Shown: in pieces, positions 1 through 60,242 of the stretch
Numbering within the stretch: position 1 is the stretch's first letter
How the letters are laid out: every line of letters begins with the position of its first letter
From: Flavobacteriaceae bacterium
Lineage (GTDB): Bacteria; Bacteroidota; Bacteroidia; Flavobacteriales; Flavobacteriaceae
Direction: 5' to 3'
Assembly: GCA_024635765.1 (NCBI GenBank)
Contig: JAGXIE010000112.1
Span: forward strand, 1-60,242
Length of the DNA stretch: 60,242 nucleotides
The notes under the pieces: model-generated
What the model saw: only the letters and a program-made list of their open reading frames with translations
What the model was told of the DNA's origin: nothing
The model's database searches: none
Program-made: the position numbers and the translations under genes

Positions 1-1400
1 ACTTCATCCATTTTAGATCCGGTTTCAGTAAGTGCCGTAGCGATGATGGTCAATGATCCACCATTTTCTATATTACGGGCAGCACCAAAGAATCGTTTTG
101 GCTTATGAAGCGCATTCGCATCAACACCACCACTTAATATTTTTCCAGATGCAGGCTGAACAGTATTGTAAGCCCTTGCCAAACGCGTAATGGAATCCAA
201 AAGAATTACTACATCATGGCCGCACTCAACCAAACGTTTTGCTTTTTCGAGAACGATATTGGCAATTTTTACATGTTCGTGTGCTTCTTTATCAAAAGTT
301 GAAGCGATTACTTCACCTCTTACATTTCGTTGCATATCCGTGACCTCTTCAGGGCGTTCGTCAATCAACAAAATCATTTGATATACTTCAGGATGATTTG
401 CAGCTATAGCATTGGCTACATCTTTCAACAACATTGTTTTACCAGTTTTCGGTTGTGAAACAATCATACCACGTTGTCCTTTTCCTATCGGAGAGAACAA
501 ATCCATAATTCTGGTTGAAATTGTACTTTGCTTTTCTGCAATATTGAATTTTTCTTGTGGGAATAATGGAGTTAAATGTTCAAAAGAAACACGATCTCTC
601 ACGACATCCGGACTTTGACCATTAATTTTGCTCACTTTTATTAAAGGGAAATACTTTTCACCTTCTTTTGGAGGTCGCACATGACCTAATACAGTGTCTC
701 CTGTTTTTAATCCGAACAAACGAATTTGCGATTGTGACACATAAATATCATCTGGTGATGATAAATAATTGTAATCTGACGATCTTAAAAACCCATAGCC
801 ATCTTGCATAATATCAAGAACCCCTTCACTTTGTATAATGGCATCAAATTCGAAATCGGGTTCTCTGTATCGGTTTCTGGTGTCTTTGTTACCATTATTT
901 CCACCACTATTGTCGTTTACGTTACCATCTTTGTCCTTAGAACGCGGATTAGGTTTGTTCGTGTTTTCTTTAGGGCGCGGATTAGGCTTGTTTTGCTGAC
1001 GATCTTTTTGTTTGTGCTGAGGTTTTGGCTCGTTCTTTTTTGATTGAGTGTCGTCGGTTTTTTTCTCTTCTTTAGTATCTGATTTAGAACCTGTATCTGA
1101 TTTAGAATCGGTAAATTCCATTTTTTGTTGTTCTTTAGGTTGGGGAGCAGGTTTTGTCACACGTGCTCTTTTTTGTTTAGTTTTAGGATTTGGTTTAGAA
1201 GTGGATTTTGCATCTTTAACAGGGGCTTCATCCTTTAGTACTTCCTTTTTTATGACTTCTGGGTTTGCAGCCTGCACATCCAAAATCTTATAAACGAGGT
1301 CAAGTTTTTTAAGTGTACGATATTTAGGTACATTTAACTTTTGGCTAATTTCCTGTAATTCGGATAGCTTTTTTTCTTTTAATTGTGAAATTTCAAACAT
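1..1400 (-). CDS. rho: Transcription termination factor Rho (C-terminus cut by window start)
   Basis: Minus-strand translation starts [35 protein letters not shown] and contains the Rho motifs [29 protein letters not shown] and [13 protein letters not shown]; start codon at 1398-1400. Confidence 0.96.
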
Positions 1401-1619
1401 GTATGTTTTTAGAATAAATTTTTAAACTGAAATTGGCCTATTCTGAACTTTTCAAATAAAAACTGAAAGAAGAGGGTAAAACCAAGAAAATTTGAAGATT
1501 TGATAAAGTGTAACATTCTGATGCACACATTATATGTGCAATAATACAATTTTATTTTAAAAATTGGTGTAACTTTTAAAAAGAAACTGTTAATTTTGTC
1601 GTTAAATTTTTAAAAATAG

Positions 1620-2030
1620 ATGTTACAGCGCATACAGACCCTGTATTTGTTATTGGCTGCCATTAGTTCTGGAGTTTTGATTTTTGTATTCCATCTATGG
1701 ACTACAAATACGGATACATTAGTATATGCAAAAGATAATATGTATTATATGGCTTTGTTTTTAGGGTCAGCAGCATTATCTTTGATTTCGATTTTTGGGT
1801 ATAAAAATAGAAAGTCGCAATTCGTTTTGAATCGGCTCAACATCATATTGAACTTTATTTTATTAGGATTATTTGTGTATCAATCCCTAAATTTATCTGG
1901 AGAAGCTGATGTTTCAGAGAAAGGTATTGGGATCATTCTTCCTGCTTTGTCTATCGTATTGTTGGTTTTAGCCAATAAGGCCATAAAGAAGGACGAAGAT
2001 CTCGTAAAATCTGTGGATCGATTACGATAA
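1620..2030 (+). CDS. DUF4293-family membrane protein
   Basis: 136 aa, starts MLQRIQTLYLLLAAI, four hydrophobic segments, typical Bacteroidota DUF4293. Confidence 0.8.
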   Translation: MLQRIQTLYLLLAAISSGVLIFVFHLWTTNTDTLVYAKDNMYYMALFLGSAALSLISIFGYKNRKSQFVLNRLNIILNFILLGLFVYQSLNLSGEADVSEKGIGIILPALSIVLLVLANKAIKKDEDLVKSVDRLR

Positions 2031-2059
2031 ATCCTAATGACTTAATTTTATTAGTGCGT

Positions 2060-2090
2060 AAGCCCAAGGTGGAGATCTTGGGCTTTTTTA
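2060..2090. terminator. Rho-independent (bidirectional) terminator
   Basis: AAGCCCAAG...CTTGGGCTT stem followed by T-run, between convergent genes. Confidence 0.75.
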
Positions 2091-2579
2091 TTTCTTAAAC
2101 TCAATCACTTCTAAATTTTCAATCTTTTTGCCATCAATTGTAAAACGCAACATCGTCCTGACCTGTTGAAATCCGTGCTTACCGATGGCTCCTGGGTTCA
2201 TGTGCAATAGATTCAATTTTTTATCGGGCATGACTTTGAGAATATGTGAATGTCCGCAAATGAACAGTCTTGGAGGGTTTTGATAAATCATTTCACGAAT
2301 TCTGATATTATATTTTCCTGGATAGCCACCTATGTGTGTTATGAGCACATCAACATCCTCACACATAAAACGATTATGTTCGGGAAACTCTAATCGTGCT
2401 TTGCCGCCGTCAATATTTCCGTAGACTGCCTGTAGAGGTTTTAGTTTTTTTATGGCATCAGTAACCGTTAAATCGCCAATATCTCCAGCATGCCATACTT
2501 CGTCTGCTTGCTTAACATACTTCAAAATATCATCATCAATATAACTATGGGTGTCAGAAAGCAGTAGAATTTTTTTCAA
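2088..2579 (-). CDS. YfcE/MJ0936-type metallophosphoesterase
   Basis: LLSDTHSYID, HAGDIGD, VYGNIDG, ICGHSHILK metallophosphoesterase motifs. Confidence 0.88.
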   Translation of the reverse strand: MKKILLLSDTHSYIDDDILKYVKQADEVWHAGDIGDLTVTDAIKKLKPLQAVYGNIDGGKARLEFPEHNRFMCEDVDVLITHIGGYPGKYNIRIREMIYQNPPRLFICGHSHILKVMPDKKLNLLHMNPGAIGKHGFQQVRTMLRFTIDGKKIENLEVIEFKK

Positions 2580-2687
2580 AACTATGTCTTTTGGTATTTT
2601 AAATTAAAAATTTGTTAATCGTCAATGGTTAATCGTCTTTCACAAATAACTGATTATCTTTGCTAATTACAAAAATAGAGGTTTCAC

Positions 2688-3437
2688 TTGAGATATTTCA
2701 TCGAGTTTTCATATAACGGTAAAGCGTACCATGGTTGGCAAAATCAGCCGAACGCCATTTCTGTACAGCAAGTATTAGAAGAAGCACTATCTAAAATGCT
2801 GCGCACTAAAATTACTGTAATGGGAGCTGGGCGCACTGATGCAGGTGTTCATGCGTCGGAGATGTTTGCCCACTTCGATATTGCGGATGAATTTGATGTT
2901 GAATCTATTGTCTTCAAATTAAATTGTTATTTACCAAAAGATATCGCCATCAAAGATATTTTTCAGGTCAATGTCAATGCTCATGCTCGTTTTAACGCAA
3001 AGAGCCGAACTTATAACTATAGAATTGCAAACAAGAAAAATCCTTTTTCAAGTGATTTTGCGTACCATATTTATTTTGATTTGGATATAAAAAAAATGAA
3101 TGAAGCCTGTGGCATTTTATTACAGTATAAAGATTTTCAATGCTTTTCCAAAAGCAATACCGATGTAAAGACGTATCATTGTGAGATCAAGGAAGCCAAT
3201 TGGAAAAGTGAAAAAGACGAATTAATTTTTACAATCACTGCCGATCGTTTTTTAAGAAATATGGTTAGGGCAATTGTAGGCACGATGATTGAAATTGGCT
3301 TGGGAAAAATAGAAGCTAACCAACTGCATCAAATTATTGAGTCTAAAAATAGGAGCGAAGCAGGCTATTCTGTTCCGGCCAATGGATTATATTTAACAAA
3401 AATTGTTTATCCTGATACACTAAAGCTAACTACTTAA
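2688..3437 (+). CDS. truA: tRNA pseudouridine(38-40) synthase TruA (TTG start)
   Basis: RYFIEFSYNGKAYHGWQNQPN and GAGRTDAGVHA motifs. Confidence 0.95.
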   Translation: MRYFIEFSYNGKAYHGWQNQPNAISVQQVLEEALSKMLRTKITVMGAGRTDAGVHASEMFAHFDIADEFDVESIVFKLNCYLPKDIAIKDIFQVNVNAHARFNAKSRTYNYRIANKKNPFSSDFAYHIYFDLDIKKMNEACGILLQYKDFQCFSKSNTDVKTYHCEIKEANWKSEKDELIFTITADRFLRNMVRAIVGTMIEIGLGKIEANQLHQIIESKNRSEAGYSVPANGLYLTKIVYPDTLKLTT

Positions 3438-5203
3438 TGGCGGTAAAAAATAAAAACATATACGATGTTTCATTGTTTAAACGTCTGGTGCAATATATAA
3501 GTCCATATAAATTGGTCTTTTATAGTACACTTGGTTTTGTTGTTGGATTGGCAGTTTTTGGTGCCATTAGACCGTTAGTGGTAAAATATGCGATTGACGA
3601 TAAAATCACAACCCAAGATTATGACGGATTTGTATATTATATAATTCTGATGATAGTGCTTCTAGTCTTGGAAGTAATCTGCAATCTATTCTTTATATAT
3701 TATGCAACTTGGTTGGGCCAAACGGTTGTCAAGGATGTTAGAATAAAATTGTTTAAGCACATCATGAGTTTCAAAATGAAATATTTTGATAATTCATCAG
3801 TTGGTGTTTTGGTAACAAGAACCGTGACCGACATGGAGCGAATTGCGGACGTGTTCGGGGATGGTCTGTTCATGATTTTTAGCGATTTGCTTAAAATGAT
3901 TGCAATTGCAGGGTTTATGGTCTATATGAATTGGTCGTTGGCATTGATTGTCTTCATTACAATGCCAGTAATTATATATGCAACCAATATTTTTCAGAAG
4001 TATATGAAAATGGCTTTTGAAGATGTTCGTAATGAAGTGTCCAATCTTAATTCTTTTGTTCAGGAACGCGTCACAGGTATGAAAATCCTTCAGCTTTTCG
4101 CTCGCGAAGAAACTGAATACAAAAACTTTAAGGAAATAAACGAACGCCATAAAAAAGGTTGGTTAAAAACCGTATGGTATAATTCAATTTTCTTTCCAAT
4201 TGCTGAATTTTTATCTTCCATTACGCTAGGTCTAGTTGTTTGGTATGGCGGATTAAATGTAGTTCTGGATGAAACAGTTTCCTTGGGAGAATTGACAGCT
4301 TTTATTATGATGATTCCGATGTTGTTCAGGCCTTTGAATCAGATTGCCAATAAATTCAATACGCTTCAAATGGGAATGGTAGCTGCAAATCGAGTTTTTG
4401 ATGTCTTGGATACAGATTCACATATCGATGATGTAGGGACTTTAGAAGCTCCTCAATTCAAGGGTGATATTAAATTTGATAATGTTCATTTTTCTTATAT
4501 TCAGGATGAAGAGGTATTAAAGGGCATTTCATTTGAAGTAACTTCTGGTCAGACGGTTGCCATCGTTGGAGCTACTGGAGCTGGGAAATCTACCATTATC
4601 AACCTGCTAAATCGTTTTTATGACATTCAGAAAGGTGCTATAAAAGTTGATGATATTAATATTCAGGATATTAAATTGAGGTCATTACGAGCACAAATCG
4701 CAGTAGTCTTGCAAGATGTATTCTTATTTGCTGATACTATATTAAACAATATCACACTTAATGATAGCAATATTAGAGAAGAAGAAGTCCATCAAGCTGC
4801 AAAAGATATTGGTATTCATGATTTTATTATGAGTTTACCAAACGGCTATCACTATAATGTAAAGGAGCGAGGCTCAATGCTTTCATCAGGCCAACGCCAG
4901 CTGATTTCATTCTTAAGAGCATACGTCACGAATCCAAGTATATTAATATTGGATGAAGCTACCTCTTCTGTAGACTCCTATTCTGAACAGCTAATCCAAG
5001 ATGCCACTGATAAAATCACCAAAGGAAGAACATCCATTGTGATTGCACATCGCTTGGCCACTATCAAAAAGGCCGATAATATCATCGTTATGGATTCTGG
5101 TCATATTGTGGAACAAGGAACCCATAAGGAATTGCTGAAGAAAAAAGATGGTTATTACAGAAATCTTTATGAAGTGCAGTTTATGAAAGAAGAAGTTGCT
5201 TAA
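3437..5203 (+). CDS. ABC transporter ATP-binding/permease protein (MsbA-like exporter)
   Basis: N-terminal TM domain, Walker A GATGAGKST, signature LSSGQRQ, Walker B ILILDEATSSVD. Confidence 0.93.
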   Translation: MAVKNKNIYDVSLFKRLVQYISPYKLVFYSTLGFVVGLAVFGAIRPLVVKYAIDDKITTQDYDGFVYYIILMIVLLVLEVICNLFFIYYATWLGQTVVKDVRIKLFKHIMSFKMKYFDNSSVGVLVTRTVTDMERIADVFGDGLFMIFSDLLKMIAIAGFMVYMNWSLALIVFITMPVIIYATNIFQKYMKMAFEDVRNEVSNLNSFVQERVTGMKILQLFAREETEYKNFKEINERHKKGWLKTVWYNSIFFPIAEFLSSITLGLVVWYGGLNVVLDETVSLGELTAFIMMIPMLFRPLNQIANKFNTLQMGMVAANRVFDVLDTDSHIDDVGTLEAPQFKGDIKFDNVHFSYIQDEEVLKGISFEVTSGQTVAIVGATGAGKSTIINLLNRFYDIQKGAIKVDDINIQDIKLRSLRAQIAVVLQDVFLFADTILNNITLNDSNIREEEVHQAAKDIGIHDFIMSLPNGYHYNVKERGSMLSSGQRQLISFLRAYVTNPSILILDEATSSVDSYSEQLIQDATDKITKGRTSIVIAHRLATIKKADNIIVMDSGHIVEQGTHKELLKKKDGYYRNLYEVQFMKEEVA

Positions 5204-5333
5204 GTATTAAGTGATGTTATTTTGGCTTCAATTATTTTTTCAAATTCTCATCTAACGTTCGTTAGGGGAGATCGTTTGCACAAGTTACAGATTAGACTCT
5301 ACACTAGATTGGTTTGACAGTTTTTACATTTCA

Positions 5334-6116
5334 TTAAGTTAAATCTTTGGCAACAAGTTCCAACAACTCGGTAGTGTCCTTAAACATGACGAATTCACCG
5401 TTGGCGATATAGGATATTTGACCAGTTTCTTCGCTGACAACTAATGCAAGAGCGTCTGTTTTCTCGCAAATACCAATGGCTGCTCTATGCCGTAACCCAA
5501 AACGTTGCGGAATATTTTGTTCGTTACTAACCGGAAGAATAACTCGCGTAGCTTTTACAGTATTGTTAGAAATAATAATGGCGCCATCATGGAGTGGACT
5601 GTTCTTAAAAAAGATGCTTTCTATGATAGGTTGGGTCACTGTAATATTCATTTCGTCTCCTGTGTTTATCAAAAAATCGAGATTGTTATTACGTTCCAGT
5701 ACTATTAATGCGCCTGTTTTCGTGGAGCTCATTTTCTCACAAGCACCAATAATGGCAGAAATGTCGGTTTCAGTATTGTTTTCGGTTTTGAGGAATTTCA
5801 ACTTACTGAAAAATTTACGCTTACCAGCTAAATTGGTCGAGCCTACCATAAGTAGGAATTTTCTGATTTCTGGTTGAAAGACGACGATCAAGGCAATAAT
5901 TCCTACTTTCATAAAACCATCAAAAATATTATGGAGCATGAACATATTGAGCAAATCTGTCAATTTCCAAATGGCATACACAATTATAATTCCAATGAAG
6001 ATGTTGACTGCGACAGTTCCCTTTACGAGCTTGTAGATATAGTACAAGAGTATGGCAACAAGGAATACATCAATGAAATCGATGACTCCAAAATCCCAAA
6101 ATTTAAGTTTATCCAA
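5334..6116 (-). CDS. cdaA: Diadenylate cyclase (CdaA/DAC family)
   Basis: N-terminal TM segments followed by DAC motifs SPLHDGAIII and LGLRHRAAIG-like (RFGLRHRAAIGICEKTDA). Confidence 0.92.
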   Translation of the reverse strand: MDKLKFWDFGVIDFIDVFLVAILLYYIYKLVKGTVAVNIFIGIIIVYAIWKLTDLLNMFMLHNIFDGFMKVGIIALIVVFQPEIRKFLLMVGSTNLAGKRKFFSKLKFLKTENNTETDISAIIGACEKMSSTKTGALIVLERNNNLDFLINTGDEMNITVTQPIIESIFFKNSPLHDGAIIISNNTVKATRVILPVSNEQNIPQRFGLRHRAAIGICEKTDALALVVSEETGQISYIANGEFVMFKDTTELLELVAKDLT

Positions 6117-6151
6117 AGCAGTGAGGTTTCTGTAAATTTAACAAAATATAG

Positions 6152-6841
6152 TTAATTAAAAATATACTCATCCTTGGAAATTATTGCATGCTTTAGTTTT
6201 GTTTTGGAAAGCATTGATTTGTAACTGATATAATCTTGAAAGGTTAAGTTTTCATTGAATTTTAAATATACAATTCCCATGATTTTATTCTGAACGGAGT
6301 CCATGTATTTGAGTTTTTCTATGAATTCAGATTTGGTTGTGTGAGCAGAATTTATGGTGATGGAATCGTTAGCTTCAAAAAGAATGCTTAATAGATGTGT
6401 GGTCTCTTTTGCAGGAGTGTTTTCATAAATATTATAATTTTCAACGATGGTTTTATCAATACCGTTGTGATAAATGATGTCTGTAAATTCGATGAAGCCA
6501 AGATTTTTTATGGACGTGTCATTACAAGAATAATAATTCTTTGCAGCTTCGTTTTTATGCATTTTTGCATTGCGCTTTTTCTCTTGTAGCATTTGAATGG
6601 AAGGAATGGCTTGTCTTAACTTCAATCGCTTATCAACATTTAGCACCCAATTTGTGGAAGAGATAAGGTTTTTACGGTTAAGTTCTACACTATCTTTTTC
6701 TTTTTCATTATAAAAAATATAAGCTACTGAAATATCCTTGACATCGTTGATACTTGAGGAATTGATTTCTGGTAATTGAATTGTTTTTTCCTTGCCACAG
6801 GAAAAACAAACTATCATCAATAAAATAACAGTGAATTTCAT
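6152..6841 (-). CDS. Hypothetical lipoprotein between folP and cdaA
   Basis: 229 aa ORF with lipobox-like N-terminus MKFTVILLMIVCFSCGKE; co-directional with folP and cdaA. Confidence 0.7.
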   Translation of the reverse strand: MKFTVILLMIVCFSCGKEKTIQLPEINSSSINDVKDISVAYIFYNEKEKDSVELNRKNLISSTNWVLNVDKRLKLRQAIPSIQMLQEKKRNAKMHKNEAAKNYYSCNDTSIKNLGFIEFTDIIYHNGIDKTIVENYNIYENTPAKETTHLLSILFEANDSITINSAHTTKSEFIEKLKYMDSVQNKIMGIVYLKFNENLTFQDYISYKSMLSKTKLKHAIISKDEYIFN

Positions 6842-6849
6842 TCTATAAT

Positions 6850-7695
6850 TTAATTTAAACAGTCTATTAATTTAATACATTCTACGGCTTCCTTAACGTC
6901 ATGAACTCTTAAAATTGATGTGCCTTTTTGTAATGCAATGGTGTTCAGAACTGTGGTGCCGTTAAGAGCCTCTTTTGATGTCGAATTTAATGGTTTGTAA
7001 ACCATCGATTTTCTCGAAAATCCTGCCAATAAAGGTAAATCTAATATCTTAAAAAGCTCCAGGTGATTCAAGAGTTCATAATTCTGTTCCATCGTTTTTG
7101 CAAATCCAAATCCAGGATCAACTATCAAATCAACAATTCCCAAAGCTCTTGCGGCATCAATATGTTCAGAGAAATAAAATAAAATATCTTTCAACAAATT
7201 ATTGTATTGGGTTTGTTGTTGCATTGTTTGTGGCGTGCCTTTCATGTGCATCATAACATAAGGCACGTGAAGATCAGCAACAGTTTGAAGCATCTTTTCG
7301 TCCAAGTTTCCCGCAGAAATATCATTGATCACGCAGGCTCCAGCTTCAATACATTTTTTTGCAACGTTGCTTCTGAATGTGTCAATCGAAATCAATATAT
7401 CAGGAAATTCCTTTAAAAGCAGCTTTATAATCGGAAGAATACGCTGAAGTTCATCTGTTTCAGAAATATCTTCAGCATTAGGCCGAGAACTGTAAGCTCC
7501 AACATCTATAAACGTCGCTCCTTCATTGAGCATCTTCTCAACTTGTTTTAAAGCTGAAGCTGCATCCTTGTATTTTCCACCATCATAAAATGAATCGGGA
7601 GTGAGATTAAGAATTCCCATCACCTTTGGCGTTGATAAGTCAATAAGTTGTCCTTTGCAGTTCATTGTCATAATAATATAAATTCCAAAATTCAT
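6850..7695 (-). CDS. folP: Dihydropteroate synthase
   Basis: VMGILNLTPDSFYDGG and DPGFGFAKT motifs. Confidence 0.95.
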   Translation of the reverse strand: MNFGIYIIMTMNCKGQLIDLSTPKVMGILNLTPDSFYDGGKYKDAASALKQVEKMLNEGATFIDVGAYSSRPNAEDISETDELQRILPIIKLLLKEFPDILISIDTFRSNVAKKCIEAGACVINDISAGNLDEKMLQTVADLHVPYVMMHMKGTPQTMQQQTQYNNLLKDILFYFSEHIDAARALGIVDLIVDPGFGFAKTMEQNYELLNHLELFKILDLPLLAGFSRKSMVYKPLNSTSKEALNGTTVLNTIALQKGTSILRVHDVKEAVECIKLIDCLN

Positions 7696-7795
7696 CCAGA
7701 AGGCCAGATACTAAAATCCAAATGTGAAACTTTAAACCCGAAACTTTGAACTTTAAACAATTTTATGCGAAATTTACGCAAAATTATATTTTTAG

Positions 7796-8335
7796 ATGCC
7801 AAATACCTCACATCAATACGATGCTGTTATACAAACATGCAGAACTCTTTTTATAAATAAGATGACAGATTATGGCAGTGCATGGCGGATTTTGAGATTA
7901 CCTTCCTTAACAGATCAAATTTTCATAAAGGCGCAACGAATTAGAGGATTACAGCAAAATAATGTTCGTAAAGTTGATGAAGATGAGAGCAGTGAATTTA
8001 TTGGTATTATCAACTATAGCATTATGGCGTTAATTCAACTCGAAAAAGGCGTTGTTGAACAACCCGATTTAAATTTAGAGGATGCCACAAAACTTTACGA
8101 TGAAAAAGTCTCACTGACTAAACAACTTATGATGGATAAGAACCATGATTATGGTGAAGCTTGGCGAGATATGAGAGTAAGCTCATTGACAGATTTAATA
8201 CTGCAAAAATTGTTACGTGTCAAGCAGATCGAAGACAATTCAGGAAAAACAATAGTAAGTGAAGGCATTGACGCTAATTATCAAGATATGATTAATTATG
8301 CTGTATTTGCTATGATTCATATAAACGAAAAATAA
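7796..8335 (+). CDS. DUF1599 domain protein
   Basis: Internal duplication CRTLFINKMTDYGSAWRILR / LTKQLMMDKNHDYGEAWRDMR typical of DUF1599. Confidence 0.85.
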   Translation: MPNTSHQYDAVIQTCRTLFINKMTDYGSAWRILRLPSLTDQIFIKAQRIRGLQQNNVRKVDEDESSEFIGIINYSIMALIQLEKGVVEQPDLNLEDATKLYDEKVSLTKQLMMDKNHDYGEAWRDMRVSSLTDLILQKLLRVKQIEDNSGKTIVSEGIDANYQDMINYAVFAMIHINEK

Positions 8336-8339
8336 AAGA

Positions 8340-9434
8340 ATGAAAATATTAGTAAACATTTCTCGAATATTGGTTGGGGTATTATTTATCATTTCCGGAC
8401 TGATAAAACTTAATGACCCACTCGGATTTTCCTATAAGCTCCAAGAATATTTTGGCACCGACGTTTTAAATCTGCCTTTCCTAGAACCTTACGCTTTAGG
8501 AATTTCAATATTTGTGGTTGTTTTTGAAGTGGTCTTGGGCGTGTTTTTACTGATTGGTTACAAACCAAAATTTACTGTTTGGAGTCTTTTGGCAATGATA
8601 GTATTTTTTACGTTCCTAACATTTTATTCGGCTTATTTTGATAAAGTAAAGGATTGTGGCTGCTTTGGAGATGCTTTAAAATTAACACCATGGGAAAGTT
8701 TCACAAAGGACGTCATCCTGCTCGTGCTTATTGTAATTTTATATTTGGGTATAAGACATATCAAACCAATTTTTAGCAAATTTGGAGTCACAATTGTGGC
8801 ACTATTGAGTTTTGTCTTTTGCCTGTGGTTTGGCTATCATGTATTGATGCATTTGCCGGTAGTAGATTTTAGAGCTTATAAAATTGGAAACAATATTCAG
8901 GAACAAATGAGTACACCGCCAGATGCTCAAAAGCCAGTAATTGAATATAACTGGAAATTTAAAGTCAATGGTGAAGAAAAAATAATTACGACCAACGGTT
9001 CTTATCCTACAGTGGATGGTGAATACCTGTCAGTAGATTATAAAACTATTGAAGAAGGCTATGTGCCACCAATTCAGGATTTCTCCATCGAATCTGAAGA
9101 TGAAGACTTGACCGAAGAGTTTCTTGCAGAGCCAAAGTTGGTGATGGTAGTCATGTATGATCTTAAAAAAGGAGAATGGGAAGGTATCGAGAAATTAAAA
9201 TCAATGTCTGATACTGCCATGAAGAATGGCTATAAAGTGATTGGATTGACCTCTTCCGGAGGCGATGCCAAGGCACAGTTCAAGGCAGACAATAATCTCG
9301 ATTTTGATTTTTATTTATGTGATGAAAAAGTCCTTAAAACTATCGTTAGGTCGAATCCAGGGATTGTGGTTTTAAATAAAGGAACTGTAAAGCAAAAAGT
9401 TCATTGGAACGATATTGAAGACTTGAAGTTTTAG
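8340..9434 (+). CDS. BT_3928-like DoxX-family membrane protein with C-terminal thioredoxin-like region
   Basis: N-terminal ISRILVGVLFIISGLIKLNDPLGFSYKLQEYF, DCGCFGDA motif, soluble C-terminus. Confidence 0.82.
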   Translation: MKILVNISRILVGVLFIISGLIKLNDPLGFSYKLQEYFGTDVLNLPFLEPYALGISIFVVVFEVVLGVFLLIGYKPKFTVWSLLAMIVFFTFLTFYSAYFDKVKDCGCFGDALKLTPWESFTKDVILLVLIVILYLGIRHIKPIFSKFGVTIVALLSFVFCLWFGYHVLMHLPVVDFRAYKIGNNIQEQMSTPPDAQKPVIEYNWKFKVNGEEKIITTNGSYPTVDGEYLSVDYKTIEEGYVPPIQDFSIESEDEDLTEEFLAEPKLVMVVMYDLKKGEWEGIEKLKSMSDTAMKNGYKVIGLTSSGGDAKAQFKADNNLDFDFYLCDEKVLKTIVRSNPGIVVLNKGTVKQKVHWNDIEDLKF

Positions 9435-9535
9435 TTTTCAGCCAAAATGGTAATCACATTCTCAATTACAGTTGTAAAAAAAGTCTATTTGTGGATTACA
9501 GTTAAACAATTTAACAGCAAACAACTCAAAGCAAA

Positions 9536-10612
9536 CTGATTAGTTACTTTTTAAATAAAATATTTTACGCTCTTCTGACATTGTTTGGAGTCGTTACTGT
9601 CATTTTCTTTTTATTCAATGTGTTGCCTGGTGATCCGGCTCAAATGATGCTTGGACAAAATGAGGATAGCTCACAATTGGCAATTGTGAAACAAAAATAT
9701 GGTTTTGACAAGCCCATCACTACGCAATATTTTTATTATCTGAATGATTTGTCGCCTTTGTCTTTTCATTCCTCTAATACATCAGACTATACCTATTTAA
9801 GACCTAATAAATATTCAGCAACCAAATTATTCACTGTTGGTAAGACAACAATAGTATTAAAATTCCCTTATTTACGAGAATCCTTTACCAAGCAAGGTAA
9901 AAAAGTATCTCAAGTGATTGGAGAGACACTTCCCAATACGTTTGTCTTGGCAGTATCAGCAATTTTCATAGCGATTTTCATTGGCATTTTTTTAGGAATT
10001 GTTTCGGCATTGTTCAAAGATAGATGGTTGGATAAAACAATTCAGGTTTTGAGTACGTTAGGAATGAGTGTTCCTTCGTTTTTTAGCGCGATTTTGTTTG
10101 CGTGGTTTTTCGGTTTTGTATTACATAAATACACACATCTCGAAATGACAGGAAGCCTCTACGAATTGGATGATTTTGGCAACGCGATGCACATTCAATG
10201 GAAAAATTTGATTTTACCTGCTGTTGTTTTAGGTATTCGTCCCTTGGCTGTAGTTATTCAGTTAATGCGAAATTCGTTATTGGAAGTGTTCAATCAAGAT
10301 TATATTAGAACTGCCAGAGCTAAAGGTTTAAGCGAATTCCAAATCATTAGAAGGCATGCTCTGAAAAATGCACTCAATCCCGTGGTTACGGCAATTTCTG
10401 GTTGGTTTGCGTCCATGTTGGCTGGAGCGGTTTTTGTGGAATATATTTTTGGTTGGAATGGATTGGGTAAAGAAATTGTGAATGCATTAAACACTTTAGA
10501 TTTGCCAGTAATAATGGGGGCAGTGTTAATTATTGCCTTGGTCTTCATAATTATCAATATTTTTGTGGATATCATGTATGTGTGGTTGGATCCAAAAGTT
10601 AAACTTCAATAA
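9536..10612 (+). CDS. ABC transporter permease (DppB-like); start uncertain
   Basis: VTVIFFLFNVLPGDPAQMMLG and EAA-type loop DYIRTARAKGLSEFQIIRRHALKNALNPV. The ORF track starts at 9581 (TTG), but the conserved first TM helix continues upstream in frame to about 9536 (ISYFLNKIFYALLTLFG). Confidence 0.85.
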   Translation: MISYFLNKIFYALLTLFGVVTVIFFLFNVLPGDPAQMMLGQNEDSSQLAIVKQKYGFDKPITTQYFYYLNDLSPLSFHSSNTSDYTYLRPNKYSATKLFTVGKTTIVLKFPYLRESFTKQGKKVSQVIGETLPNTFVLAVSAIFIAIFIGIFLGIVSALFKDRWLDKTIQVLSTLGMSVPSFFSAILFAWFFGFVLHKYTHLEMTGSLYELDDFGNAMHIQWKNLILPAVVLGIRPLAVVIQLMRNSLLEVFNQDYIRTARAKGLSEFQIIRRHALKNALNPVVTAISGWFASMLAGAVFVEYIFGWNGLGKEIVNALNTLDLPVIMGAVLIIALVFIIINIFVDIMYVWLDPKVKLQ

Positions 10613-10621
10613 AATAAGATT

Positions 10622-11371
10622 ATGAGAAAACAAATCGTCGCTGGAAATTGGAAAATGAATAATGATTTGGCACAGACCGAAACATTGATTACCGAACTCA
10701 AAATGCAATATAGTCCGCAAGATGCTGAGATTATGATAGCACCATCGTTCACGAATCTTTGGCAATCTTTCAATACGCTTAAAGATCATGCTATTGAAGT
10801 GATAGCGCAAAATATGCATTTTGCCGAATCTGGAGCTTATACAGGAGAGGTGAGTGCCTCAATGTTGAAAAGTATTGGCATTCAAACGGTCATTTTAGGT
10901 CATAGCGAACGCCGTGCCTTTTTTTATGAAACTGATGAGCTTTTGGCCAAAAAGGTAAACGCTGCGTTGCAAAATGGATTACGTATTATTTTCTGCTTTG
11001 GAGAAGAATTGAAAGACAGAAAATCTGGAAACCACGAATCGGTCGTTGAAAGCCAAATAAAAAATGCTTTGTTTCATCTTGAAGCATCTGCGTTTGAAAA
11101 TATCGTTTTAGCCTATGAACCAGTTTGGGCAATTGGTACTGGCGAAACTGCAAGTCCGGAACAAGCGCAGGATATGCATGCATTTATAAGAAAGACATTA
11201 GCTAACAAATATGGAAAAGAAACTTCGGAAAGTATTTCAATTCTGTATGGAGGAAGTGTGAAACCGAATAATGCTAAAGAAATTTTCGGTAAACCTGATG
11301 TCGATGGAGGATTGATTGGAGGAGCCTCTCTTAACGCAGAAGACTTTTTTGCTATCGTCAACGCATTTTAA
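10622..11371 (+). CDS. tpiA: Triose-phosphate isomerase
   Basis: RKQIVAGNWKMN, AYEPVWAIGTG, ILYGGSVKPNN motifs. Confidence 0.97.
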   Translation: MRKQIVAGNWKMNNDLAQTETLITELKMQYSPQDAEIMIAPSFTNLWQSFNTLKDHAIEVIAQNMHFAESGAYTGEVSASMLKSIGIQTVILGHSERRAFFYETDELLAKKVNAALQNGLRIIFCFGEELKDRKSGNHESVVESQIKNALFHLEASAFENIVLAYEPVWAIGTGETASPEQAQDMHAFIRKTLANKYGKETSESISILYGGSVKPNNAKEIFGKPDVDGGLIGGASLNAEDFFAIVNAF

Positions 11372-11433
11372 AACACTTGAAATTCTCTCTTTATGAACTC
11401 AATTTAAGTATCCATTAAATTCAACATATCAAA

Positions 11434-12270
11434 ATGTCCAACACTATCTACATTGGTTATTACTTTAAAGCTGAACCACTTCAACCAGCTGTGGAAATCC
11501 TTATAGCAGAGTTAGGCTATGCAGGTTTTGAAAGTTTTGTAGAGACCGAAGAAGGTGTGACAGCTTACATTCAAAAAGAGGAATGGAATGATGCTATTCT
11601 TGATGATATAAACATTTTAAAATCAAAGGAATTTAAAATTTCTTACACATTTGAAGACATAGAGCAAAGGAACTGGAACGAGGAATGGGAAAAAAATTTT
11701 CATCCTATAATAGTTGACGCCAGATGTTCAGTTCGTGCACCTTTTCATGATAAACCGGACACCGAGTTTGATATAGTTATCGAACCTAAAATGAGTTTCG
11801 GTACTGGTCACCATGAAACAACTCATATGATGATTCAACATATATTAAAAAATGATTTTGAGAATAAATCGGTTTTAGATATGGGTTGCGGAACAGGAGT
11901 GTTGGCGATTCTTGCGGAGATGAAAGGCGCAAAACCCATAGATGCGATTGATTATGATAATTGGTGTTATTTAAATAGCCTTGAAAATGTTGAGCGAAAC
12001 AACTGCCATCATATTACTGTTTTGGAAGGCGATGCCAGTTTATTGAAAAACCAAAAATATGATATCATTATTGCCAACATAAACAGAAACATTCTGTTAA
12101 ATGACATGTCAACTTACATAAAATGTTTGAATTCTAAAGGAATGCTATTCTTGAGTGGATTTTATAATGATGATGTCCCAAAAATTGAAGAAGAATGCAA
12201 TAAACATGGATTGACCTTCGTTGAAAGTTTAGAAAAAAATAATTGGGTTGCCCTAAAATTTGTAAATTAG
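11434..12270 (+). CDS. prmA: Ribosomal protein L11 methyltransferase
   Basis: FGTGHHETTHMM, VLDMGCGTGVLAILA, IIANINRNILL. Confidence 0.95.
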   Translation: MSNTIYIGYYFKAEPLQPAVEILIAELGYAGFESFVETEEGVTAYIQKEEWNDAILDDINILKSKEFKISYTFEDIEQRNWNEEWEKNFHPIIVDARCSVRAPFHDKPDTEFDIVIEPKMSFGTGHHETTHMMIQHILKNDFENKSVLDMGCGTGVLAILAEMKGAKPIDAIDYDNWCYLNSLENVERNNCHHITVLEGDASLLKNQKYDIIIANINRNILLNDMSTYIKCLNSKGMLFLSGFYNDDVPKIEEECNKHGLTFVESLEKNNWVALKFVN

Positions 12271-12279
12271 TATAAAGAT

Positions 12280-12561
12280 TTGAATATGAGTACCAGAGAG
12301 AAAATTCAAGAAGACCTACTCGTTGATACCTTGGAACAACATCTCAACGAGATTGTATTGTATAATGATGATGTCAATACATTCGATTATGTCATCGACA
12401 CACTTATTTATGCTTGTGACCACACACCAGAACAAGCCGAACAATGTTCGATTTTAGTCCATTATAAAGGTAAATGTACTGTAAAAACAGGTGAATATAA
12501 AGAACTAGAGCCTCGATGTACCATGCTTTTAGAAGCTGGACTCAGTGCTGAAATTGTTTAA
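12280..12561 (+). CDS. clpS: ATP-dependent Clp protease adaptor ClpS
   Basis: IVLYNDDVNTFDYVIDTLIYACDHTPEQAEQCSILVHYKGKCTVKTG. Confidence 0.94.
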   Translation: MNMSTREKIQEDLLVDTLEQHLNEIVLYNDDVNTFDYVIDTLIYACDHTPEQAEQCSILVHYKGKCTVKTGEYKELEPRCTMLLEAGLSAEIV

Positions 12562-12562
12562 T

Positions 12563-12769
12563 TCACTTTTTTACGTTACAAGTATTCACTCCAAATAATG
12601 TATATAAAGGGCAAAAACTCACAAAGCTTGTAAGCAGAAAAATAATTGCCAAAGCCATTAGCACGTAGGCGAGTGTACCTTCAATCACATTAAAGAAGTA
12701 AAGTAGCGCTATTCCAATAGCAATTACTACTCTAATTCCTTTGTCGGTGTTTCCCATGTTTTTTTTCAT
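12563..12769 (-). CDS. DUF2892 (YgaP-like) membrane protein
   Basis: 68 aa, MKKNMGNTDKGIRVVIAIGIALLYFFNVIEGTLAYVLMALAIIFLLTSFVSFCPLYTLFGVNTC. Confidence 0.85.
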   Translation of the reverse strand: MKKNMGNTDKGIRVVIAIGIALLYFFNVIEGTLAYVLMALAIIFLLTSFVSFCPLYTLFGVNTCNVKK

Positions 12770-12779
12770 GATATAATAT

Positions 12780-14195
12780 TTAAGATTTTATAGTTGACGG
12801 ACAAACAAAATCAATTGTTGGTAAATCAGTGTTCTTAATGGCGCTATAACCTTCAGCGACATCCACCAAATTATTGAAACCCCTGGATTTCAAAATGGAA
12901 GTGGCAATAACTGAACGATAACCACCAGCACAATAAACATAGTATGTTTTATTTCTGTCAACTTCATTCATGTTTTGGTTGATAAAATCCAAGGCAAAAT
13001 GTTGCGCATTTTCGAGATGCGATGAATTATATTCACCACCTTTCCTAACATCCAGAATATTTAAATCTTCCGATTTTGCTCGTTTTGAAAATTTATTTAC
13101 CGAAATAGATTCCAATGTTTCAATATCTTTTCCTGCGGCTTTCCAAGTTTCGATTCCACCATCTAAATAACCTAGAGTATTATCGTAGCCAACACGAGAC
13201 AAACGCGTCACAGCTTCTTCGCTTTTACCTTCAGGAACAACCAGTAAAATAGTTTGCTTTAGATCTGTAATCAAAGCTCCGACCCAAGGCGCAAACTGTC
13301 CGTTTAATCCGATGAAAATCGAATTTGGAATATGGCCTTTGATAAAATCACTTTGTGGTCGTACATCTAGGACCAACGCTTCTTCATGATTTGCAATAGC
13401 CTCAAAATCTTCAGGCGATAGAGGTACATTTCCCGTTTTTAAAACGTGTTCAAATGCATCATAGCCCGATTTATTCATCATAGCGTTTTTAGCAAAGTAT
13501 TGAGGTGGTGGTGGCATACCGTCCAAGACTTCTTTTACAAATTCATCTTTAGTCATATCAGCACGCAAGGCGTAGTTCGTCTTCTTTTGATCACCAACAG
13601 TGCCAACCGTTTCTTTGCTTAAATTTTTTCCACACGCAGAACCTGCACCATGTGCTGGATACACAATTACATCGTCTGCTAATGGCATAATCTTATTTCG
13701 TAGTGAATCATATAACATACCTGCCAAATCTTCTTTTGTTAAATCAGATTTTATGGCTAAATCTGGTCGTCCAACATCTCCAAGAAATAAGGTGTCACCT
13801 GAAAATATAGCATGGTTTTCGCCTTTTTCGTTAATCAACAAATAAGTCGTCGATTCCAATGTATGGCCGGGAGTATGTAATGCTTTGATGGTGATGTTCC
13901 CTAATTTGAATTCTTCACCATCTGTTGCGGAATGGATTTTATAATTCGTTTCTGCACCAGGACCGTAAATGATGGTTGCACCTGTTTTGTTTGCTAAATC
14001 GATATGACCTGATACAAAATCAGCGTGAAAATGGGTTTCAAAAACATATTTTATTGTTGCATTTTCAGATGACGCTTTATCAATGTAAGATTGTATTTCT
14101 CTCAAAGGATCAATAATTGCAACTTCACCTTCAGATTCAATATAATAGGCTCCTTGTGCTAAACAACCTGTATAAATTTGTTCTACTTTCATCAA
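12780..14195 (-). CDS. MBL-fold hydrolase with rhodanese domains (persulfide dioxygenase-like)
   Basis: ETHFHADFVSGH, HTPGHTLES, FSGDTLFLGDVGRPDL, and C-terminal rhodanese-like repeats including active-site-like YVYCAGGYRS. Confidence 0.9.
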   Translation of the reverse strand: MMKVEQIYTGCLAQGAYYIESEGEVAIIDPLREIQSYIDKASSENATIKYVFETHFHADFVSGHIDLANKTGATIIYGPGAETNYKIHSATDGEEFKLGNITIKALHTPGHTLESTTYLLINEKGENHAIFSGDTLFLGDVGRPDLAIKSDLTKEDLAGMLYDSLRNKIMPLADDVIVYPAHGAGSACGKNLSKETVGTVGDQKKTNYALRADMTKDEFVKEVLDGMPPPPQYFAKNAMMNKSGYDAFEHVLKTGNVPLSPEDFEAIANHEEALVLDVRPQSDFIKGHIPNSIFIGLNGQFAPWVGALITDLKQTILLVVPEGKSEEAVTRLSRVGYDNTLGYLDGGIETWKAAGKDIETLESISVNKFSKRAKSEDLNILDVRKGGEYNSSHLENAQHFALDFINQNMNEVDRNKTYYVYCAGGYRSVIATSILKSRGFNNLVDVAEGYSAIKNTDLPTIDFVCPSTIKS

Positions 14196-14372
14196 AAACT
14201 GTTCTTTTTCATTCCCTTAATTTAGATAAGCAATAAAGGAAATACTGTTTTTTAATATTAAATTACTTTATCAAAAAAGCAATATGCATTTTAGAAATGG
14301 TCTTATTCTTATTTTGAATATTCAAAGATACAAAACGAATAAATGCTGTTCAGCGAATTTTTCTAGATTTAA

Positions 14373-15170
14373 CTAGAACAACTCTTTAAAGATAATATAG
14401 AATGCCACAATTAGTGTAAACCAGCCAAAACCACGCTTCAATTTAGTGCCACTGATATATTTTGAAGCAAAGACACCGACAATTATACCTAATATTGAAA
14501 TCGCTGTAAATATTAATAAAAATGACCAATCGATTTCACGCAGTTGCAAATCGCCTATAAAACCAATCAAAGAATTGGCAGATATGATGAGCAAGGAAGT
14601 TCCAATTGCAGTTTTCATAGGTAATTTTGCCAACAAAACCAACGCAGGGATTATTAAAAAACCGCCACCAGCACCGACCATTCCAGTTAACAGACCGACG
14701 CCAATTCCTATAAGAATTAGATAAGGTATATGGATGCTCGACTTAAATTCTGGATCTGATTTATCACGTTCAGAACGAATCATCGATAAAGATGCAATAA
14801 ACATGATGATTGCAAAAAAGGTCATGATGAACATGTCTTTAGAGATGACAAAATCATCCAAGGCAAAGACTGTATCCGGAATTGCCGGTACTAAATATCG
14901 TCGAGTTATGTATACAACTGTGAATGCTGGTATGGCAAAAATGACACCTGTTTTAATATCAACAAAATGTTTTCTGAAATTTTGAAATGCACCAATTGAA
15001 GATGTGCTTCCAACAACAAACAATGAATAGGCAGTTGCTGTTACTGGATTGACGTTCATCAAATAAACCATTACCGGAACAGTTATAATAGAACCACCTC
15101 CTCCTGAAAGTCCTAGCACAAGACCAACCACGAAAGCACCAATATAGCCTAAAACTTCAGTAATCTCCAT
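14373..15170 (-). CDS. TauE/SafE-family sulfite exporter-like permease
   Basis: LGLSGGGGSIITVPVMVYLMNVNPVTATAYSLFVVGSTS; multiple TM segments. Confidence 0.88.
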   Translation of the reverse strand: MEITEVLGYIGAFVVGLVLGLSGGGGSIITVPVMVYLMNVNPVTATAYSLFVVGSTSSIGAFQNFRKHFVDIKTGVIFAIPAFTVVYITRRYLVPAIPDTVFALDDFVISKDMFIMTFFAIIMFIASLSMIRSERDKSDPEFKSSIHIPYLILIGIGVGLLTGMVGAGGGFLIIPALVLLAKLPMKTAIGTSLLIISANSLIGFIGDLQLREIDWSFLLIFTAISILGIIVGVFASKYISGTKLKRGFGWFTLIVAFYIIFKELF

Positions 15171-15584
15171 TTAATGTGGTAATCTATCTTTTAAAACGCC
15201 ATAAAAGTAAGTTCCAAACATGGCGGCCACAATTACAATAAGCATTGAGAATACTCCAGTCCCTACTAAAATGTACATCGGTCCTGGGCAAGCTCCTGAT
15301 AATGCCCAACCCAAGCCGAATATAGATCCTCCTAACAGATAACGTGCTAAACCTTTCTCTTTTGGTGCTACATTCATCAATGAGCCTTCGGTGTTTTTTA
15401 TTTTTAATGCCTTTGAAATCAATAATAAGATGATGCCTGTTCCCACAGCGGTTCCGATAATTCCATACATGTGAAAGGATTCAAATCGGAACATTTCGTA
15501 AATGCGATACCATGATACGGCTTCTGATTTTACAAGAACAATTCCGAAGATGATGCCAATGAATAAAAATTTAAAATATTTCAT
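15171..15584 (-). CDS. YeeE/YedE-like (DUF6691) sulfur transport membrane protein
   Basis: LGGSIFGLGWALSGACPGPMYILVGTG. Confidence 0.85.
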   Translation of the reverse strand: MKYFKFLFIGIIFGIVLVKSEAVSWYRIYEMFRFESFHMYGIIGTAVGTGIILLLISKALKIKNTEGSLMNVAPKEKGLARYLLGGSIFGLGWALSGACPGPMYILVGTGVFSMLIVIVAAMFGTYFYGVLKDRLPH

Positions 15585-15675
15585 GTGTTGATATTATTTT
15601 TTTTAAGGATACATGGAGCATCCATAATAGACATTTCTCATTGTTTTTAATAGTTGAACATGGACGTTTCATTTT

Positions 15676-16233
15676 TTAAAATATTAAAGGAAATAATAAA
15701 TGAACCATAATTAAACCACCAATAAAAAACCCGATTACTGCAATTAGTGATGGTCTTTGTAAACTGCTTAAGCCAGTTATTGCATGACCAGATGTGCAAC
15801 CCCCAGCATAACGAGTCCCAAAGCCAACTAAAAAGCCTCCAATAATTAAAATTGATAACCCTTTAAGACTTAATACCGAATCCCAACTATAGATTTCTGG
15901 TGGTAACAATGATTTACCGGCATTTTCAAAACCTAATTGCGATAATTGCTCTACGGTATCTGGATTCAAATCAATATCAATGGGATTCGAAAGCAAAAAA
16001 TGCGCAATAAAGCCTCCAATAACTGCTCCGATAACTACCAATAGGTTCCACCATTGTGATTTCCAATCGAAATTAAAGAAATCATTTTTTTTACCTGCTC
16101 CAGCGATAGTGCAAAAGGTCCTTAAATTAGATGACATTCCAAATGTTTTTCCAAAATAGATAAGAACGAACATGATTATGGCAATAAGTGGTCCTGAGAT
16201 GTACCAAGGCCATGGCTCTAATATGTTTTCCAT
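15676..16233 (-). CDS. YeeE/YedE thiosulfate-type permease
   Basis: GGFLVGFGTRYAGGCTSGHAITGLSSLQ. Confidence 0.87.
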   Translation of the reverse strand: MENILEPWPWYISGPLIAIIMFVLIYFGKTFGMSSNLRTFCTIAGAGKKNDFFNFDWKSQWWNLLVVIGAVIGGFIAHFLLSNPIDIDLNPDTVEQLSQLGFENAGKSLLPPEIYSWDSVLSLKGLSILIIGGFLVGFGTRYAGGCTSGHAITGLSSLQRPSLIAVIGFFIGGLIMVHLLFPLIF

Positions 16234-16292
16234 GTTTTTTACTGATTACAAATTTAAAGGGTCTGTGGCTATAGGTGTGTAATAAAAGTTAC

Positions 16293-16928
16293 TTAAAAGT
16301 CTAAAACCTCAATTTTATTTCTACTTAATTTAATTTTTTTTTCATTTTCCAATTGCTTTAAAATCCTGGAAATAACAACTCTTGAAGTGTTTAAATCTTC
16401 TGCAATATCTTGATGTGTTTTACTTATTATATGAGAAGCATTGAGTTTAACCTGATCCGTCAAGTATTTGGACAAACGTTCCTCCATTTTCATGAATGCT
16501 AAAGTGTCAATGGTTTCAAGCATTTCATTGAAGCGTATTTGATAGCTTTGCAAGATGAAATTACGCCAACTTTCGTTAGTGTTAAACCATTCGGTCATTT
16601 TCTCATTAGGAATCATAATAACTGTGGAATCTTTATCAGCAACAGCTCGAATTTTACTTTTTGATTTAGACATGCAACAAGTGAGAGACATAGAGCAAGT
16701 ATCACCTGATTCCAAAACGTATAAGAGCAACTCATGACCATCATCGTCTTCTCTTAACACTTTAATATTACCGTTCAAAAGTAATGGTACGTGCGTAAGA
16801 TCCTGGCCTAAATCGAGAATGATATCATTGGCTTTATAATGTTTCAGAAGTCCGTACTTTGAAATGTCTTTAATGATAATTTCATCAAATGGATAATGAA
16901 ATTGGTTTAGTTGTTCCTTCGGTATCAT
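16293..16928 (-). CDS. Crp/Fnr-family transcriptional regulator
   Basis: cNMP-binding-like N-terminus plus C-terminal HTH HQDIAEDLNTSRVVISRILKQLE; unusual CSMSLTCCM motif. Confidence 0.88.
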   Translation of the reverse strand: MIPKEQLNQFHYPFDEIIIKDISKYGLLKHYKANDIILDLGQDLTHVPLLLNGNIKVLREDDDGHELLLYVLESGDTCSMSLTCCMSKSKSKIRAVADKDSTVIMIPNEKMTEWFNTNESWRNFILQSYQIRFNEMLETIDTLAFMKMEERLSKYLTDQVKLNASHIISKTHQDIAEDLNTSRVVISRILKQLENEKKIKLSRNKIEVLDF

Positions 16929-16963
16929 GTGACAAAAATAAACATTTACAATTTTGAAATAAA

Positions 16964-16999
16964 TTGTTTGGTAGATTTTTAATTATTGTAGTATATTTG
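16964..16999 (+). promoter_or_regulatory. Candidate Bacteroidota-type promoter upstream of tRNA-Arg copies
   Basis: TTGTTTG near -33 and TATATTTG (TAnnTTTG) at 16992-16999. Confidence 0.6.
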
Positions 17000-17040
17000 C
17001 ATCCCAATAAAACGGCCTTTGCGGTTGAAATTGGTATGAG

Positions 17041-17124
17041 CCGAGGGCGCTCCCGATAGTTATCGGGATGAATAGCGCACTTGATTACGGCTCAAGAGGT
17101 TACTGGTTTGAATCCAGTCGAGGT
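17041..17124 (+). pseudogene. tRNA-Arg(ACG)-derived pseudo-tRNA with palindrome in the D-loop position
   Basis: 56 bp (17069-17124) identical to tRNA positions 17167-17222. The 5' side is divergent and the D-loop segment is replaced by TCCCGATAGTTATCGGGA (17051-17068). Confidence 0.65.
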
Positions 17125-17150
17125 TACAACCAAAATGTAACAAAAAATTA

Positions 17151-17224
17151 GGCCTCGTGGCGCAACTGAATAGCGCACTTGATTACGGCTCAAGAGGTTA
17201 CTGGTTTGAATCCAGTCGAGGTCA
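17151..17224 (+). tRNA. tRNA-Arg (anticodon ACG)
   Basis: GGCCTCG-TG-GCGC-AACTGAATA-GCGC-A-CTTGA-TTACGGC-TCAAG-AGGTT-ACTGG-TTTGAAT-CCAGT-CGAGGTC-A; acceptor stem pairs 7/7 with one G-U. Confidence 0.9.
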
Positions 17225-17225
17225 C
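17203..17225 (+). other. Candidate attL core (23-bp direct repeat, copy 1, within tRNA-Arg 3' end)
   Basis: GGTTTGAATCCAGTCGAGGTCAC, identical to 50832-50854. Confidence 0.78.
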
Positions 17226-17249
17226 TATTAAAGCTCTAATGAGCATGAA

Positions 17250-17279
17250 AACCTTGCAAAATCTATGATTTGCAAGGTT
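17250..17279 (+). terminator. Hairpin terminator downstream of tRNA-Arg
   Basis: AACCTTGCAAA-atctatga-TTTGCAAGGTT then TTTGTCATTTTT. Confidence 0.65.
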
Positions 17280-17354
17280 TTGTCATTTTTGATAGTACAT
17301 ACAATTTGATATAATATGGTATTAAATGGTAGCTGTGCGGTCAACAAAAAATAT

Positions 17355-17377
17355 CGCGGTCAACAGTGTTGACCGCG
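17355..17377. repeat. Perfect 11-1-11 palindrome upstream of integrase
   Basis: CGCGGTCAACA-G-TGTTGACCGCG, with an additional half-site GCGGTCAACA at 17337-17346. Confidence 0.85.
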
Positions 17378-17443
17378 AACCAAAAACAAAACCATAGTTG
17401 ATTTGACATTTGTCTGGAAGTTTAATCTTAAAGACATACAACT

Positions 17444-18700
17444 ATGAAATCATCAAACACTTTCTCAATCCTATTTTGGATTAATGCTTCACGTGCCATA
17501 AGCGATGAAGCCGAAATTTATGCAAGAGTAACTGTTAACCAGAAACGAGTTAACATTAGTCTTAAACGTAAGGTCCACATTAATCAATGGGATGTGACCA
17601 AAAAACGCGTGAAGGGTCATTCTGCAATTGCAAAACAAATCAATCAATATCTCGACCAGGTATATACGCAGCTATTCCAGATTTATCAAGATTTAAAATT
17701 TCAAGAAGTTCTAATTACTGCCGAATTGATAAAGGCAAATTATAATGGAGACAGCGAACAATCAAAATCCTTATTAAACCTCATCGAATATCATGGTAAG
17801 AAAATTTCCAATACACTTGCCAAAGGGTCTATAAGAAACTTTGGGGTAACTGAAAGCTACCTCATCAAGTTTTTAAAGCGAACAAAAAAAACGACAGATA
17901 TCTATTTAAAAGAGCTGGATTATAAATTCTTGTGTGATTTCGAAAGCTACCTTTCTTCATATTGGCCAGTTGGTCACCCAAGAGCAATGAGTCAGAATAC
18001 TATTATGAAGCACATCCAAAGATTGCGAAAAATGGTAACCTTGGCCTATCATATGGAGTGGATTGTAAAGGACCCATTTGTAAGATGGAAGCCAACTTTC
18101 GAGAAAAGAGAACGTGAATTTCTTTCTGATAATGAACTTTCTAATATGGAAAATTTTGAATTCGATAGCGAGCGTCTTGACAGAGTAAGGGATTTATTCA
18201 TTTTTAGTTGTTATACCGGAATCAGTTATGTCGATATTATGAATTTAACCGAAAGTCATATTATAAAAGGTATCGATGGTAGTAATTGGATTATGACCAA
18301 AAGACAGAAAACAAAAACTCCAGTTAAAGTGCCTATTTTAGGAAAAGCTGAAGAGTTAATTTCGAAGTATAGAAATCACCCAGTAACGCAAGTTACTGGT
18401 TCATTGATGCCGATTATTACCAATGAGAAATTGAATCAATACCTTAAAGAGGTTGCATTTTACTGTGGCATAAGAAAAAATCTCACGTTTCACATGGCGC
18501 GTCACACCTTTGCAACAACCATTACTCTATCTAATGGAGTGCCTATAGAAACCGTTTCAAAATTATTGGGTCATACCAAAATTGCAACAACTCAAATTTA
18601 TGCACGAGTGATTGAAAGTAAAGTGAGCAATGATATGAATAACTTAAAAGCGATTCTCTCTAAAAAAGACAATGAACCAAAAAAGAACTGTGCAAGTTGA
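17444..18700 (+). CDS. Tyrosine-type site-specific recombinase/integrase
   Basis: 418 aa with FIFSCYTGISYVDIMNL, HMARHTFATTITLSNGVPIETVSKLLGHTKIATTQIYARV (R...HxxR...H...Y). Confidence 0.95.
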   Translation: MKSSNTFSILFWINASRAISDEAEIYARVTVNQKRVNISLKRKVHINQWDVTKKRVKGHSAIAKQINQYLDQVYTQLFQIYQDLKFQEVLITAELIKANYNGDSEQSKSLLNLIEYHGKKISNTLAKGSIRNFGVTESYLIKFLKRTKKTTDIYLKELDYKFLCDFESYLSSYWPVGHPRAMSQNTIMKHIQRLRKMVTLAYHMEWIVKDPFVRWKPTFEKREREFLSDNELSNMENFEFDSERLDRVRDLFIFSCYTGISYVDIMNLTESHIIKGIDGSNWIMTKRQKTKTPVKVPILGKAEELISKYRNHPVTQVTGSLMPIITNEKLNQYLKEVAFYCGIRKNLTFHMARHTFATTITLSNGVPIETVSKLLGHTKIATTQIYARVIESKVSNDMNNLKAILSKKDNEPKKNCAS

Positions 18701-19112
18701 TGTAAAACCTGACGGCTCACAAAATCAATTCAATTCTCAAGTTTATATACTGTAACATAATCTTAAATGAATTAAAAAATTTTTAATATTATTTTTAAAG
18801 ACAGCCAGAAACCACAAATGATCATGTTTCTCAAATTGAGACAATACTTTTACGAGAATTGGCAGAATTAAAAATTTTCCTCATGCCCAAGAACTTATTC
18901 GTGAAAGCGTTGCAAAACGAATTGAAACAACTTTTAAGACAGCCAATAGAAGTTTAAGTGTGGTTGCAACTTAAGTGAAGAATGCGTGAAAAATATGACG
19001 TTTGAAGGAGATAGCAGCTATACTCAAATGTTAACATTCAATTCAATAAAAATACCGTATTCTTGGTTTATACAGTTTGCTGTTATTTATTTTTTCTTAT
19101 AAAATGATGACA

Positions 19113-20744
19113 TTAATTTTTACTCTCAAATTGCCTAATATCCATAATTTTTTCTTCAAAATTATCCTTAAAATCAGACTTTCCTTTTATCCTTGTCTTA
19201 TAGGAATAAATCGTGGCTACCGATAACTGCAGAAAGTCAGCCACTTGATTGCTATCTTGAACCCCAAGCCGATACAGAGCAAAAATGCGCATTTCATTGT
19301 TCAACGAATCATCGTTATTCATCAGAGTTCGTTCTTTTTCAGGAAAAAGCTTGTTATACTCTTCTTTAAATGCAGGAAAGAGTTTCAAGAAGACTTCATC
19401 AAATTGTTGAAATAGATGGGCTCTTTCTTTTGAAACGCTATATTTCTTAAGAATTTGTACAACTTCTTCAGGTTGTTTGGATATGATTTTATGTAGAATA
19501 TTTTTTTGGAGTTTGTCCATCTTACTAATAAAGTCAGATGAAACTTTTAGAAAGTAAGTGATGTATTCCTGTTTGATATTGTCCACCTCTTTTAGGTTTG
19601 TATTTAGCTCTTGAAGCTTCAAATTTGATTCGGCGAGAATTTTTCTCGATGCATTTCTCGCCTTCAATTGTTTGATAATTACAATTAAAAAAACCACAAC
19701 TAAAAGTGCCAAAATAGATAACGCAATAACAATTTTTGTTAGTTTTTTATTTTGCGTTTCCGTTTTTTGAATTTGCGCCTTTTCAATGATTGGGAGAATT
19801 GATGATATCTCTAATTTACGGTGGCGAGCATTATAAAAAGTCGCATCTTCCATAGCTATGGAAATATATCGATTTGCTTTTTTTAACTCCCCAATTTCAA
19901 ATAACTCACTTGCCAAATTACGGATGGCAACGGTTTCCTTTGTTGCACTCTGAATATCCGCTATGGCAGCACGAGCCAAATATTCAAGTTGCTTCTCTTC
20001 ATCACCCTGCACAGAATAGACATATGCCAACGAAGATGTGGCTATGGCATAGTAATGAGCTGGCAATTCAAAATTTGCAATCCAATAGGTAAATGCCTCT
20101 TGAGCACCTTCCCAATCGTTCTGTTTTAATCGCCTCAAACTTTCTGTATTCCAGTACTCATTTGAATTTGGTTCGACATACAATAAAGCTTGATTTAAAA
20201 ATTCATTGCCGTGTTGGATATAATTTTGGCTGAAACGGAAGTCACGTGTATAGTCTGCCAAATCGAAGAAAGTTCGTGCTTTTACAGCATAGTATTCAAA
20301 TTTGAGAGGATTTGATAATGATTCTGTGTCTATTATTTTGAGCGTATCGATGGCCTCTTTGAATAATCCGGAGGACATAAGGACAAATCCTTCCTTGATT
20401 CTTGCTTGTGATAATTTTAATGTGTCCTTCAACAAAATAGCCTTTGCTTTGGCTTCTTCTAAATAATAATAGGCGGAGTCATAATTAAAAGATTGATATT
20501 CATTGAATAGAAGGAGATTATCCTCGTATATTTTTCGGTTATCTTCATAGTAGATATGCTTATCCAATTGTTTTTTGAGAGCAGAAATTTTTGCGTATTT
20601 CTGTTTGGTATACATGTCCCTTTTACCGATGGCCTCTTCAAGTTTAGCAAAAATTGAATCTGTTTGGAATGATTGTGTCGAACTCATAAAAGTCAAACAT
20701 AAAATTAGAAGGATTCTAAATGATAAATTTTTAGTCATTAACAT
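19113..20744 (-). CDS. TPR-containing HTH regulator (DUF6377-like), PUL-associated
   Basis: Signal/TPR N-terminus, central TM, C-terminal LuxR-like HTH (RIFALYRLGVQDSNQVADFLQLSVATIYSYKTRIKGKS); divergent from susC. Confidence 0.82.
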   Translation of the reverse strand: MLMTKNLSFRILLILCLTFMSSTQSFQTDSIFAKLEEAIGKRDMYTKQKYAKISALKKQLDKHIYYEDNRKIYEDNLLLFNEYQSFNYDSAYYYLEEAKAKAILLKDTLKLSQARIKEGFVLMSSGLFKEAIDTLKIIDTESLSNPLKFEYYAVKARTFFDLADYTRDFRFSQNYIQHGNEFLNQALLYVEPNSNEYWNTESLRRLKQNDWEGAQEAFTYWIANFELPAHYYAIATSSLAYVYSVQGDEEKQLEYLARAAIADIQSATKETVAIRNLASELFEIGELKKANRYISIAMEDATFYNARHRKLEISSILPIIEKAQIQKTETQNKKLTKIVIALSILALLVVVFLIVIIKQLKARNASRKILAESNLKLQELNTNLKEVDNIKQEYITYFLKVSSDFISKMDKLQKNILHKIISKQPEEVVQILKKYSVSKERAHLFQQFDEVFLKLFPAFKEEYNKLFPEKERTLMNNDDSLNNEMRIFALYRLGVQDSNQVADFLQLSVATIYSYKTRIKGKSDFKDNFEEKIMDIRQFESKN

Positions 20745-21074
20745 CGATTCTCAAAAACTGACCCTGATTTTTATGAATATCCAAAAAATTTCACAGAGTA
20801 TTGCAAATATAGCAAATAATTAATCTTGATTTTTTTAATATTAATCTTGATTGCTAATAATAAAAAATTATCACAAATATCTGAAAAACAACTACTCAAT
20901 CGTATTTTAAGTAATATTTTTTCTTGATTTATCCATTGTTTATTTTATTTGAGTTGATGTTGCACCTATTTTTGAAATGTTATTAAATCGTTAACAAGGC
21001 CAAAGGTCTTTCACAAACCTTTGTAGAATTAATTTTTAACAATTTAACTAAATGAGTAAAACACTCCTACCATC

Positions 21075-24000
21075 ATGAAAGAAAATAAACAAAAGAGTCT
21101 CTATCACATTTTGATTTTACAACCAACAAAAATCTTTATTTGGCTTTTAATTGGATTTGGATTGGCACAGGCTGATTCAATATTTGCTAATGGTGTCAAT
21201 TACACCGATGAATTATTTCAACAAATAGTGGTTACTGGACAAATTGTTGATGAAAATGGGATTCCTTTATTAGGAGCTAATGTAATAGAAAAAGGCACTT
21301 CCAATGGTGTTGCTGCCGATTTGGATGGTAACTTTAGTATTAACGTTTCAAGCGCAAACTCTATTATTGTCATAAGCTACATAGGTTATAAGGATAAGGA
21401 AATCTCTGCTAATGCGAATGTAGGAATTATTACTCTCGAACCTGACGCCAGCTCATTGGATGAAGTCGTGGTTATAGGTTATGGTACTACCAAACGTAAG
21501 GATGTCACAGGTGCTGTGGCATCGATTTCAGAAGACGAAATGAATCAAGGCGCCATTACAAGTCCACTGCAGTTGATAGGAGGAAAAGCAGCAGGTGTTG
21601 TTATTAATCAAACAGGAAGCGAGCCTGGCTCTGCGCCAAGTGTTAGGATACGGGGTATTTCTTCGCTGATTGGAGGAAACGACCCATTGGTTGTGGTTGA
21701 TGGTATCCAAGGCAATATGGATTTGCTGAACCAAATACCTCCAAGCGAAATCGCAACCATGGATATTTTGAAAGATGCTTCAGCGACTGCAATTTATGGG
21801 TCTCGTGGGGCTGCTGGTGTCATCATTGTAAGTACCAAAAAAAGTAAGGCAGGAAGCACCACATTGCAATATGTTGGAAGTACTTCAGTGGATTATATAC
21901 CAAAGAAGCTCGATATGCTTGATGCCGACCAATGGTGGACACAGGCACAACTGTCAGGAGTTCCAGCTTCAGCTAATCATGGTGCAAATACCGATTGGTA
22001 CAATTTACTGACACAAACTGGAGTTACGCAAAGCCATACCTTATCATTTGGGGGTGGGACAGAAAAGTTCAATTACAGAGGGTCCATCAGTGCCATTTTA
22101 CAGGATGGTGTAGTGATTAACTCCAATAATCAAAAATATATTGGAAGAATCGTTGCGACCCAGAAAGCATTGGATGACCATTTGACATTGACCTATAACC
22201 TCAACAGTGGTATTATTGAAAATAGAGGCACTGTTCAAAGCATTGGTCGTGCTTCTTTTACATCCAATTTAATAACAAACGCCTATTTGATGCGTCCTAC
22301 AGACCCTGTATTCGATATAGATGGTAGTTATTATAACGATCCCAATGTCTTTCAATACCTCAATCCTTACGCAGTAGCCCAAACTGTTGTGAACGAGGGA
22401 CAGCAAGATAATTTATTTGGCAGTCTAAAGGCAGATTTAGATGTTTACAAAGGAATTTCCGTTGGTTGGTTTGGAAGTTGGAGAAAAACTAATTTTACAA
22501 ATGGCTTTTTTCTTCCTGTTGAATCCACTAGTGCGAATGCCATAGACCAAAACGGTTTTGCAAATATCACAAATAATAGACAAGACGAAAAATTGATGAA
22601 CATCAGTCTTTCTTACAAAGAAGAATTTGGGGACCATAATGTTAATGCATTGGCGTTATATGAATGGCAGAGGCAAACCTACCAAGGTAATTATGCGCAA
22701 GCCAGAGGATTTATAAACAATATTGCAACGTATAATGCCCTCCAATTGGGAGATTTGTCAAGTGTACGCCCTGGAGATATTTCCTCTTATAAAAATGACC
22801 GAACTTTAGTGTCCTTTTTGGGTCGTGTTAATTATTCGTATCTTAATAGATATTTGTTGACAGTCAGCTTTAGAAGTGATGCGTCTTCTGTTTTTGGAGA
22901 GAACAATAAATGGGGATACTTTCCATCGGCTTCCTTGGGCTGGCAAATAGACCAAGAACCGTTTATGGCAGATCAAGAGATTTTTGACCAATTGAAACTT
23001 CGTGGCGGTTATGGTGTCACAGGTAACCAACAGGGTCTGTTCCCACAAAATTCACTTTCACTTGTAGGAGGTTCTGGAGTGACCTATTTTGGAGGGCAAC
23101 AAATTACAAATTTTAACGTCGTCCAAAATGCCAATGCCGATTTACGTTGGGAAACCAAAAAACAAACAAATATCGGAGTGGATTTTGCCATGCTGGATAA
23201 TCGATTAAGAGGTACAATTGATGTTTATACTGCAACAACTGATAATCTTTTATTTGACTATACCGTACCGCAACCTCCATTTCCGTTCAGCACGATTAAA
23301 GCAAACGTGGGAAGCATTCGTAACCAAGGTTTGGAGCTATCCTTGGCGTATGACCTTATTGATAGGGACGATATGTTGCTAACCTTGGCAGGGAATGTAT
23401 CCTTCCTTAAAAATGAAGTGTTAAATTTAAGTGGCAGCATCAACGGCGTACCATTGAATACAAATTATGTACCTTGGGGTCCTAATGCATATTTGATTGA
23501 AGGGCAGCCAATTGGAACCTTCAATATTTTGCACCACACTGGTAAAGATGATGCAAATTCTGAAACTGTTCAGGATGTCAATGGAGATGGTACCATTGAC
23601 CAAGGTAACCAAAGTCCAGACCGTATATTGCAAGGGTCAGCTCTACCGACATACACTTATGCATTCAATCCTACATTTCAGTATAAAAATTTAGATGTAT
23701 CTATGTTATGGAGGGGTTCTGGAGGAAACAAAATATATAATGGTCTTAAATCAAGCTTGAGCTATTTAGAAAACGTAGGGCGTTCAAATGTATTGGAAAG
23801 TGCAGTAGAATTAGGAATTTCTGGCTCTCGCTATGGTTCAGACCTCTGGTTGGAAGATGGTTCGTTCTTAAGATTGGATAATTTAACGGCGGGATACACC
23901 TTCGATTTTCAAGAATCAAAATATCTTAATTCTGTAAGATTGTCATTGACAGGGAACAATCTTATACTCATCACCGACTACTCGGGAATTGATCCCGAAC

Positions 24001-24095
24001 TTAATTTTTCCGGTGGAAATGGCTTTGGAGGAGATAATGGCATTTATCCTCGTACACGTAGCTTTGTCATCGGTCTTGATGTAAAATTAAAATAA
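21075..24095 (+). CDS. SusC/RagA-family TonB-dependent outer-membrane receptor
   Basis: CarboxypepD_reg-like N-terminus VTGQIVDENGIPLLGANVIEKGTSNGVAADLDGNFSI, DEVVVIGYGTTKRKDVTGAV, DILKDASATAIYGSRGAAGVIIVSTKK. Confidence 0.96.
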   Translation: MKENKQKSLYHILILQPTKIFIWLLIGFGLAQADSIFANGVNYTDELFQQIVVTGQIVDENGIPLLGANVIEKGTSNGVAADLDGNFSINVSSANSIIVISYIGYKDKEISANANVGIITLEPDASSLDEVVVIGYGTTKRKDVTGAVASISEDEMNQGAITSPLQLIGGKAAGVVINQTGSEPGSAPSVRIRGISSLIGGNDPLVVVDGIQGNMDLLNQIPPSEIATMDILKDASATAIYGSRGAAGVIIVSTKKSKAGSTTLQYVGSTSVDYIPKKLDMLDADQWWTQAQLSGVPASANHGANTDWYNLLTQTGVTQSHTLSFGGGTEKFNYRGSISAILQDGVVINSNNQKYIGRIVATQKALDDHLTLTYNLNSGIIENRGTVQSIGRASFTSNLITNAYLMRPTDPVFDIDGSYYNDPNVFQYLNPYAVAQTVVNEGQQDNLFGSLKADLDVYKGISVGWFGSWRKTNFTNGFFLPVESTSANAIDQNGFANITNNRQDEKLMNISLSYKEEFGDHNVNALALYEWQRQTYQGNYAQARGFINNIATYNALQLGDLSSVRPGDISSYKNDRTLVSFLGRVNYSYLNRYLLTVSFRSDASSVFGENNKWGYFPSASLGWQIDQEPFMADQEIFDQLKLRGGYGVTGNQQGLFPQNSLSLVGGSGVTYFGGQQITNFNVVQNANADLRWETKKQTNIGVDFAMLDNRLRGTIDVYTATTDNLLFDYTVPQPPFPFSTIKANVGSIRNQGLELSLAYDLIDRDDMLLTLAGNVSFLKNEVLNLSGSINGVPLNTNYVPWGPNAYLIEGQPIGTFNILHHTGKDDANSETVQDVNGDGTIDQGNQSPDRILQGSALPTYTYAFNPTFQYKNLDVSMLWRGSGGNKIYNGLKSSLSYLENVGRSNVLESAVELGISGSRYGSDLWLEDGSFLRLDNLTAGYTFDFQESKYLNSVRLSLTGNNLILITDYSGIDPELNFSGGNGFGGDNGIYPRTRSFVIGLDVKLK

Positions 24096-24102
24096 AAAAG
24101 AA

Positions 24103-25596
24103 ATGAAAAGAAAAGAACTATTGATTATTGGATGTTTAAGCATCCTCTTGTTTAGTGCTTGTACAAATGTGGATGAAAATGTCTATGACAGGTATGAAGC
24201 AAATGAATTCTACGGAACTCCTGAAGGTTCCGATGTGGCACTTGCAGCCGTTTATGCTCAAGTTGCTGGCAATTGGGATGGTGTTGGTTATGCAGGCGCT
24301 GATAATGGCTGGTATGACATGACCTCCATGAGTGCGGACGAACAAGTCATTCCCCACAGAAATACGGGTGACTGGCAATTGGATTTTGCTAGATTGTTTA
24401 AACACGAGTGGTTGCCGACAGACCTCATCATAAACAATACTTGGAACTGGTTGTACCGCTCCATCTTCAACGCCAATCTTGCGGTGGAACAATTGACAAA
24501 TGCCAACGCAGAAGCTTCCAAAATTGCAGAAGCAAAAGTGTTGAGAGCATTTTTCTACTATCTACTGATTGACAGTTATGGAAATGTACCGTTTTACACA
24601 GAAAATAGCATAACGGTAGATCAAATTCCACAGGCAAGCCGCACGGACGTTTACAATTTCATTGTTACGGAGCTTACAGACAATGTCGATTTGTTATCGC
24701 CAGAAAAAGGAGGTAACTATTATGGTCGATTCAATAAATGGGCTGGGTATGCGCTATTGGCCAAAGTATATTTGAATGCAGAAGTTTATACGGGAACACC
24801 GCAATGGCAAGCCTGTTTAGAAGCTTGTCAAACTGTTGATGAAGGTGGTTTTTCTTTACATTCTGGAGCAGCAAGCGATTCGAGCCCATTTGGTTCTCAA
24901 TATTATGAACTATTTGGAGATGTGCTCCCAGACGATGAGACAATTTTGGCAATGTATGCAAGTGTAAACATCGTATCCAGAAATATTTATGGTGTAAGGA
25001 CTTTGTTTGGTGCTCATGGGCAGGCACTTTTTGGATATAGTGGATGGAATGGTACCATCGTTCCAAAGCAGTATTTTCTGCAATTTGATGCCAATGATGT
25101 CCGTACAAGACAATTTGTTTTTGGCGCACAGCCAGGTGGTGTAACGTATACGATGGAAGTTGCCTCTTTGGATGATCCAGGTGCTGCTCCTCAAGCAGGG
25201 ATTAGAGGTCTTAAATTTTATCCTGCTGGTATTATGGATGGTGGTGGTGCTTCCAATGACTTCCCGATATATAGGTATGCAGATTTCTTATTGATGAAAG
25301 CTGAATGTCTAGTGAGATTGGGTAATGCAGGAGCTGCAAAACCTTTTATCGACCAAGTGAGACAAAGAGCAGGCTTAAATGGGTTGGATGGAAATCCTAC
25401 AATAACAGACATTTATAACGAACGAGGTTTTGAATTAAATTGGGAAGGGCACAGACGTCAAGACATGATACGATTCGGAACTTTTTTGAATCCAAATGAA
25501 TTCCGGGGAGCATCCCAGGATTTCAGAAAATTATTCCCAATTCCGACTTCTGCTTTGGATGCCAATCAAGGATTGCAACAAAACCCAGGTTATTAA
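24103..25596 (+). CDS. SusD/RagB-family nutrient-binding outer-membrane lipoprotein
   Basis: Lipobox LLFSACTNVDEN; AKVLRAFFYYLLIDSYGNVPFYTE; C-terminal NERGFELNWEGHRRQDMIRFGTF. Confidence 0.95.
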   Translation: MKRKELLIIGCLSILLFSACTNVDENVYDRYEANEFYGTPEGSDVALAAVYAQVAGNWDGVGYAGADNGWYDMTSMSADEQVIPHRNTGDWQLDFARLFKHEWLPTDLIINNTWNWLYRSIFNANLAVEQLTNANAEASKIAEAKVLRAFFYYLLIDSYGNVPFYTENSITVDQIPQASRTDVYNFIVTELTDNVDLLSPEKGGNYYGRFNKWAGYALLAKVYLNAEVYTGTPQWQACLEACQTVDEGGFSLHSGAASDSSPFGSQYYELFGDVLPDDETILAMYASVNIVSRNIYGVRTLFGAHGQALFGYSGWNGTIVPKQYFLQFDANDVRTRQFVFGAQPGGVTYTMEVASLDDPGAAPQAGIRGLKFYPAGIMDGGGASNDFPIYRYADFLLMKAECLVRLGNAGAAKPFIDQVRQRAGLNGLDGNPTITDIYNERGFELNWEGHRRQDMIRFGTFLNPNEFRGASQDFRKLFPIPTSALDANQGLQQNPGY

Positions 25597-25608
25597 AAAA
25601 ATACAGTT

Positions 25609-26997
25609 ATGAAAAATTTAATCAATAGAATTCTTGCATTGGGCTTTATCGTTTTAGCCTGTGCATCCTGCGAAAAGGATGCGGAATTGACTACGCTTCA
25701 AGAGGTAAGTTTTGCTGCGCCTATTGAAGCAACTCCTAACAGCATTATATTATCAGAGGATAACAACTTTCAGCCGGTAATGACGGTTTCTTGGCTGGAC
25801 GTTATTTATCCAATATCAGCTCCAGTAACTTATACGTTGGCAATTGATGCCACTGCAGATACGTTTGGTGAAAATGGTTGGGCAAATGCAGTAAGAATAC
25901 CAGTGGGTTCAGACGTGTTAAGCACCTCTATTTTAGGCGATGACCTTAATGACTATGCCGCAGAACTTGGACTTGCTCCTGATGTGGAAGGAGAATTGAT
26001 GGTTCGGGTGGAAGCTTATATGGATCGATTCGTCTATTCTGATCCCGTTGCAATCACTGTGACGCCTTACGTGCAGGAACTTCCAACAGGTAACTTGTAT
26101 ATCCCAGGCGCTTATAATGGATGGGATCCTGCTACTGCTGCCATATTGCCCGCAATTTCTTCAGGTATTTATCAAGGTTATTTAACCGTTAGTGTACCAC
26201 AAGGTTTAGGATTTAAAATCACACCAGAACAAGATTGGGACGAATTTTACGGTTTGGACTCCAATGGCAATTTGTCTCTAGGAGCGGATGGGGATTTAAG
26301 TTTTCCAGCTCATGGATCTTATCAAATTACTGTAAATCTCAATAATTTGACCTATACCATAGTCCCATATTCATGGGGAATTATCGGGCCTTCCACTCCA
26401 GGAGGCTGGGATGCTGACACTGACATGAGCTTTAATTATATCGATCAACAATGGGAGTATATCGGACCATTGGCAGCAGGTGCACTTAAGTTTAGGCTTA
26501 ATAACGAATGGACCACTAATTATGGTACTGAAAACGGAAATAATGGTGAAGTGCAGAATGCAGAAGTCTATTTGGACAATCCTGGTGCACATACAATTAA
26601 TTTAGGAGACTTCTATAAAGTGACATTTTCCGTAAATCCAAACGAACCAGCCGTTGCAATATACTCTGTAAATTTGGTTTCCTACTCATGGGGAATTATT
26701 GGTGATGCTACGCCGGGAGGCTGGAATGCTGATACTGATATGACCTACGATTTTGGAAATTCAAGATGGACATATACTGGTGACTTGGTTCCTGGTGCTC
26801 TAAAATTCAGGCTTAATGATGAGTGGACTATTAATTATGGGACTGAAGATGGTAACAACGGGAATATTGTCGATGGAATTATGTATATCGACAATCCAGG
26901 GGCTCACACAATCAATGTTGCTGGCACTTATGAAATCATTTTTGAAGTAGGTGCTAATAATCCACCAACGGCAATTTATTCAATAACGCAGTTGTAA
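25609..26997 (+). CDS. SusE/SusF-like outer-membrane starch-binding lipoprotein
   Basis: Lipobox ACASCEKDAE; tandem WGIIGPSTPGGWDADTDMSF / WGIIGDATPGGWNADTDMTY modules like SusE/F CBMs. Confidence 0.88.
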   Translation: MKNLINRILALGFIVLACASCEKDAELTTLQEVSFAAPIEATPNSIILSEDNNFQPVMTVSWLDVIYPISAPVTYTLAIDATADTFGENGWANAVRIPVGSDVLSTSILGDDLNDYAAELGLAPDVEGELMVRVEAYMDRFVYSDPVAITVTPYVQELPTGNLYIPGAYNGWDPATAAILPAISSGIYQGYLTVSVPQGLGFKITPEQDWDEFYGLDSNGNLSLGADGDLSFPAHGSYQITVNLNNLTYTIVPYSWGIIGPSTPGGWDADTDMSFNYIDQQWEYIGPLAAGALKFRLNNEWTTNYGTENGNNGEVQNAEVYLDNPGAHTINLGDFYKVTFSVNPNEPAVAIYSVNLVSYSWGIIGDATPGGWNADTDMTYDFGNSRWTYTGDLVPGALKFRLNDEWTINYGTEDGNNGNIVDGIMYIDNPGAHTINVAGTYEIIFEVGANNPPTAIYSITQL

Positions 26998-27018
26998 CAA
27001 ATTTAAAAATATAATTCA

Positions 27019-28404
27019 ATGAAAAATTTAGTCTTAAATATCCTATTTACAATTTGTTCCCTTACTGTCATGACCTCTTGTGGTTCTGATGATGAAGGAA
27101 CTACCGTAAACAATCCATCCTATGAACAATATGGCGTGCCGTTCACTAACATGCCCAATAAGGAGGACGCAATAATCTATCAGGTTAATCTACGGGCGTT
27201 CAGCGAATCTGGCGATATCAATGGTGTTCGACAACGTTTAAGTCATATTCAGGAATTAGGGGCCAATGTCATTTACTTGATGCCGATATATCCTGTTGGG
27301 CAATTAAATTCAGTAGGCGAATTGGGTTCTCCTTATTCCGTGAAAGATTACAAATCGGTAAGTACGGAGTTTGGTACCTTGGAAGATTTACGGGCCCTAG
27401 TCGATGAAGCACATGCCATGAACATGGCTGTTATTCTAGACTGGGTGGCAAATCACACCTCTTGGGATAATGCTTGGATTTCAGAACATCCAGAATGGTA
27501 TCAACAAAACGAGAATGGTGAGATTATTGCGCCTCCTGGCACAGGATGGAATGATGTCGCACAATTGAATTTTGATAATGTAGAGCTTCGAAAAGCAATG
27601 ATTGATGCGATGTCTTATTGGGTCTTTAATGCAAATATTGATGGCTTCAGATGTGATTTTGCCGATGGGGTGCAACAAAGTTTTTGGTCGGAAGCGATTA
27701 GCACTTTAAAGTCTATCAAGAATCAAAAAATGTTGTTTTTAGCAGAAGGTACTCGCAGGAATCATTTTGAAGTTGGGTTTGATTACACGTTTGGATTTAA
27801 CTATTTTGATGCTCTTAAAAAGGTATTTTCTGAAGGTAAGCCAGCAACTTATATTCAGGATTCAAATGCAATTGAATATAATAATAATTATGACAATTCA
27901 AATCGTATTGTACGTTATACCTCAAACCATGATGTGAACATTACTGATGGTACTCCTTTAGAGTTATTCGGAGGAAAACCCGGTTCTTTGGCAACGTTTG
28001 TAGTGGCAGCGTATATGAAATCTGTTCCGATGATTTACAACGGACAGGAAATTGGTTATAACCAGAGAATCCCATTCTTTAACCATACACCTATTGATTG
28101 GAGTACAGCAGATGCTGATGTATTTGAAGCGTATAAACAGATTGTTGCTTTTAGAAAAAGCAGCGAAGCTATAAAGACAGGTACTTATAATGGATATAGT
28201 AGTGCTGCAGTAAGTGCTTTTACAATGGAATCTCCATCAGAAAAAGTGTTTGTTATGTCAAACCTGACCAACTCAAATGCAGCCTACATAGTACCAACTA
28301 CATTAGCATCAGGCACATGGACAAATGCCTTTACAGGGGAAAATGTCTCGTTAAATGGAACTTTGACTTTGAGTCCATATCAATATATGGTTTTAAAAAA
28401 TTAA
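27019..28404 (+). CDS. GH13-family alpha-amylase lipoprotein
   Basis: Catalytic motifs DGFRCDFADG, MLFLAEGTR, RYTSNHDVN; lipobox TSCGSDDEG. Confidence 0.93.
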   Translation: MKNLVLNILFTICSLTVMTSCGSDDEGTTVNNPSYEQYGVPFTNMPNKEDAIIYQVNLRAFSESGDINGVRQRLSHIQELGANVIYLMPIYPVGQLNSVGELGSPYSVKDYKSVSTEFGTLEDLRALVDEAHAMNMAVILDWVANHTSWDNAWISEHPEWYQQNENGEIIAPPGTGWNDVAQLNFDNVELRKAMIDAMSYWVFNANIDGFRCDFADGVQQSFWSEAISTLKSIKNQKMLFLAEGTRRNHFEVGFDYTFGFNYFDALKKVFSEGKPATYIQDSNAIEYNNNYDNSNRIVRYTSNHDVNITDGTPLELFGGKPGSLATFVVAAYMKSVPMIYNGQEIGYNQRIPFFNHTPIDWSTADADVFEAYKQIVAFRKSSEAIKTGTYNGYSSAAVSAFTMESPSEKVFVMSNLTNSNAAYIVPTTLASGTWTNAFTGENVSLNGTLTLSPYQYMVLKN

Positions 28405-28412
28405 GCAGATAA

Positions 28413-30599
<2,187 letters not shown>

Positions 30600-30656
30600 C
30601 ACCTTGTTAGCAGGGCGCTAACACTAAATTTATATTAATTAAATAATCTTCTTATT

Positions 30657-31916
30657 ATGAAAAAAATTACATTTTTACTTTTTTGTTTCTTGACGATATC
30701 GTTCGCTCAAGCGCAATTGACGTCCGTGGCCATAGTTGGTGACGGCGTTGGTGGATGGCCAGGCGAAGCTGGAAACCCGGGTCCAACAGATATTAATCAA
30801 ATGACTTCAACCGATGGAGTTAATTGGAGCATTGAAAATTTAACCGTCACGGCAGGTGCTGCTAAATTTCGCGGTAACAATTCTTGGGATTTACCTTTTA
30901 ATTGGGGCGGCTCATCTTTTCCTTCTGGAACTGGTACAGTCGATGGAGGTGGAATGCCTACAACTGCTGGAACATTTAACGTAACATTTAACAGCAATAC
31001 ATTCGCTTATAATTTTGTGTTAGTTACTGGTGGTGGTCTGGCGTCTGTTGCCATAGTTGGTGATGGCGCTGGAGGCTGGCCAGGTGATGCTGGAAATCCT
31101 GGTCCCGTGGATGTAAACCAAATGGGTACTGTTGATGGTGTCAATTGGACAATTTCTAATCTTGCGCTTACTGTAGGGTCGGTAAAATTCCGTGGTAATA
31201 ATTCATGGGATTTGCCATATAATTGGGGCGGTACAAATTTTCCATCGGGTACGGCTGTAGTTGATGGTGGAGGGATAGGAACTACTTCAGGAAATTATAA
31301 CGTAAGTTTTAATAGCGATACCTTTGTATATACTTTTGAATTGGTAGGTAGTGGTGCTAGCTCTATTGCCATTGTTGGTGATGGGGCAGGAGGTTGGCCC
31401 GGTGAAGCTGGGAACCCTGGCCCTGTGGACGTACATCAAATGACATCCACAGACGGAATAAATTGGACAATAAATAATCTTACTTTGACGGATGGTTCTG
31501 TAAAATTTAGAGGTAACAATTCATGGGATTTACCATATAATTGGGGTGGTTCTACTTTTCCATCAGGAACAGCTGTGATTGATGGAGGAGGAATTACTTC
31601 TGTTGCTGGAGAATACAATGTTACGTTTAATAGCTCTACTCGAGTCTATAACTTTGATGACGTATTAGGAATTGACGATAATGATTTTTCAACTTTTAAC
31701 ATTTATCCGAATCCAACGACCGACATTTTGAATATTAAATCTGATAATGAAATTTCTAACATAACGTTATTTGATTTAACTGGGAAAAAGGTATTTGACA
31801 CAAAAAATGTGGTTAACAATCAGGTTTATATAGGTAATCTATTACCTGGAATATATTTGATGAACATTCAGGATAGCAATGAAAATGGGGTCGTTAAAAA
31901 AGTGATTTTGAAATAA
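30657..31916 (+). CDS. Secreted protein with three ~106-aa tandem CBM-like repeats and T9SS sorting domain
   Basis: Signal peptide MKKITFLLFCFLTISFAQAQ; three copies of SVAIVGDGxGGWPGEAGNPGPxDxNQM...; C-terminal STFNIYPNPTTDILNIKSDNEISNITLFDLTGKKVFD...LLPGIYLMNI. Confidence 0.92.
   Translation: MKKITFLLFCFLTISFAQAQLTSVAIVGDGVGGWPGEAGNPGPTDINQMTSTDGVNWSIENLTVTAGAAKFRGNNSWDLPFNWGGSSFPSGTGTVDGGGMPTTAGTFNVTFNSNTFAYNFVLVTGGGLASVAIVGDGAGGWPGDAGNPGPVDVNQMGTVDGVNWTISNLALTVGSVKFRGNNSWDLPYNWGGTNFPSGTAVVDGGGIGTTSGNYNVSFNSDTFVYTFELVGSGASSIAIVGDGAGGWPGEAGNPGPVDVHQMTSTDGINWTINNLTLTDGSVKFRGNNSWDLPYNWGGSTFPSGTAVIDGGGITSVAGEYNVTFNSSTRVYNFDDVLGIDDNDFSTFNIYPNPTTDILNIKSDNEISNITLFDLTGKKVFDTKNVVNNQVYIGNLLPGIYLMNIQDSNENGVVKKVILK
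30720..31664 (+). repeat. Three in-frame tandem repeats (period 318-321 bp)
   Basis: Repeat units start at 30720, 31041 and 31359. Confidence 0.9.
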
Positions 31917-31979
31917 ATCTCATTTTGTAGATTCATATCTTTTTTTAAGTCTTTAAGTAATTAGCCAAATAATGACAAG

Positions 31980-32007
31980 TGGGTTTCAAGAAATTGAAAC
32001 CCATTTT
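31980..32007 (+). terminator. Rho-independent terminator after PUL operon
   Basis: TGGGTTTCAA-gaaa-TTGAAACCCA-TTTT. Confidence 0.75.
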
Positions 32008-32041
32008 ATATATATTATTCTTAACTCTCAAAATTAGTAAT

Positions 32042-32562
32042 AGTTGATACTTTTAATATTTATGATGAAATTCTTTTAAAAGGATTACAAGAGCAAAATA
32101 GAGCAGTAATAAGAACAAATTATTGGGAATTTATACACAAGTACAATTCATACACCTAAATACAATAGTAGATATCCACCTCATTTTGAGACCTTCAAAC
32201 CAGTCTGAAATAGTGTTGAGTTAGGCTCATCAGTTCGTATGGCAAAACCATTGTTTATTCAGATTATATTCTTTTCAGTTTAATTGATGATTTAAAACGA
32301 AAGAAAGTATACAATAGTACGAGGTTATTGGTGTCTGCACGGCGAATCTTTAGGGGAAAATAATTTATACATGCATGGAATACCAGCAGCATTTGCACCA
32401 AAAGAACAATTGGACATTCCATTTATTGTATGGCTGTCAGATGACTCAAATCAGCTTAAGCCTAATGAAACGTTATCACAAAATCATGTGTTTCATAGTC
32501 TCTTAAATTTTTTAGCGATAGACAGTCCTATTTATGACGAGAAGATGAATATTTTTGAATAA
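32042..32562 (+). pseudogene. Decayed phosphoethanolamine transferase (EptA-like sulfatase fold), C-terminal remnant
   Basis: Across frames: VDTFNIYDEILLKGLQEQ, PKYNSRYPPHFETFKPV*NSVELGSSVRMAKTIVYSDYILFSLIDDLKRKKVYNSTRLLVS(frameshift)HGESLGENNLYMHGIPAAFAPKEQLDIPFIVWLSDDSNQL...; internal stop and frameshift. Confidence 0.78.
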
Positions 32563-32640
32563 TTGTCCTACCCAGCATATTATCTATAAAAAAGAAATCA
32601 CATCCATATAATTGATTGATTATTTTTAAATTTGACAAGG

Positions 32641-32693
32641 TTCGATTTTAAATCGAATTAACGAATATAGCCCTCTCTTCAGAGGGTTTTTTT
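32641..32693 (+). terminator. 17-bp palindrome followed by a terminator hairpin
   Basis: TTCGATTT-T-AAATCGAA (32641-32657) then CCCTCT-CTTC-AGAGGG-TTTTTTT (32671-32693). Confidence 0.65.
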
Positions 32694-32731
32694 ATGCTAT
32701 AAAATGATGAACCAACTAAAAATCCCTACGA

Positions 32732-33589
32732 ATGCAAAACACCCTAAACCAAATCATTACAGAGTACAAGACCGAAATTAAACCCTACGTAGAATCAGAC
32801 CTGTCCGACCTCAACAATTTAATTTCGGGTATCAACATTTCACAAGAGTATTTACATAGATTGCGTGATATTATTAAAGAAAAAGTATTCTCAACTCCTG
32901 AAGCTGAAATATTTTTCTTCAAAGTTCAAAAACCACTCATATATGGACATTTTAAATATTTTGTGAAGCTCCATAGATATGTATTAGAAAAACCTCAAGG
33001 CTCCATAAAAAAGCAGCGCATTTACATTGATGCCCTAATTGAAAAATTACAATGCAATAATTTAAAATACATTGATTTTGTGCGATACTATCGGCAATGT
33101 GATTCTCGACTCGACAAATATTATTTTGTTAGAGGTAAAGAAAATCTAAATCTCATTTCAGATACCTCCCATTATTACACCGACCCAGATTTTTCCACAA
33201 GCCACGACAATATGGTCGCACAAATCATTGCATTTGATATGCTTATTTATCACTACAAACAAGAGTTGAAACGTCTCCATAAATTACAAAACAATATAGA
33301 TTCAGATAATAACATTTCAATTCCTTTCAATGACCTTTCATGGACAGCTTCCAAAACTGATTTGGTTGAAATAATTTATGCATTACAAGCCTCTGGAGCG
33401 ATTCGAAATGGTGAAGCTGAAATTAAGAAGATATCCATAATTTTCGAGAAACTCTTCAACTTGGAATTAGGGAATGTCTATCGCACCTATTTAGAAATTA
33501 AAGAACGTAAAAAGGACAGAACAAGTTTTTTGACCCAGCTCAAAATAGCTTTGGAACGTAAGATGGATGACGATGACGAAAAGTATTAA
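32732..33589 (+). CDS. rteC: RteC-family protein
   Basis: 285 aa; FFFKVQKPLIYGHFKYFVKLHRYVLEKP and C-terminal DLVEIIYALQASGAIRNGEAEIKKISIIFEKLFNLELGNVYRTYLEIKERKKDRTSFLTQLKIALERKM. Confidence 0.88.
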   Translation: MQNTLNQIITEYKTEIKPYVESDLSDLNNLISGINISQEYLHRLRDIIKEKVFSTPEAEIFFFKVQKPLIYGHFKYFVKLHRYVLEKPQGSIKKQRIYIDALIEKLQCNNLKYIDFVRYYRQCDSRLDKYYFVRGKENLNLISDTSHYYTDPDFSTSHDNMVAQIIAFDMLIYHYKQELKRLHKLQNNIDSDNNISIPFNDLSWTASKTDLVEIIYALQASGAIRNGEAEIKKISIIFEKLFNLELGNVYRTYLEIKERKKDRTSFLTQLKIALERKMDDDDEKY

Positions 33590-33773
33590 TGCATTGTATA
33601 TGACTATATATGCATATTTAATATGTTAAATTAATCCACAACCCATTCCCAACTTGGGAATAAATACTATCAAACATCCACACATTTGTAAAACGAATGT
33701 CAAATCAACGCAAAGAAACTGCTTTTGAATTGTAAAAAATTCGGCAGTTTCTTTCATTTAAAACCTTTTTAAC

Positions 33774-34049
33774 ATGGCAACACAAGTGCTTACCACAGAC
33801 GACCTTTATGAATTCAAAACGCAACTTTTTGAAGAGCTCAAAAAATTAATGGACAACAAGCCACAATCAGGTAAAAAAAAGTATCTCAAATCTTCAGAGG
33901 TAATGGAAATGTTGCAAGTGAGTCCAGGTACACTTCAAAATTTACGGATTAATGGCACCTTGCCATATTCCAAAATTGGTGGGATTATTTTCTACGATGC
34001 GGAAGAAATCAATCTCATCATGAAAGAAAATCGTATTGATAACCGATAA
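33774..34049 (+). CDS. Excisionase/HTH-17-type DNA-binding protein
   Basis: KKYLKSSEVMEMLQVSPGTLQNLRINGTLPYSKIGGIIFYDAEEINLIM. Confidence 0.88.
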   Translation: MATQVLTTDDLYEFKTQLFEELKKLMDNKPQSGKKKYLKSSEVMEMLQVSPGTLQNLRINGTLPYSKIGGIIFYDAEEINLIMKENRIDNR

Positions 34050-34107
34050 TTTCTATGGAGTTGAAAATCGCAGATTCAACTTGGCCAATCCCATCATATA
34101 AATAGCA

Positions 34108-34776
34108 ATGCCAGAAGTGAACTACATCACTCATCTCAATAATTTCTTTCTGAAATTATCGAAGGATACAAGATTAAATACAACACACGTCAGTATGTAT
34201 ATGGCATTGTTTAATTTTTGGAATCAAGCACGGTTTTCATCAGAGTTTTTTATTAATAGAAATGAGGTAATGACGCTTTCCAGAATAGGTTCAAAAGGTA
34301 CTTATCATAAATGCATCAAGGATTTAAGCGATTGGAAATACATAATTTATATGCCTTCTAAAAACCCTAACATCGGTAGCAAAATAAAGATGTACAATTT
34401 TAGTACAAGTAGCGAACAAGCAACGAACCAACAGCGAACCGAAATCGGTACAAGTGGTGAACAAGTATTGGGTCCTTATATAAACAATACCAAACAGAAA
34501 AAACAATCAAACGTTTTTAAACCGCAAAATAAAAAAGAGGTCAGTATTTTTTTTGAAGAAAACAAATGGCCAGCTGCGCAGTCCGAAAAGTTTTTCAGCC
34601 ACTACGAATCGGTAGGTTGGAAAAAAGGAAAATCCAAAATAGAAAATTGGAGAGCTGCTGCAGAAGGGTGGATGATTCAGTTTCGGGAAAACGAAGAAAA
34701 CAACGTAAGCGCACAAGTACAGAATAAGGACAACCTGCATACCAATAAAAACAAAAATTATAATCAACCATTGTGA
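34108..34776 (+). CDS. Mobile-element-associated replication/regulatory-type protein
   Basis: MPEVNYITHLNNFFLKLSKDTRLNTTHVSMYMALFNFWNQARF; winged-helix-like N-terminus; followed directly by an AAA ATPase. Confidence 0.6.
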   Translation: MPEVNYITHLNNFFLKLSKDTRLNTTHVSMYMALFNFWNQARFSSEFFINRNEVMTLSRIGSKGTYHKCIKDLSDWKYIIYMPSKNPNIGSKIKMYNFSTSSEQATNQQRTEIGTSGEQVLGPYINNTKQKKQSNVFKPQNKKEVSIFFEENKWPAAQSEKFFSHYESVGWKKGKSKIENWRAAAEGWMIQFRENEENNVSAQVQNKDNLHTNKNKNYNQPL

Positions 34777-35459
34777 TGAAACCAATACAAACCACATTCA
34801 ATCCAAACCAACCTCAAATTATCATTGAAGGTGCAGTGCAATATGAATTGGGAACGTTCGATGGCACAACAATTAACTATGATTTTAAAAAAATTCTAAT
34901 ATATCTCAATGCAAAAGGTAAATTGTTATTCGGCAAAAACTTTAAGATTTATGAAGAAGATGAGGTCATTTTGTACAAGTTGTGTATTTACTTTATTCGC
35001 GATTTCGATGCATGTGAAAAATTGGAAATTGACCTCAATAAGGGCATTCTATTATCGGGCCCTGTAGGTTGTGGAAAAACAAGCCTCATGAAATTACTAC
35101 GTCATATCGTGCCACATCAAAAACCTTATGAAGTGATTCCTGCAAGAAATATCGCATTTTCGTTTAACAATCTTGGCTATAAGACCATAGAAGAATATGG
35201 CAATAGTAGTTTTTATTGTTTTGACGATTTAGGTGTCGAAACAACCGGAAGACATTTTGGTAAAGATTGCAACGTTATGGGCGAAATTCTTTTATCTCGT
35301 TATGACCTATTTCTGAAAAACAAAATAAATACGCATGCAACAACCAATCTAAATGCTCAAGAATTAGAGGAAAGATATGGTAATCGTGTACGATCAAGAA
35401 TGCGACAATTATTCAATTTAATTGCTTTTGATGAAAAAAGTGTTGATAAACGAACTTAA
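34773..35459 (+). CDS. DnaC-like AAA ATPase
   Basis: Walker A GPVGCGKTSLMK, Walker B SFYCFDDLGVE, ATTNLNAQELEERYGNRVRSRM sensor/arginine finger region. Confidence 0.82.
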   Translation: MMKPIQTTFNPNQPQIIIEGAVQYELGTFDGTTINYDFKKILIYLNAKGKLLFGKNFKIYEEDEVILYKLCIYFIRDFDACEKLEIDLNKGILLSGPVGCGKTSLMKLLRHIVPHQKPYEVIPARNIAFSFNNLGYKTIEEYGNSSFYCFDDLGVETTGRHFGKDCNVMGEILLSRYDLFLKNKINTHATTNLNAQELEERYGNRVRSRMRQLFNLIAFDEKSVDKRT

Positions 35460-35462
35460 TTA

Positions 35463-35522
35463 TTGTGTATTATAATAAACAATATGATAATATTTGCTAT
35501 ATTTGTGTATTATAATAAACAA
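35463..35522. promoter_or_regulatory. Two 20-bp near-palindromic candidate HipB operators, 40 bp apart
   Basis: TTGTGTATTATAATAAACAA at 35463-35482 and 35503-35522 (TTGT-N-TATTATAATA-N-ACAA). The second touches TATATTTG (35498-35505). Confidence 0.72.
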
Positions 35523-35526
35523 TATA

Positions 35527-35790
35527 ATGATTGATACGGTAACAATTAAAGATGTAAAAGTACAACTAGGAGAGCTCTGTAAGCAGAAAAGGCAAAGTTA
35601 CGAAATGTCACAAGAAAATCTCGCAGAAGCATTAGACTTGTCTAGATACACGATTCAAAAATTTGAAAATGGTAAAAATGCAACACTCGATACTGTACTA
35701 AAAATTGCAAATCATTTTGATTTATTAAACAATCTATATCAGGCTTTAAAAGATATAGAAAACACAAATGACATTAACTCCCTGTACTAA
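35527..35790 (+). CDS. hipB: HipB-like XRE-family antitoxin
   Basis: LCKQKRQSYEMSQENLAEALDLSRYTIQKFENGKNATLDTVLKIANHF; likely start at 35527 rather than 35494. Confidence 0.85.
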   Translation: MIDTVTIKDVKVQLGELCKQKRQSYEMSQENLAEALDLSRYTIQKFENGKNATLDTVLKIANHFDLLNNLYQALKDIENTNDINSLY

Positions 35791-37059
35791 ATGGCAAAAA
35801 ACAATATCATAGAAGTCATTGTGTTCGGTCAAGAGATAGGAAAATTGGGGTACGATGTTGATAAACGCGCCTCTTTTTTCCAATACAATCCAGAGTTTTT
35901 AGAGTCAAATCAGTACACGAATTTATTTCCTTATATATTTAAACGTATAAAACCACTTCAAGTATTTAAACAGTTTGAAGGAGAAACATTCAGAGGCTTA
36001 CCACCAATGATAGCAGATTCATTGCCAGACATGTTCGGTAATATTATTTTCAAGGAATGGTTCGAAGCGAAAAATAAAGAATTTAAAAAAATCACACCCC
36101 TTGAGCAGCTTACCTATGTGTCTAATCGGGGTATGGGTGCAATAGAATACCATCCTATAGCCAAAATTCCAAAATCAACAACCATCAATATCGACGAAAT
36201 TGTAGAGATATTGAATAAAGTGTTGGACCTAAAAAACGCAACGGCTGAAGATGTATTAAATGATGCAGCCTTATTGAATATTTTTAAGATAGGAACCTCT
36301 GCAGGTGGTGCGCGGCCGAAAATATTAATTTCAGAGCATAAAGAAACAGGTCGCATAATTCCTGGCGATGTGGAATACAGTGATGCTTATAATCATTTTC
36401 TGGTCAAATTATGTATGAATGAGGAATGGGGCTACAACAAAGAAAAAATTGAATACGCCTACTATCAGTTGGCCCAAGAAGTGGGAATCGAAATGATGCC
36501 GTCAAAACTAATAGAGAACAAGCACTTTGCAACCTTACGTTATGACCGGCAAAATGGAGAAAAACAACACGTCCTAACGGCATCTGGCCTAACAGGATGG
36601 GATTTTAAAAAACCAGAAAATGCCACTTATGAAAATGTATTCAAATTAGCATTAGACCTCAAAGTGCCACATAGAGATATTCAAGAGCTTTTTAAAAGGA
36701 TGATATTTAATTTGGTGTTTGCCAACATAGACGACCATCTGAAAAACCATAGTTTCATATTTAATAAAGAAGCAGACACTTGGAGTTTAGCACCAGCCTA
36801 TGACTTGACCTATCCGTTAAATATTAATTTCAACTATAGCAATATAGCAAGGGCATTGTCCATTAATAATAAAAGGAATAATATCAATTTGACAGATGTA
36901 TTAACAATAGCTGAAGCGTATGCAATAAAAAATCCAAAAGGAATTATTAAAGATGTACAAAAGGCTACACAACTATGGGGTATTTTAACAAAACAATTAG
37001 ACATTCCAGTAAAAGTAAGTGAAGGTATTAAAAAAGAATTTTTAATACTTATAGAATGA
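35791..37059 (+). CDS. hipA: HipA-family serine/threonine kinase toxin
   Basis: LTAYVSNRGMGAIEY-like, TSAGGARPKILI, MIFNLVFANIDDHLKNHSFIF, WSLAPAYDLTYP. Confidence 0.92.
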   Translation: MAKNNIIEVIVFGQEIGKLGYDVDKRASFFQYNPEFLESNQYTNLFPYIFKRIKPLQVFKQFEGETFRGLPPMIADSLPDMFGNIIFKEWFEAKNKEFKKITPLEQLTYVSNRGMGAIEYHPIAKIPKSTTINIDEIVEILNKVLDLKNATAEDVLNDAALLNIFKIGTSAGGARPKILISEHKETGRIIPGDVEYSDAYNHFLVKLCMNEEWGYNKEKIEYAYYQLAQEVGIEMMPSKLIENKHFATLRYDRQNGEKQHVLTASGLTGWDFKKPENATYENVFKLALDLKVPHRDIQELFKRMIFNLVFANIDDHLKNHSFIFNKEADTWSLAPAYDLTYPLNINFNYSNIARALSINNKRNNINLTDVLTIAEAYAIKNPKGIIKDVQKATQLWGILTKQLDIPVKVSEGIKKEFLILIE

Positions 37060-37081
37060 ACTACTCTATCTATAAAAAATA

Positions 37082-37157
37082 CAGTATAACAATTATGTAA
37101 ATAAAAATTTGCACATTAAAATATTTTATGTATATTTGCAGTATAGCAATTATGTAA
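37082..37157 (+). promoter_or_regulatory. Candidate RM-operon promoter flanked by two 19-bp repeats
   Basis: TTTG (37108-37111)-N19-TATATTTG (37131-37138); CAGTATAACAATTATGTAA at 37082-37100 and CAGTATAGCAATTATGTAA at 37139-37157. Confidence 0.7.
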
Positions 37158-37164
37158 TTTATTT

Positions 37165-37764
37165 ATGCAAGTTAAAAATACAACATTAAAAAAAATTCTT
37201 CATGGTGAAGGCATATCTTCCGGATATTCCTTTAGAAGTAAAATTGAGAACAATCCTGACGGTCAATATAAAGTGATTCAGCTAAAGGATTTCATCAATG
37301 ACTATACTGCTATTAGTCAAGACTGCTATAAAGTGCCTGCGGAGGACATAAAAGATAAGTATGTCCTAAAAACGGGTAATATTCTCTTTATTTCTAAAGG
37401 CCAAAATAATAATGCAGTAGTATATTCGGAGAAGGATTTAAATGGGCCTTACATTGCGTCTTCTTCCTTATATGTAATCGAAGTAAATCCAAAAAAAGCA
37501 AACCCAGATTTCATTGCCTGGTACATCAACCAGTTGCCAGTGCAAAACTACATTAAACAGAACTTAACAGGAACCTACACGCCTACTGTAAATCGTAAGG
37601 TGGTAGAAAATATCCCAATACAACTTCCTGCACTCGAAGAGCAAGCTTATATGGCTTCACTAGGCAAATTAGCCATAATGGAAAAAAACTTGCATGCCCA
37701 AATCTCGGAGTTAAGGGAACTTCTAATTAACAATCAATTATTAAATCATATTAACAATAGATAA
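37165..37764 (+). CDS. Half-length type I restriction S-subunit-like protein (single TRD)
   Basis: 199 aa; FIAWYINQLPVQNYIKQNLTGTYTPTVNRKVVENIPIQLPALEEQ plus C-terminal coiled coil as in HsdS. Confidence 0.8.
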   Translation: MQVKNTTLKKILHGEGISSGYSFRSKIENNPDGQYKVIQLKDFINDYTAISQDCYKVPAEDIKDKYVLKTGNILFISKGQNNNAVVYSEKDLNGPYIASSSLYVIEVNPKKANPDFIAWYINQLPVQNYIKQNLTGTYTPTVNRKVVENIPIQLPALEEQAYMASLGKLAIMEKNLHAQISELRELLINNQLLNHINNR

Positions 37765-37774
37765 TTCAATTAAA

Positions 37775-39295
37775 ATGTCAGATAAAAAACCATCTCAAGA
37801 ACAAATCAACGCAGCCTTATGGAATGCTTGCGACACCTTTAGAGGAGCATTCGACTCGTCTGAATACAAAAATTACATTTTGGTGTTTATGTTTATTAAA
37901 TATTTAAGTGATGTATGGGAAGACCATTATCAGGAATACAAAATGCAGTATGGCGACAATGAAGAGCTCATCCAGCGGAAGTTAGGCAGGGAACGTTTCA
38001 TCTTGCCTAAAAACTGCACGTTCAAGTATATTTATGAAAACAGAGACCATCAAGATATTGGTGGCATCATCGATAAGGTATTAGGACAGATAGAAGAACA
38101 AAATATAGAAAAGCTAGATGGCGTGTTTCGTAACATCAGTTTCAATTCTGACAAATTAGGTCAAACCAGAGACCGTAACCGTCGTTTGAAGAATCTGATT
38201 AACGACTTTGCCCAACCCGAGTTGGATTTTCGACCATCACTTTGGGATGGCAAGCAAGATATACTTGGAGATGCATACATGTATCTATTAGAAAAATTTG
38301 CATCTGGAGCTGGTAAAAAAGGCGGTGAATTTTTTACACCTAAAGAAGTCTCTGGTCTCTTGGCTAAACTAGTCAACCCAAAAGAAGGTGACCGTATTTT
38401 TGACCCTACCTGTGGTTCTGCCTCACTATTGATTAAAGTAGCAGAAGAAGTAAAAGACAGTCAAGGCAATCCAACTAATAATTTTGCACTATATGGCCAA
38501 GAATCTAATGGTGATACCTGGGCATTAAGTAAAATGAACTGCTTTTTACATAGTATGGACTCTGCTCAAATTGAATGGTGCGATACAATCAACAACCCAA
38601 AACTAATTGAGAATGATAGTTTAATGAAGTTTGATGTGGTAGTGGCAAATCCACCCTTCAGTTTAGATAAATGGGGTCATGAGAATGCCGAAACCGACCG
38701 TTACAAACGATTTTTAAGAGGAGTGCCACCAAAATCCAAAGGTGATTATGCTTTTATATTACACATGATAGAAACTGCATTGCCTTCGGGTAAAGTTGGT
38801 GTCATTGTGCCACATGGTGTACTGTTTAGAGGTAGTGCCGAAGGCAGAATACGTCAAAATCTAATTGAAGAAAACTTATTGGAGGCAGTTATTGGCTTGC
38901 CATCCAACCTCTTTTTTGGGACAGGTATTCCTGCAGCGATTCTGATTTTTAACAAAGCGCGTGCGAGTTCGAGCGAGAAAAGAGTGTTGTTTATTGATGC
39001 CAGCAAAGACTATCAAGACGGTAAAAAGCAAAACATTTTGCGCAAAAAGGACATTTCAAAAATAGTGGAGACTTATAAAGGCTTCACAGAAACAGAAAAA
39101 TACAGCCATTTGGCAAGCCTTGAAGAAATTGCTGAAAACGACTTCAACCTCAACATCCCACGTTATGTGGACACATTTGAAGAAGAAGAACCAGTAGATA
39201 TTGCTGCAACACAACAGGAAATTGAAAGACTGGAATCCGAGTTGGTGGAGGTGCGTGCGCAAATGGACAATTATTTAAAAGAGCTAGGACTATAA
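37775..39295 (+). CDS. hsdM: Type I restriction-modification methyltransferase (M) subunit
   Basis: GEFFTPKEVSGLLAKLVNP, IFDPTCGSASLL, FDVVVANPPFSL. Confidence 0.96.
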   Translation: MSDKKPSQEQINAALWNACDTFRGAFDSSEYKNYILVFMFIKYLSDVWEDHYQEYKMQYGDNEELIQRKLGRERFILPKNCTFKYIYENRDHQDIGGIIDKVLGQIEEQNIEKLDGVFRNISFNSDKLGQTRDRNRRLKNLINDFAQPELDFRPSLWDGKQDILGDAYMYLLEKFASGAGKKGGEFFTPKEVSGLLAKLVNPKEGDRIFDPTCGSASLLIKVAEEVKDSQGNPTNNFALYGQESNGDTWALSKMNCFLHSMDSAQIEWCDTINNPKLIENDSLMKFDVVVANPPFSLDKWGHENAETDRYKRFLRGVPPKSKGDYAFILHMIETALPSGKVGVIVPHGVLFRGSAEGRIRQNLIEENLLEAVIGLPSNLFFGTGIPAAILIFNKARASSSEKRVLFIDASKDYQDGKKQNILRKKDISKIVETYKGFTETEKYSHLASLEEIAENDFNLNIPRYVDTFEEEEPVDIAATQQEIERLESELVEVRAQMDNYLKELGL

Positions 39296-40605
39296 TGGAG
39301 CACAACACCGACACAACACCGACAAAAGTCCACCAAGATGCCAAATTAGGGGTAATTCCTGATGGATGGTCAACACCAAAAATTAACGAGGTGTTTCAGT
39401 TTATTAATACAACCTCATTTTCACGTGACCAGCTCAATTATGATGAAGAGAGTGACTTATATTATATCCATTACGGTGATATTCACGCAACATACAAAAA
39501 ACCATTGCTAGACTTTGAAATTGAAGCTAAAGTGCCAAAGTTAAATAGCGATGTGATGTTGCCAGCTAGCATTCAATATTTAAAAGATGGCGATGTGATT
39601 ATTGCAGATGCATCAGAAGATTATGCAGGTGTAGGTGAAGCAATAGAGATTAAAAACTTAAATGGTAAAGCAGCAATAAGTGGCTTGCACACCTTTGCGT
39701 TAAGAGCTATTGATAACGAAACGGTTGCAGGCTTTAGAACCTATATTTTTAAAAACCCTAATGTAAAAAAGGCACTTAAAACAATTGCTACAGGTAGTAA
39801 AGTATATGGTATTTCAAAGGGAAATATACAGAAGTTTAAAATTGTATTGCCTACAATACCAGAGCAACAAGAAATAGCCCAAATCCTAGCGACTTGGGAT
39901 GTGGCAACTATTAAACAAGAGGCATTAATAAAAGAGAAGCAACAACAAAAAAAATCACTAATGCAACAGTTGCTTTCTGGCAAAAAACGGTTTACTGGGT
40001 TTGATAAAAAGATTTCATTTGTCAAAATCAAACAAATAGGAAAAGTTCTTTCCGGTGGAACTCCAAGCACATCAAATTCTGAATATTGGAATGGAGGTGT
40101 TCCATGGTGTACACCTACAGAAATAACTGGACTGAATGGCTTGATGAATATAATTCAAACCGAACGAACAATTAGTGAAAGTGGTCTAAAGAATTCTTCT
40201 GCTAATTTGCTGCCTAGAAACTCACTAATTGTATGTACTAGAGCAACTATAGGAGCTTGTGCTATAAATACGATTCCGATGGCGACTAATCAAGGCTTTA
40301 AAAACATTATTCCAGAGATAAACAAAATTGATATCATTTATCTTTATTATACAGTTCAGACAATTAAACCTAAAATGATTGCTTTATCATCTGGCAGCAC
40401 ATTTTTAGAGTTATCAAAAACAGACTTTGAAAGTATTAAAATACCTCTACCATCTCTTAAAGAACAACAAAAAGTAGCAGAAGTTTTAATGGCTGCAGAT
40501 AATGAGATAACATCCTTACAACAACAATTGCAAAAGCTAAAAACACAAAAACAAGGTTTAATGCAGCAGTTATTAACAGGAAAAATAAGAGTAAAATTAA
40601 ATTAG
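39295..40605 (+). CDS. hsdS: Type I restriction specificity (S) subunit
   Basis: Two TRD-like halves, each ending in IPEQQEIAQIL / LKEQQKVAEVL coiled-coil spacers. Confidence 0.95.
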   Translation: MEHNTDTTPTKVHQDAKLGVIPDGWSTPKINEVFQFINTTSFSRDQLNYDEESDLYYIHYGDIHATYKKPLLDFEIEAKVPKLNSDVMLPASIQYLKDGDVIIADASEDYAGVGEAIEIKNLNGKAAISGLHTFALRAIDNETVAGFRTYIFKNPNVKKALKTIATGSKVYGISKGNIQKFKIVLPTIPEQQEIAQILATWDVATIKQEALIKEKQQQKKSLMQQLLSGKKRFTGFDKKISFVKIKQIGKVLSGGTPSTSNSEYWNGGVPWCTPTEITGLNGLMNIIQTERTISESGLKNSSANLLPRNSLIVCTRATIGACAINTIPMATNQGFKNIIPEINKIDIIYLYYTVQTIKPKMIALSSGSTFLELSKTDFESIKIPLPSLKEQQKVAEVLMAADNEITSLQQQLQKLKTQKQGLMQQLLTGKIRVKLN

Positions 40606-40606
40606 T

Positions 40607-41122
40607 ATGGAAGAAATTAAAGAAATAGAACAATCAAGGTACGTCCTTAATAGGTTTGACCATTACATAGAAGGTGCTAACAGTAAAGGAAATTTTTTAT
40701 TGGCGTATAGTGCATTTTTATTTGGGTTTATAGTAACCAGTTTTAATGATATAGTGGCATTAGACAATTCAGACTCTAAAAATTGGATAATAGTTCTACT
40801 CGCCGTAATTCTGGTGATTGGTTTGGTAAGTATAGGCTTTACAATTGCAGCCGTATTTCCGTTTTTAAAAACTAACAATTCAAGTAGTAAAAACTACCAT
40901 TCATTAGTATTTTTTAATTCCATAGCAGATATGGAGGAAGAGAACTTTTTAAAACAATATAAGCAACAAAAAGATAAAAAAGCCTGTAAGGATATGGCAA
41001 AACAGATTTATGCTATTTCTAAAGGACTTAAATCAAAATATTTCAAAATTAGTTGGGCAATTAGGTTGGTTTTTGTTCAGTTATTTCTTCTTTTATTAAT
41101 TATTTTAATCAAAATAGTATGA
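40607..41122 (+). CDS. PycTM-like (DUF5706-like) membrane effector
   Basis: RFDHYIEGANSKGNFLLAYSAFLFGFIVTSF, second TM IIVLLAVILVIGLVSIGFTIAAVF, C-terminal TM; 4-bp overlap (ATGA) with the downstream cyclase. Confidence 0.82.
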   Translation: MEEIKEIEQSRYVLNRFDHYIEGANSKGNFLLAYSAFLFGFIVTSFNDIVALDNSDSKNWIIVLLAVILVIGLVSIGFTIAAVFPFLKTNNSSSKNYHSLVFFNSIADMEEENFLKQYKQQKDKKACKDMAKQIYAISKGLKSKYFKISWAIRLVFVQLFLLLLIILIKIV

Positions 41123-42456
41123 GTTTATTTAAAAATTATAAATCAGGTATTGAGAGTGTTTTGAGCAGGTCTGGTCAAACACTTCAAAAAGGGTTGAATT
41201 CACCTTATGTTTTGCTTAACGAAAGTAAAAGAACTTTTTCTTCCGTTCCAGCTACTATTGAGCCAAATTCCAAAACTATTTTAGAATTCGATTCTAATCA
41301 ATTAAAAAAATATTTTGGTCCAAATAAATATTCATTTGATAAAGTTACTATTGGGAATCATCCGGACTTCGAAGAGTTAGGAGAAAATCAAATGCTCAAG
41401 CATCATTGCGTGTCGATGTTTATTGATATTAAAGGTTCAACAAGATTAGCTCTAAAGTATTCTTTAGAAGAAGTTCGCTTGATAAAAGATACTTTATTAA
41501 CACTATGTATAAACGTGGTAAGCCATTTTGGTGGACATGTTCATAGATTGCAAGGAGATGCAGCGTTTGTTCAGTTTGTTAGAAAGAATTCAAACCCGAA
41601 CGACAGTATTATTAATGCTTTAAATGCGGCTAGCGTATTGTGCCAAGTAGTTTCTGAAGACTTAACCTCTGCGTTTGTTAGTCATGGTCTAGACCCAATA
41701 AAGATTAGAGTTGGGATTGATTATGGGAATGATGAAGAAGTAATGTGGTCACACTATGGGATTGCTAACTGTAATGAATTAACAACAACAAGTTTGCACA
41801 CAGATTTAGCGGCAAAGCTTCAACATAAAGCATCAGTAAATTCAATTCGAATAGGTAAAAATCTCATTGATGCGATAGAAATGAAAGAAGAGTATTTAAG
41901 TATTCCAAAAATTATAAAAAATGGAGAATATTTAGAGGACAGGTACATTATTCAATCTTCGGAATTTAATTATAGACAATTTAATTTTGATTGGAAAAAA
42001 TACTTAAATAGTTTTTCATTTTACAAACTAAACGGAAATGGTAAGTTGGAGATTTTTGACAATGCTTTCTCATTGAAAACAAGCGTATACACATCAGCAC
42101 AGGAAGGGTTAGCGTCTCAATATCATGAAAACAATTATGCAATCCTTAAAGGTAAGTACATTAAATATGAGCTTATGTTCGGTAACGTTCCATACTATAA
42201 AAAACCATATGAAAAAATTACATGGGAAGCATATAATTATGGTAGTGAAGCTATAGCAGAAAAGGATGAGCACCATGATTTTAAGAAAGAATTCATTAAT
42301 AAGACACATTGTATCGCGCATGCAGGATATCACGGGAATCACTATTTAAAATGTACCATTCATAGAGAGCATTCAGAAAATGTGGTACTGAAATTTCCAA
42401 TTTATGTTGATAGCGAATGGGATACTGATATCGCTTTAAAAAGTATGTTGAACTAA
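41119..42456 (+). CDS. Class III nucleotidyl cyclase (PycC-like) with C-terminal AGS-C-like sensor domain
   Basis: CVSMFIDIKGSTRLALKYSL and HRLQGDAAFVQFV metal-binding aspartates, IKIRVGIDYG; C-terminal YELMFGNVPYYKKPYEKITWEAYNYGSEA...HYLKCTIHRE. Confidence 0.83.
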   Translation: MSLFKNYKSGIESVLSRSGQTLQKGLNSPYVLLNESKRTFSSVPATIEPNSKTILEFDSNQLKKYFGPNKYSFDKVTIGNHPDFEELGENQMLKHHCVSMFIDIKGSTRLALKYSLEEVRLIKDTLLTLCINVVSHFGGHVHRLQGDAAFVQFVRKNSNPNDSIINALNAASVLCQVVSEDLTSAFVSHGLDPIKIRVGIDYGNDEEVMWSHYGIANCNELTTTSLHTDLAAKLQHKASVNSIRIGKNLIDAIEMKEEYLSIPKIIKNGEYLEDRYIIQSSEFNYRQFNFDWKKYLNSFSFYKLNGNGKLEIFDNAFSLKTSVYTSAQEGLASQYHENNYAILKGKYIKYELMFGNVPYYKKPYEKITWEAYNYGSEAIAEKDEHHDFKKEFINKTHCIAHAGYHGNHYLKCTIHREHSENVVLKFPIYVDSEWDTDIALKSMLN

Positions 42457-42468
42457 ATTATTAAAACA

Positions 42469-42702
42469 ATGCCAAGAAAAGAAAGACACGTAGTTTCTAA
42501 CCCAAATGGTGGTTGGGATTCCAAAAGAGAAAAAGCCGAAAGAGCTTCAAAACATTTTGAAACAAAAAAAGAAGCGATGGACTGGAGCAGACAAAAAAGC
42601 AAATCTGAAGGCTCTGAATTGATTCCTCATAAAAAAGATGGTAAAATTCAAAATCCGGATAGTCACGGTAACGACCCTAATCCGCCTAACGATAAGAACT
42701 AA
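42469..42702 (+). CDS. DUF2188-like small protein
   Basis: RHVVSNPNGGWDSKREKAERASKHFETKKEAMDWSRQKSKSEGSELIPHKKDGKIQ. Confidence 0.82.
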   Translation: MPRKERHVVSNPNGGWDSKREKAERASKHFETKKEAMDWSRQKSKSEGSELIPHKKDGKIQNPDSHGNDPNPPNDKN

Positions 42703-43049
42703 TGAATATTCAGTTAGAACATCTGTATGGTATCTGGAGACATGAGCACAATGGCGTGATTACAGATTTTAGCATCAGGGTTTATGATGAACAGCATCAT
42801 ACAGGTCTTTCAATGTTTACAATTTTTAGATGGACAGATGATGGTTCAGAAATTATTTATGAATGGCATGGTGTTCCTGAAATAATAAATTATCCAGATG
42901 AGATTTCTGATATTATTATACATCACCTAATATCTACTGAAGTTAATTTAACGTATCAAAATTTAAAAATCTGGCATTTCACCAATAAACTAATGATATT
43001 GGAATTTGGAGATGGTTCGAGAGTAGAATTTGCAAAATTGGGAGGATAA
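42702..43049 (+). CDS. Hypothetical 115-aa protein within RM operon
   Basis: Start codon overlaps the end of the DUF2188 gene; no family recognised. Confidence 0.7.
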   Translation: MNIQLEHLYGIWRHEHNGVITDFSIRVYDEQHHTGLSMFTIFRWTDDGSEIIYEWHGVPEIINYPDEISDIIIHHLISTEVNLTYQNLKIWHFTNKLMILEFGDGSRVEFAKLGG

Positions 43050-43125
43050 TTTAAATATGTGCTTAATCTAGTTCCCCAAAAAAGTATAGAATTTCCGAAG
43101 GGAATAAATAATAAGAAAATAAAGA

Positions 43126-46100
43126 ATGGCAGCAAATTATAACGAGTTACAAGATTCTCAAGCACCAGCAATATCGTTGCTCCAAAAACTAAATTGGAAA
43201 TACATCACACCTGACCAAGCCTTTAAGGCAAGGGGTGAGCTATTGTCAAATGTAATTCTTAATGATATTCTGGCAGAACAATTACATGTCATTAACCATT
43301 TTGAATATAAAGGGGATAAGTATAAATTTTCTACGGGCAGTGTTCAGGGAGCTATCAACGCACTTAAAAGTGTTCCTATTGAAGGAGTAGTAAGAACGAA
43401 TGAGCATGTATATGATTTATTGACCTTGGGCAAAAGTTTTAATGAAACAGTAAAGGGAGACCGTAAAGCCTACACAATGAAATTCATTGATTGGCAAAAT
43501 CCTCAAAACAATGTATTTCATGTAACTGACGAATTTGTTGTAGAAGGATTAAAAGGAAAACGTCGTCCAGACATTGTCTTATTCGTAAATGGAATCCCAT
43601 TTGTAGTTATCGAAAACAAACGAAGAGACAAAAATCTATCTTTAGAAGAAGCAATTTCTCAAAATATTGGTAACCAAAAAGAAGATGGTATTCCAAAATT
43701 ATTCTATTATGCTCAAATTTTAATGGCCATACAGCCTAATGCGGCTAAATATGCAGTCACAGGTACAGAAGCAAAGTTTTGGGCCGTTTGGAAAGAGAAT
43801 ATAGAGGCGGAAGTTCAGAAACTACTTAAACGTCCGGTCAATAATACTCAAGCGGAAAATAGATTAGTAACTGAACAAGACAAAGCATTGTATTCATTAT
43901 GTGAGCCTTATCGATTACTCGATATTATTTATAAATATGTAGTGTTCGATGGTCCAGATAAAAAAATATGCCGTTACCAACAATATTTTGCAGTCCAGGA
44001 GACCATCGAAAGGGTAAAACAAAGAGACAAAGAAGGGAATCGCAAAGGCGGAGTTATTTGGCACACCACTGGTAGTGGTAAATCACTAACAATGGTGATG
44101 TTATCAAAAGCTTTGGCACTCGACGCCTCAATTGAAAACCCGAGAGTGATTATCGTAACAGACCGAATTAGTTTGGACAAACAAATCTTTAAAACCTTTG
44201 TAAACTGTGGGAAAAGTGTAAAAAAGGCTAGGAGTGGTTCAAACCTCATGGAGTTGTTGCAAGATAAGGGAAGTGAAATCATCACCACCATCATCGATAA
44301 ATTCAATATTGCATCTAGCAGAGTTACATTTAAAGATGAATCCCAAAATATTTTTGTTCTTGTGGACGAAAGTCACCGTAGTCAGTACGGTAGTGCGCAT
44401 GCCAATATGAAACGCATAGTACCAAATGCGTCTTACATTGGTTTTACTGGTACACCTTTAATGAAATCGGAAAAAAACACCTCTAAAAAATTTGGTGGAT
44501 TTATTCATAAATACACGATTGACCAAGCGGTTAAAGATGGTGCAGTATTGCCATTATTGTATGAAGGAAGGTCAGCCAAATTAACAATCAATAAAAATCA
44601 AATTGATAAAGAATTTGAAAGACTATCGGAAAATTTAAGCGAAGAAGCACAAAAAGACCTAAAAAAGAAATTCTCTTCAATAAGTAGAATTTTCGAATCA
44701 GAACATGTGGTAAACGAAATTGCTTACGACATTTCAAAACATTACACTCAAAACTGGCAAGGATATGGCTTTAAAGCGCAGTTAGCAGTGCCTAAAATTG
44801 ATACGGCTATTAAGTATCAGAAATATTTTGAGAATCAAACCAATCCAGACTTGAGAGTAAATACAAAAGTTGTATTTACGCCACCAGATAGCCGCCAAGA
44901 CAATGATGATGTTTGGTCAGAGAGTAGTAACGAATCTAGAATCTACTGGAATCAACTCATGACTAAACATGGCAATCAAGAAGACTATGAAAATTGGGTC
45001 ATCGAGAAATTTAATGATTCTTCAACGGAAGTGGAACTTATAATAGTAGTTCGAAAACTATTGACAGGGTTCGATGCACCTAGAAATACGGTATTGTATC
45101 TGGCAAGACCTTTGGTAGCGCATAATTTACTACAAGCAATTGCAAGGGTCAATAGATTATTCAAAGGAAAAGAGCATGGTCATATTATTGATTATGTAGG
45201 CATTTTAGGGAAATTAGACGAAGCCTTAACAGAATATAGTGCGCTCGAAGATTTTGACGAAGAAGATTTAACAAATGCATTAGTGAATATCACAGATGAA
45301 GTGCGCAAAGTGCCTATTAGACATGCTGAAGTGGCTGACATATTTAATGAAGTCTATAATAAAAATGATATAGAAGCCTTGGAGCGTCATTTAGCTGAAA
45401 AAGATTTACGTGATGAGTTTTATGAGAAACTGTCCAACTTTGCTAAATCCTTACAAACAGCTTTGGCTTCAGATGAGTTCTATCAAGAATTCACAATGCA
45501 ACAAATAGGCTATTATAAAATGGAATTAAAGAAGTATCAAAGTTTGAGAATCTCTGTCCAATTTCGTTACGCCGAAGTGGTGTCTTATAAAGAATATGAA
45601 CCAAGAATTAAAAAATTGTTAGACACCTATATTGATGCCGATAAAGTTGAGGTATTAACATCTGACCTTAATATTTTTGATAAGCAACAAGTAGAAGAAG
45701 CTTTAGAAACCTATGGAAAGTCATCAGCTTCTAAAGCAGATTTTATTGCACATCAAATGAAAAGAGTGATTTCCGAAAACATGGAAAAAGATGAAGCATT
45801 TTATAAAAAGTTTTCTGATTTAATCGAAAAGACAATTCAAGAATTTAATGAGGGAAGAATTGACGAAGCAAAATATTTAGAGACTATACTGAAAGCAAGA
45901 ACAGACTTGCATCAGGGCTATCAAGAAGGTATTCCAGAGTTGCTTTTACATAAACCAGAAGCAAGAGCATTTTATGGAGCTTTAAATATGGTGTTAAGTA
46001 ACAAACACGGTGAACAAATTGTGAAACAAATAACGGATGATTTAGCAAACACTTCGGTGGCGATTTCCAAAATAGTGGAAGGTTTGACCATTAGAGACTG

Positions 46101-46251
46101 GAAGAAAAATTTAGATATTCAAAGGCAAATGGAGAATGATATAGAAGACTATCTAATCAGTCATAGGAAAGACTTGGGTGTAGAAATAACATTTGATGAA
46201 ATTGATAATATACTAGAAAAGTGTCTAAAAGTAGCTAAAAACAATTTTTAA
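43126..46251 (+). CDS. hsdR: Type I restriction endonuclease (R) subunit
   Basis: RRPDIVLFVNGIPFVVIENKR nuclease, GVIWHTTGSGKSLTM Walker A, DESHRSQYG, GFTGTPL. Confidence 0.96.
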   Translation: MAANYNELQDSQAPAISLLQKLNWKYITPDQAFKARGELLSNVILNDILAEQLHVINHFEYKGDKYKFSTGSVQGAINALKSVPIEGVVRTNEHVYDLLTLGKSFNETVKGDRKAYTMKFIDWQNPQNNVFHVTDEFVVEGLKGKRRPDIVLFVNGIPFVVIENKRRDKNLSLEEAISQNIGNQKEDGIPKLFYYAQILMAIQPNAAKYAVTGTEAKFWAVWKENIEAEVQKLLKRPVNNTQAENRLVTEQDKALYSLCEPYRLLDIIYKYVVFDGPDKKICRYQQYFAVQETIERVKQRDKEGNRKGGVIWHTTGSGKSLTMVMLSKALALDASIENPRVIIVTDRISLDKQIFKTFVNCGKSVKKARSGSNLMELLQDKGSEIITTIIDKFNIASSRVTFKDESQNIFVLVDESHRSQYGSAHANMKRIVPNASYIGFTGTPLMKSEKNTSKKFGGFIHKYTIDQAVKDGAVLPLLYEGRSAKLTINKNQIDKEFERLSENLSEEAQKDLKKKFSSISRIFESEHVVNEIAYDISKHYTQNWQGYGFKAQLAVPKIDTAIKYQKYFENQTNPDLRVNTKVVFTPPDSRQDNDDVWSESSNESRIYWNQLMTKHGNQEDYENWVIEKFNDSSTEVELIIVVRKLLTGFDAPRNTVLYLARPLVAHNLLQAIARVNRLFKGKEHGHIIDYVGILGKLDEALTEYSALEDFDEEDLTNALVNITDEVRKVPIRHAEVADIFNEVYNKNDIEALERHLAEKDLRDEFYEKLSNFAKSLQTALASDEFYQEFTMQQIGYYKMELKKYQSLRISVQFRYAEVVSYKEYEPRIKKLLDTYIDADKVEVLTSDLNIFDKQQVEEALETYGKSSASKADFIAHQMKRVISENMEKDEAFYKKFSDLIEKTIQEFNEGRIDEAKYLETILKARTDLHQGYQEGIPELLLHKPEARAFYGALNMVLSNKHGEQIVKQITDDLANTSVAISKIVEGLTIRDWKKNLDIQRQMENDIEDYLISHRKDLGVEITFDEIDNILEKCLKVAKNNF

Positions 46252-46952
46252 TGCATTCAATAAACTACGGCACAAAGGAGTTGTTTTTCGATTTAAAACA
46301 ATCGAAAAGAAAATCCCTGTCGATTGAAGTATATCCAGATAATTCAATAAGAGTATTGGCCCCTCTAGCATCTAGCATGGAGGAAATTAAAAAAGTGATA
46401 TTAAAAAAATCGCGATGGATAATTCGGCAACAACATTATTTCGAACAATTCTTACCTAAAACACCGGAGCGGGAATACGTTTCTGGAGAAACACATTATT
46501 ACTTGGGTAGAGGATATTTGTTAAAAATAAGACCTGGTCAAAAAAATGTTATAAAGTTGAAAGGGGGATGTTTTCATGTGGAGTATTGCGGTTATGATGC
46601 ACAAAAGATTACAAAAAATCTAATGGCAAAATGGTATTATGAACATTCTGAAAAAAAGTTTTTCACGATAGCAAACGAGATGTTTTTAAAATTCAAAGAA
46701 TTTGAGCTAGATAAACCTAATATCGATATCAAAAGAATGGCAAAACGTTGGGGGAGTTGTCAGAAAAATGGCAAAATAATAATCAACCCAGAAATTATAA
46801 AAGCCCCAACTAAATGTATCGAATATGTCATAACACACGAAATGTGCCATCTAGTTCAATTCAGTCATGATAAAAAATTCTACACTCTATTATCTGAAAA
46901 AATGCCCAATTGGGAAAAATGGAAAAACAGATTAGAACAAACCTTGTCATAA
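46251..46952 (+). CDS. YgjP-like (DUF45) zinc metallopeptidase
   Basis: MAKRWGSCQKNGKIIINPEIIKAPTKCIEYVITHEMCHLVQFSHDKKFYTLL. Confidence 0.92.
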   Translation: MHSINYGTKELFFDLKQSKRKSLSIEVYPDNSIRVLAPLASSMEEIKKVILKKSRWIIRQQHYFEQFLPKTPEREYVSGETHYYLGRGYLLKIRPGQKNVIKLKGGCFHVEYCGYDAQKITKNLMAKWYYEHSEKKFFTIANEMFLKFKEFELDKPNIDIKRMAKRWGSCQKNGKIIINPEIIKAPTKCIEYVITHEMCHLVQFSHDKKFYTLLSEKMPNWEKWKNRLEQTLS

Positions 46953-47054
46953 TGGGGTTATTATTTAGCCTTTTAAATCTCCACATACGGCACTTACTCA
47001 TTCATTCGTTCCGTGCCTACACTCATTCATTCCCAAGAGACTCCAGTTCCCCGC

Positions 47055-47127
47055 AGTACAGACAGTAATTACATTCAAACTTACAACTTCAAACAATAGT
47101 TATAGCGTTGTAATTACTGCCAGTACT
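47055..47127. repeat. Long inverted repeat (19-bp arms, 2 mismatches, 35-nt loop)
   Basis: AGTACAGACAGTAATTACA (47055-47073) versus TGTAATTACTGCCAGTACT (47109-47127). Confidence 0.75.
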
Positions 47128-48474
47128 TTTTGCCTTTGGCCTCAAATCCAAAGAAAATCAAATTTGTCTCCATCAAAACCTTAAGTCACAACTTGAACAT
47201 TCGGGAAGGCAGGTAATAAGGTGTTCGTCAGTCGTTCCATTTTGTTCCATAAAACATATCTGCAAGCCACTTTTCAGTTTCAAGTGTCATTGGGCATGCA
47301 GTGAAGCAATCTCACAATAAACAATGTTTTAATATTTCATGGGCTTGCATATACCATAAATAGTACCACTGCGGCGACACGTCCTCGTTGGCACTATTTA
47401 TTTGTTTTATTCCACACATTCTCTCCTTCCTCACCCGCAGCTACTCTTGTACCCTTACCTGCGAAAAGCAGGTACCCAATATGGAGCCTGCAAAAGCAGG
47501 CGAAATATTTATAAGGGTACAACCGCTGCTTCACTTTATGCGAGCCTGCGGGTCGCTTCGGGCAAAACCCACATAAATTTTAGTTTGATTGAATGTTTTG
47601 TAGTTTAAATGAAGTGTATATATTGATTCACATGCGGATAGATTAAAGATGTGGGTCTGCGGGTGTCACATTTTTTGAACCTCTCAAGTTGGCAAATAAG
47701 ATAGCTTCATCCTCGCGAAAGCGGGGACCTTCTTTTTCTAAATATCGCTTTGCTATATTCATATTTTTGCATTCAAAAGCTATCCTATTTTGCAAGGTGT
47801 ACACAAGAGCAACTCATTCAGTCAGCAATTCCATCCACCACACAATAGTTTCTACATTACGGTTTGGCCATTCGTTCATTTCCATAATGATTTCAGCAAA
47901 ACCTTATAACCCTGCATGCTCTTGAAGTTTCGTGGAGGCCAAACCTTAAATGAAAACTATTCCCCAACCTTCCATTGCTTCCTTCATTCTTTGCACTTGC
48001 CTAAACTTGAATATTTCGTACTACCTATAAAAATCCATCTGATACAATATAAAAATCAAAAAAATGCGACACCCTTGCGGTAAACCGTTGCTGTGGTACG
48101 CCCTTTTGCAGAAAAATGCAACGGGCTATTACCACACCACCCTCGCTCAACTCGCAGGCGGCTCGCGCCTTTTAGATTACCTGCTAATTCGAAATTTTGA
48201 GGATTACTTATAGAAAACTAATTCACTTAATCCGATAATCAATAGAAAATAAAAAACTCAAACATAAAGCAAAGGTACAGGCGTGCGGATGCGAGAGCTG
48301 CAAGGGTTCGCTTCGCCTGTTGAAAAAAATCTCCACCCTCGCTTTTTTCTTTTCATTTACAATTTTCATTGCCTGATACAGCTGACTGCCACTGAACACT
48401 GCACACTACAACACGGGTAGTATTTTTTCCACAGCCCTTGCACCAATCGCACCGTCCTGTGAAACAAGGGCATT

Positions 48475-48639
48475 ATGTTTAAGTTATTATTTAGAGTCCG
48501 TTTAGGTAGCAGATGGTTACTGGCGGGCATACGTACATCGGGCAGTCCATTCCATGTAGGTGTTCATTACGTTGGCTTTAAAGAGTACACGTTGCGCATC
48601 TTTTGGTTAGAGTGCTGTCTTTCAGAGCTTCCTTTTTAG
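48475..48639 (+). CDS. Possible 54-aa small protein
   Basis: MFKLLFRVRLGSRWLLAGIRTSGSPFHVGVHYVGFKEYTLRIFWLECCLSELPF* followed by a terminator; below the ORF-track cutoff. Confidence 0.35.
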   Translation: MFKLLFRVRLGSRWLLAGIRTSGSPFHVGVHYVGFKEYTLRIFWLECCLSELPF

Positions 48640-48653
48640 GGAGCTCTTTTTTT
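48627..48653 (+). terminator. Rho-independent terminator
   Basis: AGAGCTTCC-ttttta-GGGAGCTCT followed by TTTTTT. Confidence 0.65.
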
Positions 48654-48682
48654 AATCGCTTCCGAAAAAATATTGAAACGAA

Positions 48683-48707
48683 AAAGCCCAGGAAATGTCT
48701 GGGCTTT
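48683..48707 (-). terminator. Terminator for the minus-strand cassette
   Basis: AAAGCCCAG-gaaatgt-CTGGGCTTT, T-run on the minus strand. Confidence 0.7.
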
Positions 48708-48900
48708 AATTGCTATCAATCTTACGTTTGAGTAGTTTTTTCGCTAAAAACTTGAAAAGCATCGAGGCAACAAAACTGGCAAACGCTCCAGTAAAGGCCA
48801 TAATAACCGTAACAATAATGTCATCGGGTCGAATATTGGGGACAATTGCAAAAAGAGTACCACCAGCGATACTTATTTTGTCATCAAAATTAAAATGCAT
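48706..48900 (-). CDS. Small membrane protein (holin-like size and topology)
   Basis: 64 aa, hydrophobic segment PDDIIVTVIMAFTGAFASFVASMLFKFLAKKLLKRK; compact operon context. Confidence 0.65.
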   Translation of the reverse strand: MHFNFDDKISIAGGTLFAIVPNIRPDDIIVTVIMAFTGAFASFVASMLFKFLAKKLLKRKIDSN

Positions 48901-48905
48901 AGTGA

Positions 48906-49145
48906 TTAGCCCTCCTCGTCACTGTCTGTTTTTTCAGCATCATCACCCTCAACTACAGCTTGACTGACAGCTGTGGCCACAGTGCCAGCAACAGTCAAAT
49001 AAGTCGCTACGGTCACAACAATAGCTGGAAATGAAATCGGTGCAGCAATCACAGCGCCTCCCACAGCTGCCAAGGCAATACCAATATTTCGTAAAGTCTT
49101 AAAGAATTTAGGGGTTGGTTGTTTATAACGTTCTACAATGTTCAT
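48906..49145 (-). CDS. Small hydrophobic protein
   Basis: 79 aa, TLRNIGIALAAVGGAVIAAPISFPAIVVTVATYLTVAGTVATAVSQAVVEGDD. Confidence 0.65.
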   Translation of the reverse strand: MNIVERYKQPTPKFFKTLRNIGIALAAVGGAVIAAPISFPAIVVTVATYLTVAGTVATAVSQAVVEGDDAEKTDSDEEG

Positions 49146-49545
49146 AGTTTACAGATTTAATGGTTAATAAAATGGTTTCTTTTCGGTCCTGGGCTTGGTG
49201 TACCACGGACAATAATTTTTGCAATGCAGGTCTTGCTTGCGCTCCCTTGCCGATACCTGTCAGATTAAGTACTGGAGCAATACAGCCCTCCAATTCCTTC
49301 AGCGCATCATTCGCGGGATGGATTAGAATCAAGCTTCTTTTTTCTACACCCTTTAAAAGCAAATGATGGTTGTGCTTTGGAGAAAACCTCGGAACAATCT
49401 CATAAACGCCTTCAGGAATACATGAAATGGAACGTCTGTTTTCTTTCCAAGGCAACTCAATTGTATGACACAAAAAACTGTGAGAGCAAAAGAGAGTACC
49501 ATTGGTACCCTCTTTAAAATAAGCTCTCTCAAGCGTGAACTCCAT
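49123..49545 (-). CDS. DUF5675-family protein
   Basis: EGTNGTLFCSHSFLCHTIELPWKENRRSISCIPEGVYEIVPRFSPKHNHHLLLKGVEKRSLILIHPANDALKELEGCIAPV. Confidence 0.85.
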   Translation of the reverse strand: MEFTLERAYFKEGTNGTLFCSHSFLCHTIELPWKENRRSISCIPEGVYEIVPRFSPKHNHHLLLKGVEKRSLILIHPANDALKELEGCIAPVLNLTGIGKGAQARPALQKLLSVVHQAQDRKETILLTIKSVNYEHCRTL

Positions 49546-49547
49546 GA

Positions 49548-50303
49548 CTATGGAGTATCAATGCCAACAACAGCCAAAGCATTGTAAGCGCCGTTTTTAA
49601 GCGGGTACATTTGGCCATTCACCTCTTGGAAAAATTCCACGCCAATCACCTGCACAATTGGAAGTGTAGAGTTGGCAGTCAAGTTCGCTGTCAAAGTTGT
49701 TGCAGCGATGTTGGAACTGTCCCAAGCAAGAATCGCAGTAGCTTCACTTGATACAACATGGGTTTCCGTTTGAAAATCCAATTCCGCACCACCTACAGAA
49801 AGTCTAAAGTGGGTAGTTCCACCAGGAGCAGCAATACTGTTCAAAGCCACAAAAGCAGCAAAATCAGTGGCAGCAGTTCCAGCCACACGGTCAATTGTTG
49901 AGGTATAGTCCACAAACAATAAAGAAGCAAGCTTCCCATTGATATTGAACTCAAAACCTCCCAATAGTGATAAATCACCATCTTGGACAGTCCTGAAACC
50001 ACGCTCATTGATTACGTCAGCTTTGACCACAGCGACCAATTTTTGAGTCAATCGACTCGTCACTCGTTTGTCCGATGCATTCTGCATCAAGTTTCGAAGC
50101 GCTACTCTGATGAGTTTTCCACCTTTACCAGCTGTCCCAAATTCAGACCCATTTTCACGAGTTCTCTGAAACGCAGGGTCATTCGCAATCCGACTGGCAT
50201 CAATCCCACCTTTTTCGCGTGCTAAATGACCGTCAGACGTTTTGTAAAAGGAAATACCACCGATAGTTCCTTTCAATTTAATAATACCTGTTTGTCTTGC
50301 CAT
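49548..50303 (-). CDS. Conserved Bacteroidota hypothetical (MARQTGIIKLKGTIGG family)
   Basis: 251 aa, MARQTGIIKLKGTIGGISFYKTSDGHLAREKGGIDASRIANDPAFQRTRENGSEFGTAGKGGKLIRVALRNLMQNASD; first gene of the cassette. Confidence 0.75.
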   Translation of the reverse strand: MARQTGIIKLKGTIGGISFYKTSDGHLAREKGGIDASRIANDPAFQRTRENGSEFGTAGKGGKLIRVALRNLMQNASDKRVTSRLTQKLVAVVKADVINERGFRTVQDGDLSLLGGFEFNINGKLASLLFVDYTSTIDRVAGTAATDFAAFVALNSIAAPGGTTHFRLSVGGAELDFQTETHVVSSEATAILAWDSSNIAATTLTANLTANSTLPIVQVIGVEFFQEVNGQMYPLKNGAYNALAVVGIDTP

Positions 50304-50462
50304 AATTCAATATTTTTTTGATTATGAAGCAAATCAAGTTAGATTTGATAGAAGAATTGAATATCTAATTCCATCCCAACCGATTAAGACATTTTATGCC
50401 AATTGTTCATATATTGATGAGGTATAAATGATAGATGGATAAAGCATACTTAAAGTATTAAT

Positions 50463-50666
50463 ATGAAGATTGTAAGAGTTTGCATATTCCCAAAGGACAT
50501 CCATTGCATCACTGGAAGAAGTGAACGCTATGGCAGGAAGCTATTACAAGATATTAGAAAACACTTTGATAAAGAACCACATCAATTTATTACTGTAGAA
50601 GAATTCGCTGAATACAGTGGCATAAAAGAAGAAATAATTATTCAATATTTAGAACAAATTTCATAG
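50463..50666 (+). CDS. Small conserved HTH-like protein
   Basis: 67 aa, FPKDIHCITGRSERYGRKLLQDIRKHFDKEPHQFITVEEFAEYSGIKEEIIIQYL. Confidence 0.75.
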   Translation: MKIVRVCIFPKDIHCITGRSERYGRKLLQDIRKHFDKEPHQFITVEEFAEYSGIKEEIIIQYLEQIS

Positions 50667-50831
50667 TATTTGATGAGATTTATATTGTTTTGAAGCCTTG
50701 AAAACACTATCTTTATAACAAGACAGATGAGCAAATTACAGCATTGCAATTCAACTGAAAAGTTTACATATCGGTCAACAGATTTTACAAGGCAACAATA
50801 AACCCCGACAGCCACTCATAATTGAGGAAAA

Positions 50832-50854
50832 GGTTTGAATCCAGTCGAGGTCAC
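50832..50854 (+). other. Candidate attR core (23-bp direct repeat, copy 2; orphan tRNA-Arg 3' end)
   Basis: GGTTTGAATCCAGTCGAGGTCAC with no tRNA 5' portion upstream. Confidence 0.78.
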
Positions 50855-50879
50855 GGATAAATATTTAAATAAGAAAAAA

Positions 50880-51028
50880 CGCCAAGTTTACTTGAGCGTT
50901 TTTTTGTTTTAAATATTTTCAGAGCGGAGCTCTTCTGGAGCAACGCAGTTAATCCATCAACAATTTATTGCTAGGCGCCAAGTTTACTTGAGCGTTTTTT
51001 TGTTTTAAATGTTTTCAGAGCGGAGCTC
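50880..51028. repeat. 53-bp direct repeat (two copies, 96 bp apart) containing a terminator hairpin
   Basis: CGCCAAGTTTACTTGAGCGTTTTTTTGTTTTAAATRTTTTCAGAGCGGAGCTC at 50880-50932 and 50976-51028, one mismatch. Confidence 0.9.
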
Positions 51029-51118
51029 ATTCTGGATCACTGTAGGTAATCCTGCTATTTCTTCTTGCACCATGCTTTCTATATCTTTTTTTTGTTTTAA
51101 TATGTTGCTGATATCCAT
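51005..51118 (-). CDS. Possible 37-aa peptide or gene remnant
   Basis: MDISNILKQKKDIESMVQEEIAGLPTVIQNELRSENI*; its 3' end lies in the 53-bp repeat. Confidence 0.3.
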   Translation of the reverse strand: MDISNILKQKKDIESMVQEEIAGLPTVIQNELRSENI

Positions 51119-51234
51119 ACAAAACGGCCTATTTTTAGTCAATTTTAATACTAATTTATGATTCAATAATTTGAAATCTAATTAGTTATTATTAACTTAC
51201 TGATGAGGATAGAGTAAAACAAAAACAAGAAATC

Positions 51235-51594
51235 ATGTTTACAATAATAAAAAAATTACCTGATGATATTGTTGGAATACTCATTTCAGGGAAAACTACT
51301 AAAGAAGATTATGATCGAATCAATCCAATAATGGATCAATACAAACAAGAGCATAAAAAAATCAAAATGCTCATGGAGATTGTAGAATTAGACTATACTG
51401 CCAAAGCTTTTTGGGAGGAATTAAAGTTTGATTTTAAATATTTGGGTACCATCAGTGCGTTAGCTATAATTTCTGATAAAAAATGGCTTGAAGAATCTTT
51501 ACAAGCCTTCGGGTCCATCGTGCCTGGAATTTCAGCTAAAGGATTTGAAAGCGATCAAGTTGATGAAGCTATCGATTGGCTACAAAAACAATAG
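51235..51594 (+). CDS. SpoIIAA-like/STAS-related protein
   Basis: 119 aa, GILISGKTTKEDYDRINPIMDQYKQEHKKIKMLMEIVELDYTAKAFWEELKFDFKYLG. Confidence 0.82.
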   Translation: MFTIIKKLPDDIVGILISGKTTKEDYDRINPIMDQYKQEHKKIKMLMEIVELDYTAKAFWEELKFDFKYLGTISALAIISDKKWLEESLQAFGSIVPGISAKGFESDQVDEAIDWLQKQ

Positions 51595-51795
51595 ATAGTA
51601 TTGTAAATTCTCCTCATAATTTTCTAAATCAAATAAAGGCAAATTATATAATGATATCGATATATCGATATATCGATAACTCATCGTATACGGACATGTT
51701 TTTTATAAATGGCCAAGGTGATTTTATGACAATCGAATATGTCTAGTTCAAGCCAAAATAAAACTTAAAAAAACTTTAATTAAACACATTAGATT

Positions 51796-52950
51796 ATGAC
51801 ACTGATTACAAAAAAGAACATCGAAATATTAGACGGAATACAAAATGATACTTGTATCTCAATTTTTATCCCTACCCATCGTGAAGGGGAAGAGGTAAGG
51901 TCAGGAAAGGACACTTTAAGACTTAAAAACCAGTTGAAAGAGGTGAAGAATAAACTAGAATTTGAAGAAATGGGTCCAAAAGAAATTGATGCACTTTTAG
52001 CTCCTATTGAAGAATTGCTTGATGACAGTAAATTTTGGACACATCGATCAGACGGATTGGCGATTTTCCGATCTGATGATTTTTTTGAAACCTATACGCT
52101 CCCCGTATATTTTCAGGAGTACAATTATGTGTCAAACGAATTCTATCTGAAACCATTGTTGCCAATGTTCGCAGGTGATGGGATTTTTTATGTACTGTCT
52201 TTAGAGCTGGAGAGCGTGAAACTTTATGAACAGACGCGCCATAGCATTACAGAAATAAACATTGAAGATTTAATTCCCGAAAGTATGGAAGATCGTGTGG
52301 GTCACGATTATGAACAGAAAAGCCTACAATTCAAAAGTCAAGCTGATGCACGAGGAAGGGCAATGTACCATGGCCATGCAGAATCTGATTATGATCGTAA
52401 GAATGAGATAGCACGCTATTTCAGGGCCATAGACAAGGGATTGATGACAGTATTAAAGGATAAAAGTGCTCCTTTGGTTATCGCTTCACAAGAGTATCTT
52501 TTCTCAATCTATAAAGAGGAAAGTAGCTACAAGCATCTGGTAGATGACCTTATTGTTTGTAACCTTTCAGAAACCGATAAGTTTCTTTTGCACGAACTTG
52601 CATGGGAAAAAGTGGAACCGATTTTCGATGCAGATCGTAAAGAAAAAGCAAAACTTTTTAAGCAGCATGAAGCTTCGGGTGGGGCTTCATCCGATGTAGA
52701 GGAGGCGTTTCCTTCAGCTTTGGAAGGTAAAGTCGATACACTTTTTATCCGTAATAGATCAGATATATGGGGCATTTACAATCCTAAAAAACGACATGTG
52801 CGTATTGACGAGGAAACCAGCCCATCCAACATTTCGCTAATGAACAAAATGGCTATCAAAACATTTTTAAATGGAGGCAATGTATATCTGTTGGAAAAGG
52901 ACGAAATGCCGAATCCTTACTCAAAAGTTAACGCGCTATATCGCTATTAA
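51796..52950 (+). CDS. baeRF-like (bacterial archaeo-eukaryotic release factor-like) protein
   Basis: ISIFIPTHREGEEVRSGKDTLRLKNQLKEV...FWTHRSDGLAIFRSDDFF; C-terminal NKMAIKTFLNGGNVYLLEKDEMP. Confidence 0.8.
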   Translation: MTLITKKNIEILDGIQNDTCISIFIPTHREGEEVRSGKDTLRLKNQLKEVKNKLEFEEMGPKEIDALLAPIEELLDDSKFWTHRSDGLAIFRSDDFFETYTLPVYFQEYNYVSNEFYLKPLLPMFAGDGIFYVLSLELESVKLYEQTRHSITEINIEDLIPESMEDRVGHDYEQKSLQFKSQADARGRAMYHGHAESDYDRKNEIARYFRAIDKGLMTVLKDKSAPLVIASQEYLFSIYKEESSYKHLVDDLIVCNLSETDKFLLHELAWEKVEPIFDADRKEKAKLFKQHEASGGASSDVEEAFPSALEGKVDTLFIRNRSDIWGIYNPKKRHVRIDEETSPSNISLMNKMAIKTFLNGGNVYLLEKDEMPNPYSKVNALYRY

Positions 52951-52977
52951 ATAGATTCTATTCAAATAACAACCTAA

Positions 52978-53652
52978 ATGAAATATTATAAAGTTGTTTG
53001 CGTTTTTTTCTTGGCAATTTCTATATGTTCTTGCCAACCACCAGTGGTTTTTGGCGAGCCCCAGCCAGTTGATGTCCAAAGAATTTCTAGTATTCCAGAA
53101 TCATACATGGGTACTTTTTGGTGCAGCACGGACAGTATATCTCTCTTTATTGATAATAAAGCCTTTATAAAAGCAAAGGAACTTTTGGTGCATTTGACTA
53201 AAGAAGAAATAGAGTCAGATCCAAATTTGGAACTCCAAAACGGAAAGTTGTATGTGCACAGTTGGAAACAATCTTTCCCTATAGACAATAAAGGGGATAC
53301 TATTATTTCGTCAATTATTTTAAGAGATACTTTATTTGTAATTAGCTCGGAACAGATATTGAAGCCGTTCAAAGGGCACCTGATCCTAAATACAAAATTG
53401 GATGAAAATACATGGAGCGTAATGGTGGTATCACATAAATCGAAAGGTGTCCTTTCTCTGGCGCGAGCAACTCTGCCTGAAAGTCTGTCAAGACTCGATT
53501 CTGTTACCCCGCTTGAAACCTTGAAGGACAACAATGATAAGGAAACCCAAATATTATTAAGTCCAACGAAAGATGAGTTCAATCGCATCCTTCAAAATAG
53601 GTTGATTTTTGATGCGTCGTGTATGGAATTCGAGCAGATTTTTCCTTTGTAG
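52978..53652 (+). CDS. Hypothetical lipoprotein
   Basis: Lipobox FFLAISICSCQPP; 224 aa; same strand as baeRF and ATPase. Confidence 0.7.
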   Translation: MKYYKVVCVFFLAISICSCQPPVVFGEPQPVDVQRISSIPESYMGTFWCSTDSISLFIDNKAFIKAKELLVHLTKEEIESDPNLELQNGKLYVHSWKQSFPIDNKGDTIISSIILRDTLFVISSEQILKPFKGHLILNTKLDENTWSVMVVSHKSKGVLSLARATLPESLSRLDSVTPLETLKDNNDKETQILLSPTKDEFNRILQNRLIFDASCMEFEQIFPL

Positions 53653-53767
53653 ACAAATGAGTTTTGATATTAATATAATTTTGAAGAAGACCTTTTCAAA
53701 AACTTATTACTCAAATTTTTTTAATCATAAACCTCTGTTTTAATAGATAACTTCTTAATTTTTTCTT

Positions 53768-56413
53768 ATGGTTCAAAATCCATTTATGCGCTCCGCGCAA
53801 GAAATTGCAGATCGCTTCGAAAGTGATATCAAAAATGGATTGGAAAAAAAAACTATTGAAAAGCATTTATTAGAGTACGGTCAAAATGAGATTCCAAAAG
53901 ATAGGCAAAAGTCCCCATGGCGAATTCTTATGGACCAGTTATTTGACCCCATCATCTATATTCTGGCTACAGCAGGCATCTTGGCATTTCTTTTTAGTGA
54001 TTGGCTCGAGGGAGTCGCCATTCTTGTTGTCATATTAATTTCGGTCTTTATCGGTTTTTTTATGGAATTAAAGGCAATTCGTTCTTTGGAAATTCTCCGA
54101 AAAATGGGACAGACAATGACCAATGTGGTACGGTCAGGAAATATTCAAAAAATTAAGGCAAATGAATTGGTGCCTGGCGATATTATGGTCTTACAAACAG
54201 GAGATGTTGTTTCTGCGGATGCACGATTGATTTCAGAAGAAAATTTATCAATTAAAGAATCAGCCTTGACAGGCGAAAGTGAACCAATATCAAAAACAAC
54301 CAAAATATTGCCTGCTGACACCCCCATAACAGATCAATCGAATATGCTCTTCAGGGGTACCATGGTTATGACAGGTTCTGGTAAGGCTATTGTAACATCC
54401 ACAGGCGCAAATACACAGTTGGGTAAAATACAGCAGATGGGAATAGAGGCTGAAAAGGATATCACTCCCTTGAAAAAAAAGCTGAATCAACTGAGTAAAT
54501 GGCTTATTTGGTTGACATTGATCTTTGCACTTCTGATTATTATCACGGGAATCATTCGTGGTAAGGACTTACTCTTGATGATAGAAACAGGCGTGGCATT
54601 AGCGGTAGCAGCCATACCAGAAGGACTGCCCATTGTTGCTACTGTTGCTTTGGCACAGGGCATGTTGCGATTATCTAAACGTCAGGTCATCATCAAAAAA
54701 CTGGAGGCCGTACAAACTTTAGGAGCCACGAATATCATCTTCACCGATAAAACGGGCACATTGACTGAAGATAAAATGAAAGCCCATACCATAGTTTTTG
54801 CGGATTTTAAGTTGGAAGATGTCCAACAAAAAATTATGGAAGGTTTTGATTTTGGAAATGGAAATGAAGCCTTTGATAAAATGATGCGGGCGAGCATCCT
54901 CTGCAACAACGTCAACACTACTGACAATGGTTTACAAGGGGATTCAATAGAATCTGAATTACTTGATTTTGCAAAAAATGCTGGATATGATATAAAATCA
55001 ATCAGAAAGGAGAATCCAGAAAAATTAGAGTTGCCTTTTAATTCCGATCGTAAATTGATGGCTACAGTGCACCAAAACGAGCACGAATTTTATGTTTATG
55101 CCAAAGGTGCTTTCGAGAAGTTAGTTGAGGTATGTGATACTATTTTGGAGGATAGAAAAATAATAAGTTTTAGCAATAAGGAAGACTGGTACGAAAAAAT
55201 AGATGCATTGGCTGCCCAAGGCCTGCGGATATTGGCATTCGCTTATAAAGAAGTAGAAAAAATGCCAGAAAAGGAAAACCTAACAAAAGATCTTGTTTTT
55301 CTTGGAATTATTGGATTCCTAGATCCTGCGCGAGAAGATGTCGAGGCAACCATCGAGATCTATAAAAAAGCTGGAATCAAAGTTGTCATGGCTACTGGTG
55401 ACCATCCCAAGACAGCACAAAAGATTGCCCAAGACGTCGGACTATTGGCGCATGATACTTCATCTGAAAAAGTGCTACAGGGAACAGATTTGGAAAACAT
55501 TAAAAACGCCGATGAGGAAACCATAAGTCGTCTATTAGATGTTTCAGTTTTTGCGCGGGTCACTCCCGAGCAGAAATTGGATTTGGTGACCTTCCATCAA
55601 AAAAACGGGAATATCGTCGGAATGATTGGTGACGGGATTAATGATGTACCAGCCCTAAAAAAAGCTGATATCGGAATAGCTATGGGCATACGTGGTACAG
55701 AGGCTGCTCGTGAAGTCGCTGATGTAATCTTAAAAAATGATAAGTTTACTGCAATCGAGCTAGCGATTCGACAGGGTAGAGTAGTATTACAGAACATCAG
55801 GCAGTTCGTGATATATCTATTATCGTGCAACCTTGCCGAGATACTTTCAGTAGGGATTGCTGCTCTATTGAACCTTGCGGCGCCACTTCTGCCTTTACAG
55901 ATTTTATTCCTGAATCTGGTTACAGATGTTTTTCCAGCTTTGGCATTGGGTCTCGGAAAGGGAGAAGAAGCCAGTATGGAACAACCACCTCGAGATCCAA
56001 AAGAACCTATCATGACACGCAATGATTGGTACGCTACACTAATCTACGGATTATCGATTAGTGCTTCGGTAATCGGTATCGTCGTTTACTCTGATTTTGT
56101 TCTTAAACTTGAATGGAATATAATCAATAACATGGCTTTTTATACTTTAGTATTAGCACAGTTGTTTAATGTATTCAATATGCCCAAACGCAGTGAGTCT
56201 TTCTTTAAAAATGAAGTAACTAAAAATATATGGGTTTGGGGTGCAATCATACTATCGATGGTCATTACCTTGATTGCCTATCTTTTACCTCCCATTGCCA
56301 GCGCGCTTTCACTGGTACCTATAACTATTGAACAATTGGGCCTAACAGTGCTTTTCGCTTTGGGTTCTTTGATCTTAGCTCAATTAATAAAGCGATTGGG
56401 ACTTACTACCTAG
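53768..56413 (+). CDS. Cation-translocating P-type ATPase (P2-type, Ca2+-like)
   Basis: IIFTDKTGTLTEDKM phosphorylation motif, IPEGLPIVATVALA, GDGINDVPALKKADIGIAMG. Confidence 0.95.
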   Translation: MVQNPFMRSAQEIADRFESDIKNGLEKKTIEKHLLEYGQNEIPKDRQKSPWRILMDQLFDPIIYILATAGILAFLFSDWLEGVAILVVILISVFIGFFMELKAIRSLEILRKMGQTMTNVVRSGNIQKIKANELVPGDIMVLQTGDVVSADARLISEENLSIKESALTGESEPISKTTKILPADTPITDQSNMLFRGTMVMTGSGKAIVTSTGANTQLGKIQQMGIEAEKDITPLKKKLNQLSKWLIWLTLIFALLIIITGIIRGKDLLLMIETGVALAVAAIPEGLPIVATVALAQGMLRLSKRQVIIKKLEAVQTLGATNIIFTDKTGTLTEDKMKAHTIVFADFKLEDVQQKIMEGFDFGNGNEAFDKMMRASILCNNVNTTDNGLQGDSIESELLDFAKNAGYDIKSIRKENPEKLELPFNSDRKLMATVHQNEHEFYVYAKGAFEKLVEVCDTILEDRKIISFSNKEDWYEKIDALAAQGLRILAFAYKEVEKMPEKENLTKDLVFLGIIGFLDPAREDVEATIEIYKKAGIKVVMATGDHPKTAQKIAQDVGLLAHDTSSEKVLQGTDLENIKNADEETISRLLDVSVFARVTPEQKLDLVTFHQKNGNIVGMIGDGINDVPALKKADIGIAMGIRGTEAAREVADVILKNDKFTAIELAIRQGRVVLQNIRQFVIYLLSCNLAEILSVGIAALLNLAAPLLPLQILFLNLVTDVFPALALGLGKGEEASMEQPPRDPKEPIMTRNDWYATLIYGLSISASVIGIVVYSDFVLKLEWNIINNMAFYTLVLAQLFNVFNMPKRSESFFKNEVTKNIWVWGAIILSMVITLIAYLLPPIASALSLVPITIEQLGLTVLFALGSLILAQLIKRLGLTT

Positions 56414-56525
56414 CCTAAATTCAGTATTTTTCCAGTTCTTACAAAAATGTATAATTCTGGTTTTAGTCTTAAAATTGGAAATAAACAAGAACACTATGGG
56501 TAATCTATATGCTTTTAGTCAAATA

Positions 56526-58553
56526 TCAATCTCCTATCTTTTTATAGTTTTCAATGCCGGTTTTTAACCATTCGTAGTATTCATCAGCATCTGGCGTATA
56601 GCCTACGGGCTCGATAAGATTTTCTTCGTCATGACCCATCAATACATAAAATGGTTGTGTGTTAGTTTTATAACGAATTGTTTGGAACTCACTCCATTTT
56701 TGTCCGATGTATTTTAGTTTTTTGCCTGGTCGTAATTTGGATTCAGTAATTTCGTTTTCTTCTAGCTTACGCTTGTCATCAACATATAACGAAATGAGTA
56801 CAACGTCATTTTTAAGGCTGTTGAGTACTTGGTCTTCTACCCAAACATTTTGTTCCATTTTTCGGCAATTCACACAGGCCCAACCTGTAAAATCTAACAT
56901 TACGGGTTTCCCTACTTTTTTTGCATAAGCCAAACCTTTATCATAATTATTGAACGCCAAAATTTGATGCGGTGCCAACAAATGTGCACCTTCTGGTAGC
57001 TCTTCGTGCTCGCTGCTCATAACACCACCAACTTTTGAGTTTCCAACTCCATAAGGCGATTCTGCATAATCTAAAGGAGGAGGGAAGGCACTGATTAAGT
57101 TTAGAGGCGCACCCCAAAGTCCAGGGACCATATAAATTGTGAAGGATAGCACCAATAATCCTAAACTCAATCGTCCAACAGAAATATTCGTCAATGGCGA
57201 ATCGTGCGGTAATTTGATTTTCCCGAAAAGATAAAAAGACAAAGTACCGAAGATTGCAATCCAAATAGCAATAAACACTTCGCGCTCTAATATATGCAAT
57301 TGCAAAACTAAATCAGCCTGGGATAAGAATTTGAATGCCAAAGCCAATTCTAAAAATCCAAGAAACACTTTCACCGTATTCAACCATCCACCTGATTTTG
57401 GTAATGAATTTAGCCATCCTGGAAATGCCGCGAAAAGTGCAAAAGGAAGCGCTATGGCCAACGAAAACCCAAACATCCCAACGATAGGAGCTATACCGCC
57501 TCTTGAGGCTGCCTCTACCAAAAGGGTTCCAACAATCGGACCCGTGCATGAAAATGAAACAATGGCCAGGGCTAAAGCCATAAAGAAAATACCAATGAGT
57601 CCGCCTCGGTCAGCTTGCCTGTCCACCTTATTTACCCATTTGTGGGGAAGCACAAGTTCAAATGCGCCCAAAAAAGAGAAGGCAAACACTACAAGCAACA
57701 AAAAGAAAATGATATTGAACCATACATTAGTCGCCAAAGCGTTTAAAGCGTCAGCTCCAAAAACAGCGGTTACGGCAGTGCCCAAAAGCACATAAATTAC
57801 AATAATACTGATACCGTAAATAATTGCGTTTCTGATTCCAGCAGCCCTATTTTTGCTCTGTTTAGTAAAGAAACTTACCGTCATTGGTATCATAGGAAAC
57901 ACACAAGGGGTCAATAAAGCTGCAAAACCCGATAAAAAAGCAATAATGAAAATGGAAAACAAGCCTCTATTTTCATCTCCTTTTTCTTCTTTTTTTATTT
58001 CTTTGGCTATGGGTGTTTTGACGTCTTCATTAGTTTCGGGTGCTTGAAAATTAATTCCACTTTCTTCTGAAGTTTGTGAATTGTCTGCGTTTTGATTTCC
58101 TTTATTTAAATCAAAATCCAAGTCAATGTAGGTAGGAGGTAGGCACTGTTCATCATCACATACCATAAACTCAACTTCTCCTTTCACGATGGAAAGTTGT
58201 TCATTCAAAAGTTTAATACGTTGCTTAAATTCTGCCTTATTTTCAAAAAATTTGATCCGCATCCCAAAAACTGGATCATCGATTGTTTTGCCCTTTTCTT
58301 CAGAAATTTTGCCTATTAATTCAAAATTATTATCAGTTTCAAATGTAAAAGCAGTAGCTATAGGGCCATCTTCCGGTACATATTGGGAATATAAATGCCA
58401 ACCCTTGTCAATAGTTGCAATCGCAATGAGTGTATATTCGGTATCCGAAATTTTTTCAACAGACGTGGACCATTTTACAGGCTCCAAAACTTGCGATTGA
58501 ACTGTTATAATAGTGCATAATAACAGTAGGAAAGTAGTTATTTTAAGTTTCAT
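56526..58553 (-). CDS. DsbD-family protein-disulfide reductase (CcdA-like core plus C-terminal thioredoxin)
   Basis: N-terminal DsbC-like domain, [51 protein letters not shown]. Confidence 0.94.
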
Positions 58554-58701
58554 GTGTTAGGCCATTGGTAATTAAAATAATAAATAATCGCAAAAATACG
58601 ACTTTCTAATGAGAGGTTAAAAGTCATCATTATGCTCAAATAATTGCGTTAAAAGCTTGCTAAATTTATTTATAAAAAAATGGAATGTCGCTCTGTATTG
58701 A

Positions 58702-58854
58702 TTAATCAAGAGCATTTTTTGTGACAAATACCCTCCAGCCTATGATGGCTAGTTGAAGTTTGGTGGCTTTTGATAGATCCAACTGGCATTTAGAATAACT
58801 CGGGAGTAAAGACTTATTCAATTTTGCTAAAAATTTGAAGAATGCTTTTTTCAT
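58702..58854 (-). CDS. Small conserved flavobacterial protein (50 aa)
   Basis: MKKAFFKFLAKLNKSLLPSYSKCQLDLSKATKLQLAIIGWRVFVTKNALD*; missed by the ORF track (<60 aa). Confidence 0.7.
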   Translation of the reverse strand: MKKAFFKFLAKLNKSLLPSYSKCQLDLSKATKLQLAIIGWRVFVTKNALD

Positions 58855-58959
58855 ATTACAAAGTTAGAAAAAGTTACGACAGAATGTTAAATAGATGAAT
58901 TAATATAGTAGAATTCGAAAGGTATTGTAGTGGTTGATTATCTTTGAAAAAAATATCGA

Positions 58960-60242
58960 ATGAAACTTTTTACCTCCCTAATTACATTTTTATTGATGAC
59001 TCAACTCATAGTTGGTCAAGTTTTGCGTATCAATGAACTGGATTGTGATACTCCGAGCACGGATGACAAGGAGTTTCTTGAAATAAAATCGGCCACGCCA
59101 AATTTTCCGTTGGATGGTTATGTTGTCGTATTTTTTAATGGGTCAGCTTCAGGTGCCGACATGAGTTATCTCGCGTACGATCTAGATGGGTATGAGACGG
59201 ATATCAATGGATTATTAGTCATGGGCAGTACAACTGTATCTCCATTTCCTCAATACATTATACCGCTAGCTGTGATTCAAAATGGCGCAGATGCGGTTGC
59301 CATCTACCAGGCAGATGAAATCGATTTTGAAGAACCGGTTTTGGCTTATGTGGATGACACCTTGATAGATGTATTGCTCTACCAAACAAATGACAGTGAT
59401 GGACAAGGTTTGTTGTCAATTTTTTCAGAGTTTAACCCTTCCATACAAATTATAAACGAAGGTGCCAATAACAATACCAATTCCATTCAACTGGATAATG
59501 GTAATAATGACAATGGATATTTGATTCAAACGCCAACACCAAGAAGGCTGAACGATGGAAGTGGGATCGTTTTGAATGGTATTTTGATAACCTTGACACA
59601 AACGATGTATAATGAAGGAGAGACGTTTGATATTGTGTTTACTTCAGAACAAAATGTAGCTTCTGATCTCAATTTTACTCTAAATTTTGATAATGGCACC
59701 TTTAATTCGTCCGATTTTATTGGCAACACGTCAATAACGATCCCAAATGGAACGAATACAGCGATGACCACAATTACATTATTGGACGATACATTAGATG
59801 AAGGCGATGAGGTTATGGTGATACGCTTATCTGGTTTGCCACCGACTTTTTTCGCTATTAATAATAGTCTTCGTATTCGCGTTGTGGACAATGATTTTAC
59901 CATCGCATCTTACGGAACCCCAATAAATCCAACCTATGGCGTTGTTGCAACTACACAGCCAGAAGGATATTACGATAGTTTAGATGGATTGGCTGATACC
60001 GATTTGCGCCAAGCAATTCAAAATATTGTTGCCGAAGAAGGAGTGGTTAGAGCTCAAACCTATAACGACGTAATCGATATTTTAAAAGAGGCAGATCAAA
60101 ATCCTTTGAATAGTAATGAAGTATGGTTGGTCTATAAGGAAATAGGTCGACCAAAACTAGATTATCAGACAGGTTCTACAAGCACTGGCAAATGGAATCG
60201 GGAACACACCTATCCGCGATCAAGAGGAGGTTTTTTCAGTAT
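58960..60242 (+). CDS. Secreted endonuclease I-family nuclease with N-terminal lamin-tail-like domain (partial, runs off window)
   Basis: MKLFTSLITFLLMTQLIVGQVLRINELDCDTPSTDDKEFLEI; C-terminal KWNREHTYPRSRGG endonuclease I motif. Confidence 0.88.
   Translation, partial: MKLFTSLITFLLMTQLIVGQVLRINELDCDTPSTDDKEFLEIKSATPNFPLDGYVVVFFNGSASGADMSYLAYDLDGYETDINGLLVMGSTTVSPFPQYIIPLAVIQNGADAVAIYQADEIDFEEPVLAYVDDTLIDVLLYQTNDSDGQGLLSIFSEFNPSIQIINEGANNNTNSIQLDNGNNDNGYLIQTPTPRRLNDGSGIVLNGILITLTQTMYNEGETFDIVFTSEQNVASDLNFTLNFDNGTFNSSDFIGNTSITIPNGTNTAMTTITLLDDTLDEGDEVMVIRLSGLPPTFFAINNSLRIRVVDNDFTIASYGTPINPTYGVVATTQPEGYYDSLDGLADTDLRQAIQNIVAEEGVVRAQTYNDVIDILKEADQNPLNSNEVWLVYKEIGRPKLDYQTGSTSTGKWNREHTYPRSRGGFFS

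What the first reader, a model, noticed from the sequence alone, without database searches (positions are those of the whole stretch)
48706..50303. Uncharacterised four-gene cassette at the right island border
Minus strand: MARQTGIIKLKGTIGG-family protein, DUF5675 protein, then two small hydrophobic proteins, closely packed with a shared terminator. DUF5675 plus holin-sized membrane proteins suggests a phage-derived lysis, secretion or structural module. The 251-aa first gene has no recognisable function. Together with the small HTH at 50463 it could be a mobile cassette or a new system.
Basis: partly seen in the sequence, partly recalled or inferred. Interest (0 to 1): 0.62.

Follow-up and report, generated by a model that had tools for sequence, protein, structure and literature searches.

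The report
End module of a Bacteroidota island
The four genes, plus the small regulator beside them, are the conserved end piece of a widespread but apparently undescribed family of DNA islands that insert into tRNA genes of Bacteroidota bacteria and carry defence, sugar-use or metal-resistance genes, and they may help the island leave its host cell.

Summary
The four ORFs are real, tightly packed and end at a hairpin terminator, but they are not a stand-alone cassette. With the divergent 67-aa gene they form the far end of a 33.6-kb island in a tRNA-Arg gene (17.2-50.85 kb): 23-bp direct repeat of the tRNA 3' end, tyrosine integrase at the other end, empty site in two relatives. Eight further complete islands (Flavobacteriaceae; tRNA-Arg, -Pro or -Ser; 29-47 kb) share the plan: tRNA, integrase, cargo, excisionase-like/replication/DnaC-like block, and this module just inside the distal att site. 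One island is 98-99.9% identical over 28.6 kb between Lacinutrix and Tenacibaculum. A circular 25-kb Marivirga 'plasmid' looks like the excised form. The module's genes are under purifying selection. No relaxase (PF03432) and no recognised phage structural gene was found. The 251-aa protein is a new family without a significant fold match. DUF5675 resembles the LD-transpeptidase-fold toxin Tlde1a and keeps an invariant His and Cys; the two small membrane proteins are holin-sized. Best reading: lysis/exit module of a satellite-like island with an unknown carrier. Anatomy and mobility are shown; function is inferred.

The parts
49548..50303 (-). MARQ: 251-aa protein of a new family; basic N-terminal half, acidic beta-sandwich C-terminal half
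   Evidence: no family hit; AF2 pLDDT 90.7; no significant Foldseek match; charge split
49123..49545 (-). DUF5675 protein, LD-transpeptidase-like fold, invariant His76 and Cys88, no hydrophobic signal segment
48906..49145 (-). TM1: 79-aa membrane protein, holin-sized
   Evidence: hydropathy; 25 of 28 TM1 matches in 297 genomes lie within 2 kb of MARQ
48706..48900 (-). TM2: 64-aa membrane protein with basic C-terminus, holin-sized
48683..48707 (-). terminator-like hairpin of the module
50463..50666 (+). divergent 67-aa HTH-like protein, part of the module
   Evidence: in 79 of 81 related loci and 9 of 9 complete islands
50832..50854 (+). distal att site: 23-bp copy of the tRNA-Arg 3' end
   Evidence: empty site in relatives
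17151..17225 (+). intact tRNA-Arg; its last 23 bp (17203-17225) are the proximal att site
17444..18700 (+). tyrosine integrase of the island
   Evidence: Pfam Phage_integrase 2e-14, SAM-like 2.6e-20
19113..31916 (.). cargo slot 1: DUF6377 regulator and starch-use locus (SusC, SusD, SusE/F, alpha-amylase, GH97)
32732..33589 (+). RteC-family protein (in 6 of 9 islands)
   Evidence: Pfam 2.1e-71
33774..34049 (+). HTH_17 protein, excisionase-like (9 of 9 islands)
   Evidence: Pfam 7.1e-9; PHROG excisionase 5e-8
34108..34776 (+). 222-aa core protein, candidate replication initiator (9 of 9 islands)
   Evidence: core position; weak PHROGs of unknown function; the role is inferred
34776..35459 (+). 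DnaC-like helicase loader (9 of 9 islands)
   Evidence: PHROG_50 1.1e-20
35791..46952 (+). cargo slot 2: HipA, type I RM (HsdS fragment, HsdM, HsdS, HsdR) with PycTM/PycC inside, YgjP-like metallopeptidase

Best explanation
The cassette (HTH, MARQ, DUF5675, TM1, TM2) is the conserved att-end module of a family of tRNA-targeted integrative islands of Bacteroidota. The island integrates by its own tyrosine integrase, can exist as a circle, and probably replicates with its 222-aa protein and DnaC-like loader. After excision the module most likely serves exit from the cell: HTH controls the divergent operon; TM1 and TM2 act as holins that let the signal-less, LD-transpeptidase-fold DUF5675 enzyme reach the cell wall; MARQ is a cytoplasmic structural or adaptor protein that self-assembles or binds DNA or a helper's capsid. 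The island has no recognised transfer genes, so the carrier is most likely a helper phage. Shown: anatomy, island ends, empty site, mobility, conservation, selection. Inferred: lysis, the satellite lifestyle, and the roles of MARQ and HTH.
For: Nine complete islands with the same plan and tRNA-end repeats; empty site; 28.6 kb at 98.0-99.9% identity between two genera; circular Marivirga record with integrase, replication block and module; 14 of 17 observable MARQ loci have the 222-aa core gene on the opposite strand within 44 kb; purifying selection; DUF5675 model matches Tlde1a with prob 0.95 and has invariant His/Cys; DUF5675 is annotated transpeptidase in crAss-like phages and is the unassigned gene of a microvirus; TM1/TM2 small and hydrophobic, DUF5675 without a signal segment; no PF03432 relaxase in the islands. 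Precedent: integrase-only islands moved by a jumbo phage (PMC12595487).
Against: No helper and no packaging gene or signal identified. Foldseek E-values for DUF5675 are weak (0.02-0.05). HTH and MARQ occur without the lysis-like genes in several Chitinophagaceae-type loci. RteC, known from conjugative transposons, fits a conjugal link. Relaxase families other than PF03432 were not tested.
Confidence: 0.5

Rival explanations
1. The module is an abortive-infection system: MARQ and HTH sense a phage and release the DUF5675/holin pair so that the infected cell dies early.
For: The cargo next to it is rich in defence genes; the lysis-like set could kill the host.
Against: Unlike the cargo it is not swapped: it is in 9 of 9 islands at the same fixed place by the att site and stays when neighbouring cargo changes. 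No PADLOC match for MARQ.
Confidence: 0.18
2. The islands move by hitch-hiking on conjugation, and the module remodels the envelope or serves entry exclusion rather than lysis.
For: RteC in 6 of 9 islands; integrase-type islands are often mobilised in trans (general knowledge; PMC11389934).
Against: No PF03432 relaxase in the islands; oriT not searched.
Confidence: 0.17
3. MARQ is the subunit of a self-encoded DNA-carrying particle or filament, released by the DUF5675/TM1/TM2 lysis unit.
For: Cytoplasmic, strongly conserved, opposite charges in its two halves, less ordered N-terminal arm; adjacent lysis-like genes.
Against: No similarity to any capsid, coat or pilin in PDB or BFVD; no packaging ATPase recognised.
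Confidence: 0.09
4. It is a decayed prophage remnant.
For: DUF5675 occurs in many phages.
Against: Genes intact and under purifying selection, same order in dozens of loci, MARQ and TM1 absent from phage records.
Confidence: 0.04

Closest known systems
Integrase-only genomic islands moved by helpers: I23/I44/I55 of Pseudomonas fluorescens (PMC12595487)
   Same: Tyrosine integrase, direct repeats at an RNA gene, defence cargo, no recognised transfer genes, spread between hosts
   Different: Those sit at tmRNA; here tRNA-Arg/Pro/Ser. Here there is a fixed MARQ/DUF5675/TM1/TM2 end module and a DnaC-like replication block; no carrier is known
Tycheposons (tRNA-targeted elements of marine cyanobacteria; from general knowledge)
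   Same: tRNA target, tyrosine recombinase, variable cargo, no conjugation genes
   Different: Different phylum; no sequence comparison was made; the MARQ module is specific to the islands described here
Phage satellites with defence hotspots (P4-like, PICI, PLE)
   Same: Integrase, excisionase-like and replication genes, defence cargo, no full virion gene set
   Different: No helper or packaging genes identified; 29-47 kb is larger than classical satellites
Tlde1a, LD-transpeptidase-fold wall toxin (PMC9638812)
   Same: Predicted fold of DUF5675 and an invariant His and Cys
   Different: Tlde1a is a type VI secretion effector; the (S/T)HGC motif is not kept in DUF5675 and activity is untested

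Membership tests
tRNA-targeted integrative genomic island | intact tRNA at one end, direct repeat of its 3' end at the other | tested here: met
   window 23 bp; 9 of 9 islands 16-28 bp
tRNA-targeted integrative genomic island | tyrosine integrase next to the tRNA | tested here: met
   window 17444-18700 and all nine islands
tRNA-targeted integrative genomic island | empty site in relatives | tested here: met
   L140 and L141
tRNA-targeted integrative genomic island | excision as a circle | tested here: inconclusive
   circular Marivirga record with the expected gene order, but no integrated copy compared and its junction not matched to a tRNA
ICE or IME | relaxase and conjugation genes | tested here: not met
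   no PF03432 match in the islands of nine genomes; no conjugation gene among window island ORFs given to Pfam; other MOB families not tested
Prophage | capsid, portal, terminase or tail genes | tested here: not met
   none recognised among the window island ORFs searched with Pfam or module/core proteins searched with PHROGs
Phage satellite | transfer depends on a helper phage | not testable with these tools
   needs transfer assays
Phage satellite | integrase plus replication genes without a full virion gene set | tested here: met
Holin-endolysin lysis cassette | signal-less wall enzyme | tested here: inconclusive
   LD-transpeptidase-like model and invariant His/Cys, no hydrophobic segment; Foldseek E 0.02-0.05
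Holin-endolysin lysis cassette | small membrane protein(s) that form the lesion | tested here: inconclusive
   TM1 and TM2 are small and hydrophobic; no holin family match
Holin-endolysin lysis cassette | lysis on expression | not testable with these tools
   bench test needed
DUF5675 (PF18925) | score above the curated cut-off | tested here: met
   99.4 bits against 26.7
I55-type tmRNA islands | integration downstream of tmRNA | tested here: not met
   targets are tRNA-Arg, -Pro, -Ser

The most novel reading that the evidence does not exclude
MARQ is the building block of a previously unknown DNA-carrying particle or filament, and the module (MARQ, wall enzyme, two pore proteins) is a minimal self-encoded transfer machine that spreads 29-47 kb defence and metabolism islands through Bacteroidota without conjugation or a helper phage.
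Probability: 0.08. Interest if true: 0.92.

Novelty: new variant of a known kind. Interest (0 to 1): 0.64.

Why it matters
How integrase-only tRNA islands travel between cells is a long-standing open question. That is a concrete, testable candidate for the exit step. The module also marks where to look for mobile defence and metabolic cargo in this phylum.

Tried and rejected
(1) Cassette as a mobile unit of its own: the first comparison showed a 4.2-kb block with unrelated flanks, but its outer end is a tRNA 3' fragment and the whole island proved to be shared. (2) A closing DUF6943 gene as the defining partner: present in 48 of 81 loci but absent from the window. (3) Structured RNA or repeats in the 1.75-kb non-coding stretch left of the module: Rfam found only the tRNA; one imperfect 19-bp inverted repeat. 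(4) Fold match for MARQ: none significant in PDB or BFVD. (5) MARQ in viruses: none in phage records, one viral contig (L115) without the island core genes in the part read. (6) Promoters: sigma-70-type hits no more than chance; the Bacteroidota motif in the divergent spacer occurs in too few loci to tell. (7) Literature: DUF5675 in 2 papers, DUF6943 in none; a paper on a Riemerella 10-kb tRNA island names no such genes in its text.

Full report
WHAT IS THERE. The four minus-strand ORFs exist as described, spaced by 2 bp, a 23-bp overlap and 5 bp, with a terminator-like hairpin right after the last one. DUF5675 is certain. The 251-aa protein (here 'MARQ', from its first residues) has no match in Pfam, PHROGs or NCBIfam. 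A 67-aa HTH-like gene (50463-50666) is divergent from it.

A CONSERVED MODULE. ORF clustering of 81 loci (these 80 and one viral contig) gave MARQ 81, divergent HTH 79, TM1 66, DUF5675 65, TM2 64, and a convergent DUF6943 gene in 48. In an even draw of 297 genomes of the phylum, 27 carry MARQ, and 25 of 28 TM1 matches lie within 2 kb of a MARQ match, in several families. Pairwise dN/dS for MARQ, DUF5675, TM1 and TM2 is 0.045-0.23, so all four are kept by selection. The window's own genome holds four MARQ homologues and four DnaC-like copies, so several such elements may coexist.

THE ISLAND. The window's tRNA-Arg (17151-17225) ends in a 23-bp sequence that recurs at 50832-50854. A tyrosine integrase starts 219 bp after the tRNA, and the module lies just inside the distal copy; HTH ends 166 bp before it. 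Two relatives carry the same left neighbour gene and tRNA-Arg followed directly by sequence like that to the right of the window's distal repeat: the empty site.

THE FAMILY OF ISLANDS. Eight further complete islands were fetched by way of the integrase positions. All nine have an intact tRNA (Arg x4, Pro x4, Ser x1), the integrase, an excisionase-like HTH_17 protein, a 222-aa protein, a DnaC-like helicase loader, and at the far end TM1-MARQ-HTH (9/9) with DUF5675 and TM2 (8/9 each), then a 16-28 bp copy of the tRNA end. RteC is in 6/9. Lengths are 28.8-46.8 kb. Cargo varies. The window carries a starch-use locus and a HipA, type I RM and Pycsar set. In 84 proteins on the cargo side PADLOC matched 227 models, against 24 models for 84 proteins outside the islands; this counts models rather than systems, so it is only a rough sign of defence enrichment. 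In the independent 297-genome draw, 14 of 17 observable MARQ loci of at least 50% identity have the 222-aa gene on the opposite strand 1-44 kb away; two more loci lie at contig ends.

MOBILITY. Lacinutrix sp. C3R15 and Tenacibaculum soleae share 28.6 kb of island at 98.0-99.9% identity with unrelated chromosomal flanks; the main difference is a swapped cargo segment between the DnaC-like gene and the end block. The circular 25,320-bp record NZ_CP129969.1 of Marivirga carries the integrase, replication block and whole module, with HTH next to the integrase as expected for an excised circle. In that record MARQ, DUF5675 and the integrase are split by frameshifts, so it is decayed or holds sequencing errors, and its junction was not matched to a tRNA.

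HOW IT MIGHT WORK. AlphaFold gives MARQ a confident model (pLDDT 90.7): an N-terminal beta meander and helices, then a beta-sandwich. Foldseek finds nothing significant, only C2/Ig-like sandwich resemblance. In nearly all members the N-terminal half is basic (pI about 10) and the C-terminal half acidic (pI about 4.3). The best meaningful PDB match of the DUF5675 model is Tlde1a (prob 0.95, TM 0.44-0.49, E 0.02-0.05), and His76 and Cys88 are invariant. Tlde1a is an LD-transpeptidase-fold toxin that acts on peptidoglycan with His121, His129 and Cys131 (PMC9638812). In phages, DUF5675 is annotated as transpeptidase in crAss-like genomes, and in a 4.9-kb microvirus it is the gene without an assigned role, where lysis is a natural guess. 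DUF5675 has no hydrophobic segment, while TM1 and TM2 are small and hydrophobic, as in a holin-endolysin pair. With no PF03432 relaxase and no recognised structural phage gene, the most economical reading is a helper-dependent, satellite-like island whose end module serves exit. A precedent for that lifestyle is the Pseudomonas tmRNA island moved by a jumbo phage (PMC12595487). Lysis, helper and the role of MARQ are inference.

LIMITS. The functions of MARQ, HTH, TM1 and TM2 rest on context. HTH and MARQ also occur without the lysis-like genes in Chitinophagaceae-type loci, several of them next to an intact tRNA, and the DnaC-like gene was not found in the genomes of L113 and L081, so MARQ must have a role that makes sense without them. 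Only PF03432 was used for relaxases. ORF clustering used simple ATG ORFs, so counts are lower bounds. The papers searched are the open-access part of PubMed Central.

Noticed in passing
window 37165-46251: A Pycsar pair (PycTM 40607-41122, PycC 41119-42456) sits inside a type I RM locus between hsdS and hsdR, with an extra HsdS fragment at 37165-37764.
   Followed up: no
window 17049-17127: A second, odd tRNA-Arg-like copy with a palindrome in its 5' part lies just upstream of the intact tRNA-Arg; it may be a remnant of an earlier insertion.
   Followed up: no
window 50885-51035: The tRNA terminator hairpin and about 50 bp after it are duplicated just outside the distal att site.
   Followed up: no
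window 46953-48705: 1.75 kb without a convincing gene between the RM cargo and the module; non-coding stretches also follow DUF6943 in other islands.
   Followed up: partly
L051 13490-13557 (also L037, L038, L044, L053): A conserved inverted repeat (AACAAACTAAAA ... TTTTAGTTTGTGGGGA) marks the boundary between the end block and the variable cargo; a candidate site for cargo exchange.
   Followed up: no
L063, L043, L052, L079, L088 between TM2 and DUF6943: A second cargo slot, either nearly empty (16-90 bp) or holding 2-4 kb of genes mostly on the opposite strand, some of them defence-like by their N-terminal sequence.
   Followed up: partly
L059, L081, L085, L090, L113 around the MARQ gene: A variant with only HTH and MARQ, in four of these next to an intact tRNA whose 3' end faces HTH; a possible different element type.
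   Followed up: partly
L069, L076, L110 between DUF5675 and TM1: In some Flavobacterium-type copies an extra exported or lipoprotein-like gene of 146-224 aa sits inside the operon.
   Followed up: no
L143 (NZ_CP129969.1), whole record: Several module and core genes of the Marivirga circle are split by frameshifts: MARQ, DUF5675 and the integrase.
   Followed up: partly
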